A stretch of 64,000 nucleotides of DNA, taken from contig NC_088300.1 of assembly GCF_032854445.1 (NCBI RefSeq), positions 55,774,984 through 55,838,983 of the forward strand, written 5' to 3'. The notes under the pieces are model-generated. The model was not told where the DNA came from, made no database searches, and saw nothing but the letters and a program-made list of their open reading frames with translations. Below are positions 1-64,000 of this stretch, piece after piece (within the stretch, counting starts at the first letter, position 1; every line of letters starts with the position of its first letter). The translations under genes and the position numbers were made by a program. This DNA is from Liolophura sinensis (lineage: Eukaryota > Mollusca > Polyplacophora > Chitonida > Chitonidae).

Positions 1-104
1 TAGAGGGTTTTACAAGGTTTGGTGGTCTTTTCATTCACCTCGTTAAATGAATGGTTTATGTTAAAAGACAGGACGAGACCTAGGTTAGAAAATAGGACGT
101 CAAA

Positions 105-350
105 AATTCAACCGACCGACAGACAGACAGACAGATCGACAGGCAGACCGAGAGACAGGCAGACCGATCAACAGACAGACAGACAGACAGACAGATAGAC
201 AGACCGACCGACCGACCGACCGACCGACAGACAGACAGACAAATCGACAGACAAATCGACAGACAAATCGACAGACAGACACACAGACAGATCGATCGGC
301 AGACTGACAAATAGACAGACGGACAGATCGATCGACAGAAAAAACGACAG
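105..350. repeat. GACA-type tetranucleotide microsatellite
   Basis: Long imperfect run of gaca/gacc/gatc tetranucleotides. It lies about 0.4 kb past the stop codon of the minus-strand receptor gene. The Ser/Val/Cys/Leu-rich reading frames seen here on the minus strand are products of the repeat and are not genes. Confidence 0.95.
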
Positions 351-770
351 TACTCTTAGTCGCAACTAAATGCTTTATTTACAGTATATAATACATTATC
401 CTGTACACTCACAAAATAATAATGAACCCAAATGGCATATGTTACTAATTACTACAATCATGACTAAATAACAGGTCGGTCAAGCCTAAAACCTTGTTTA
501 TTGTATTACATATCATATTACATACCAACGCCATTATACTCCTAATTTCCTCTACCTATTGTATGGAAAGAACACGATTGTAATGTCCAACAAACTGTTC
601 TCAGTAGTTTTGGTTGTATAGGTATTAGTCGGTACTGTCTCCAAGATTCCAATTTCTTATTTCCAGGTTTTCAGTCAGTCCACATGATACAAACGTTTTG
701 TGAGGTACAATGCTTTTCCAGTAATTTCACATCTTTATGAGAATTCGTTTACAACCCAGTGTCAAATAGT

Positions 771-2969
771 TCATTGAGTATCTGTAGACTTCGTGCTTGA
801 GTTTGACTGAAAGAACAAATCTGAACAGTTTAATTTCTGTGACAAGAGCAATAAAACTCTCCTATTGATGCAAAATGAAACAAATATGAATATACCCTGA
901 CCTCCCGTGAAAACTGAAAACAAACAAAAGATGACCGTGTTCGACGGAAAAAAGCCAAAAATCCAGCCAAAACCTAAGAGCAAGGACAACCGGAAGTATA
1001 TGCCTACATAGTTTCGATTGCAGACGTTACTATGGGCTATCAGATCAGGTCTTCTCTGCAGAGACAGTACCGTTCGAATGAAGAAGAATAGGTTAAATAT
1101 CAAGATGAGCAATAGAGGGGAGGCAAAAAATATCCCAATAGCCTCCATAGAGTTAATGAAACAAATATCACCGCCGTAACCGATCTGATGGCCGCCACTA
1201 CGGCCAAGAACGTAACTGATACACGCCGCAACAAGAATAAGGGGAGATAAATCTGCGAACAGACAATAGTGAATGAATGTACGTTTGTCACTTCGTTCCC
1301 TAGACACACTCTGGGAGTTACCATATAGATTTGAGAAGACGGTGTACATGTGATAGGCACAGACAAACATCCAGAAAAACGACGACAGCCACATGTAATG
1401 AATGACAACGCCGATGGTTTGACAAAGAACCGCATTACTGACCGCGTTCACGCCGCACAGATACAGAAACTGTGCCACAAATAGGTGAAAAACCAAACTC
1501 ATGGTGTTCTTACCAGGCAAGGTTTGTAAAGAGGGGAGATAACAATAGACAAGGAAAGTAAGGAAAAGACAGATGTCAGAGACAGTGAGACAGACGGTAG
1601 AGAACGTGGCCCTCCAGGATGCCGATGTGTTCGGGAATACAGAAACAGAGGGCGTGATGCGTGTCATCTCTGATACACACAGCTGTACGCCAACCCCTGA
1701 CTCCTGGTAAGTCCCAGCCCTTAGAACCACTGTCTGATTACCAAACGTGAGGGTCTGATTCTCAAGGAACAAGCGACCGCCAAAATGATTCGAAGGTATC
1801 TCCACAAACGGACAGCTCAGGTAATCAGACATGTCAATAAACTCCACAGAGCTAAGACAATTTCTCCGTAGACAGGTTTTTCCAAACACGCCCCTGGAGT
1901 CATTTTGGGAAACAAAACTAAGATCTTGGATTGTACTGGTATTCAGATTATTTTTCCGACCGATTCTAGTGCCATTGCTGGTTAACCGCCGAAATGTAAC
2001 AGATAAACCGTCCTTGACCAATGTCCACGGTTTCTCAACAACTTCGTTTAAATCAGTTTCAAGGTCACTGACTGACCTCCTTGCCGAAGATACAAACTTG
2101 AATGTTACATGTATGGCTTGAATCCTAACACTTTTTGAAGGGATGGAGAATCTCTCTCCTGTAATCCTCATTTCTAAAGGAGTGAAGACAAACGGCTGGT
2201 AAGGTTGTAAAATTCGACGTAGATGTCGTTCATAGCGTCTACTCACAACACCAGTGCTGGGCAGAACAACTGGCCGGTCTGACAGGAGAGTGAATTTGAA
2301 ACTATAGCCCAGGCCTGCGCAAGACCGGAAGACAGGTTGACAGCGTGAATTGTCGAACAAACGTCGAGGAGGGCATATCACAGGCGAGCACTGGTCCTGA
2401 AAGACATGAGAAACTGTTATGAAGCTACAAACCAAATTGTGCCAAAATTCAGTGTTTTAAGGTGTCTTTTAGCGTTTCGTCCACATGCAGGCAGCGAAAT
2501 TTGGCCTGCCGGCGAAACCCAGAAATCGGTTACGTCTTTTCCGCCTCGCCTAACCGATCATTCGGTTACGCCACGTATGTTTATCAACCCGATCGGTTAC
2601 GCTAATTGTTTACGTGGTTTATGTTTCAGGCATCATTCTGGATCATTAATAAAATTATTCAGCTCAATGTTATGTTTGTTTTTCTTTTCTATATCTAGCA
2701 GCTCATACCGTAAGGTTGGTGAACAAAAGAAAGAGAAATTTTACACTCACACGGTGTTTCAACGTTGTGTGTTGCCTGGTTGGTACTTGACTCCTGTGGC
2801 ACATTTTTACGTGAAATTCCGTTATACAGGCTTATATGTTTGCAATATGCCCAGTCCAACATTAAGTACTTCCAGTAAGTGTCATTACGGTATTGGGGAG
2901 CGAGTTTGGTATCCCTGATTACTGATAATTAACGCAGTTTCCAACGCACGTGGTGTGAGTCTTACCACA

Positions 2970-3036
<67 letters not shown>

Positions 3037-5106
3037 TCGCTACAGGGCCGGGAGAGACCTTGACGTCACAGGCCTATGCGTCACAGGCCTGTGCTCTAAA
3101 TCAGAACGCAGCCGGTGAGGTCCCGTAAGGGTTCCATCAATCTGTACGGTAGACTCGACTAATTTGGGCTCGAGTAGCAGTTAAACTACATGTACATGAA
3201 AAGGTAACCTTGTTTTATTTACTTGCGTGATCGTGAAAAGATAAGTCAAAATAAATAATTTGAGTATTATCTCAAAGCCTGTAAGGCATATATGAATGAT
3301 TACATTTCCATGTGACCAGCACAGGCAGCTGGCTGTGGCTGAAGTCGATGTTTCTATTTTTAGACGCGTTGCCATACTAACCGCGTTGTGATTATGAAAG
3401 CTGTTCAGTCCAGTTTATCTGTAGTTACCTAATGCACACTGACTCTAAGGACGTTCTCGTTGGACAGTTGGCCTAACCGATTTTCCGGTTAGCCAAATTG
3501 AACCGCACGTAACCGTTGCGCGACCGACGGTTTCGTTCGCGCCAAATTTCGCTGCCTGCACATGTATGCATGTTGTTCCTTGTTTAGATTTAGTATGGTA
3601 TAAGGACATTTGGTTGAATTTTTTATTATTATTATTCCACTTACAAAGTCTAGTTAAAGGGACTCTAGAAACATTCACTTTCGAGACACTGGAAATGGTA
3701 ACAATTCTGGTAGACGATGAAAACGGTTAAATAGCTAGAACGGACGGACAGAATAACCTTGCTTCGTTGTGCAGTTTTTGTATTATGTTCCAAGGAAAGA
3801 CTCTTGTTTCAATTACCTTAAGAAAATTACAAATAGCAGGCACCTAACATTGCATTGCTTATTATCTTAAAGGCCATCTAGTGCAACTGTAATAACACTT
3901 ATCCCACTTCAGACAAAATGTAGCACTTATTAGACTTATTACATTATTGGTAATACAAAACGGCCGTAAGCCATTAAATGTGGTTTCATTATTAGCATAT
4001 TTATATTCATAAATACTTACCAAAATATGATTGTACACATGTCCATCCGGACAGGTTCTGATTTGGTCTGGTTCCTTTTGATAGTTCTTAGATGTGTCCG
4101 GGTAGAAGTTGAGCAAGACACTGATTGGAGGGACGGGGGGCACCCTTATGTGTACATCGGGGATCTTACACACCTGGGTTCGGTCCAGACTGACGCCATT
4201 ACACACAGCGCAGAACACGTTTTTGTACAGGGTTCTGTTGAATTGAACAGGGTTGGTTAGATTGTGACAGAGCTGTATTACCGTGTTAGACGGAGCGTTC
4301 CAACTCTGAGGACACGAATCCACCAGTTTTCCTCGGATACACTGACGGCTGATGTTTTCTCTGGGAGGCGAGGTCGAGATGGCGCAGTCCCTTGACTTCC
4401 AAACTTTCTCCCATATCTCCTCTTGTGACCTCACTCCAGTAAATAAAGTAGAGGCGTTGCACCTTGAAGACACACTCCAGGATTCATGCACAGTCAGGTT
4501 GTGGCAGACGGCACAGAACTTGTTCCGGTAACTCAGTCTGCTTGATGGCGACCAGACAGGAATGGCCTCCTCCATAAGACTAAAGTCAGGATGTTCGCAC
4601 CGCCGAACAATGGTCCGGTTGACCACACCATTGTCCTCTGGACATTTACTTACGTGGAACACGCCAATATGCTCCGCAAAACGCTGTGGCGTTTTGATGA
4701 AGTCTAGCTTGGGAAGACACGAGACGTAACTCGGCGAATGTTCGGCACCTGAAGCTGCCGACAGCAGTACGTGCTTGTCGTTACAACAATCTCCGTATAC
4801 GTGACACACGTCGTCACAGTAACAGCTGTGACATCTGAAGCATGAGGCTGAGTAGACTAATTTCCCCAAGCCACCTTTACACAGGCTCTGGCGTCCGCAA
4901 GACATATCCGTCACGTTCACCGTCTGGGAAAAGACCGCCGTGAAATCATCCAGTCCAGACGCCCATCCTCCTGCATTCCGACCTTGGGGTGTCCCCGAGT
5001 TATGGTATGTCCCATCCTCATCGTGAGTTCGATCCGCAACAACAGAGCTCAATCCGAAGAAACACAAAGCGACTTGACAGATGAAAACTGTTATCAGCCC
5101 AGCCAT
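771..5106 (-). CDS. Methuselah-like / class B (7tm_2) GPCR with somatomedin-B-like N-terminal domain
   Basis: Two coding exons on the minus strand: 5106-4021 (362 codons) and 2396-771 (541 codons plus TGA), both phase 0. The donor is TTG|GTAAGT and the acceptor tttcag|GAC. The product is about 903 residues. The start ATG at 5106 opens a hydrophobic signal peptide (MAGLITVFICQVALCFFG). Residues about 76-110 are cysteine-rich with CYCDDVCHVYGDCCND, the somatomedin-B pattern. Several more Cys pairs and N-glycosylation sites follow. The splice joins CPDGHVYNHIL to DQCSPVICP, a short Cys motif often found before the 7TM of methuselah-like receptors. Seven hydrophobic segments span about residues 625-880, with GFGWIFGF in the sixth, typical of class B receptors. 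No GPS cleavage motif is visible. It is presumably a plasma-membrane receptor. Ligand and G protein are unknown. The 1.6-kb intron holds a foldback element and a (TA)n tract. Confidence 0.87.
2483..3563. mobile_element. Foldback/MITE-like element in the GPCR intron
   Basis: The segment near 2487-2505 (gcaggcagcgaaatttggc) recurs as its reverse complement near 3541-3560. Degenerate inverted similarity continues inward through repeated 'aaccg...cggttac' blocks on both sides. The enclosed ~1.1 kb holds a (TA)n run at about 2972-3034 and no coding capacity that I recognise. It lies entirely within the receptor intron. A non-autonomous DNA transposon or foldback element fits best. No clear target-site duplication was identified. 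Confidence 0.55.
2972..3034. repeat. (TA)n microsatellite
   Basis: Uninterrupted ta dinucleotide run inside the foldback element of the receptor intron. Confidence 0.95.
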
Positions 5107-5924
5107 TGTGAAATCTGACAATTTGTAACAGTCAAAATACACAGAGGTTTACAAAAACACACAGAGGTCTACCTAAACGTTTCCAAACGTTAATTGTTCA
5201 TGCACTGGCCGAGATTTAAGATTTGATCATCCGAACATTACGCTGCCCACGATTCCCCCCGCAATGTATAAGGTGTGAAATATTATTGTGGCTTTGTATC
5301 AGCCTGGTGTAGGGGTGAGTAGAAATGAAGGTCAATTAGCCACAACAACGCAAGCAGTGTACATAAAAATCTTAAGTCCGGAAGTGATAAGTGCTGGGTG
5401 GAGGATTTGTCGGACTGGAAACACGGACGATCAGCCTATGACTTCATTTGTGTCCAATAGACCGGATGTGAGCTGTCCAGCAGTCCTCATATTAATGGCA
5501 CGTAGAAATGACGAGTTGTACTATTTCTGTCTAATCTCAAGCTTAAACCAACTGACAATGTGGACTTACACACACAAAAAATACAGAAAATCAAATAGTT
5601 TTTTGTGTGTGGGAAATTCAAGGTGTACTATGAATCTCGTGAGTTGCGAGATTTCATTTGTAGGCTTACAATAAATTGCTATTACAGTAACATCATGCGC
5701 TTCCATCACAGAGGCCGATCTGTAATTTCTGTCAATGGCAGACAATAATTATTGTTAACCAGTGCGACAGATAAGTAGCTTTGTTGACTGGAAATGACAA
5801 AAAATAATTGTTGGGTTCCAGTCTTGTCAGATATTGTAGACCTTTGCATTAGAAAAACGGTCGTGACCAGTTAAATATCAAAACTTTAACAAAATCACCA
5901 TATATTCAAACAAAAATGGCAGCG
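5107..5924. other. Upstream flank of the GPCR gene, no gene recognised
   Basis: About 0.8 kb upstream of the receptor start codon. An open frame at 5288-5674 (plus) has no recognisable similarity and no supporting context. The receptor promoter should lie here, but I see no convincing TATA box. Confidence 0.5.
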
Positions 5925-6440
5925 GATTCAAAAGTTGTCAGCAGCTATAAGCATCAACACATATGTCATCGGTAACCAGCAGTCACCATGGACAACTAAA
6001 CATCAGCACCTCTGTCATCGGAAAATCATGAGTCACCATGAAGTCCACCAAATGGCAGCAGATTCCAAGGTAGTTAACAGTTAAGCATCTACATCTCTGT
6101 CATCGGTAACCAGCAGTCACCATGAACCCCGGCAAGTGACGGTTGATTCAAAGGTAGTTAACAGTGTCAACACATATGTCATCGGTCAACAGTAGTCCCC
6201 ATGAACTCCAACAAATGACAGCAGATTCACAGGCAGTTAACAGCTAAGCATCAACCATCGGTAACCAGTAGTCCCCATGAACTCAGCTAATCACATACAT
6301 TTATAATACCGTCATTAACCATGAATGAATAGCAATAAATAGCTGGCAATTAAAATGTCGTCGGTGGCTAAGTATCAACACATTTAACCTTACTAGCCGG
6401 CAGTCAACATGATTATCAGCATATGACTATCGATTTAAAG
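5925..6440. repeat. Degenerate tandem repeat, unit about 80 bp
   Basis: A core resembling 'gtcatcggtaaccagcag' followed by 'tcaccatgaa' recurs near 5965, 6014, 6099, 6178 and 6256, with a weaker copy near 6360. Most spacings are 78-85 bp, with one shorter at 49 bp. 'aaaggtagttaacag' blocks lie between the cores. It is an old, diverged array without coding potential. Confidence 0.75.
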
Positions 6441-7145
6441 GTCGTTGTACAGGAATGACCCATTTAACCTTAGAAACAGTGTGAAATTCTAAAAAAGATG
6501 TATATAAAATGTATTTCCAACCAAAACCTAAACCAAAGATGTATTTTCTCTGCTTAATCCCGAGATCATTTCACATTAATATATACAATCGCTACTATTG
6601 TTCTGTGACACACAATGCAAAACCACACAAAACTTTCTGTACAAAATTCAAACAAATTCATGTCATTACCACTTTGTTAATTAACCATATAATACATTTA
6701 ACGGTATTGAACTATGTGTAATATGAACAGGAATAATTTGCTATTTATACTTTAATCGTCAAATTATATAAAATAGTGGGATGGAAACGGTACTATTTAT
6801 TAAATGAACATTTTTCGGGAACAACTATTCAGTTTTCAATTTTACAAGTTAAACTTTAGCTTGGGCGTACTTAGGTGGTACAGAGCTATTTCATAAATTG
6901 AACAATTCTCAGAAATAATATTCTCCCTGATCACCATGCACCTGACACATTACTGGACGGCTGGTGTTACAAGCGTGCATGGACATCCGTGATACTGAAC
7001 TTAGTATAGTACGTTAACAATTCTCATGCGGGAACTTGATGATGAAATTCCTATGATAGAATTCGCATGAACACGGATTATGTACAACTGTACTTCTTTA
7101 AAAAATATATGATAGTCTGATTTTTAACTTTAGAACCTGTATTAA
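6441..7145. other. AT-rich intergenic DNA, nothing recognised
   Basis: Low-complexity AT-rich sequence. The only open frame (6509-6721) is Lys/His/Ile-rich and resembles no family I know. Confidence 0.5.
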
Positions 7146-7146
7146 A

Positions 7147-7376
7147 CAATCTGTTAATTTCAGCAGAAAGTCTGCTGTCTGAGTGATGCTAGATTATATT
7201 GTTATTATATCTCAATATTCTGTCATATTCAATATAATATCATGTTAGTCTGATAGAATCGTTCTGTTGAATTAATAGAATAGGTGTGCATTATTCAACA
7301 GAATAATCTGCTGCAACAACAGAATACATTCTAGCATCACTAAGACAACAGACTTCCTGTTAAATTTAAGAGATTA
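7147..7376. mobile_element. Foldback MITE with ~45-bp imperfect inverted ends
   Basis: The left end near 7150-7195 (containing cagaaagtctgctgtctgag) is the imperfect reverse complement of the right end near 7330-7370 (tctagcatcactaagacaac followed by agacttcctgttaa). The interior is AT-rich and non-coding. The same right-end sequence occurs in a GULO intron at about 26405-26465 and in its duplicate near 33661-33721, so this is a dispersed family. Confidence 0.7.
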
Positions 7377-7430
7377 TTTTTGAAGGTGCTAAAGCATTCA
7401 CGTGTTCCCTCGATTCAGGATAATATGTAT

Positions 7431-7516
7431 ACATTTATTTATTTGAATGATGTTTCACCTCGTACTCAAGAAAATTTCATTTATACGACGGCGGCCAGCA
7501 TTGTGGTGGGAAAAAA
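7431..7516 (-). repeat. SINE fragment (3' tail, minus orientation)
   Basis: The reverse complement gives the 'gtataaatgaaattttcttgagtacg' style tail followed by an A/T-rich (aaat)n end. It matches the 3' part of the fuller SINEs at 20223-20487 and 39160-39390. The tRNA-like head is missing. Confidence 0.7.
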
Positions 7517-7519
7517 CAG

Positions 7520-9760
7520 GATAGGATGTATACATGATATGTGTTCTATATATGCAGAAAATGTACCGGTATTTCTGTGTTGTAAACGAAAAAGCGAGCT
7601 AGAAATGTTTGAAAGAACATGGGCTAACGCTCTGTGAACACAGGTTTTGCTCAAAGTGAAACTGTGGAAGATTCAACTTGACACTTAAGGATATGCACTG
7701 TAAACACTGCTTATGGTTCAATTTCCGCATCAATGCGGCGTTTTTACTGTCGCATTCATGATTTAGGTGGGTCATGCTGTGATGTGTGCTTTTATGTCTG
7801 AATAAAGGCAAGGCTGAATTTTCTATGTAAATATTGCTTCCAGTCGATTCAACCTTTTACATGCATAAGGTACACTGGCTGGTTTCACGTAGTCTTACAC
7901 GGCTTGCTCTGTATCGATATCAGCTTATATATATTTTGCGGGTTCGCAATTGCCATCTATACCAAGCAGTTTAAGGTTGTTACATTTTTATTGTTTTTGT
8001 GTGGATATCTTGGGTATATTCGATAATAGAAAACATATAATAATCGCCAGGATGTTTTGTTTTAAATACGAAAATAATTGTTTGCTAAAACCACCGCGAA
8101 AAACATGAGAATTCATTGTAACAACTATTGTCAGATATATGTTCAGACAATTGGATAAAAGTATTCTGACAGCATTTTCTTTGCAATAAAGTCATTGGTG
8201 AAAGACAGCCAACCGGTCTCAGAAGTACTCTTCATTGTATGTTGTCTTGGAAGGTACGCCAGGTGCAATTTGCGACTGCTTCGTAAAACAATTCCCCGAT
8301 CTAATGTACTACCTTGCTTTTTATCCTCGCACTTTTTACTAATAAAAATTAGAATAATGTAATCTATAGCCATTCTTTTCATGAACTGAAGGATAGTCAT
8401 CTGACTTCTAACTTTATACTCACATGGGTTTTTAAATAAACGAGAATGTTCCTTTATGAGAACTGCTTCCTTTAAGTTATGGTATCCCTTCTCCACCTTC
8501 AATTATTCGAACCACCTGTCAGCCACTATGGTCTTAATTCTCCCTAGACAGTACCAAAATGCCTGTCCTAACGGTCACTTTAAGTCTCCAAACTTCTGCC
8601 TGTATAGAATCTAGGAATGAAGTCACGTCTTTTCACAGTCTGACAATTTAAGAGATTGCTCTGAAGGAGATGGTGACACTATTTCACTGGGCTTACCAAC
8701 AAAAACAATAATAGTCGACAGTTCTGGCGGTCGTTTCAAGCTATAAGCTATCTCCTCAAGGACAAGAAAAACGTCTCTAATTAAGCCTAACTTATCTTAG
8801 AAACAAGCCTAATATTGGGGATGAGCTCACAATCCAGACCATTCGCTTTTTCTATACCCCCAAGATCTCTCCATACCATACATAAAAAGTATGTCCCTCT
8901 CTTTATTTTTTTCTTCATTTTCATACCCGTTATTTCATTTTGTTTTCCTTCTCCTGTCCCTTATTTCGTTTTCAAGGTTAAGCCCCTCTAACTTCCTTTC
9001 TCGTAAATGGCTTTAAAAATGGAATACAGACAGGTGACATAGGTCTGGGTGTGAAGGGTTTTCAACATATGTTCAAATAAGACAGGCTTTAAGTTGAAAG
9101 TGAGCAAAATTGCTCATCCCTCACCTGGAATGGATACACGAAACACATAAGTAAACGCCACATTGGAATTGTTATGCCGTAATTTGGATAGATAAATAGA
9201 CCATCTGAAAACAAACCCATCAAAGTTTTTATGCGCCTTTAATTCTCTTCATTAGTAAAAGAGGTGAGTATGCTGTGAGACAAATTGTGTGTAGAACACC
9301 TCACTTCCTAAGCAGACCTGCTGTTTTGTCTTTCGTTAGTAAGCAACCAAATGCATATTCTACCTGAACACAAAATGTCGGAACGTCAAAGAATTTAAAA
9401 GCTTTGTTGTTTACTCTCTACAACTTCTCTTACCCGAGATGTTTTCTGAGTACATAGAAAAAAGTGGCATAGGCCCCACATTTCTACACTCATGGGGCAT
9501 AGTAACGTGTTTCAGTTTCAGACGGGCGTATAGATTTGTGGGAATCAAAAACTGAAGTAAGCCACAGACCGGTGGTACACTACTGGCAAACTCTCCAACA
9601 TTCCTCATATTGGTGGAAGTTAAGTATAGTCTCCAGCGAAATTCATGCAAGACGACACAAGAGAGTACCGTCAACCGCTTATTGCCACCAGGGTTCCAGA
9701 AACTAAGAAAGCAAGGTGATCAAACGTGACAGTAACACGGTTGGACATAAAGAGCTATCT
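7520..9760. other. Intergenic DNA, no gene recognised
   Basis: Short open frames only (for example 8143-8502 and 9411-9674, minus). None has a recognisable domain or splice-linked partner. Confidence 0.5.
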
Positions 9761-9779
9761 ACCTCTGGGTTGGATGGAA

Positions 9780-10105
9780 TTTCCCTCTAGTGTAGTAGTA
9801 AGGGTGTGGGCTCTTGATCCAGAGATCGCTGGTTCAAAGGTTATCAGAGCATGCAGTGACTCCGTAAGTGTAGCGGGTAGATTGTAATGTGATCAAATGC
9901 TGAATCAATGGACAACCAGGACTAATCAGACACCTCATCCATGCAGACATGCAGACAAGAAACTTGTGGGTGATCTGTGTTGGTCATAGATTCGTGTGAA
10001 ATGTCCGATTTCATTTATTTCACTGTACGCCGTACACAAAAATATATGACGTATACGACGGAGGACACCCTTTTGATGGGAGGAAACCGGGTAGAGTCTC
10101 TGAAG
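9780..10105. repeat. SINE fragments, tRNA-like head plus reversed SINE tail
   Basis: At 9790-9845 a plus-strand tRNA-like head is seen, with 'ggctcttgatccagagatcg' followed by a B-box-like 'ctggttcaaagg'. At about 10010-10103 there is a degenerate minus-strand copy of the dominant SINE tail, marked by 'tacgccgtac', 'tatacgacgga' and 'gggaggaaaccgggtagag'. These are treated as SINE debris, not tRNA genes. Confidence 0.6.
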
Positions 10106-10469
10106 GCCTACTGTATGTTCTGACAACTTCTAACAGTAAAAAGCCCATCATATTTTCCCTGAACACTACGTGTATAGGCCTACTCGTAATCTGTGAAGAT
10201 AATAATAATAAATTTTCAGAAAGTTTAAATCCACGAGTACACGAGTAAGTATACTTGATCTCCAACGTTGTGTGGTAATTGGGACGGCAAATCTTATGAA
10301 AACAGAAAAACGGTAAACAAAATTGTGGCTGATCTGTTTTGGTCATAAATTCGATCACATACCGTAGCTCTACGGGCCTATGTTTATGTATAGAGACAGG
10401 GCGTTGCAACTTTCCAGTCATATGAAGACGATGAATTATTAGATGTATGTACATACATCGTGTCTAAAT

Positions 10470-10715
10470 TCTTGCGGCATGCATGACGAATCCATGCCGC
10501 CAAAATTAATATATCATGCGGAAGACACCAGACATGACACCCCATCCAGTCACATTATAATGACTTCTGGTCAACATCCTGTTGCCTTGCTTTGACCTCT
10601 CACTTCTGAGCCCCAAGCGAGGCAGCAACAAGTATCATTTTACAAGTCTTTGGTATGACCCGTCCTGGGTTTGATCCCACGTCTCCCGACTTCGGGGCGA
10701 ACGCTGAATTTATAT
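10470..10715 (-). repeat. Dispersed tRNA-derived repeat, family C copy 1
   Basis: It shares 'gacaccagacatgacacccca', 'tgacctctcacttctgagcc', 'aagcgaggc' and 'gggtttgatcccacgtctcccgac' blocks with 36740-36985 and more weakly with 54290-54490. The last block is the reverse complement of a tRNA-type B box, so the element is in minus orientation. Confidence 0.65.
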
Positions 10716-10756
10716 ATTTATGTAACCAATGTACTTCGGTGGCGAACGGGTCACCG

Positions 10757-10992
10757 AAGCGGTTCACGATGGAAGTTCACGACAAACATTGTGAACACAT
10801 ACAATGTAATCTAGGAGTCATTGAAATAAGTCCACTGATACCTGTCAGGAATTCACTGCATTAAATAACTTCACGATGGAAGCGGTTCACGATGGAAGTT
10901 CACGACAAACATTGTGAACACATACAATGTAATCTAGGAGTCATTGAAATAAGTCCACTGATACCTGTCAGGATTCACTGCATTAAATAACT
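10757..10992. repeat. Tandem duplication, unit 123 bp, two copies
   Basis: The segment beginning agcggttcacgatggaag near 10758 repeats 123 bp later near 10881. Only about one indel separates the copies (ggaattcac against ggattcac). Non-coding. Confidence 0.85.
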
Positions 10993-11790
10993 TCCAAATA
11001 AAGAAAACAGGAAAAGATATTTTCAGAATATTCCTGACAGTCATTTTTATGCTGATGATAGCTAAATTTTGATTGGTCTTTCGTAAAGTTTACAAATTGA
11101 TTCCTTTGAACCATTTACTTATTAACCTGCTATTTTTTTGTTTTTTGGTTTTTTTTTTGTTTTTTTTTTTGTGTTTTTTGGTCGTATTGTTTAAACTGGT
11201 TGCAGGCCTGTGCTTATGTAGAGATTCTCTACAGATTTTATATCCCTCACTAAATGTGAAAAACTTATGCATGGATTGGTCAAGCTGGTTTTCGCACTTG
11301 GTTTGAGGTGCCACAATGTATACATGAATCTAGCCCCAAAATCTGATAAAAAATGGGACATTTTTTTGCGGTTGTTGCACAAAACCTGGACAGCTGGAGA
11401 GTACAGAAGAGCCCAAATTTATATTCTTGCTATCCTGAAAGCGTGAGATAAATCAAACAAAAAAAGTTAATCACAAAATAAATCTGCGCACAAAATGTGA
11501 TCAAAATTGAAATTTTTTTACCGATAGAGGACAAACGAATGCAGAAGGACCTAAGTTTATATTCTCGCTTTCCCAGAAGCGTGGAGTGAAACAAAAAATC
11601 TCACGAGACAACAGCAGTCTCGAACACTCCATGCTACGTGCATCCAGATATGTATTACGTGCATACAGATATATATTCTGTTTGCGTTTAACATGTCACC
11701 CTGCTGTCCCCGATATGTTTACAAGTGTCGCTTTGACGTCACAGGTCTGACGTGTCCATAAATCAGGTCACCACGTGGCAGAAGACCTTA
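10993..11790. other. Intergenic DNA upstream of NUPR1
   Basis: Contains a T-rich tract (11130-11180) and no recognisable gene. The right end probably carries regulatory sequence for the NUPR1-like gene. Confidence 0.45.
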
Positions 11791-11802
11791 GTGACAACGC
11801 AC

Positions 11803-11815
11803 ACATATATGTATA
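11803..11815 (+). promoter_or_regulatory. Possible TATA element of the NUPR1-like gene
   Basis: The sequence acatatatgtata lies about 70-80 bp upstream of the ATG at 11884. This is a plausible position for a core promoter with a short 5' UTR. It is inferred from position and base composition only. Confidence 0.35.
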
Positions 11816-11883
11816 CCGCCCCATCTGCAGGCGGCTGATAGTACAACAATCTTACCAAACACACATCAACTGAAAACCCGGCA

Positions 11884-12099
11884 ATGGCGGAGAAGACAAG
11901 CGATAAAACAGAGGAGTACGAGGAGTACGATATGGAGCCTGAGAAGTACGTACACTCGGGACATAGCGGGAAAGGCCGGACGAAAAAGGAGGCAAGTCAG
12001 CATACAAACCATCCCGACCCCTGCGGTCACGTGAGGAAAACCACCCAGAAACTCATCAATAACAGCCATAACCAGCGTAAGGTGCCTGAGTCCAAATAA
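11884..12099 (+). CDS. NUPR1: Nuclear protein 1 (p8/NUPR1) family stress-response chromatin protein
   Basis: A 71-codon single-exon frame from ATG 11884 to TAA 12097-12099. The core GKGRTKKEASQHTNHP followed by DPCGHVRK and QKLINNS matches the conserved basic region of p8/NUPR1. The human counterpart is recalled as KGRTKREA, then a TN.P.P.GH.RK pattern, then a KL.N ending. The acidic N-terminus (Glu/Asp/Tyr-rich) and basic C-terminus fit the family's small, disordered, HMG-like layout. The length is close to the 82 residues of human NUPR1. NUPR1 proteins are nuclear transcriptional co-regulators induced by ER, metabolic and oxidative stress. The context 'ggcaATGG' is a good initiation site. 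A strong donor-like site (GGA|GTAAGTG) lies just past the stop at about 12104, so an intron in the 3' UTR is possible. Confidence 0.88.
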   Translation: MAEKTSDKTEEYEEYDMEPEKYVHSGHSGKGRTKKEASQHTNHPDPCGHVRKTTQKLINNSHNQRKVPESK

Positions 12100-12291
12100 T
12101 AGGAGTAAGTGTCAAACACACGTGTGTATGTTAGCTGACAGGTGAGGACAGTACTAAATACACCCGCCAAACATAGGGATTGAACCGTTCCAGACAGTGC
12201 AGTGTTGTACGGCAGCTGTATTATAGAGCACCGCCCAGCTGGCATGTTCACGTGCATGCTATAACGTGCAACTAGGCCACGTTACGTTATG

Positions 12292-12297
12292 GAATAA
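12292..12297 (+). terminator. Candidate polyadenylation signal for NUPR1
   Basis: The hexamer aataaa lies about 195 bp downstream of the NUPR1 stop codon on the same strand. It applies only if the 3' UTR is unspliced. Confidence 0.4.
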
Positions 12298-12299
12298 AC

Positions 12300-14330
12300 C
12301 AGCATGTGCGGGCCTCATAATCAACTTGACCTTCAAAACACATACAAATTTTATAGATGTCATACACATGCATACAGGTCAATAAGCGGAAGCGAAGCTG
12401 CTGTATAGTCCAGTGTATATACTAACATTTAGACCCTATGAACACTTTATATGGGTAATGATGTTTCCTCGTAGGCGACGTGCTAGCACACCGAATATAT
12501 CTTCACAAAGTGAGTCATTGTGTGACAAACACCCTTAGAACAAAGTGATGCCCAGTTGGATTGTACCACGGGGGCTGGGAGGGGGCGATGACGACCTGAG
12601 CTGCCTCTCGAACACTCACGAGTTCACCTTTTTAACAGGGTAGTTCTCCATGCGTGTCAGACTGAACGCACTAATCTCCATAAATTAACCGTCTGTTATC
12701 GGGGCAAATATACTGAGTCATATACTTACACGCCTTGCTACATATGTAGGCCTATATTATACTGAAGGATTATTGCTAATGGGATAAATATAATCACTGC
12801 AATACCTGACGTGAAAAATAAATAAATAAAAAAACAACAACACCCTTTAAGCTGTCATATATGTCAGCTAGCTTGTCAAGCTTTGCATTTTTAAAAAAAA
12901 CATATACAAGTAAACGGCATGTTAGAATATAGGACGTCAGGTTTGTTGCGGTTCCCCCACAAACAGGGCAGACTTGTGTTGGGACGTTCGAATTCAGGAA
13001 TTGCCTTCTCTGCCTTTTCTCTATACCGGCCACTTTATAGTGCTGTGAATCAGTTCGCTTCCAGGAGGCATTTTCGTTTATTCGGCCATGCATGTGATAC
13101 AGAGTGACAGATATTGAGAAACATGCCGTCTATTACAAATATGATAAAAACATGCCATTGCTTATTTGACAAAAAAGCAAATCAAAATTTGGCGTTAATT
13201 GTATGATTTCTCTATACAGGCGAACCTGGCGACTCCTGGAAAGTATTTGCCCAGTGAAGTAAAGGCCTAGAGGACTGCATGAACAATAGTGACAGACTAG
13301 CCAGGACTGAAGGACTGAAATGATGAACCATAAATAAACCGACGTCGTTATCTGATATAAGTTTGTATTTGTTAAGAATAAATAAATGAAGATCGTTGTT
13401 CAAACTGTTATATCTGGAATGTAGTTTGTTGTTTAGACACATCTAATTAGGAATTCATGAGATCCTTTTTTATGCCAATTAAGGCAGATGGTGTCGTTAA
13501 AGTTTCGTATGCTAAGTGTACTTAAACGTTTGCTGTGACGTCACGCTATTATCTGAACAGTCTGTTATCTGTTAAAGTCTATTCTACCCCCCCAAAATGA
13601 AGAACATGTGGCGAAAACTGCATATTTCACAGTGCCATACTCTTTTACTCCCTTCGCAGAAGTCACGCATTTTAAACCAAACAATGGCCATCGCAGTGGG
13701 AAACTTGTAAAACTCCTTCCCGCCTGTGTCAAGACGATTAAGAGGTGGGAAGACATTTGTTCTTTCCTTTATTACTTCACTTATCAGTGTATGTGTGCTC
13801 ATAAAACATATATGAAGTATAAGCGTCATGTCCGACATTCGTATACCATTCGTAGTCCGTAAAGGGCGTTCCAAGTCGATAATCGCAAGATCCATTTCCA
13901 AAACAACATTTAACACTAGCTCCCAAAGAAAAAGGTATGTAAGAAATTATACAAATCGGAAATAAAGCCGGTAACACACAAGAGAGAAGCGGTCATCACT
14001 TTTCAATAATGCCGGGCAGACAGTTGATATTCCAGGCATGAATTCCATATCAAAGTTCAAATTCGTAGTCCATGAATGAGTTCCAGGTCAAATAACAATT
14101 AAACAAGTGTGATGCAAAAGTAACAGGCGATTACGTCTTTCTCGTTAGTGTATAAAGATCTCATACTACAAAAGGCGCTATCTGTGATGTTACACATGAC
14201 ATGCCGGTCTGTATAAAAGCTGTCTACAACATAGACTGTTACACTCGCGCCATCTATGTTGTTAAATACCATGTACGCGATAGATATGTACATAAGGATA
14301 ACAGCGCCGTCAATGTGGTTGATCACAATG
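12300..14330. other. Intergenic DNA, no gene recognised
   Basis: Open frames such as 13608-13862 (plus) and 13584-13916 (minus) overlap on opposite strands and show no known domains. Confidence 0.5.

Positions 14331-14332
<2 letters not shown>

Positions 14333-14387
<55 letters not shown>
14333..14387. repeat. (TA)n microsatellite
   Basis: Uninterrupted ta dinucleotide run. Tyr/Ile-repeat reading frames across it are artefacts. Confidence 0.95.
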
Positions 14388-14388
<1 letters not shown>

Positions 14389-14619
14389 GCCATATGCAGG
14401 ACCCTTTGGTATATTGCTATCCAAATAAGGACAATTTACAACATTAAAATTGAAATTATCCCCTTTGTCGTAAAGACGGCGTGAAAGGAGACCTTGTTCG
14501 TCTTTGTACAGATATAGATCCAAATAAGATGTACCATCAGGATTATCTGTTTTCCCTTGTAAACCTAATGAAGGTGGATAGACAGCAACGTCATGGAAGA
14601 AAACGATGCCTTCTACTTA

Positions 14620-14873
14620 AGAAATAATGTTCGCGTCAGGGTAGTCTAACGGTAGTTTTACATCAAATCGATGTGGAAGAGCTTATATTTTAGGTCGGAG
14701 GCGAAGCCTGAGAAACATTATTTCTTAAGTACAACGCATCGTTTTTTGCGCTGTACTCAACAATAGTACAAATTTTAGGTCTTGGGCTTCGCCTTCGACC
14801 TAAAATATGAACTCTTCAACATCGATTTGATGTAAAACTACCGTTAGACTACCCTGACGCGAACATTATTTCT
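14620..14873. mobile_element. Foldback element with ~90-bp inverted arms
   Basis: The left arm (14620-~14708: agaaataatgttcgcgtcag, then gtctaacggtagttttacat, ending ggcgaagcc) is an almost exact reverse complement of the right arm (about 14785-14873). A nested partial copy of the terminus (aacattatttcttaagt) lies near 14713. The central loop is short and non-coding. A solo right arm occurs at 19840-19926. This looks like a non-autonomous foldback/MITE family. Confidence 0.85.
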
Positions 14874-14879
14874 GTTCTA

Positions 14880-15580
14880 TTACCTTGGTAGTAGCAAAAT
14901 GTTTTCGTAATTATAACAAGAACGCCATTGCGGTACAGATTAACAGCAAAAAACGCGATATCCTACAATAAAGAATTAACGGTTTATCACTGGTGTTCGT
15001 TGTGTAACCCGATACCGCTGAACTTTGTTTTGTATCGAGTAAAATCTGCGTATTCTCGGGATGTGTTGAATGTGTTGCGTGATACATTCGATGTTGTTGA
15101 AATGGTCATCTTTATTTAATTTGTATATTTGCACCCGGTCCGCAATTAACATTATGGTAAAATATCATATAGACCTAGTGAGCGGCTCGTCAAAGCTGTG
15201 TATGTATGACGTCGTGTCTTATTATTGCGCGACGTGGAAATGTAAAAGTTCACTGTACGTGTATTATGACGTCATTCCGATGCGCTTAGATTGGAACGCC
15301 TTGAAACAAAAGCGATATCTATAAACTGTGCAACATATAACACTGCTATCGCCGAAGGAAATTTCTATAGTTTGCCTTTATATAAATCAAAAGGTTTATC
15401 TAACAAATAAACAAACTCAAATTCGTTTATTTGTAGACATAAACAGTGCGAAATGATATTACCCTGGGAGGTAAACATACCAGCTGGTGTGTTGCCTGAC
15501 ACCCTCGATGTTGTTTGAAAGGTTATCTCTATTTAATATGTGTGTTTGTTTATGTATACGTAACCAGAATAGTTACCACT
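14880..15580. other. Intergenic DNA, nothing recognised
   Basis: Open frames at 14928-15119 and 15070-15324 show no recognisable similarity. Confidence 0.45.
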
Positions 15581-15582
15581 GC

Positions 15583-15708
15583 TGTCTACGGATGGTCGAG
15601 AGTTTACTTCGGGCACTGCCCGGTTTCCTCTCACCATAATGCTGCCCACCATCGTATAAGTATTCTTGACTACGCGTAAAACACTCATTAAATAAATAAG
15701 TAAATAAT
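15583..15708 (+). repeat. SINE 3' fragment
   Basis: The series 'cggatggtcg...cactgcccggtttcctctcaccataatgc...atcgtataagtattcttgactacgcgtaaaacac' followed by (aaat)n corresponds to the 3' half of the dominant SINE. Confidence 0.75.
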
Positions 15709-15709
15709 A

Positions 15710-17830
15710 CAATGATGGTTAAATTTACTTGTATATAACCACTCTATCCACTAAATGAGCTGCGTTGTGGTTGATGTATACGTAGCCCTTGATACCACTC
15801 ATGTTACCACATAACACTACTCTAATTGTTACAATTTGCAGTTCCCAGGATTGTCTTGTGTAAATAACAAATTCGTTTTTCAAAAACGGCATTGGAAAAT
15901 TCCATTCACACACGACTATATCTCTAAACTGGCAAATGAGAGCAATAACGAAAACTCCCTTCAGCAATGTATTTGTTACAAGCTGCATGCGTTATCACAG
16001 ATTATGTTAACACAGTTTGTAACAGCTGTATTTTAAAAGCTTATATTTTCCTATTAACCACCATCGCTGATTCAGTCATTTTCGGTTGCTACAAATTTAC
16101 AGTAAACAACACCCCTTAGGACTGTCATTTTAAGCGCAATAATAATTAAATGTTTTAACATGCTACAAAACGCATGAACTGTGTATTAGAGTAAATCCAA
16201 ATGTAACAAATACATTGACAAGGGCTCATTTTATCAGCGTTCAACTTTATCACCTTAGATCGGTGTAAATACTCCACTAAGTTTACAGATTTCAGTTTAA
16301 AGATATTTATTTGTTTATCTGATAGGTGTTTTGCGTCATTTTTAAAAACAGTTTGAACATATGTACATATTTTGATGAATATTTATGCCACTCAGAGTTG
16401 CTAGTGGTAGCAGTTGCAATTTACAATGATTTATTACAAAAAAGAAACACTCTGAGGATGTCTTTTTTGTAATAATCATTACTAATTGCGTATTTATAAC
16501 AAGTTGCGTTGCATGCATCATGAGAATAACTGTCTGGGTAGGAAAATTCTGCCAAAAGGCGAGAAATGTGCTTTATATGAAACAAGAACATGTTTTACAG
16601 AAGAGGGGTATGCTTGCATGTGTATTTCTTATTATCCTATATTCATACAGTAATTTAATGAAATAGAAGAGTAACATAATTCCATAGAGAGAACTTAAGC
16701 TTCCTGCATGGTTAACACAATCATCCTCTGTCGTGTAAAGCGTTAATATAAGTGTGATCTACATTGACCTGTTTGTACTTCACCCAGTCTGAATATTTGG
16801 TTCCAATCGACTAATGGTTATATGTGCGCAGTATACATTTAGCGCTGTTTTGCTGTCTGAATACATAAGTACGTGAGAGGAAATGCAACGATGCAAATAC
16901 AGGTATGCAAATGTATACTCTATAGTGAATATGGAGCCAGAAATATAGTGTAATTACACATTTACCATAACGGGTCAGCGACTAAAGTGTACTAATGCGA
17001 TTTTTCGCAGACACATACGTCAAATTATGCGAGTAAATATTTGACAGAAAACAGCTTTGGTTGCCGAGGATACTCCATATAAACAATGCATCAAAATCAG
17101 TCATCAATATAAGGGCTGAATTCTCGGCAAGGCCACGTTTTCTCGGGCAGTGTGTAGAAAGGGGGATAACTGTTGTGGGAAGAAAGCTGATTAGTGGTAA
17201 TACCTGGGATAAATATAACATTTATTAGTCCCAGGTTATACCAAATAGCCTTGTAAGCTACATTGTGAAAGCGGGAATGAATGCCCTATGGTCGGTCCAG
17301 AGCTAAATAACCAAATCACAACGAAGTGTCTTTATAAGCCAATTATCACACTGTCGTCGCTGCTCTGGTTTTACTATCTATCTATGATCTTTTATTATCT
17401 AAGATACAGGTATGGGTAAAGGTCAACATGTGGTCAACTGTCGTCATATTTCAGCATATTTAATGTGCGTATACTAAAATATCATGTCAGACACCCCAGG
17501 CAGTCACCCACCCAGCCGCAGGAGACTAACATAAGCCCACCCCACCTTTCCCTCGCTCCGCCATAGAACCTCCATATGCACATTTGGAGACATGACAAGT
17601 TGAGGCGACGAAGAGAGCTAAAATAAGAGCTGGAAACCATTGAGCCTTTTGGGTGTGATGAACGAGCTTTAATTACCAGTAAAACCTAGGTACCCGGTAT
17701 TATGATGAAAAAATATTTCATTTACTCAAACATATACTATTCTTGCAGCACTTTCTTTATTTACTGGATTGGTGCTTAGCGCAATATCAACAACAAGCAT
17801 CACAGTCATCCGATATTTGTATTGCTAATA
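15710..17830. other. Intergenic DNA with one small hairpin
   Basis: No gene recognised. Near 16423-16478 'gatttattacaaaaaag' and 'cttttttgtaataatc' form an inverted repeat around a ~20-base loop, probably the remains of a small MITE. Confidence 0.45.
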
Positions 17831-17835
17831 TAGCA

Positions 17836-18620
17836 CCTCATGTCTTATTGTGGCCCAGTATAGGCCTGAATTCTTTACTTATAGTCCTCATGGATGTGGC
17901 ACAATCCCCTGATATTTCTATTTTAATATAGCGCCGCATTTTTGATCTGGTCCAGTATACGTTATACATAGTCGGCATAGAGGTGACACAGTCCTCTGAT
18001 ATTTCTATTCTAATATAGCACCGCATTTTTGATCTGATCCAGTAAACGTTATACATAGTCGGCATAGATGTGGCACATCCCTCTGATATTTCTACTGTAA
18101 TATAGCACCGCATGTTTGATCTGATCCAGTATACCTTATACATAGTCGGCATAGATGTGGCACATCCCTCTGATATTTCTACTGTAATATAGCACCGCAT
18201 GTTTGATCTGATCCAGTATACGTTATACATAGTCGGCATAGACGTGGCACATCCCTCTGATATTTCTACTGTAATATAGCACCGCATGTTTGATCTGATC
18301 CAGTAAACGTTATACATAGTCGGCATAGATGTGGCACATCCCTCTGATATTTCTACTGTAATATAGCACCGCATGTTTGATCTGATCCAGTATACCTTAT
18401 ACATAGTCGGCATAGATGTGGCACAGCCCTCTGATATTTTTATTGCTATAATGCACATGTAGCACCTCATTCTTGATCTGGCTCAGTATATGCTATGCAT
18501 ATTCCGCGTAGAAGTGGTACAGTCCTATAATATTTCCATTGCTAATTAATGTAGCACCTCACTCTTTGTCTGGCCCAGTATATGTGACATATAGTCCGCA
18601 CAGAGGTGAATAAATGATGA
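17836..18620. repeat. 87-bp tandem satellite, about 8-9 copies
   Basis: The unit runs from 'ctgatatttctactgtaata' through 'tagcaccgcatgtttgatct', 'gatccagtata' and 'catagtcggcatagatgtgg'. It repeats every 87 bp with high identity in the centre and decay at both ends. As 87 is a multiple of 3, a 210-codon open frame with a 29-residue repeat survives on the minus strand (18470-17838). I regard it as a by-product of the repeat. Confidence 0.9.
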
Positions 18621-18629
18621 TGGGTTAAC

Positions 18630-19835
18630 GCCATATCGGCCATATTTAAGCCACACCCTGGTGAGCAGAGAGGTGAAACAGTCGTCTGATATTCCTAATG
18701 TCAATGTAGCACTTCATCCTTGATCTTATCAAGCACGAAGATGTCATACATAATCAAGGTACAGCTCAAAGTTCACAGGCGGCTGATATTTCTACTTTTT
18801 AAATTGCGCCTCATTATTGGATATTCTATTACCCTTCTGTTCCTTTTTATTACATACAACGCACCGCTTGGCATTGTGCCAAGTACACATTATATGAGTC
18901 GTTAGATACTCCGATCACGAGACAGAAGCGTTTGACTTCTGGACGGGTCTGTTGTAGCTCTATGGTGGATATACGGACCTGATAATTCTTCCTGCGAGCC
19001 TTTCTTTCAGCGGCCTCTCCTAAACGTCCCAGTTGACCACAAACCATGGTATGGCAATCAACCAATGGGTCACAAAACGATCGGATCCATAATGTCTGAT
19101 ATTTCCCGCGGTGCAAAACTTTGCCGCTGGTACACTGCGTCCGGGCAACGACAGCCACAGTTCTTGCTGATGCCGGGGTTTCTGTGATGGACGTTATGTC
19201 TGTGACAGGCCACCGCAATAAGGCCATCCATTGTATTTCACAATACTATAAACGCATATCATATCTATCCTCATGATACCTTGAACATATAAATTATAAT
19301 TTTTTTCTTACTTATAATAAGCATAAAACACATATGAAGTGAACATATCTATGATGCTGTTATTGTTTTCTTATTTATCAACATATGTTGAGAAATTCAC
19401 ATTGAATTGAAAATGTGAACTGAAGTGTTCCATTATTTCAACATTCGTTACCCAGTGTTTATGAATTTGATACAGAATACAACACGACCGCAAAGCATTT
19501 ACACAAGCAAACCAAATAAAATTCAGTATCAAACTATTGTTAACCTAATTTTGTTTGTTTCAATTATTTTTTTTTTCGTACGTAAGTCAAACTTTAATTA
19601 AGTTTAAACAGTTGAACTCCCCACTTTTGTTATCATTTTGCTGATACCAGAGGTTTCCAGCTCCTCTAGCTCTGTCAGACAGAGTTTGGGAAATCCTTTG
19701 ACCTGCCCGAACTCTCGCTGCCAGCAACGGCTCACTGTCAGTGTGGTCACTGTTTGACACCGTGTTTATATCACCGAAGCCTACCCTGATAACAACGTCT
19801 TAGCTGAAAGCAGGAAAATATAGTGCCATATTTTA
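18630..19835. other. Intergenic DNA with one unassigned open frame
   Basis: A 125-codon ATG-initiated minus-strand frame (19227-18850) has no recognised domain. It contains an Arg/Lys-rich stretch and several Cys. I cannot tell whether it is real. Confidence 0.35.
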
Positions 19836-19839
19836 TAGC

Positions 19840-19926
19840 TCCGCCTTCGACCTAAAATATAAACTCTTCCACATCGATCTGATGTAAAACTACCGTTAGA
19901 CTACCCTGACGCGAACATTATTTCTT
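19840..19926. mobile_element. Solo arm of the 14620-14873 foldback family
   Basis: Carries the same series as the right arm of the element at 14785-14873: ccgccttcgacctaaaatat, then catcgatctgatgtaaaact, then accctgacgcgaacattatt, ending in tctt. No second arm is present nearby. Confidence 0.85.
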
Positions 19927-20222
19927 AATTAGTATAGTTTTCTTCCCTCATAATTAACCTATAATCTACTTAAATGACCTTCATGAACTGAGAAATATTA
20001 CGGAGGAAAAAGCCAAAACAATAGAAACAATAAGCCTAATGATTCATGGTGCGTATAGGTCAGATCATAGTTTTATATCTTATCTTAACTGTCCAGGCCA
20101 TTGGCATAGGGGGTCGGGGAGTGCATGTCACATGTGTCAGACTGTTTAGCTGATTCACGATGTCTGCTATCTGGGAAATTAGTGTGCTATGTTATAAACT
20201 TGTGACCACTGAGGTTTGTCAG

Positions 20223-20487
20223 GGGCCTCCGTGGCTCAGTTGGTTAGCGCTGTAGCGCAACCTAATGACCCAGGAGTCTCTCACCAATGCGGTCGTTGTG
20301 AGTTCAAGTTCGGCTCATGCTGGCTGGCTCTCCGGCCTTACGTGGGAAGGTCTGCCAGCAACCTGCGGATGGTCGTGGGTTTCCCCTGGGCTCTGCCCGC
20401 TTTTCACTCACAATAATACTGGCCTCCATCGTATAAGTGAAATATTCTTGAGTACGGCGTAAAACACCAATCAAATAAATAAATAAA
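20223..20487 (+). mobile_element. tRNA-derived SINE, near full length
   Basis: Starts with a tRNA-like head, 'ggcctccgtggctcagttgg' then 'ttagcgctgtagcgcaac' (A box), followed by 'gcggtcgttgtgagttcaag' (B box). Then comes a conserved body, 'tacgtgggaaggtctgccag' and 'ctgcggatggtcgtgggttt', and the tail 'gtataagtgaaatattcttgagtacggcg' ending in (aaat)n. It is the best preserved copy of the dominant SINE in this window. Confidence 0.88.
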
Positions 20488-20494
20488 CTGAGGT

Positions 20495-20690
20495 TTGTCA
20501 AATCAGGTCAAAGGTTCGAATCCAGCCCTGGCTTGTTCGGCTGAGGTTTTTCGTCAGCTGGCAAGGACTTGTGCATGGTTTATCATGGTCGATCGGCCTA
20601 CGTTTGCTCCACCCACAAACGTTACCCTCATTAACACATACTAGATGCTAATTATACATGATAAAATAAACATTAATTTAAAAGAAATGT
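20495..20690 (+). repeat. tRNA-like SINE fragment of a second type
   Basis: Contains the B-box-like 'aaaggttcgaatccagccct' followed by 'ggcttgttcggctgagg'. It directly follows the SINE at 20223-20487. The tail is unclear. Confidence 0.45.
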
Positions 20691-21090
20691 ACTGACGGGA
20701 AGGCATACAATAGGCCTATCATCTGTTAATTAAATAAATGATCTTTCGTTCTCTTCGTCAAATAGTACGTATATGCAAATGTTGTATACGGTATATTAGT
20801 TTTTATTTTTTTGTCCTGTTATAATATGCATAAAAATATAAAGAATATCAGTGGTATCTTCCATTACAATGAAAAACGTTCAGTTGCAAGTGTAAACTGC
20901 GTAATCCGTTGTCCGCATGCATATTCACTTGTGCTTACATCTTGACATTGTGGTGTGGTGATCAACACAAATGAAGTAATATGAGCCTTATACGTGCTCA
21001 ACCATTGCTGATGTCTTCAGCATGGTATTCCAGTGAAGCAGCACTATGCTTGCATATATGTCATCATTGACACGTCGATTTGTGGCAAGG

Positions 21091-21097
21091 GTATAAA
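21091..21097 (+). promoter_or_regulatory. Candidate TATA box upstream of GULO exons
   Basis: The sequence gtataaag is followed about 45 bp later by a CRE-like gtgacgtta, and at 21149 by an ATG. It lies about 1.4 kb upstream of the first recognised GULO exon and inside the duplicated unit (second copy near 28349). It could be the GULO promoter. Inferred from motif only. Confidence 0.3.
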
Positions 21098-21148
21098 GCC
21101 ATACCACCGAAACAATCACAATACCGAGTGACGTTACGAACAAACACA

Positions 21149-21364
21149 ATGTATCCGGTTTCATGTTTACACGTTTTATATGGTTTCTATTTACGCGTTA
21201 TCTGCCTTGTGTCTACGCATTCGATTTCGGAACAGTCAGACGAAGACGTTCCAGCCTGTGTTACACGTGACAAACTAGGTGAACATTTCTACCACTATGA
21301 GGAGTTCGGAATACAGCCACCATGTGGTCAGGCCCTGACAAAGGTCGGAGGGTTTATAAACTGA
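21149..21364 (+). CDS. Unassigned small open frame with signal-peptide-like N-terminus
   Basis: ATG at 21149 (cacaATGTATCC) opens 71 codons, ending in TGA at 21364. The first ~25 residues are hydrophobic and signal-like (MYPVSCLHVLYGFYLRVICL). The remainder is acidic with two Cys. A TATA-like element lies about 50 bp upstream. No family is recognised. It could be a small secreted protein, the 5' exon of GULO, or chance. An identical copy lies in the second duplicate at about 28407-28622. Confidence 0.25.
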   Translation: MYPVSCLHVLYGFYLRVICLVSTHSISEQSDEDVPACVTRDKLGEHFYHYEEFGIQPPCGQALTKVGGFIN

Positions 21365-22049
21365 CGGTTTCAGCTTTTTCTGCGTATTCACTCCGTGGGC
21401 AGTCGAACTCAAACATGGCACTGGATCCAAGGGTACGTATATCAACAGTTGTTTGATTCGATCAAGCTGAACGGGGAAACGTACATGTTATATATAATAG
21501 ACACAGATTGTAATGTTTACGCCCTCACTAGCCAAGGCCTACATGCAGCTATGTCTGCATGCAAGGGCTGCATACGAAGTGCACATAAACACGCGTATAT
21601 ATAAGTATACAAGACTCGTTCACACGGGCAGTTCGTTGCTGCAATTCAGTTCATCCAAAAAGCCGGCTACTTAGAGTGGTCGAGCGGGTAGGCAGACTAT
21701 ATAGTATGTATGTAGGCCTAAGCAGGCATGCTTATATCTAGACGAGTTATTACCCACATGCTCCAGTGGGTCCAGTGTGAACACTCCAGGTATAGCCGGT
21801 GATTAGCATTTCTCCCTACACCGTTTTGCCTCTCGCTATATATAGTACCGTATTTCACCAGCAGGTCTTTTGACAAGACCTGATAATATCATATAAGTGC
21901 ATCACTTTATGCACACCATTTGAGCCTAAAAACACTTATGTGCATCTTACGTTTTACAGTGTAATATTATCCTTGTCGACATATTGATTAAAGCGTCACT
22001 CTCGAAACAGTCTGTCTGCCCTTGACCATATGTGTGGTCTGCGCTAAGC

Positions 22050-22202
22050 CAGATCCCGGTGCTTCTGCTGCTGGGTGTAGTCTGGGGGTTTGTTCCGTAT
22101 ACCCTCGGAATTAAGGGCAACGATTTGCTCCACACTTAAACCGGAAACATTCTTAATTACGGCATTAAACCATAAGCAAATGAATAAATAAGTAAATAAT
22201 AG
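22050..22202 (+). repeat. SINE 3' fragment
   Basis: The tail 'ggaaacattcttaattacgg' then 'cattaaaccataagcaaatgaataaataagtaaata' has the layout of the window's SINE 3' ends, with diverged body sequence. A duplicate lies at 29308-29460. Confidence 0.5.
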
Positions 22203-22661
22203 CAAAAATCCAGGGAGGTAACAAAGCAGATCTGTTTATATATGTAATCATCTGTGTTAGAACATTTGTCATGGCCGTGCCATGGGCGGTGGCTTACTCT
22301 AGGCCCTTATTTAACCTCCCCTCATCACCCTCTACCCATAAACCGTACAACCGCCATGTATTTGTGAAAAATTCTAGAGCACAACATTAAATACTAATCT
22401 GCTATATAATAAGTCATTTCCTTCCTTGGCTTTGTATTATGTTAGTATCATGTTCAGGATGTTTTATAATTTTATTTCTCGATCTTGCAGGCTTTGGGAG
22501 GCAAGTCGGGGCATAACTTTGCCAACTGGGCGAAGACGTACACGTGTCAGCCAGAGGCTTATTTTGAGCCCAAGACTACAGATGAAATGAGAGAAGTAAG
22601 TATAGATAAGCTCAAATAACAGTGCGTCATACAAATGAGATTATTATATAACCTTGGACTG

Positions 22662-22662
<1 letters not shown>

Positions 22663-22733
<71 letters not shown>
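22663..22733. repeat. (TA)n microsatellite, 71 bp
   Basis: Pure ta run in the first GULO intron. Its equivalent in copy 2 (29921-29989) is 69 bp. This is the only difference I noticed between the two 7.26-kb copies. Confidence 0.95.
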
Positions 22734-22736
<3 letters not shown>

Positions 22737-23705
22737 TGCACAGGCATATTTATGGGGCTTTGGTCACGTCTTGAAGCGAGAAAGAAGATTAGGATTTCAT
22801 GGAACGCTTGAAAAGAAATGCGCAGAGGGAATGGAATGCCCATTGCATGGCGCAATTTGCCAATTATCAATTTGCAAAAATAGGAAGAAGAAGACCCCCA
22901 TGGGCTGGTACTCAACAAATAATCGTTAAAGCTGACGTCTGCATATTATGTAATCAGACCACGTGCCTCCCGAACGAGGTTGTCACGTTACTTTCGAGCC
23001 CAAGTTACACAGTGATATACATGTACTTTAGAATCACAACAGACCCAGATACTGGACAAGGAAGGATAGCCCTTTATCAGTCTGAACACAGACTGCACAT
23101 CGGCTTACTACAATTTAAAACCTTTTCACGTAAGATTTCAAGTGTTATCACCTGACAAGTCGCTAGTTATATCTGCGTCGCAGACTTTGTCAGGGCAGAT
23201 CATACAATGATACATACCATTTGGCAAGAGCTTTATAGTGATGGAACAAGGCTTCAGCTAAGCCTAGCCAGCATTAATGCTCCATCCATTGTAAGCCTAC
23301 AGACAGATTTTTTTTATAACACCTTATGGTGTACACAATTATAACTGTACAAAATGAAATCTCTGGGGTTCAGTTAACAAAGGTGTAAGCGAATTTAGTT
23401 AACTTGATTAACGATGAACACAAAGGGAAAATTATACCTATGCTCACCGAAATTAATTAATGTTTTTCAGAGTGTAATTATGATTCAAACGCAGTTTTTA
23501 TGAAAGCATTTTGAAAGCTCTATATCTTTCAGACATATTTAACCATCATGCTACATCCGATTCAAAGTAACGACGAAGTTGATAAGCGTGCAGTATAGGT
23601 TTTAGAGGGGTTAGACGAGGTATTGTTCGAACATTTGGTTGAGCGGAAGTAGGTGGTGCTTCATGCTTGTTACTGTTGCGCATGTCTGGTCGATAGCAAA
23701 ACGAT

Positions 23706-23749
23706 TACAATGTAATTAAAGACGATTTCTCGTCTTTAATTACATTGTA
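23706..23749. repeat. Perfect 20-bp hairpin
   Basis: The arm tacaatgtaattaaagacga is followed by the loop tttc and its exact reverse complement. It lies in the GULO intron between exons 1 and 2. It recurs in copy 2 at about 30962-31005. Confidence 0.9.
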
Positions 23750-25579
23750 GGCCCTATTCCTGCATAAGCCAGGATTTTTCTGGTGGACTAAGCATCCTCG
23801 AGGACCTTTGTATTGTTTTAATGTGATTGTATGTTAAATGTGATGATAACACAGCATTTTTAGTATAATTCTAGACCAGTGACGTCTAATGTATTGCAAT
23901 TAACATCATCGCATTTCTTTTTTAACGTAATCCTGCCAAAGCTGCTACTATATATGTATTTACATCAATAGTTAGAATAAAACCCTGACTGAGATACCCT
24001 TTATTGACAAGAGGCCGTATTTCACCGGTTACTTGTGAAAATTTGCCAGCTGTCATACTGTAGCTGCTGTGTCTGGTTTTACTCTCTATGCTGTAGGTCT
24101 ACATAAAGTCTACACTGTATATACATAGAAAAAAAAATGATATTGGACAATTATCACAGAAAAATATGTAAAAATTTCTGTAACGTTTTGAAAGTTGAGA
24201 AGATGAAGTTCGGCATTGGGGATATGGCACTGACGGACAATTCACTCCCAGTATTGATGTTGTAAAAACCCTTATGAACTTGGCCAATCACTAGCCCTGA
24301 AAGCGTCACGTGACAATTGGCTATCAGGTCAAAAAAAAACTATTAGCCGTCGATTGTCAGTGAGGTTTCTTATTGTGGATAGACAGACATCGGTGCAATA
24401 AATTGGATTTTGCGATTAGTTCGTGAAACTGATGCATTTTTGAACCACACATTTATGAGCAGGGAACTGAGAACGGCAGTCTGTGTCACAATGCGTACAT
24501 GTTGGACAGGATACTGGAGTAACTTGTCAGAAAGAGCTGGCAAGAAAGCAGCATCGGGAGAGTCATTGCTTGTAGAAAAATATTGTGACTTTGCATTATT
24601 TTTCTTTAGCAAAGTCAGATTGATGACGAAAATATGTTCCAAAAATCAGAATGAAAGGGTCTGTGATCAATCAGAAGGTTCTGCTATGTTCGGTGAATTA
24701 CCTGAAGTGGGCACAGTCAGCTAGGCCAAATGCTTACACCCATGCAGGACGAAGACTAGCAGGACCGTTAAAACACGATGCTTGGGTCCATGAACATCAC
24801 ACTGACCGAGCGCCAAACTCGAAGAAACATCGGCCCTGTGAACATGAAACAGAGTCGATGCTCTTTGGTTGGGTGTTCGTTTGTATTTTCTCATTGTCAC
24901 ATTGTTTAATACTGATGGTACGGAAGAGCTCCAAGTTTTTTTTTGACGTCGCTGTAGATAGCTATAACATGACCGAATGGCGTCGCCAAATGAGTGGCTA
25001 GGTACAGACTGTTGTTTGCTATTTATTTTGTTGATAAGCGGTGTAGATTTTTTCAAATATCTTAGAACATATCTGGAATACTATTTTATTAATTACTTCA
25101 GCTTTAGTGGCTGACTTTATGTTCATTTTATGTTCAGAAGCTAGTGTGATCCATGATAGGATATACATCACTTGATGCAGATACTATCCTGGTCTGCCGA
25201 TAATCACTATTTTTCTCTCCAATGTGATTCGTGTATAATCTCAGCTATACGTATTGTTTTATATTCTAATACAAAATTCTACATCACAGATTCTGTCATG
25301 CGCCCAGCAGAGAGGGAAGAAGGTTAAGGTTGTGGGGTGTGGTCATTCGCCGTCTGATCTGGCCTGTACAACAGATTACATGATCTGTCTGAGACATTAC
25401 AACAGACTTCTAAAGGTGAGCCAGCGTTAGGTTATGTATATGGGATTAGGGTTAAGGTCGTAGTTAACATTTAGCCGTATGACGACGAGGAGTCATTAGG
25501 TGCATGTGTGTACAGAAATTATTTCTTCTCGTAGCCGATCGAATCCACATTATTTTTTGTGCGTGGTAAAGTTAAACGT

Positions 25580-25770
25580 AACGTATCAAATGCGGATTTT
25601 TTGTCCTGGTGACAGAATCCGTACCGCTAATCGTCATGTTTATACTGAAAGAAATATCCCGATTCGGGTTTGAACGCAGGCCTCCGCAAACGTGGCGGAT
25701 ACTCTTGCCTCTCAGCCACGGTAGTGCGGTCGACGCGTTTATAGACGAGAAAATGTCGAGGAATCTCGCC
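25580..25770 (-). repeat. Possible minus-strand tRNA-derived repeat
   Basis: The stretch 'gattcgggtttgaacgcagg' then 'cctctcagccacggtagtgc' reads on the minus strand as an A-box/B-box tRNA-like head. A family-C-like block, 'gacgacgaggagtcattaggtg', lies just upstream at 25478. It is in a GULO intron. The duplicate is at about 32836-33026. Confidence 0.5.
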
Positions 25771-26289
25771 ATATAAAATATAACACCTTGTGCACGACAA
25801 CCGGCTGTACGTATAGAGTATTCTTATAAAAATTTGTTATTGACACAGTACTAGTATATACGAGTTTCACTGAACATTGCAAATACAGAACAATTTGAGA
25901 TATATTTGATTTAATTTGATTGGTATTTTAGGCCATACTCAGTTTTGAGACATAATCAAATACTGGACAATAACACTTGTGCTCTGTTATGTCAAGATCA
26001 TCATGGCCGTTGTAACAGTATAACTTGTTGAATACAGCTGTTGTTTTGTTTAAGTTATGCAAATCTGCATGACATCTGATTGGGTTTTCTGTTTCCCACA
26101 ATTCTCACCGCAGGTGGACAAGGAGCGGTCTCAGGTGAAGGTAGAAGGAGGGATGCTTGTCAGAGATCTCAACGATTCCGTCCTCAATCCTAACGGCCTA
26201 GCACTGAGCGTGTAAGTATCGCCATGGTCTGGTATTGTGCTGTAAAATGACCTCACAGAACTCTACCTGGTCTCATACACTATTAATTT

Positions 26290-26475
26290 GTATTCTGCTA
26301 TTGCAACAGATTATTCTATTAAATAATATACACATATTCTATCAATTCAACATGTTCTATGAGACTAAAAGGAAATTATGTTAAATATGACACAGTATTA
26401 TGTTATAATAACAGAATACATTCAAGCATCACTCAGACAACAGACTTTCTGTTCAGATTAACAGATTAATAGTGT
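26290..26475. mobile_element. MITE related to 7147-7376, in a GULO intron
   Basis: The right end 'agaatacattcaagcatcac' then 'tcagacaacagactttctgtt' matches the right end of the foldback element at 7330-7370. The left half is more diverged. The duplicate copy is at about 33546-33731. Confidence 0.65.
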
Positions 26476-26984
26476 ATAGTGTATTAAGAGATTAATTTCT
26501 TGAGTGTATCCGATTAGGATCACAGCAGTAGGGTATGGACTTTAGAACCCTACTGTCTACAAACGAATGGAGACAACAAAATTGTGTGACAAGATAATGT
26601 TGGCAGTTAGGGGATTTTGCTAACGTTTTACTCATGGTTGTATTACTTCTGTCAGCATTACCATTTAATTATGCAGACGAGGATTTATTAATTGATGTGT
26701 TCACTATGTAATTAGATTAGGATTTAATCTACAATTGGGATTACTGAGACAACTAGAGCTCCTGTAGTTCGCTGTATACCAGAGAAATGCCCCATTAACT
26801 TCAGAGTAATTATTTTAGGTGGAGAGCTAAAAACCTTATTTATACAGTAGAACAAGACCGCCTGAGGGTCATCAAGTTAGCGTATGTGTATTGTAGGTCA
26901 AGTCTGTGAACTGAAAGCCTAACTCATGATATAATGTGAACAATTGGATCTTTTTAAACCGAGATATCTACTTGTATCTATGTT

Positions 26985-27660
26985 TAGTTATTGATTGATT
27001 TGATTGATTGATTTTATTAGCCTTGCAATAAAAAACGTATACATTGGATTTTAAGACATCAACAAAATACAGACACAACGTGATAACAATAAAGTCTGGA
27101 AAGATACATGGTGGGAATAAAGCTCAGGTTGAGCTTGTTCTATTCCACGTGTAAGTAATAACAGAATTGCAGGGGTGAGACTGACATTTTAGTTTGTGTC
27201 TAAATATTTTTTTTCTAAATATATATGTATTTATTTTACTTCAACTATGCCTTAACTGTGTAATGTTAGAATGAAGATTGCAGCTTAGAAAGTAGAAAAT
27301 TTTTAATAAAGATTGAAAGTGCGATTTAGATGAAACTGATCTTAGTGTTAATGGAAGGTTATTCCATTCCCTAGAACCAGAAGTTCTGAAGAAATAATAT
27401 GATAGATTTGTATTATACAGTGGTTTGTGGAAGGCTAGATCGGTATCTCACGTGTGATATGGATTTTAAATTTCTTGTTTGATTAAATAGGGCTTTAAAC
27501 TTACAGGAATAATGTCTATGGAATGAAAGTAAATACGAGTTTGTAATAGAGTAGAAAATAGAGATAGTTCGGCAAGGGGTAAGATTTTCAGTTGGCACAA
27601 AAGCGGTTGGGTACGGCAAAGAAGGCCTGATAAAGTAATTGTTGTAATTGCCCTTGAAAT
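26985..27660 (-). mobile_element. 3' end of a non-LTR retrotransposon (LINE)
   Basis: On the minus strand the frame near 27420-27270 reads [18 protein letters not shown] then [17 protein letters not shown]. This is the WN.LP...F...L pattern typical of the extreme C-terminus of jockey/CR1-type reverse transcriptase ORFs. The element ends at about 26985-27015 in a (tca a)n-type simple tail, as LINE 3' ends often do. Frameshifts are present upstream. It lies in the GULO intron between exons 3 and 4. The duplicate is at about 34241-34916. Confidence 0.65.
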
Positions 27661-28318
27661 GTGGCTTAGGCCATGATTCAGTATTTCTTTGTGTTGCAGA
27701 TTAGGTTCCATCTCTGATATTTCCATAGCTGGCACGATCTCTACAGGCACTCATGGCACGGGGGAACGATACGGGACGTTATCCTCATATGTAAGAAAAT
27801 GTAGCTAACACATACCCACAAAGGATATCCTATATCGTTTGCCTTCGCACTTAATGGAATGCCTTACATTAAACCCCGCGCGGGACAAAATGCTACCGGA
27901 CCTAACGGGGAAAATCAAAATTTAAGCATTCTTAACTGCAAATTTTGATACATCAATAAGTTTCCAGAAACTTGTAAATACCAGATCAGAACCAAGGAAA
28001 CTAGCGTGCCGAAACGCCGATACATGTGCGTAGTAAAGATCGTCGTGTGCAGATTGGGTTCCGAAATCGGCAGAACTACATACTGACGTCAGTGATAGTT
28101 CACATCATGTGAAGTTTGTGTACATGGGAATCCAATGTACATAGCCTACAATAATACATTGTCACCACTTCATGTCAGTTCCGTAGACGACTATGCTGGA
28201 CAGAGTATATTTGCTGATAATACCTTAAACGTTTGACTATACAACATCATATTTATGTTTTCATGATCAGATTGTTGAGCTAGAGCTGTTGACGGCGTCG
28301 GGTGAGATACTGGAGATA

Positions 28319-29919
28319 TCATCATTGACACGTCGATTTGTGGCAAGGGTATAAAGCCATACCACCGAAACAATCACAATACCGAGTGACGTTACGAACA
28401 AACACAATGTATCCGGTTTCATGTTTACACGTTTTATATGGTTTCTATTTACGCGTTATCTGCCTTGTGTCTACGCATTCGATTTCGGAACAGTCAGACG
28501 AAGACGTTCCAGCCTGTGTTACACGTGACAAACTAGGTGAACATTTCTACCACTATGAGGAGTTCGGAATACAGCCACCATGTGGTCAGGCCCTGACAAA
28601 GGTCGGAGGGTTTATAAACTGACGGTTTCAGCTTTTTCTGCGTATTCACTCCGTGGGCAGTCGAACTCAAACATGGCACTGGATCCAAGGGTACGTATAT
28701 CAACAGTTGTTTGATTCGATCAAGCTGAACGGGGAAACGTACATGTTATATATAATAGACACAGATTGTAATGTTTACGCCCTCACTAGCCAAGGCCTAC
28801 ATGCAGCTATGTCTGCATGCAAGGGCTGCATACGAAGTGCACATAAACACGCGTATATATAAGTATACAAGACTCGTTCACACGGGCAGTTCGTTGCTGC
28901 AATTCAGTTCATCCAAAAAGCCGGCTACTTAGAGTGGTCGAGCGGGTAGGCAGACTATATAGTATGTATGTAGGCCTAAGCAGGCATGCTTATATCTAGA
29001 CGAGTTATTACCCACATGCTCCAGTGGGTCCAGTGTGAACACTCCAGGTATAGCCGGTGATTAGCATTTCTCCCTACACCGTTTTGCCTCTCGCTATATA
29101 TAGTACCGTATTTCACCAGCAGGTCTTTTGACAAGACCTGATAATATCATATAAGTGCATCACTTTATGCACACCATTTGAGCCTAAAAACACTTATGTG
29201 CATCTTACGTTTTACAGTGTAATATTATCCTTGTCGACATATTGATTAAAGCGTCACTCTCGAAACAGTCTGTCTGCCCTTGACCATATGTGTGGTCTGC
29301 GCTAAGCCAGATCCCGGTGCTTCTGCTGCTGGGTGTAGTCTGGGGGTTTGTTCCGTATACCCTCGGAATTAAGGGCAACGATTTGCTCCACACTTAAACC
29401 GGAAACATTCTTAATTACGGCATTAAACCATAAGCAAATGAATAAATAAGTAAATAATAGCAAAAATCCAGGGAGGTAACAAAGCAGATCTGTTTATATA
29501 TGTAATCATCTGTGTTAGAACATTTGTCATGGCCGTGCCATGGGCGGTGGCTTACTCTAGGCCCTTATTTAACCTCCCCTCATCACCCTCTACCCATAAA
29601 CCGTACAACCGCCATGTATTTGTGAAAAATTCTAGAGCACAACATTAAATACTAATCTGCTATATAATAAGTCATTTCCTTCCTTGGCTTTGTATTATGT
29701 TAGTATCATGTTCAGGATGTTTTATAATTTTATTTCTCGATCTTGCAGGCTTTGGGAGGCAAGTCGGGGCATAACTTTGCCAACTGGGCGAAGACGTACA
29801 CGTGTCAGCCAGAGGCTTATTTTGAGCCCAAGACTACAGATGAAATGAGAGAAGTAAGTATAGATAAGCTCAAATAACAGTGCGTCATACAAATGAGATT
29901 ATTATATAACCTTGGACTG

Positions 29920-29992
<73 letters not shown>

Positions 29993-32900
29993 TGCACAGG
30001 CATATTTATGGGGCTTTGGTCACGTCTTGAAGCGAGAAAGAAGATTAGGATTTCATGGAACGCTTGAAAAGAAATGCGCAGAGGGAATGGAATGCCCATT
30101 GCATGGCGCAATTTGCCAATTATCAATTTGCAAAAATAGGAAGAAGAAGACCCCCATGGGCTGGTACTCAACAAATAATCGTTAAAGCTGACGTCTGCAT
30201 ATTATGTAATCAGACCACGTGCCTCCCGAACGAGGTTGTCACGTTACTTTCGAGCCCAAGTTACACAGTGATATACATGTACTTTAGAATCACAACAGAC
30301 CCAGATACTGGACAAGGAAGGATAGCCCTTTATCAGTCTGAACACAGACTGCACATCGGCTTACTACAATTTAAAACCTTTTCACGTAAGATTTCAAGTG
30401 TTATCACCTGACAAGTCGCTAGTTATATCTGCGTCGCAGACTTTGTCAGGGCAGATCATACAATGATACATACCATTTGGCAAGAGCTTTATAGTGATGG
30501 AACAAGGCTTCAGCTAAGCCTAGCCAGCATTAATGCTCCATCCATTGTAAGCCTACAGACAGATTTTTTTTATAACACCTTATGGTGTACACAATTATAA
30601 CTGTACAAAATGAAATCTCTGGGGTTCAGTTAACAAAGGTGTAAGCGAATTTAGTTAACTTGATTAACGATGAACACAAAGGGAAAATTATACCTATGCT
30701 CACCGAAATTAATTAATGTTTTTCAGAGTGTAATTATGATTCAAACGCAGTTTTTATGAAAGCATTTTGAAAGCTCTATATCTTTCAGACATATTTAACC
30801 ATCATGCTACATCCGATTCAAAGTAACGACGAAGTTGATAAGCGTGCAGTATAGGTTTTAGAGGGGTTAGACGAGGTATTGTTCGAACATTTGGTTGAGC
30901 GGAAGTAGGTGGTGCTTCATGCTTGTTACTGTTGCGCATGTCTGGTCGATAGCAAAACGATTACAATGTAATTAAAGACGATTTCTCGTCTTTAATTACA
31001 TTGTAGGCCCTATTCCTGCATAAGCCAGGATTTTTCTGGTGGACTAAGCATCCTCGAGGACCTTTGTATTGTTTTAATGTGATTGTATGTTAAATGTGAT
31101 GATAACACAGCATTTTTAGTATAATTCTAGACCAGTGACGTCTAATGTATTGCAATTAACATCATCGCATTTCTTTTTTAACGTAATCCTGCCAAAGCTG
31201 CTACTATATATGTATTTACATCAATAGTTAGAATAAAACCCTGACTGAGATACCCTTTATTGACAAGAGGCCGTATTTCACCGGTTACTTGTGAAAATTT
31301 GCCAGCTGTCATACTGTAGCTGCTGTGTCTGGTTTTACTCTCTATGCTGTAGGTCTACATAAAGTCTACACTGTATATACATAGAAAAAAAAATGATATT
31401 GGACAATTATCACAGAAAAATATGTAAAAATTTCTGTAACGTTTTGAAAGTTGAGAAGATGAAGTTCGGCATTGGGGATATGGCACTGACGGACAATTCA
31501 CTCCCAGTATTGATGTTGTAAAAACCCTTATGAACTTGGCCAATCACTAGCCCTGAAAGCGTCACGTGACAATTGGCTATCAGGTCAAAAAAAAACTATT
31601 AGCCGTCGATTGTCAGTGAGGTTTCTTATTGTGGATAGACAGACATCGGTGCAATAAATTGGATTTTGCGATTAGTTCGTGAAACTGATGCATTTTTGAA
31701 CCACACATTTATGAGCAGGGAACTGAGAACGGCAGTCTGTGTCACAATGCGTACATGTTGGACAGGATACTGGAGTAACTTGTCAGAAAGAGCTGGCAAG
31801 AAAGCAGCATCGGGAGAGTCATTGCTTGTAGAAAAATATTGTGACTTTGCATTATTTTTCTTTAGCAAAGTCAGATTGATGACGAAAATATGTTCCAAAA
31901 ATCAGAATGAAAGGGTCTGTGATCAATCAGAAGGTTCTGCTATGTTCGGTGAATTACCTGAAGTGGGCACAGTCAGCTAGGCCAAATGCTTACACCCATG
32001 CAGGACGAAGACTAGCAGGACCGTTAAAACACGATGCTTGGGTCCATGAACATCACACTGACCGAGCGCCAAACTCGAAGAAACATCGGCCCTGTGAACA
32101 TGAAACAGAGTCGATGCTCTTTGGTTGGGTGTTCGTTTGTATTTTCTCATTGTCACATTGTTTAATACTGATGGTACGGAAGAGCTCCAAGTTTTTTTTT
32201 GACGTCGCTGTAGATAGCTATAACATGACCGAATGGCGTCGCCAAATGAGTGGCTAGGTACAGACTGTTGTTTGCTATTTATTTTGTTGATAAGCGGTGT
32301 AGATTTTTTCAAATATCTTAGAACATATCTGGAATACTATTTTATTAATTACTTCAGCTTTAGTGGCTGACTTTATGTTCATTTTATGTTCAGAAGCTAG
32401 TGTGATCCATGATAGGATATACATCACTTGATGCAGATACTATCCTGGTCTGCCGATAATCACTATTTTTCTCTCCAATGTGATTCGTGTATAATCTCAG
32501 CTATACGTATTGTTTTATATTCTAATACAAAATTCTACATCACAGATTCTGTCATGCGCCCAGCAGAGAGGGAAGAAGGTTAAGGTTGTGGGGTGTGGTC
32601 ATTCGCCGTCTGATCTGGCCTGTACAACAGATTACATGATCTGTCTGAGACATTACAACAGACTTCTAAAGGTGAGCCAGCGTTAGGTTATGTATATGGG
32701 ATTAGGGTTAAGGTCGTAGTTAACATTTAGCCGTATGACGACGAGGAGTCATTAGGTGCATGTGTGTACAGAAATTATTTCTTCTCGTAGCCGATCGAAT
32801 CCACATTATTTTTTGTGCGTGGTAAAGTTAAACGTAACGTATCAAATGCGGATTTTTTGTCCTGGTGACAGAATCCGTACCGCTAATCGTCATGTTTATA

Positions 32901-35574
32901 CTGAAAGAAATATCCCGATTCGGGTTTGAACGCAGGCCTCCGCAAACGTGGCGGATACTCTTGCCTCTCAGCCACGGTAGTGCGGTCGACGCGTTTATAG
33001 ACGAGAAAATGTCGAGGAATCTCGCCATATAAAATATAACACCTTGTGCACGACAACCGGCTGTACGTATAGAGTATTCTTATAAAAATTTGTTATTGAC
33101 ACAGTACTAGTATATACGAGTTTCACTGAACATTGCAAATACAGAACAATTTGAGATATATTTGATTTAATTTGATTGGTATTTTAGGCCATACTCAGTT
33201 TTGAGACATAATCAAATACTGGACAATAACACTTGTGCTCTGTTATGTCAAGATCATCATGGCCGTTGTAACAGTATAACTTGTTGAATACAGCTGTTGT
33301 TTTGTTTAAGTTATGCAAATCTGCATGACATCTGATTGGGTTTTCTGTTTCCCACAATTCTCACCGCAGGTGGACAAGGAGCGGTCTCAGGTGAAGGTAG
33401 AAGGAGGGATGCTTGTCAGAGATCTCAACGATTCCGTCCTCAATCCTAACGGCCTAGCACTGAGCGTGTAAGTATCGCCATGGTCTGGTATTGTGCTGTA
33501 AAATGACCTCACAGAACTCTACCTGGTCTCATACACTATTAATTTGTATTCTGCTATTGCAACAGATTATTCTATTAAATAATATACACATATTCTATCA
33601 ATTCAACATGTTCTATGAGACTAAAAGGAAATTATGTTAAATATGACACAGTATTATGTTATAATAACAGAATACATTCAAGCATCACTCAGACAACAGA
33701 CTTTCTGTTCAGATTAACAGATTAATAGTGTATAGTGTATTAAGAGATTAATTTCTTGAGTGTATCCGATTAGGATCACAGCAGTAGGGTATGGACTTTA
33801 GAACCCTACTGTCTACAAACGAATGGAGACAACAAAATTGTGTGACAAGATAATGTTGGCAGTTAGGGGATTTTGCTAACGTTTTACTCATGGTTGTATT
33901 ACTTCTGTCAGCATTACCATTTAATTATGCAGACGAGGATTTATTAATTGATGTGTTCACTATGTAATTAGATTAGGATTTAATCTACAATTGGGATTAC
34001 TGAGACAACTAGAGCTCCTGTAGTTCGCTGTATACCAGAGAAATGCCCCATTAACTTCAGAGTAATTATTTTAGGTGGAGAGCTAAAAACCTTATTTATA
34101 CAGTAGAACAAGACCGCCTGAGGGTCATCAAGTTAGCGTATGTGTATTGTAGGTCAAGTCTGTGAACTGAAAGCCTAACTCATGATATAATGTGAACAAT
34201 TGGATCTTTTTAAACCGAGATATCTACTTGTATCTATGTTTAGTTATTGATTGATTTGATTGATTGATTTTATTAGCCTTGCAATAAAAAACGTATACAT
34301 TGGATTTTAAGACATCAACAAAATACAGACACAACGTGATAACAATAAAGTCTGGAAAGATACATGGTGGGAATAAAGCTCAGGTTGAGCTTGTTCTATT
34401 CCACGTGTAAGTAATAACAGAATTGCAGGGGTGAGACTGACATTTTAGTTTGTGTCTAAATATTTTTTTTCTAAATATATATGTATTTATTTTACTTCAA
34501 CTATGCCTTAACTGTGTAATGTTAGAATGAAGATTGCAGCTTAGAAAGTAGAAAATTTTTAATAAAGATTGAAAGTGCGATTTAGATGAAACTGATCTTA
34601 GTGTTAATGGAAGGTTATTCCATTCCCTAGAACCAGAAGTTCTGAAGAAATAATATGATAGATTTGTATTATACAGTGGTTTGTGGAAGGCTAGATCGGT
34701 ATCTCACGTGTGATATGGATTTTAAATTTCTTGTTTGATTAAATAGGGCTTTAAACTTACAGGAATAATGTCTATGGAATGAAAGTAAATACGAGTTTGT
34801 AATAGAGTAGAAAATAGAGATAGTTCGGCAAGGGGTAAGATTTTCAGTTGGCACAAAAGCGGTTGGGTACGGCAAAGAAGGCCTGATAAAGTAATTGTTG
34901 TAATTGCCCTTGAAATGTGGCTTAGGCCATGATTCAGTATTTCTTTGTGTTGCAGATTAGGTTCCATCTCTGATATTTCCATAGCTGGCACGATCTCTAC
35001 AGGCACTCATGGCACGGGGGAACGATACGGGACGTTATCCTCATATGTAAGAAAATGTAGCTAACACATACCCACAAAGGATATCCTATATCGTTTGCCT
35101 TCGCACTTAATGGAATGCCTTACATTAAACCCCGCGCGGGACAAAATGCTACCGGACCTAACGGGGAAAATCAAAATTTAAGCATTCTTAACTGCAAATT
35201 TTGATACATCAATAAGTTTCCAGAAACTTGTAAATACCAGATCAGAACCAAGGAAACTAGCGTGCCGAAACGCCGATACATGTGCGTAGTAAAGATCGTC
35301 GTGTGCAGATTGGGTTCCGAAATCGGCAGAACTACATACTGACGTCAGTGATAGTTCACATCATGTGAAGTTTGTGTACATGGGAATCCAATGTACATAG
35401 CCTACAATAATACATTGTCACCACTTCATGTCAGTTCCGTAGACGACTATGCTGGACAGAGTATATTTGCTGATAATACCTTAAACGTTTGACTATACAA
35501 CATCATATTTATGTTTTCATGATCAGATTGTTGAGCTAGAGCTGTTGACGGCGTCGGGTGAGATACTGGAGATA
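28319..35574 (+). repeat. 7.26-kb direct tandem duplication, copy 2
   Basis: Begins at tcatcattgacacgtcg, fused directly to the broken fifth GULO exon of copy 1. It runs 7256 bp to actggagata (35574), after which the fifth exon continues normally (agtgcagacaag). No microhomology is seen at the junction: the bases flanking the outer ends (tatatg on the left, agtgca on the right) do not match across it. Confidence 0.97.
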
Positions 35575-38500
35575 AGTGCAGACAAGAACCCAGAATTACT
35601 TCCGGCCGTGCGCTGTTCTCTAGGGTGTCTGGGCATCATACTGAATGTGACCATACAATGCGAGCCCGCCTTCAGACTCCACCAGAAAACATACCCCAGT
35701 AAACTTAATGATGTAAGTTCTGCATGCAGCATTGTGTAACAAGTCTATATCATGTAGTATTTCAAAGCATCGTCATCTTTTTTCCCGCCCGAGGATTCAC
35801 AGTAGTTTCTTGAAAACTTGGAACTGCTATAACCTTACAAACATCTTTTAATTCAGTAGCAGCTTAAAAAGGACATTTCACAACGCATTTTTCCAAGACA
35901 TCAGTCCAGACATGCCATGCAGGTCAACCGTATGATGACCTAAGAAGTGATCAAATCTGTTACGCTAATCGATGTTACGTTTTCGGAGTTACTAGTTCAT
36001 CAGTTAATAGCCAAATGTCCTCTAAGTTGCTATCACATTATTGTGTGTCCTATAATTCCCCAATACGCACTTCCTAACTAGCTGCCAGTCACACTGACTT
36101 AACGCACGAAGATTTTAGGGAACCACCCAGTGATCTCTTATCTCCTAACTCCTGATACGTCCTATGGCTAAAATGTTCTGGCAACTTTCCCTTCCTGTTC
36201 AGATACTGGAGAACCTGCAGGTGCATGTGTCCGCCTCCGACCATTTCCGCTTCCTGTGGTTCCCACACACAGAGGATGTGGTTGTGTCCCACGTCAACAG
36301 AACATCCAAGGTAACACTGCAAAGCAGAGGTAACGTGCGCAAGCCAGTGGCACACGGTGGCTAGTTCATAGGGAAGAGGGACACAAAGCGATTGTAGGCA
36401 AAGTTGATTGTAACTACCATGACTTCATCTTTTAACATGTCTTGCCATTGTAGTTACAATCAGCTTACAGCCCACAAGCACTTTGCGCCTACAGCTGCTG
36501 GTGTCGGCAGTGAATTTTGTCGTCTTTCTTCATCAGCTATAACAATTGTGTACCTTTCGCAACACATAGACTAGCCAGTAAACCGAACAAATACAAAGGC
36601 GTAAATACACCTACTGGATAATTGCGCTGAAAAAGGTACAGATATTGGCGTCCCAGAAACACTGGAAAGCCTGTGAAGCTAGGTATGATATGTTTGCATG
36701 TTCGTATGTAAGTATATATGCTTAGGGTTTTACGTCTTATAAAATTTTCAGTTATACGGCGACGAGGAGTCATTAGGTGTGTGTACATCACATACGGTGT
36801 CTTCGTGTTCATGCCGCTATAGTGCAGCCGTACCTGAAGTATCATTCCGAAGACATTAGACAGGACACCCCATTTTCCTTGCTCTAACCTCTCAGAGCTG
36901 AGCACCAAGCGAGGCGGCAATAAGTGCCATATTTTCCTTGCTTTGACCCAAGCCGGGTTTGAACCCCGGTCTCCCGACTTATGAATCTATATTGAAAGAC
37001 AACTCTTTGGTGTGTGTTTGATTACAGGACATTTGTAACAAGTCCAGCTGGTTCTGGGATTACGGTATTGGTTACTACCTGCTGGAGTTCTGTCTCTGGA
37101 TCAGGTAACACTTCTAGTTATTACATAATATCAACATGAACATCTTCTGTTCCCTCCACCGATAAGATTGAAGTGAACATTTCTTGAGTATGGTGTTAAA
37201 CAACAATTAGATAAATAAATCTACTAATTATATTAACAACGCGAATATCAATATCTCAACCACCATTGTTCAGCATATGTTTCAGACATTAGTGCTTTTT
37301 GGATTGTTCTTGCGCGATTCTCTTAATGTAAGATATTTCCGAGGGCCTCTAATACCAGTTTCGCACCTGCACCACATGGAGTACAACTGTTTGTAATGTA
37401 CCTGCCAAAGGGCTGTGGTTTCTCCGCCCGTAAATTGCCGTAATAGGAGTGACAAGAAGTCTTGGAATTGCAAGAAATTGTAGAAACTCGGATGTAATCT
37501 GTACCTTATCATGGTAAAACCAAATACCAAGTTTGAAATCAGAATAACTAACAGTTTGAAGACGAAAGAAAACGAAAACGGCCATAATTTTACCGTAAAC
37601 CAAATCTCTCGTGGATATCGGTATAGGGGACTAACACATAAAACATAAGTGATTTACTTTTCCAAATGTGAAGGATCCCTACACGTGGTCTCTTTGCAGC
37701 ACATTCTTTCCTAGGATTGTACCAACCATAAACCGTCTGTTCTTCAAACATCTCCATTCTCAAGTCCGAGAGAAGGTGGACAGGAGTGACGTCATCTTTA
37801 ACTTCGAGTGCCTGTTCAAGCAGTACGTTATGGAATGGGCCATCCCAAGGTACAGTACACAACAAATACTTCAACTTTTACAACTGATGGTGTGTGATTA
37901 TCTCAGCAATGTCCTACATTTCAACATATTTTCGTACTTATCGTGCTGTCATACATTCAGGTCAGTCCTCGGGCTGTTGTGCCTGGCCGTTGTATTACAT
38001 CATAAACTCAACCATTTCATAGTGAAACATTGGAAAAAAACATGCACTACATCTGCCACTCATAAATTATTGGATTGTTCCGAAAACGAATGCCAACTAT
38101 GTGAATTATCTTTTTGTCTCACTTCTTCATCATCCAGACATGCTACTGCCTGGGTATTGAAGGAACTGAAGGCGTGGATAGAAAACGTGAACTACCCGGC
38201 TCATTTACCCATAGAGGTTCGCTTTGTTCAACAGGACGACATTTACCTGAGTCCTGCGTACGGTCAGGAATCCTGTTATATTAACATCATCATGTACAGG
38301 TGATAAGAGCCCTCCCTTCTCATCTGAAATAACATTCTTATTTAACAGGCTGTGAATGTGACCTCCAACCCGCTTCTCAAAAAAAATGCTGGTTCAGAAA
38401 TGGCTGTAATTGTATGTGGTAGCACATTGGGCAAAAATAGCTTGTGAATGAATCCCACCACCCTGTTTCTTGAGAAAGGAAAAAAAAATACTGGTTTAAA

Positions 38501-39590
38501 AATTAGTTTTCTGTATATACATTGTATCTGATGACACAATGGGCTATTGATGGTTTTCATGATGCTGCAACTACTATAAACAGTTTCTGTACGGCGCTAA
38601 AAAACAAAGATGTATTCCTAACATGGTTTTTATTATGTAGACCTTACGGGAAGTTGGTGCCCACTGATAAATACTGGGATGCCTTTGAGAATATTGTGAA
38701 CAAAGTTGGAGGAAGACCTCACTGGGCAAAGGTGGGTTGACCACAGTGGAGTAGTACTCTTTTCATACATATAAACATTGTGGCCCTGGCAAATCAACCA
38801 ATAGTACTTTTGCTTTAAATGACAAGAATGAATACATCATATGTAGAAGGCTTTCGGTAGGTGAATTTTTTTATTTTACTTGGGCTTCCTGTTAACGGTA
38901 AACGGAGGTCCAAAAGATTCAAAATTTTCAGTTTATCACGTGATAAGTTTTGACCATCGTATTTTTTGACCATAGTCATTTTATGAGCGTGGGGCCAAAG
39001 TGCAAAAGTTGTAATTCCATTGTTCCCCATCATGAAGAGCGCTTTATAGTGATACGAGACAATCCGCTGTGACTATAGCTACAGGCGCCCGAATCCAGCC
39101 CGTAAACCCTATATATGCCACATACATATATATATATATATATGTGTGTGTGTGGGGGGGGCCTCCGTGGCTCAGTTGGTTAGCGACCATTGCGGTCGCT
39201 GTGAGTTCAAGTACAGCTCATGCTGGCTTCCTCTCCCGTCGTACGTGGGAAGGTCCTTCAGCAATCTGCGGATGGTCGTGGGTTTCTCCCGGGCTCTGCC
39301 CGGTTTCCATCCACTATAATGATGGCCGCCATGGTATAAGTGAAATATTCTTGAGTACGGCGTAAAACACCAATCAAAGAAATAAATAAATTTTATATGT
39401 AGGTGGCTGGTATATGGCATGTATAGGATTAACTTAGCTTTGTGTTTGTTTTCAGGACCACAAAGTGGGACCTCAGAGATTCACTCAGCTCTACCCTCAC
39501 TGGAACACATTCTGTCAGATCAGGAAGAGACTTGATCCAAACGGCATGTTCCTTAACAATTACCTGGAGAGGGTGTTTGGTACAGCATGA
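29749..39590 (+). CDS. GULO: L-gulono-1,4-lactone oxidase (terminal enzyme of vitamin C synthesis)
   Basis: Ten or more exons join in one frame: 29749-29853, 32546-32671, 33370-33467, 34956-35046, 35527-35712, 36203-36310, 37028-37104, 37700-37849, 38138-38299, 38641-38731 and 39456-39590 (TGA). They give about 442 residues, close to the 440 of rat GULO. The start-codon exon was not found and must add a few residues. Visible marks are NFANWAKTY, the FAD-linking His in [104 protein letters not shown] and the HWAK motif of aldonolactone oxidoreductases. The family oxidises L-gulonolactone to ascorbate, using O2, at the ER membrane. The N-terminal half is the VAO-type FAD-binding domain and the C-terminal half the ALO domain. 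The first four exons lie in duplication copy 2. The gene is tail-to-tail with ABCB8. Confidence 0.95.
29921..29989. repeat. (TA)n microsatellite, 69 bp
   Basis: Copy-2 equivalent of the run at 22663-22733, one repeat unit shorter. Confidence 0.95.
36382..36486. repeat. Imperfect inverted repeat (~36-bp arms) in a GULO intron
   Basis: The left arm ends 'gattgtaactac' and the right arm begins 'gtagttacaatc'. Weaker complementarity continues out to 'acaaagcg' and 'cactttg'. It lies in the intron between 36310 and 37028. Probably a small foldback element. Confidence 0.65.
36740..36985 (-). repeat. Dispersed tRNA-derived repeat, family C copy 2
   Basis: Shares 'acggcgacgaggagtcatta', 'gacattagacaggacacccca', 'ctaacctctcagagctgagc' and 'aagcgaggcggcaa' with 10470-10715. 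It ends in 'gggtttgaaccccggtctcc', the reverse complement of a tRNA-type B box. Located in a GULO intron. Confidence 0.75.
37165..37225 (+). repeat. SINE tail fragment
   Basis: The stretch 'gaacatttcttgagtatggtg' then 'ttaaacaacaattagataaataaat' is a diverged copy of the common SINE 3' end, within a GULO intron. Confidence 0.55.
39160..39390 (+). mobile_element. tRNA-derived SINE
   Basis: Same family as 20223-20487: ggcctccgtggctcagttgg head, 'gcggtcgctgtgagttcaag' B box, 'cggatggtcgtgggttt' body and a 'gagtacggcgtaaaacaccaatc' tail ending in (aaat)n. It has lost about 30 bp after the A box. It sits in the last GULO intron, next to a ta/tg microsatellite at 39118-39155. Confidence 0.88.
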
Positions 39591-40718
39591 ATGTGTCGAC
39601 TGTCACATCACCTTATTGCTGGACTCAAGTATTCCAAAATACTTCATCAGTGTGTAACTTTGAGCACACCGTTATTCAGTATTTTGATGTGCTGCACAAC
39701 AGTTTTCAGTATATGATAAACCAAATACAATTTACATCTGGACAAACAAGGAGGTTTACCTGACTTGAAACCATGAATTCTGCATCAGGCTGTGATGTGT
39801 TCAGTATGTTAATATGAAGATCATATGAAGAGCTATTTCGTGTTTTTGCAATGTGTGTGGCAGGAGAACAAGAACCATTCCCAAAATGAACAGGCAAAAA
39901 AATCAAATTAGCTGAAGACTTCAGAGGGCCTGTTTGTGGAAAATGCCTGACCTCCAGAAGAAAGTCCTATGGACTCTATGAAGTACACACATAAAACTGG
40001 ATATAATGTGAATCGCTGTTTTGAAAAATATGTTATGTTTACTGTTGATCATTGAGATTATGATACCTCAAAAGGGCTCACTCTCTTCCATTGATATTTT
40101 CACATTGGGCTATGTATTTCATGTTTGAATGGTCAATATACCTCATTAGCTATACACTGTAAAGCTCTGTTGACAGTTCCTTATTCAGCTATATCCAACC
40201 ATTGGTAGGACCAAATGTCTACTTACAACAGATGGACTGCCTTCTGGTAACACAGTACCCTAGGAGACATTTAGTGAGGACATAATGATAAAATAAAGCC
40301 AATATGACGTTTTTCCACACTTCAGCGTGAGGCGTATATTTGTCAATTATGTGCACAAAATGGGTATTACTAACAAATGAATAATACAAAATTCTACATG
40401 ATAATGGGCACACAAAAATTCAGGTTCTTCCTGAGGGTATAATTCAGCCTAAAACTAATCCTATATGTATCACAGTCTCCATGTATGTATGTATGTATAC
40501 TGTACAAGATCTCCATAAAAATCTATGATTGAATGGTCAAGAAAGACAGGAGTCATGTTCTACAATGTTGTGCACAATTACTGAAAACGTTTACTGATCA
40601 CTATTAAGTTCCTTCCAGACTTTTACTAGTTCCTTTCAGACTTGTCTTATTTCCCTTTTAACTGGACCTATTTCCCTTTTAACTTGACCTATTTTCCTTT
40701 AAACCTGACCTATTTCCC
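39591..40718. other. Convergent 3' region between GULO and ABCB8
   Basis: This 1.1 kb separates the two stop codons and should hold both 3' UTRs. A plus-strand aataaa at about 40292-40297 is a candidate GULO polyadenylation signal. I see no clear minus-strand signal. No other gene is recognised. Confidence 0.5.
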
Positions 40719-40725
40719 TCAGACT
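40640..40725. repeat. ~21-bp tandem repeat at the ABCB8 stop codon
   Basis: About four to five copies of a 'gacctatttcccttttaact' type unit. The array abuts and slightly overlaps the ABCB8 stop at 40719-40721, so it forms the start of that gene's 3' UTR. Confidence 0.75.
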
Positions 40726-43700
40726 TGTTCTAATTCCTCCTCTACATGTTGTTTCTGCATTAACTCCCAGTAATAACCCTTCTTCCTCCTCAGATCCTCA
40801 TGACTTCCCATCTGAAATAGACAAAATCCTCACATTATCATTTTATGTCTTCACCAAAAATCTTGTTAGAGCACTGGGGCAACTTTTACAAAACTTTGTC
40901 ACATTTCTTGTAACTTTTTTCATAAAAGACGTTAATATTACAGTGTCATAAGGAGAGGTCATTTATAGGAAAAATTACGAAAAATTGATTTATAATAATT
41001 TTATTATTATAATAATTACTGCACTTACTTTCAATAAATCTGAGACAATCACATGTAACAGTATACATGTTTACCGTAAGCTGAGTGGAACATTGGCAGT
41101 CAAATGTTTCAGCACGTTCCCACTTGTTGCTCACCTCTACAATCTTGCCTTTGGCCACCACAGCAATAGCGTCAGCATCTCGGATAGTGCTCAGCCTGTG
41201 GGCAATGATCAGTACTGTTCTACCTGAAATGGAATCTACATGTAAGCTTTGTTTGAAGATGGTGATTGAAGTCAAATCAAGGAAAAACATATGAACATGT
41301 TAAAACTGCATGGTAATATCAGGGTTGACATGACTGATCTGTCCTTCAGTGTTGTGTATATATATATATATATATATATATAGTTTTGTTATAATGCTAC
41401 ATCTACAAAATCCACACATTTGGCAAGGCTACCACCCTATTTGTCCGCTTAAACTCAAGTTCATGTAGCAATATAGTCCATAGTCTAATTATCAATCACT
41501 TTCACCAGCATGATTTAAAAGTTTTTAAGAATCTTGAAAACAAATACAAATTTTCAAGTCTTTTTAAGAGCCTTAAATATAATGCATTTTATTTAAGGAC
41601 TGTTTTTAAAAACTTAAGATCATTAGACTACGTATTGAACAGACAGTATTGCACATTACCTTGAATAACCCTGTCAAGTGCCTCCTGTACAATACGCTCA
41701 GACTCTGCATCTAGGGCACTACCAAACAACAATGGTGTGAGATGCATATGGGTAGCAGTTAGTGCCTACACGTAGCACATGCTAGTATTTTAAGTTTAGC
41801 ATTTCTTTGTAAAAAAAAAAAAAATGTAAAACTGTATCAGCTCAAATCATAGGTATTTGACTTACTAAAGAGATCTCTGCATTCAAATTAATAGCTTTTA
41901 TTGGCATGGCTGAGTCAAGACTCAATATACAGTTCATGTAAAACCAAATCCCACTTCTCAACTTGAATTTTCTTCAAAATGATAGCACTGACACATGAAC
42001 AGGAGTCTAACAGGTACCTGACCAGGAATACTGGTTTCTTTGGGCTTTGTCTGGAGTCCAACAACCAACACTGAATATTAATGTGAAATATTTCCATTCG
42101 TAAGCTAAGCACAAAACATGAAATACATAAATTATTCTGAGAAAAAGTGCTATCATTATATCTTCTTACGAAATGGGTATGCAGTATACTGCATTTCACT
42201 TAAAGTAAGCATTTTTCAAGTGACATGTTTTGCTTCATTCTGACTGACCCACCTTATAGGGCCACTTTTGAGCTTTTTCTGACTAATTTCTTATCAAAAA
42301 AGCTGAAGTCAAAAATATCATTTTAAGATTTTTATGTGCTTTCAAAAGTGCATTTCAGCAAACAAAACTTTAGGTGAAATAGAGTATCTATGCTTGGACG
42401 TTCACCATGCAAACATGTGAAACATCAAAATGATTCATGGCATGTGGCATCTGTGAGACAAGATGCATACCTAGTGGCCTCATCAAGGATGAGAATGGCT
42501 GGATTTTTGATGAGGGCTCTTGCTATAGCAATCCTCTGTTTCTGACCACCTGACACAGTCACCCCACGCTCTCCTAGCACAGTGCTGTAGCCTTCAGGGA
42601 AGTTGGTGATGAACTGATGAGCATTGGCAAGTCTAGCTGCTTCTACCACCTGGATCAAAGTAAAGCTTTTCACTGTCCAACCTGATCAAGACATGTCTAA
42701 TATGTAACCAACAAAGTATGTTTCTGGGCAATGGAACACCTGATGGCCTGAGATGCATGTCATGTTAGCACAACATTACAGGAACAGACATGAGGGCATG
42801 TAAAGCGAACATTACAGAAATAGATTTGGGGGCATGTTAAAAGAACATTACAGGAACAGATATTAGGGCATGTTGAGAGAACATTATAGGAAAGATATGA
42901 GGGCATGTTAAGAGAACATTACAGGAACAGATATGGGGGCATGTTAAGAGAACATTACAGGAACAGATATGGGGGCATGTTACAAGAACATTATGGGAAG
43001 AGATATGGGGGCATGTATTTATTTATTTATTTGATCGAATAAAATAATATCAATACTCAAGAGTATTTTACTTACAAGATTTTACATATTGTGGGAGGAA
43101 ACCGGGCAGAGCCCAGAGGAAACACATGAGCATCCGCAGGTTGCTGGCAGGAGAGGAAGTCAGTGTGAGCTGGACTTGAACTCACAGTGACCACAGGGTG
43201 AAATGCTCCTGGGTCATGCACCATCCTGGCATTCTACAAACACCTAGGCCACAGAGCTATGTTAAGAGAACATTACAGGAACAGATATGTATCTCACAGC
43301 TAACCTCCTGATCTGTGGCATCTGGCCGTCCATAACGTATATTCTCCATTACACTTGTGGCAAACAGGACAGGCTCCTACAGGGAATAGATACATTACAC
43401 AATGACTTCAGCACACTCTAGTTTCACTTTTAAAACATGCAATTTATAAAGGCTAACATAGAATCCAAGCTACCATTTGGTCTACCTACATTTCAAAAAT
43501 TATACAAGTATATTGCAAAGATTTATTAATAACTTAACATGTCTCTTTATTAAAAATGAAACTATTAAAAATAAATATATAAATAAAAAGAATTCAATAC
43601 TGATTTTTACCACAGACTTGATACTAAATTTCATAACCAAGGAATGACTCTGAACCATACCTGGTTTATGAATCCTATAGCTTTTCCCCTTAGCCATGTT

Positions 43701-46700
43701 GGGTCAAGTGTCCGGATATCTTTACCATCTACAGTTATCTCCCCATGGTCGATGTCATAAAACCTCTCCAATAGTGCAGCAACTGTCGATTTTCCTGTTA
43801 CACACACACAGAAGGCTAGAGTTAATACATAACCGTAAACATATTTCTATAAAGCAGTAAGAGAAAGGTAGTGAATTAGACCATTGAATTTCAATACCAG
43901 GTGGATTTTATCAATATCATTAAAAAAAAAACCCATTAAAAATATTGTTGTAATTCCACAATTCCATTAAATTATTTTTTTTTTTTTCATTCTTTCCTAC
44001 ATAAGAAGACAGCAAGAAGTACTGTAGTTCACCTAAAGTTTCATATGTAATTATACACTAATACAAGCAATGATACTCTTGATGCTTTACCACTTAACTT
44101 ATGTGATAAGAAATTCATCAAACATCACAAAAAGATCCTTAAATCACCCTATAAGATTTGATGTCAAATACAGTATATGTAGCTAGATTTGAATCGAATA
44201 TTCAGGAACAGTTACTCTGGCCATGACAAAGTTACCTCCCCCTGACAAGCCAACCAAGGCCACCACTTGTCCTCCCTTCACCTCCAGACTAAAGCCCTGT
44301 AGAACTTCCTGTAGGAGAGATGACAGACACGAACTATCATTATTTAAAGTATTCAATTTCTGACAAGTAACTTAAATACCATAAATGTACTTGAAATATT
44401 GCGAAGAAAGTCAACATGGTTGTACAGACCTGTTCCTTGCGAGTGGGGTAAGAAAACCTCACATTCCTGAACTCAATCTTGCCACACATTGAATGGAATG
44501 GTATTTTTTCTCCTCCAGTCAGATTCAGTTTGGGTTTCAACGTTGTAAGCTGGGAAAACAGCAATGCCAATCAACACTGTTACAAATAAATTTCACTACA
44601 TTTCTTAGAAGAAGAATATCATAACTAAACTGATAGCACACATGTAGCCTGAAGTAAGAAGCCAACAATGTTAGTTTGAATGCAGTGAAATCTAAGTCTT
44701 GCTACACTTTTTATGATGAAATGGGTGATGCCTTCATAATTTGTCATTAGAATTACAATTAATTCATTTTCATTATGCTGCTGATGAATATAAACATACC
44801 TCAAAGACGCGGGATCCTGCACTCAAACCTCTGACAGCATGGCCAAACAACAGAGACAGCTGGGCAAGAGACCTGGCCGGGAAACCAAGAAGTTTATCAC
44901 TTTTAGAAAATAGTGCCATGTTATGTACTATCTTAAATATCACATATAAAAAGCTTTCCAGCACTCCCAAGAAATTGGAGATAAAGAAATTGTTGTTAGT
45001 CTGAGTAAATACATAAAGACATAGGATTTATCATCAGGGTAGAATAGGAGAAGGCACAACTTGGCCTGGTCACGGATGACTGACCCACCCACTGCATGCT
45101 GGTCTATTGAGTTACGAAATGGCTTCATGCAGTCTTGTCCCGCTCTGATGTACACTGTAGGTTATCGACAATCAGCTAGATTCGCCCAGAAAGGAAGCTT
45201 TCTCCATGTATAGTATTTTTCCCTGTACGTAAATCATAACAAGCTGGTCACCAAGAACAGTTCTAAATTACTTATAAAATGATCTATGAGCACATGTTTC
45301 ATTGACTGCTGTATGAGACTTGGTTAGGTTGTTACACTGATCTGAAAAGAGGTTGGAAGCTAATTTTCAGGGACACTCAGTGTAAAAGGCCCATCTGTTT
45401 AACATTAGAAAACTGACAAAATCAGACTATTTCCTGTCTTTGACAGAGTGCTGATACACTTTCCGAACAGCTTTCATGGAAAAAGATTACCGCAACCAAA
45501 AGAGCAAATTGAAAAAATACACAAGATACGCACAAGAGCTTGGGGTTATCAGCTTGGGGTTATCAGCGTCAGCGTGAACACACAGAGCGATTAAGTCTAT
45601 AGGCTAACACATTGTGTAACGCTGTCCATATATAGTTAGGACAGGTCCAGCAAAAGTCAACATTGCTTTAAGGAAACTCCTCCTGGTGCGCAGTCATGTT
45701 TAAAAACCTCTACACTATTTTCTTCTGAGGTTTAAACTTACATGTACCTGTTGATAATAGAGGAAAAGATATTGTTGCATGCTTGGGTGGAGTGGTATAT
45801 ACACGTAGACTTTCAGGCCTGTTGCGGCTGCATGGGTGGGGCAGGTGACTCTAACAAATATTTACCTAATAGAATTAAAAATATTTGCAATGGCCTGGGC
45901 TTTACCCACTTCTGGTATTACCCTGGTTGATCTCCCCTAGACCTAATAAAAACATTAAGGATTAATTAATACCTACATATACATTTTAAATATAGACTCT
46001 AACAGACTCTAACCCCTCTACGGTAACCTAATTTCCTATAGATTTATGTACCATTGCAAATTATTTGCTTTCAATTCCCCGTGGACAAATGACACTACAA
46101 CCTTATATAAATACAAATGAAAAACACGATGCATTATGTCTCAATTCTTTGTAGGAAGAGCATGGCTAATTGAAACCCTTGAGAATGGATATTCACGCAG
46201 AAAAGGTGTTCGAATACTGTCATATTTGTGGTGAAAGGGATGCTATGTGGAAAACTCCAGTCAAAAAGGCAAAACATCAGCCCTGACATTTGCAATGATG
46301 TTATCAAGGCCCATCCAATTTTCATCTCCGATCGATGCCCACTTATCTCAGTGTTGAATACAAAACTTCGTAATGGATCACAATAAATAAAATAACGACC
46401 AGTACTCAAGTTTGTTCCAAACCGAACTAGATAAACCGGTAGGAATCCATCGAGTACAAACAAACATGTAAATTCTAATATTTAGGCCCTACTGAATCTT
46501 ACACAATAAGCTGATAAATCCGATAAATTTAGTAACTGTAGATCAACATTTGTAATCACACAGGCCCCATAATTCCTTTTTTGATTTTGTTTCTTATTGC
46601 ATAGTGGTCATATAGGATGCTAATTAAAGAACCATCAACAACTCACCTGAGTTTCACAGAAACTTTAATATTACACATGTGTGTGTTTTTTCTGGCTTGT

Positions 46701-49700
46701 TCATGTGATTGCAAGATCAAGGTGCCAGCCAGTCCTTTCCTTGTCTTCTTCCTCTGCTTATTCACCAATTTACAAAGGCTTAAATGTTCAAAAGGTTTAT
46801 TTATTTTAATTTCAACCAAAAACGACAAACAGAAGTACACAAACTTACAGGCGTTGTGGGCAAATGTCTGCGAGTTTGACTTAAATCTTTATCATAACAC
46901 GTTTCCTGGCTGTTTGTCTGTGACAGCCTCGCGAGAGCTGTAGCGCCTAGGCCTCACCAAGCCAGACAGCTCTTATCTCTTGTATCAGAGAGCGGCCCCC
47001 GCAGTGTAGGTGTCGTACACTGAACACTTTTAAACCTTATAGTTGTGCCTCCTTCTGCTCTACCTCCATGGATTAACATTCACCTTTTGTCAAACTTTTT
47101 TTTGCTTCTAAATAATCATTGCATGGAAGTAACTTCAGGAGACTGACCTTTCAATGGTTTGTGTGGCCACCATGAAGGACATCAGGTCCCCAGGGGTCAG
47201 TTCATGAGTGGACATCAGGTTCCCCCCAGCAAATAGGACGCCCAAGACAATCCCTTAGGGTGAATAGAAAATAAAATTAAAGGCAAAGAAAACACTAACA
47301 TGATGTATCCATCACATGAAAGACCATTAAAACGTGTCCATAAAAACAGTTCGATTTACTTTTTTAGAACTTTTTCAATGTAGGAAAATGCATTTGAAAG
47401 TTAAAATTCTACAATGGCATTTTTCTGAAAATACTGGGACCAGCAACATTACATTGGCTTTTTGCCACTTTAGCACAAATGGACATTAAAAATCTACATC
47501 ATTAAAAATGCATATACATTATCGTACAGATTTAAGAATACATTCGCCAAATGGACCATGAAACGAGCTAGTTCAAGCTAAAAATATAAATGTAACGTCA
47601 CTGATACAGTCTGGTTCATGACAGGCAACAGTCGAATACGATGTTTTAAAACCATTTAATTAACCTGGCTGGAAAAATTTAATAAAAAATCTGATTATTC
47701 TTCATTCAAATCTTGTCTTTGCCTCTAAGCCATGAACAACTGACTATTGCAGCAAAGAGAGTAAAACCAGAGCAGCAATGACAGTGATAGTTACCAAATG
47801 GTCAGACGTAACTGATAAAAGACATATAGAGTTATGGTTTCAGAAGCCAAGAATAATTTATTACTATTTGCCAGTAAATATTATCAGGGACAGGAAAACC
47901 AGTCAACACTATTTATTTGTTTGACTGATGTTGTATGCTGTACTCAGATGTACTCAGAATATTTCACTTGTACGACGACAGCCAGTATTATTGTGGTAGG
48001 AAGCCGGGCAGAGCCCGGGGAAAACCAACATGAGTTGAACTTGAACTCACAGAGACTGCATTGTTGAGAAGCTCCTGGGTCTCAATGGCGCATTGGCATG
48101 CTAACCACCTTGGCGACCGAACAACAACACTCTGTTGCAATGTGGCTACACTTGCTGCACCTTTAACATTTTCATCATCTTGGCAGCACTGGTTATTACA
48201 GTGTTAGCATTTAGGCAACATACTTTCCAGCACTGAGTCAATCAGGAATATTAGGGTGCCCACCCAGAATCTTACCATTCAGGGCAATGTTGGTGAGGCC
48301 CTGGAAGATCCCTATCCCCACCCCAAGCTTGATGTTTAGTCGACATGCCTCTTGCACTTCTCTCTCGTATAATCTGAAATTAACAATACAGGATTATCTT
48401 TTCAGCACTTTGCAAAGGCACAAGAAGCAAAATTTTAATATACATCAACACAGTGTTTGGGCATAGGGCCTGGCAGTTTCGTGGTCATATGTGGCTGTGA
48501 TGTTTGTCTTTCCATCATCTGACACAGAGACCTTCGATAAATCCCATTCCTGGACATTCAAAGATTTCCTGTCTCTCAATTCTCGGACATCCTTTTGTGG
48601 CCATAAGTGATACACAGTGGTCAAGACACGCATTTATGTGGTCTTACATAAATGGTCATGGGAAATGACTTCCACCAATACATGTATGTGATACATTTTA
48701 GCTTGCTCTGCTCAACGATAATATGCGAGTCACATGTAAAAGTGCTCATCAGTAGAATATGCTTGCCAGTTCCAAAGGTCTGTGGTATTACAATGAGCAC
48801 TGTTGAAGTGAATTTGTCTTTAATCAATGTAAATCAAGCAGATGATATGCATGGACTGAAGTTAAGCATTAAGTGTTTCAAAACTCAGGGCCCAAAGCTA
48901 TTTAAGCAAAGGCTAATTGGCTACTAAAGTACAACATACTCAATTTCTTTTTCCTCCATGGCAAATGCTCTCACTGTTCTTACATTCCCAATGGCCTCAT
49001 CTGCTACAGCGGTAGACTTTGCAACCTGGTAAATATAAGCAGTTTTTCCTGTATATGACTATATTAACAGTTACAGTAGATCCAAGAACTCCATTAAAGA
49101 GCATTTAGCATTTCTGTCAACCATGACAACTGTGAGTAACACTCAGCATTAAACAGAAATTTGCTGTTTCGCTTACCAGTATCATATAAGATTTCCAGAC
49201 AGTTTTGGTACCCTAATTCCTCAATCTTTTTGCATATGAAAGAACAACTTTCTGTGATATCTAGATGATTCTGATGATTTATGTGAATAACACCCTCAGA
49301 AAACACTTGACTAACCATACCTTACACAGATAATTTCTATTTCATCACATCTAAATTGACCAACTAACTATGGATCACTCGATTCGAATTTGAAGGTATT
49401 GAGTGTTTGATGTTACCCTTAGAAATGCAGTTTTCAAATAAAGCAGGGGTCAAAATGTTGTCATTCAATCGTATTCAAGAGGTCAAAATAAAAACAATGA
49501 GCTCAAATTGTCATGATGACTCTGAATCATGACATGATTTCACACACATAAATAATCGCTTGTAGTAATTTATCCACTTTCACGCTGCTTTACAAAGTCT
49601 TCAATACATTCCACACACATTATATTGAATGACCTCAATTTGTCATGGTCATCACGATGAAGAGCTCAAATTATCAAACATTTTGACCCCTGACTACCAT

Positions 49701-52700
49701 AAAAGAGATATTGATATCCCAATGCATGATGACATCACTGATTTAGGGCCCTGTAGGGCTATTGTAATTCTTCAACCTTTTTGCATGTTTGCGAAGTGTT
49801 TATTAGAGCATATTCAGAAGGCATTATTCTGTGTTGATGGATAATATTACACTTTTTGTGATGACCAGAAACTGACCAAACCAGTCCAAAAATGTGCATA
49901 AATTGCACCGAAAGTTGCTCTTTCGAAACGGCTGAGGAATCAGGGTACATGCCTACATGTATCTTCTATATGTATTGAGACATGCCAGTATTTGTCGTTT
50001 TATTTGCAGTATATGAGAGCAATGCAAAAGATTACCTGTGGGTATATCTGGCAGCCCTTACCTGTGTCTGTGAAGATCGTGAGAGAGCGCGTAAACCTGA
50101 CCCTAGCAGAGTACCCACACCAATCACACCAGGTACAACCAACCCCATTACAAGCGTTAGTTTGGGGGAGATGAGCAGTAACGACACAACACAACCCACT
50201 GTCTGCAATAGACAATTCAGAAGGGTATTTAAGGGCATCGCACCTTGCAATCTCCTGACGAAAAGCTGTGCAGGAAGAACCATTCTGGTATCCTGTATGA
50301 CGACAAATGCCCTAATAACACAACACTGGGTTTTTGATTTAACTTAATTATGACCCATAACCAATATATTATATGTGTACATCAGGGGTCCATAGAAGTC
50401 ATTTTACCACAAACCAAGTCTGATTTGATTTACCGACAGGGTACTAATCACATAAAATTTACTGTGAAAATCAGCCACCGGTAATGAGAAAAAAGTGACC
50501 CACAAATAGTTATTTATGCCATGGAGTATTAACTATAATAATCTTTAAATAGAGAGGCTACATATCTAAAGAGATAAAATACTCAGCAACTTTATGTATC
50601 GTTGAATTGTCACTTTTTCCATAATGAATACGGCTGGATCTCAAAGGCCCAAATGGAACAAGTGCTGCCTGGCACACCATGTTATGTCTTTGAAATAAAA
50701 ACAATGACCCTTTTTACTTTGAATCGATGTCGCTGGTAAATGTTCATATCTGGCAGAGAAGGTTTTAATTTCACTGCTACAGCCCATTTATCAAATTTCA
50801 GACTCCTGAAAACAAAACCTGGAGGAAAACTGCATGTTTGCCTTGAAAAGAGCTGAAGATGTTAGCGCCACCTGATGTCAAGGGGAGGAAACCAGTCAGA
50901 CCGTGTGCACTTACATGCAGTCACTTGGGCTATGTTAATCCCCCAAAACAGAATGATCGGAAGCCGAAGTAGGTCAAATTATTTGTGAGGGCTGATTTGA
51001 CAGAAACAAAAGAAACTTACTATGTGTCATGTTTGATTTCATGTGCCCATCCGCTTCCAAGAATTACCTTCTTAAATCTAATCAATGATAAGGGTCATGA
51101 AGATTTCCACAAAAGGGAGATAACTCGTAACTTGCGGAACTTTGGATATGTTCAAATTGAGTCTATGTACAATTTTTATTATTTCTTCCAAAAAAACAAC
51201 CTCAAATTGAATAAATATAACCATTTATTCGTTTTTTTATGCAACGGACAGAATACTGACTTGTCCAGATGACTTCTATAAACCCCTGATACATGTATGT
51301 CAAATCTGGGACTATATATATTATGTATGTATTCGTCCAAGGTCAAATATAAGTTGCTTTGTTTATGGGGAAATGATATACAAGATTCCTGTTTAATTCT
51401 CTAACATTTGGTCAAATGATAAGGGTTCTCGCACCTGTGTAATGGCTCTGAGTCCCTGAGATATGCAGAGCTTCAGTGAGCTCTTGAAGTCTTGTACATC
51501 TGACGTTAACCTGAAACAATGATAATACAGGAACACAGGGTCCTTGGACAGTCATGACAATACACCACACAACCTAAACTGAAAGACATGTAAATAACAC
51601 AAGGTATCTTTAACTCTCAGAGATAATATACATCTATTACAACCTTAATCAGGGTATCACTCCACAACTCAACTTCCCTTCATTTGTCACTATTAAAATA
51701 TGATGCATCATGTGTAGTGTGTGATTTGTGATATTGCGCCTGACCTTGGAATTTGAGAGATGTGATGAAACTCTCCACAACTCACATTTAAAATTTATCA
51801 CAATGAATATGATGTTATTGCATCTTAACCTTGTCTTCTTATTAAGGTAATAAATGTGATCATATACATGTACTTTGTAGAATTCAGGACATAAACCTCC
51901 CTTAAATACATTGTATTTGGTAGAGATTGCCTAATATTAACTCAACCAGCTGATCAGAATAAAATATTCCTAAGATGATATTAATTACATTCCTTGTTTT
52001 AGTAAGGTAAATAATTTATATCAAATCTGCTGAATTGACAATATCTTGGATATCGTATGCATTGACTTTGTCAAAGGTTGGGCCAGCAGACTGGAATAAA
52101 ACTGGACCTTAACAAAAAGGATTACCAGACCCCCGAGATATACATTGGCATACAGGAAAGATCCAACAATCCCTACATCAACTATGCTTGAAAGTGAATA
52201 ATGAGCAATATGTCTGCTTCAACCTATGCTATGACTCAAGCAAAGACTAGAATAGTTTTTTTTTACTGCATAGCTTAGTACTCACACACATACACCATCA
52301 TGGTGTGACTGAAATTGTTTAGTACTCACACACATACACCATCATGGTGTGGCTGAAATAGTTTAGTATTCACACACATACAACATCAGGGTGTGGCGGA
52401 AATTTTTTAGTATTCACACACATACACCATCATGGTGTGGCTGAAACTGTTTAGTACTCACACACATACAACATCATGGTGTGGCTGAAATAGTTTAGTA
52501 CTCACACACATACACCATCATGGTGTGGCTGAAATAGTTTAGTACTCACACACATACAACATCATGGTGTGACTGAAATTGTTTAGTATTCACACACATA
52601 CACCATCATGGTGTGGCTGAAACTGTTTAGTACTCACACACATACAACATCAGGGTGTGGCTGAAATTGTTTAGTATTCACACACATACACCATCATGGT

Positions 52701-55700
52701 GTGGCTGAAATAGTTTAGTACTCACACACATACAACATCATGGTGTGACTGAAATTGTTTAGTATTCACACACATACACCATCATGGTGTGGCTGAAACT
52801 GTTTAGTACTCACACACATACAACATCAGGGTGTGGCTGAAATTGTTTAGTACTCACACACATACACCATCATGGTGTGGCTGAAACTGTTTAGTACTCA
52901 CACACATACACCATCATGGTGTGGCTGAAATAGTTTAGTATTCACACACTTACAACATCAGGGTGTGGCTGAAATATTTTAGTATTCACATACATACACC
53001 ATCATGGCGTGGCTGAAATTTTTTAGTATGCACACACATACACCATCATGGTGTGGCTGCAATACTGTATATGAGTTGATAACATTCCTTACTCACCGAT
53101 CTATCAGTTCTCCAGTTTTATTGTCATCAAAAAACTCCACATCTTGGCGAATGAGAGCCTGGAATAGTTGTGTCCTCAGTCGAGTTGCTAATCTTTCTCC
53201 AAGAACAGATAGAAAGGATATATAGCTGAATGTCAATGCTCCCTGAAAATATACATTGTGTGGCATCTGAGATATTGTTCTACATATATCGCTTGGAGAA
53301 AGTTTTGCAAAGCTTGTAATTCATACATTAATTTCTGCCTTTCTGAAAACTGATTTACCCAAAGCAGTATAAACTGGTGATATGGACAAAACAGAATGGA
53401 TGTTGAGGCTGGTCTCAAATTTGTCGTGAAGTTTTCAATCAACATGACAAACCTTCTGAAAAAAAAAAATGTCATGGTAAAACCAACTAATACGTGTAGC
53501 AGTACTTTTTGTGATTCCAATTCCATGAAGCCATTTCTGACTTAAGAAAATTTGAAACACAATCTGACAGCTTGTTTTGGGGCTTTAGAAATTAAAATCT
53601 GTCAACATTGTCTTGAGACAAATGTGTCCAAATGTCAACTTCCAGTACCAAAAACTAAACATCGAACAGGATTTTTAATTTTTGACTTGTTTTTAATTCA
53701 GGACTTAAGACTGAATCCAAGAATCTAGCAGAACTTACACTCACACACAGACCCCATGTGGATATATATGAGCCTAATCCTGTAATGATGTGAGAGAATG
53801 ACATTCTTCTCCATAGCCTGTTTTGTAACACAGGCTAACCTGCCAGGACAGCAATTCTAAACTCAATCTGTGTACAAGAGAAAAAGTAGTCCCCATTTGT
53901 TCGTCTTGTTGGCAGGGGCATTTCTGCCCTGGCGAGTTGGGCTACTTATCAAGAGTGACCTCCCCTGTCACATAATGGCTAGATCATCCATGCATAATTC
54001 AAACTGATTTTAGAGCATTAAACCATACCTGCATTGTGGCAATGTTGCAGCTTAATAATTTAAAGCTCAGATTTATGGTTTCTTTTTATGTTTAAATCCA
54101 GCTTGTTTATACCCACTTCGCTCAAAGAGCTAAGCCCTAACAGCTGCAAGCTTCAAAGAACATTTTTGCATGTAAATATAGCGCATACCAAGAATAGCTA
54201 AAAAAATCGCTTACCATGCACGGCCAAGCTTAGAGGAAGTATATATATGCCTGGGGATTAAGGTCATATAATACATGTACTTAACAATTTTTCAGTCATC
54301 TGATGACGAGAAGTGTGCATATATAGTGTGTCTTCTTGTGGCAGGGTGAGTCCATGCCTCCAAACTGAAGCATCATGACGAAGACACCAAACATGATGCC
54401 CCACCCAGACTAACCTGTCTTGTTTCCTGGCTCTAACCTATGAGGCAGATGCTTTAAGCCACCGAAGCATTCTACTAAGAGGAAGTATCAGTCGGGATAT
54501 CAATATGTTTTGCTATACTTAGTACATGTATAGGTATTCATGTTCTAAGGCTGCTAACTTGAGCTACATATGTGGCCGTGGAACTGTTGTACCACAATGC
54601 TGCTAGATATGACTCATAAGGGGTCAGCCAAGGAAGTCTGGAGCACACAACAGCTTGCAAAGTAAACAACACACAAATATAACTTAAAGACTTTCTACTG
54701 TTTTACTCTTTCCCAACTGTGACATTTATTTAAAGCCTCCTGAAATTCCAGCACTTCCAAGGACCTTTATTACAATCAGTCAAGATCTGAAATGTTTAAA
54801 AAAAAAAACAAAAAAAAACAAGTACGTTTCAGGTTTTTAAGGAACTATGCAAACCCCACTGAACACTGCTGTTATAAACTGTTATCGGATGGCGTACAGT
54901 TTCCACTGTACTTTGCAAGGCCAAGTGAAATGTGTGGGAAAACTTTTTTATGGCAGATAGTCAGATGATCTGGCAGTGTGTAAACCCTCCACCACTTTCC
55001 TCCTGGTATTAGTAGGATACTAATAAATGTATTGACACTGTCAATTTTCGATTTCTTTAACTTTCTTTAAATGCACACATGCTTTTACCTGAATTCCATA
55101 GTAAGCGATGAGGTGTAAGGCTGGAATTTTGATGTCATCCATGAATGATGTCGCTGTTTCTACTGTGAACTTTGACACAACATTTACCACATCTCCCAGC
55201 AGAAGAGGAATTCGAACATTAACCAATGCAACTCCCAAGGCACTCTATGCAAATGAAACAATAAAAAATTATCAGTTTGTGCTTATCAGGTTGACCTTTT
55301 TTCACGGTGCTACTTTCGAATTAATCCATACAAGAGAATGCAGGTTTTTTGTAAGGATTCTGATACATACTTATAATATATATTACACACTATCCTTAAA
55401 TCTGAAGACTGATCCGGTAGTAGATGCACTTTACATTTACCTTTCAAAATTCAACTTACTATTATTGCAGCTATTAAATACCAGATATCTGGTAGCAGTA
55501 ACTTGAAAAACTCTCTCCAGCAGAATGGAGGTTCCTCTTTCTCTTCAAGGTCATCTAGTAGACGGCTTGGAGTTCGTTTTGCTTTGCATTCGACGATAAC
55601 TCCCCTCCTGTTAGCATGTCTTATGGCCCAGTACCCCACAAATCCAGTCCCCAATCCTATATGGGTAGGTTGAAATTTTGACAAGCTATTTAGAAACGGA

Positions 55701-55865
55701 ATTCTTTCAAATATCCCATGTTTAGCTGATGTTCTTGATAATGATGAAAAACATTTGAAATTTTGCCCTAACTTCAGTAAATTGTGCCTTAACTGACTAA
55801 ATTGTCGTAGATGCTTCACTTGTGGCTTTCCATCCCTTAAACATCTCCATGACAAATTAGCAAAC
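40719..55865 (-). CDS. ABCB8: Mitochondrial ABC transporter ABCB8 (ATP-binding subunit of the mitochondrial K-ATP channel)
   Basis: Seventeen minus-strand exons splice into one frame of 701 residues: 55865-55460, 55244-55089, 53242-53097, 51510-51435, 50202-50062, 49025-48940, 48373-48276, 47253-47148, 44872-44800, 44549-44430, 44308-44236, 43794-43661, 43376-43305, 42649-42471, 41718-41660, 41223-41135 and 40811-40719 (TGA). Exon 1 with the ATG is missing. The first exon seen starts one base into a codon and has a basic, mitochondrial-presequence-like N-terminus. The transmembrane domain includes [69 protein letters not shown] and [17 protein letters not shown]. The ATPase domain shows Walker A GLSGGGKST, Q-loop GFINQEPVLFA, signature VSGGQ, Walker [14 protein letters not shown] and H-loop IIAHRLST. 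Length and residues match ABCB8, a half-transporter of the mitochondrial inner membrane that works as a dimer. The introns are rich in repeats. Confidence 0.95.
41357..41383. repeat. (TA)n microsatellite
   Basis: Short ta run in an ABCB8 intron. Confidence 0.9.
42771..43291. repeat. 36-bp minisatellite interrupted by a SINE
   Basis: A unit of the form gggggcatgttaagagaaca then ttacaggaacagatat repeats about six to seven times up to 43014. It is broken by a minus-strand SINE (43015-43257) and resumes for about one copy to 43291. Located in an ABCB8 intron. Confidence 0.85.
43015..43257 (-). mobile_element. tRNA-derived SINE, minus orientation
   Basis: Begins with the reversed tail (atttatttatttatttgatc ... 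ctcaagagtattttac). It continues through 'gggaggaaaccgggcagagc', 'catccgcaggttgctggcag' and 'gacttgaactcacagtgacc' (reversed B box) to a diverged head. It is inserted in the 36-bp minisatellite. Confidence 0.85.
47911..48120 (-). mobile_element. tRNA-derived SINE, minus orientation
   Basis: Reversed copy of the dominant SINE with 'cttgtacgacgacagccagt', 'aagccgggcagagcccgggg', 'acttgaactcacagagac' and 'gctcctgggtctcaatggcg'. The middle is shortened. Lies in an ABCB8 intron. Confidence 0.82.
52277..53065. repeat. 44-bp minisatellite, about 18 copies, with palindromic core
   Basis: The unit reads agtactcacacacatacacc then atcatggtgtggctgaaata then gttt, with a strict 44-bp period. Copies alternate between variants (agtact/agtatt, caccatcatggtg/caacatcatggtg, ggctg/gactg). 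Each unit has the palindrome caccatcatggtg. The array lies in the ABCB8 intron between exons 53242-53097 and 51510-51435 and ends about 30 bp from the former's donor site. Confidence 0.95.
54285..54490. repeat. Dispersed repeat, family C copy 3 (diverged)
   Basis: The series 'cagtcatctgatgacgagaa', 'agtgtgtcttcttgtggcag', 'gaagacaccaaacatgatgcc', 'ccacccagac' and 'ctctaacctatgaggcag' aligns in order with family C at 10470-10715 and 36740-36985. Confidence 0.6.
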
Positions 55866-57520
55866 CTGCAAAGAAAAAATGTTACACATTCACTTAAATG
55901 TATACGTACATTTCATATGTCACATTACATCACGTATGTCAATATAGATAATTTACAGAAAGGTACAAAAACAGCACACTGTAATTCAGCGAGCTAAATG
56001 ACCTTCCTCCTTTTTTAACATTCTGACATTTACCTTGTCAGTTTACCAACCCAATGAATGACAAAAATGTGGAGGCAGTCCATTTAACGATGTTGAATTG
56101 AACGTACTTGTGCTGGACTAACCTCAACCATTGTACTGTATTCCTACACACTTATTTCAGCTCCCTACATGATTTCCTTGTTTACTCAACGTCTGAGAGC
56201 GTCTGCTTCGGGACCGGTAGATCCAGGATCAATCCTTGATCGAGTCACACCTAAGACTTTAAAAGAGGAAGTTGTAACTTCCTCACTTGGCGTTCAGCAT
56301 GAAGGGGATAGTGCAACGACTGGTTGACCCGTATCAGTATAATGGCTTGGGCGAGTCGACTTACTTGCCTTCCGTAAGTCGTCTCAGTGAAGCAGCACTA
56401 AATAAAAGAGCGGTGGAAATCCGTCCTGCAACAAGGAGGCACATTACACATACATGCACCCTAATGATTCCTTCATCGTCATATGACTGAAAAATTGTTG
56501 AGTACGACGTTAAACCCCAAGCACTCACTGACTCACTCACTCAACGTCTGACACCTGTCAGAATTTAAACAAGGAGGTAGACTTGAATTTATTGCTCTAT
56601 TTGATAAAAAAAGATGTTCTGCCTAAGGTTTCTTTGTGCCACATTAAGTTACGTGAATTTTAAAAACTGAATACAGCTCAAAATCTAGTTGGGATGCTAC
56701 TTTAGTGCATGAAGTGATTATGCCAGAGCAAATACAACAAAAAGTATTGAAGTCACAAGGTGTCTGATACTGAAAACCGCTTCACCACTGCACACGTGTT
56801 CTACCACCGGCACCGGACTAGTCTTCATTTTCTAACGTCACTTGCCTAGAAGTAAGAAGACAGGATCCTAAATATGGCATGGTGATTTTTGTAAAAGGTA
56901 AATCGGAACTACAACAGCTTAGGCATTGTAGGCTGATAGAAAGACCTCGATCTGAAGGTCTTCAAACGGTGACGGACGGTCGCATTCTTTTATCGTCTGC
57001 AAAGCCCAATCTGTCATGCACTCTACTGGAAAGTTTCGTAGTCGCATGAATTTTCTGATTATCAAAAAAGTCATTTCTTCCTTTTAAAAAAGAGTTATTT
57101 TCTATATAATGTATTTATTTATTAAAGCTATCAGCAAAAAAGCTATCAGAATCTCAAAATACGAAACTTACGCTAAAAATACGCTGTAAAAATGCGAGGT
57201 TTTACATTTTGTCCGAAAAGGGATGTCTCTTAGAATCACTCCTGTTTTTATTACACTTCCATTACCTTGTAGGAAGAAAACTGGCACCGAAACAGGGATG
57301 AACATTCATAGCTGTGCTGAATTTAAATATAAATTAAGTTTGAATATTGAACCATGACATTTTTAAGTCCGAGTTCAATGATATGATAAGTTTGCATTTT
57401 GTAAATAACCCTTTTGTTTATAGCATGTGACATCGGGGATTTCCCGGTCGTCAAAATTTCCTCCAGACACGGATGTAAATATTCGCTGGCCAATAAGCGT
57501 TTTTTCTGGTGGTGTGAACT
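55866..57520. promoter_or_regulatory. Head-to-head intergenic region of ABCB8 and the OGFr-domain gene
   Basis: About 1.65 kb lies between the first recognised ABCB8 exon (minus) and the OGFr-gene ATG (plus). It must contain the ABCB8 start exon and both promoters, and also carries a SINE at 56194-56545. I tested several ATG-initiated frames on the minus strand (for example near 57046 and 56901). None gave a donor in the required phase. Confidence 0.5.
56194..56545 (+). mobile_element. tRNA-derived SINE, second family, near full length
   Basis: The head 'gagcgtctgcttcgggaccg' then 'gtagatccaggatcaatcc' is tRNA-like. The body runs through 'gacttacttgccttccgtaag' and 'gagcggtggaaatccgtcct'. 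The tail 'gttgagtacgacgttaaacc' ends in cactcactga-type simple repeats. The sequence resembles a repeat I recall as common in mollusc genomes. Confidence 0.82.
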
Positions 57521-60500
57521 ATGTCAAATTCCCGCATTAAATCCCCTAAACAGCCTGGCATAGAACAGTATTTTAGTAAAAGCGAAACCAGGGAAAACCG
57601 GGCTTCAGGGTCAGATAAGATCTTATCAAGCCGAAGCAGTGGACCATCTTCTGGCTTTAACAGCCATCAACATTCACTGGTCGACAAACGTCGCAGACAA
57701 CACACAGATCATACCAAGCACCGCAGAACAGCTGACCACACCAAAATGGGCTTGATTTTTGGCAAACCAGATGATGTGAGTATCGTAAAGCTCAGTATGG
57801 TTTCATGTTATTTCCCAAAGCAAAACTTAAAAAATACAATATGATTTTACACTGTTCACTGTCAAGTGATCAATGATTTCTGTGTACAGCACAACTTGCA
57901 TTTGCATAATGACCTGAAAATCTGCATCTGTATGTTACACATTAAGCCTGTGCATTCGTGTAAATGGATGCCGTGTGTCCTGTGGCATTATGACATCATA
58001 GTGTGGGCTGTGGTCTAGTTGTTAAAGGTGCTAGCCTTTCAGTCGCAAAGACACACGAGGTTAGGGTTGAAATGTAGTTCAGTTAAATTAATCATCGATT
58101 ACAGCAATGTTTGATGACCAGAATGTCCATGAACTATCAGATTCTCAAATCACTGGTGACAGTTGAATGAGTGATTCATGACAGTTGCGTGGCTGTTTGT
58201 ACAGTCTAACTTCTGTTGTTGTGGTTTGCAAATAGGCGTGTCATCACATCTGGGAAAGTTTGTCCCGTACTTACCAAAGGTGGGTGATTTATGCTAGGCA
58301 CTTCACTTTGCTAGCCACAGGGGAAACCAGTGATAAACAATGCACCACTTCAACTGTCAACTTTGGCTCTTACCTCTCAGCTCGCCCACACATGTAACAT
58401 CTCACATATATTCCACTTTGTAAGGACACGTGAGACCAGATTCAGCTCATAGTCATCGCTAGAGCAGCAGCCATTTTGCCTTCACCACAGTTTTGGGTCT
58501 TGAAAAAGTTAGCCAGTCACTTAGCCACTCTTCAGATTTTTCGGGGACAAGATTTGGGTCGTATTATATCCAATATGCAGCTTTAATTATCTGTGTACAT
58601 TCATGTACAGTTAGGTTTCAACTCTGCTTACTTTTAAAAATTTCATTAAATTAAAGCGCATAGTAAGACATCATCTTTATTTGTGTTGTTCATCTTTATA
58701 TCATAAAACTGGGATTATATAGGCTACATGTACATGTATTACAAACACAGGTGATGATATTCATATAATTAGCAGATTTCCTGGTGTTGACTTCATGCTG
58801 ATACTCCAGGAAGCTGCTGACCTGGAGAGTAGAGTCCCAGCACACATGTTATCACAGCCCACATGTTACCATCCTTCCTGCCATTATAGTGAAACTAGCA
58901 TTACAGATCAAAATCTGACTACTGCTTACAGCTAATCAGCTTTTCACATTAACAAGTAAGTTAAGGAAATAGTTAGGCATGGAAAATCCTAGTCTTAAAA
59001 TAATAATGATTGGTGTAACATGTGCTTCGAAGAATTATTATGATAAACACTCCAACGAAAGGAAAATCCAGGCAATTATGAAAACCTCAAAACAGAATTT
59101 ATACTGATGTGTCAGCAAGATTTGCTGATAGTTTAATCTAGTTTGAGCACCTATTGTACAATAGCAACAATGAATGGCATGCTTCTTCGAATTAAATGAG
59201 CTTTGCAGGCATGTTTTAGTAAATTATATACAAAAAGATAATGAAAAATGATTAAAAAAAACCCAGTAGCTTTATGTCGAATCTGCTGCTACCACACATA
59301 TAGTCAGTCTAAAACAGATTTTATTTTCATTTATTAATATTACCCTTCCCCAATTCCAAATCTCCATCTTAAAGCCTCGTAAAGAAGTTTCATAGAATTC
59401 TAGTTGAACAGGTTTTTAAACTAAAGAGCAATGTACTTCCGGATTCTGCAGAAATCTATCATTCCAAATCTAAGAGGAGCAGGTGTTACCTATGAATTAC
59501 ATGTACCTGTATTACATTTAAATTTGATTGATTGGTGTGAACATCATACTAAAAAATTGTCTGCTTATTATTTTTATATGATGGGAGTCATAGGGGACTT
59601 AGTATTATACACCTGGACATCACCAGGTGCACAAATCAAAGATACCGCCAACACACTTGTAAAAAATCGTGTTGACATGAAGCATTTCCTGGAGGATCCT
59701 CTGTTTTAACATGGAATGATACAGATTTGTTCTTTTTTGAATTTCTAATTAATTTTTTTTGAGTGGTAGGGAAAATATAGGATCGGCTTGCACAAATGCC
59801 ACTTGAGACCATTCAGTACATTGGATGATAGCATTTACCATTCAGTGTGACCGGAACAAGACAGGTGGCTTTAATATCAGTGGGATCTGGCCCACTGTAT
59901 AGCTTGGCTTGTATATGACAGTCACAGACGAGAGAATCTATGATTATAGTATGCTAACAGTCAGTAGAATCTCTGAGCTGCCTGGGTGGTATTTATCTGA
60001 TTGATGTTTTATGTGGTACTCAATAATATTTTACTTATACAATGGTTGCTGGCATTATAGTGCAAGGAAACACTGCTGTCCTTCCCAAGTATGACCGAAG
60101 AAGAAGCCAGCATTAGCTGTACTTGAATTCACGTTGAGCGCATTTATGAGAGGTTCCTGAGTCATTGCTGGACTAACGCCTGAGTGTAAATTCTCAGCTA
60201 TGTTATATATCTGATATAAGTTTCAGTTTCAGTTTAACTCATATATTACCTGCATATATGTATTTATGGGTTGAGTGGATACTCGTTTGCCACTGTTCTA
60301 ATTACTCTTAGATTATTTCATGAGATAAGGTAATGAAATATCATGAAGGGTTAAGTTATTGTGTTTGTCAATCTGTGTTTTGACAGGAGACAGACTGTAT
60401 GATGAAATTTATGAGAGACAAAAGTGCCCGAGATTTGGAAAAATACAGGAAATCTTACCCAGTAAGTATATATATATGGCAATGGACACTGACTCTTAGC

Positions 60501-63500
60501 ATGATATAAAGCATGAAGGTATTGCAATTAATACCGTTTTGTTTATAGCCATGCAGAATAGAGATTAAGATTGGCTGAGTTAGCAGTGTTTTTCAAAAAT
60601 ATCAGGAAGAATTCTGTGGAGTTGGTTGTATAAGGTGACAGAGACATGATAAGCGAGTCAGGCTTTATTGCATAGTCATCAGCTGTATGCCTCTGACAGT
60701 GAATTAAACATTGTACATTCAATACAGCTATTGCAACAGGGTAAGATATACTTGGAGTGGTATTGTCATGATGACATAATATTGAAAGAGAGAAGACAAA
60801 TTTGTCGGGGTAGAATATGTCATTTGTGCCAGTATGCGTGTGAATTTCTGTTTGGTTTGGTGAGTGGTCATAGACAAATAAACTACAACTTATATCAGAG
60901 TCTTTTTTTTTTTAGAATCCCATGTGGGTAATTGAACATCATGAAATGTAACCAATTGAAACTGTATTGTAACTTCTTAACGCTGATTCTAATGCTTGTA
61001 AACACCTGTTAGTATTGAACACCAACATTTGTATGACATGATGTTAATCTCTACTGCTCTGTCTTCAGGGAAAAGTGGATGACCCAGAGCAAACAGACAA
61101 TTATCTTTTCTACACCAATCAGCTTGTGTGCAAACCAGATGGTAAGCTATAACCAACAACATATCGCTCATATTTATTATAATCTAAATCTTAGGGAAAT
61201 GAAAACTATATTTCTGGTTAAACCAGGAAAACTTTTAAAAATTTTATGTAATTGAAGTATTACTTGTATTTATGTAGGCCAGTTGTTGAACTGTTATAAA
61301 CTTAACAGTTGTTTCCATCAGGAAATGATATTTGCTTTCAGGTGTTGCTTTCTTAAAAGTACATGGTGTACAGAAAAAAACGCAAAGGATTCTTTTTTGA
61401 CGTATTATTTTTGGTTGACAGGTGGCCTCATAGATGAGATTCATGAGAAATGGTGGGGAGATTATGAAAGACTGGAAATGCACCATGGATACATCCAATG
61501 GTAAGAGTCAGACAGCACCACTTTGTCAGGATCATTTTTGTGTAGTTTTAACTAGATACAATCTACTGTTAAGGTTACAGGAGTGCAAAATATATATCAC
61601 CTGTCTTTTGTGTGGTACTATGCCATTTGATAGCACCATTAAACAATTTGCAGTTTTTTCTTCAACATATCAACCTAGCCTGAAACCCACGATCATTCAC
61701 AAGTATTCCTAATCAAGAGACATAATACCAGTTTGTTATTTTGGTGATACAAGTGCATGAACCAGATTGTAGCATTTAAATGTTTTGGTAGTGCTACAGA
61801 ACATTGACTATGTACAACCAAATACAAGTGATATTTTACATGTACAGTATTTCACCTGAATTTAGCATTTTCAGATTTCACATTTTGCTTGCTTCTGATT
61901 TATTCATCCACCTTATAGGGCAACTTAACAGTTTTGTGTGTAGTTCAGTTTATTTCTTATCACAAAAACTTAACTGTTGGTGTCAAAATTCTCATTTTAA
62001 TGCCTTCCTGTGCTTCTAAAAAGTACATTTTTCATATCAACATTTAAGTGAAATACATTACATTTGTGTTTAAAATAATTGTTTGACATTTTTTGTGCCA
62101 TTAAATAAGGAACATAGCAGTGCATTGTATTTAAACGTATCTATTTAGGTATATAATTACACCAGGAAGTTTATTGCAGTTGATGTGAACTACATGTATA
62201 GTGCATGTATGTCAGCAGCTAAACTCAGGTATTGCTTTAGTTTATGTTTACTCTTTACTTATGCAGTAATTGTTGCTTGAGTTGTTTACTCCAAGCACTC
62301 TGCTTTTCTCCACCAGTAAGTTGTCCCTGACATAAACATTTTTGGATGCATGTTTACACACTAATCAAAAAAGTACCTCAGTATGTAATGTACTTTTCTA
62401 ACAGGTTGTTCCCAATTAGAGAGATTGGGATGAACTGGCACTCCCAAGAACTACAGCTCCATGAAGTTGAGGTATGAGCATCACTATATCATCATGTACT
62501 TTTACAAACATCCATTCCCAATGTGTGAGACTGGAATGAGCTGAAACTCCCACTTCCAAGATGGTTGCAAAAATATATTCCAGTTATGGCAAAATTAAAT
62601 CATAAATATGAATCTAGCATTCTGCTTTTTGTTATTTAGGCTTAAACAAATGTTCCAACATGTCTCTTTTTCAAGACGTGCATCTAAATGCACATCTTTA
62701 CAAAATCATGACCAGAGACCATAGGCCCCCACTGGCTCAGATGGTTAAAGCTCTGCCTCATCATGATGACCAAGCCTTAGGCCTGTGTGGTGACTTGTTC
62801 AAATCCAGCCCTTATTTTTTTTTTGGGCTACTCCAGATGCTAACACCTATAAATGTGACTGCTGTCATACAAAGCAAAACATTCTTAAGTACAGTGTTTA
62901 ACACCAAACAATCAGATCTGATGAGAGAAAACCATAGAGAGTGTAATACTTGCATACACAAGTGTCATATTATTTGACATGTATACATGTTAAAATCTTG
63001 TCCAATAACAAATTGTAATATAGATGTGTTGTGTTTCAAATTTATATAATTCCTGATATCAGAAAATCCTGGCTGATGAGAAGGCAAAGGAAAGATTTCT
63101 CAAGTCCTACAAGATGATGTTAGATTTCTATGGGATGAAACTAAAAGATGAGGAGACTGGGGAAGTGTGTCGCTCGGAGAACTGGGAGGACAGGTTTAAA
63201 CATCTTAACAGGTAAGAGCGGGTCACCTACAGCCCCAGCTCTGAAGCATTATCATCAGCATTATTTTAGGGCTTCAGGGGATTCCAACATCTTCTCTATT
63301 GTAGCAGGCTGGGTCGGATGGATGATCTTATTAAACTGAGCAAATTTATAGGTTGGTGTAGAATTGTTGTCTCTACCTGTATGAGTGTGGTTGTCATATG
63401 GAGATGAATTTTGTGTTTGCATCTTGGTGTACACAGATTGTGGAGGGGTAATCCCTGTGTATACCTCTGTAATAAAGAAGATGAATACTGTCCTTGCTAC

Positions 63501-63873
63501 TTGAGCTCTGAAGTTTGTGAATTCTCATCTTACAGCTCCATGCACACCTGTGTGATAAATATATAATATATATATAATGTCAAATCTTTATAACTACTTG
63601 AGCACTGATTCCTGTGAATGTTCTGCTTGCAGTTCCGTGCACAATTACCTGCGGATCACACGGATATTGAAGTGTCTAGGGGAGTTAGGGCTGGAGCACT
63701 ACAAGTACCCAGTGGTGAGCTTCCTGATAGAGGAGGCTGGCTTCCACAGAACACTACGCAACACCCTCGAGAGCTGTATTATGTACTGGATTGAGACTGT
63801 CAAGGATGGTAAACAGAGGGAGGATTTACGGCTGCATGTGAAACGTTACACGCGCAAACCGGTTCAGCTGTAA
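57521..63873 (+). CDS. Opioid growth factor receptor (OGFr) domain protein with N-terminal PIP-box-like motif
   Basis: Exons: 57521-57775 (ATG; 85 codons), 60387-60461, 61069-61141, 61422-61500, 62405-62471, 63063-63211 and 63633-63873 (TAA). From 60387 onward the phases join into about 227 residues covering the conserved OGFr N domain: MMKFMRDKSARDLEKYRKSY, NYLFYTNQLVCKPDGGLID, EKWWGDYERLEMHHGYIQW, LFPIREIGMNWHSQEL, ERFLKSYKMMLDFYGMKL, and NYLRITRILKCLGELGLEHY. The protein ends soon after the domain, without the long repeat tail of mammalian OGFR. A possible extra exon is 58236-58279. It fits in frame only with an alternative donor at about 57800 or with another small exon that I did not find. 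Exon 1 holds KQPGIEQYF, a match to the PCNA-interacting consensus, and a KRRR stretch suggesting nuclear location. Exon 1 is linked by position and by its GAT|GTGAGT donor, not by homology. Confidence 0.88.
58005..58085 (+). repeat. tRNA-like SINE head
   Basis: The stretch 'gggctgtggtctagttgtta' then 'aaggtgctagcctttcagtc' has an A-box-like tRNA layout and is followed by a decayed B-box. It lies in the first intron of the OGFr-domain gene. It does not look like an intact tRNA gene. Confidence 0.45.
60003..60185 (-). repeat. Degenerate SINE, minus orientation
   Basis: Diverged reversed copy of the dominant SINE: 'actcaataatattttactta', 'tacaatggttgctggcatta', 'cttgaattcacgttgagcgc', 'aggttcctgagtcattgctgg'. 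In an intron of the OGFr-domain gene. Confidence 0.65.
62725..62925 (+). repeat. tRNA-derived SINE, third type
   Basis: The head 'ggcccccactggctcagatgg' then 'ttaaagctctgcctcatcat' leads to the B-box-like 'gttcaaatccagccct'. The tail is 'cattcttaagtacagtgtttaacaccaaacaatcag'. It lies in an intron of the OGFr-domain gene. Confidence 0.7.
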
Positions 63874-64000
63874 ATAGGAGAATCACTTAACCTGGCTTGA
63901 ATCAAACTGCATGTTCATTTATTTATATACATATTTTCTTGCAATGATGACATTCCTGCTGAATGGCGGTAAAAAGACTTGGACTTTGTGCGTACATGTA

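Follow-up and report, generated by a model that had tools for sequence, protein, structure and literature searches.

The 64-kb window of chiton DNA analysed here (the whole stretch, C6:55774984-55838983, of which a central part is discussed) contains a gulonolactone oxidase (GULO) gene whose first recognised exons occur twice, in two almost identical tandem copies. Was this repeat present in the animal or created during genome assembly, and what would it do to a gene for vitamin C synthesis? The initial annotation, made from the letters of the DNA, had supposed a molluscan origin, and the host is indeed a chiton; the species name of the published assembly was changed to Liolophura sinensis in a correction (PMC12441733). 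We infer that the duplication resides in the DNA of the animal and not only in the assembly, and that it is most likely a partial-gene duplication of an ordinary, known kind in an interesting gene.

The copies lie head-to-tail in the same direction and are contiguous, the second starting where the first ends (Table 1). Pairwise alignment revealed 0 substitutions and a single 2-bp gap over 7,256 aligned bp, the sole difference being a (TA)n run of 35.5 and 34.5 units, respectively. Both the boundaries of these direct copies and the single 2-bp difference had been proposed in the initial annotation and were recovered by the alignment. At the breakpoints the homology is 0 bp, whether the left flank is compared with the unit end or the unit start with the right flank, and the coordinates of the unit are therefore exact. 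The claim that all open frames are identical in the copies did not hold, as the minus-strand frames running through (TA)n differ (22562-22945 in copy 1 vs 29820-30005 and 29923-30201 in copy 2).

Table 1. Positions of the duplicated unit, the GULO exons and associated features in the window.
Feature	Position	Strand	Remarks
Copy 1, duplicated unit	21061..28318	+	7,258 bp; from alignment
Copy 2, duplicated unit	28319..35574	+	7,256 bp; from alignment
Junction between copies	28318..28319		0 bp microhomology
(TA)35.5 run, copy 1	22663..22733		
(TA)34.5 run, copy 2	29921..29989		
Short dispersed repeat, adjoins left breakpoint	21000..21048		some genome matches reach ~21073
Candidate start-exon coding part, MALDPR	21415..21432	+	putative; TATAAA at 21355; repeated in copy 2 at 28673-28690
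GULO E1, copy 1	22491..22595	+	105 nt, phase 0
GULO E2, copy 1	25290..25415	+	126 nt
GULO E3, copy 1	26114..26211	+	98 nt
GULO E4, copy 1	27700..27790	+	91 nt, ends phase 0
GULO E5 fragment, copy 1, cut at junction	28271..28318	+	first 48 bp
GULO E1, copy 2	29749..29853	+	
GULO E2, copy 2	32546..32671	+	
GULO E3, copy 2	33370..33467	+	
GULO E4, copy 2	34956..35046	+	
GULO E5, complete	35527..35712	+	186 nt
GULO E6	36203..36310	+	
GULO E7	37028..37104	+	
GULO E8	37700..37849	+	
GULO E9	38138..38299	+	
GULO E10	38641..38731	+	HWAK motif
GULO E11	39456..39590	+	includes stop codon

The second-longest self-match in the window measures 745 bp and is located within a minisatellite (blastn, word 28, matches >100 bp). 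In a 200-kb sample of contig C1 no repeat comparable to the GULO unit was found, although with a sample of this size the background rate is poorly constrained; the matches of at least 800 bp at >85% identity in this sample were four short-period arrays with periods of ~80-175 bp. When the genome was searched (609,464,459 bases in 632 sequences), the first 1,001 bp of the unit gave two matches and the region 27900-28400 gave three, all of them at the GULO locus. Neither a second GULO nor a haplotig was found elsewhere among the best-scoring candidates. A 14,740-bp query returned 43 transposon-dominated matches from the best 39 of 8,755 candidates, none of them the GULO locus, and is uninformative on the unique parts.

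Most of the exons were located by tblastn with a rat GULO query, and E3 was taken from the open-frame listing; splice sites were read by eye and then verified by script. Copy 2 together with the tail comprises 11 coding exons with a consistent frame, AG/GT sites and a stop, altogether 442 codons without a start codon. The deduced protein matches the Pfam families FAD_binding_4 (100.1 bits, cut-off 26.4) and ALO (308.3 bits, cut-off 23.1) as well as TIGR01678, the sugar 1,4-lactone oxidase model (492 bits, cut-off 396.8), and its closest solved structures are L-galactono-1,4-lactone dehydrogenases. A genome search with PF04030 gave five matches, all in the GULO tail of the window (best three candidates scored). 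At the sequence level E2 carries GCGHSPSD, the counterpart of the GGGHSPSD stretch with the FAD-linking histidine. E10 contains PHWAK, and the HWAK motif has been described as a mark of true animal GULO (PMC6582580). FAD_binding_4, ALO, TIGR01678 and HWAK, together with the absence of in-frame stops, liken the chiton gene to the animal GULO enzymes (VAO-type aldonolactone oxidoreductases) and bear out its identification as GULO in the initial annotation. The frame is apparently intact, and a role in ascorbate synthesis is predicted from the sequence. The locus differs from the known animal genes in having an extra tailless 5' head directly upstream. No tRNAs or Rfam families were detected in the 64-kb window, and of the nine translated frames from the gene flanks that were compared with Pfam, one matched PF00002 above cut-off and one had a weak integrase match, the rest giving nothing or weak matches below cut-off.

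In the duplicated unit E1-E4 (420 nt, equal to 140 codons) are followed by the first 48 bp of E5, exactly the content previously ascribed to it. The gene, however, is not split by the duplication as had been suggested: copy 2 reads on uninterrupted into E5-E11 and is complete with its tail, and only a partial copy, without tail, has been added upstream. There are indeed two FAD-domain heads in front of one tail, but each is a nearly complete domain rather than a complete one, since E1-E4 cover residues 1-140 and the FAD_binding_4 match spans residues 21-157. If the start exon and promoter lie in the unit, copy 2 and the tail would represent the ordinary GULO gene and copy 1 an extra tailless head.

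Transcripts of copy 1 would either end in the truncated E5 or have their E4 joined in frame to E1 of copy 2 by splicing. The truncated E5 has its acceptor and lacks its own donor, and its frame crosses the junction, with 16 codons followed by 11 junction-derived codons and a stop; a copy 1 product including it would end at residue 156. Cryptic donors within 380 bp score 1.2 and 3.2 and the ten donors of the gene 0.5 to 6.9, on a human matrix. Beyond the junction there are four polyA-type hexamers in 1.43 kb, the nearest ~930 bp away, which is not decisive. The splice from E4 to E1 of copy 2 is proposed because the truncated E5 has no donor of its own, and as E4 ends and E1 starts in phase 0, the reading frame would be kept. 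The candidate product of such splicing is a double-headed GULO with 140 added codons (582 residues without the start). Most likely the net effect is near neutral, copy 2 maintaining vitamin C synthesis. That the exon block segregates and gives rise to an in-frame double-headed GULO that accompanies or replaces the normal enzyme, the ascorbate output varying between individuals, seems quite improbable.

E1, the first recognised exon, lacks an ATG and opens directly after a splice acceptor, so that a separate start exon is needed; this exon had been left out of the earlier account of the gene. The first coding exon of GULO seems to consist of ATG only (PMC6582580). Inside the unit there is one ATG/GT, with a poor donor, and the best such site is outside the unit at 20046 (score 3.3), in a region (19900-20200) that is single-copy except for ~30-50 bp at one end. 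If a coding part of up to 20 codons is allowed, the candidate at 21415-21432 has a donor of 3.2 and is exceeded by four sites that lie upstream of the unit (4.1, 3.9, 3.8 and 3.3). In its favour, the 21415 candidate combines its TATAAA with an A in position -3 and a G in position +4 and is the sole such candidate scoring at least 3 in the region 5200-22490. Ten such combinations were counted in 528 kb (both strands of the window and the C1 sample), two of the ten being the candidate itself and its repeat in copy 2, and by criteria picked post hoc 0.027 occurrences are expected per 1.43 kb, or 0.022 excluding the two own sites. The placement of the start exon and promoter inside the unit is a weak prediction, which we consider moderately probable; in that case copy 2 may be self-sufficient.

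The statement in the initial annotation that the repeat is a very recent event or an artefact is supported, and the available tests (identity against heterozygosity, the absent gap and the blunt junction) favour a real duplication. Quite probably, blunt end-joining in the germline of Liolophura sinensis gave rise to a genuine tandem duplication only very recently, and the locus is probably still polymorphic. The assembly was generated with hifiasm, purge_dups and YaHS from 14x HiFi data, and of the reported BUSCO duplicates those for the genome, only 0.9%, speak for a real duplication and those at the gene level, 7.4%, against it (PMC11068029). The mean HiFi read of 8,347 bp is close to the unit length; at 14x few reads are expected to cover the unit together with its two flanks, and a copy number above two could have been collapsed.

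These properties of the data leave some room for an assembly artefact of non-haplotypic origin, in which 7.26 kb were repeated through a HiFi read that was chimeric or otherwise faulty, or through an incorrect path in the low-coverage read graph. Perfect identity is expected of such an error too, and a blunt junction would likewise be left by a ligation chimera, which would, however, have to link two pieces of a single locus that lie 7 kb from each other, and in the same orientation. A wrong read overlap is unlikely to have made the junction, given its 0 bp of homology. Homotype false duplications, without heterozygous k-mers, are on record (PMC9516828), but according to the same source false duplications are mostly gap-separated and marked by haploid read depth, and here no gap lies between the copies (0 N in the window; the C1 sample has one gap, 200 N long). 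Like the heterotype and homotype false duplications described there (PMC9516828), the chiton repeat consists of adjacent, near-identical copies with a boundary inside a gene, but it differs from them in having neither a gap nor haplotypic differences. In a true allele-specific tandem duplication, for which haploid depth was reported, both copies were likewise in one contig without a gap (PMC9516828). We regard a non-haplotypic assembly artefact as unlikely.

Gene conversion or unequal exchange could also have preserved the identity of an older duplication, as tandem copies can homogenise and identity alone is blind to age vs conversion. Nevertheless, the identity is uniform over all of the 7.26 kb, across introns and mobile elements as well, up to the blunt ends, which would require a recent exchange of the whole unit and makes this explanation very improbable. 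Adjacent near-identical copies are also the usual appearance of a haplotypic false duplication, in which two alleles of one region are set side by side, and the genome is highly heterozygous, but at the reported 1.24% (PMC11068029) ~90 differences would be expected over the unit and 0 were observed (Poisson P(0) ~8e-40), no gap is present and purge_dups had been applied (PMC11068029), for which reasons this origin was rejected as hardly credible. A scaffold join was rejected because the window contains no N. An ancient duplication of part of the genome, described for this species, is at the level of linkage groups and was rejected as the source of an identical 7-kb repeat (PMC12005716).

Returning to the real germline duplication, two breaks, one ~1.4 kb upstream of E1 and the other inside E5, would have been joined by blunt end-joining, with which the blunt junction is compatible. 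Repeats at the breakpoints were rejected as a cause: besides the 0 bp of junction homology, no match with an E value better than 0.69 was obtained when the two breakpoints, each with 400 bp of surrounding sequence, were compared by blastn. The short dispersed repeat adjoining the left breakpoint has 32 genome matches, two of them at the GULO locus; no partner of it was seen at the right breakpoint in the genome search with 27900-28400, and we draw no mechanism from it. The right breakpoint falls within coding exon E5, in sequence without a match elsewhere in the genome.

The zero substitutions set an upper bound of ~21,000 to 207,000 generations on the age of the duplication, for assumed rates of 1e-8 to 1e-9. 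When one (TA)n step is added in a simple stepwise model, again with assumed rates, the best estimates lie between ~650 and 5,800 generations and the supported range extends from ~30 to 51,000, although the one-step difference could itself be unreal, reflecting a wrong length of (TA)35.

GULO has been lost many times among animals (PMC6582580). The 2019 survey names Gastropoda, Bivalvia and Cephalopoda among the molluscs, and the word 'chiton' is absent from its main text (PMC6582580). Literature searches combining gulonolactone oxidase with chiton retrieved nothing, and those combining GULO with tandem duplication and exon retrieved no GULO duplication, judged by titles. The locus described here adds to the record a chiton GULO that is apparently intact, chitons not being named in the main text of that survey. 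Should the repeat be an artefact, it would be a warning that low-coverage HiFi assemblies can hold clean-looking false exon gains. If the duplication is real, a young rearrangement in the sole GULO found in a mollusc genome would constitute a natural test of structural tolerance, and of whether an in-frame duplication of the head is spliced in or skipped.

At the left breakpoint, i.e., at the left edge of the first of two direct tandem copies of the 5' part of the L-gulonolactone oxidase gene (GULO), lies a short dispersed repeat that recurs on another sequence of the same assembly (C8, near 1448817-1449176) with a spacing of about 78 bp. The repeats in the GULO introns have long matches elsewhere in the genome, displaying 78-89% identity among the matches listed.

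Features of the window around and within GULO
Feature	Position	Strand	Details
Secretin-type 7TM receptor frame	774-2456	(-)	PF00002, 67.2 bits
Minisatellite array	17881-18608		87-bp unit, 6.4 to 7.7 copies depending on row
Phage-integrase-like weak match	19100-19273	(+)	PF00589, 19.2 bits (below cut-off, 27.1)
Short dispersed repeat	21000-21073		At left breakpoint
Interspersed repeats, GULO introns	24101-25139, 26989-27655 (copy 1)		Likewise in copy 2
ABC transporter ATPase exons	42428-42685, 43634-43846	(-)	PF00005
Minisatellite array	52275-53063		44-bp unit x 17.9

The receptor frame and GULO are on opposite strands. Another long minus-strand frame (3865-5148), for which the Pfam search gave nothing over the cut-off, may be part of the same gene as the receptor frame. 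The ABC transporter ATPase exons lie downstream of GULO, in convergent orientation; one scores 45.7 bits (over the cut-off of 25) and the other 24.8 bits (just under it).

Self-comparison of the window revealed a stretch of about 254 bp (14620-14873) matching its own reverse complement at 83%. The integrase-like match is perhaps a mobile-element remnant.
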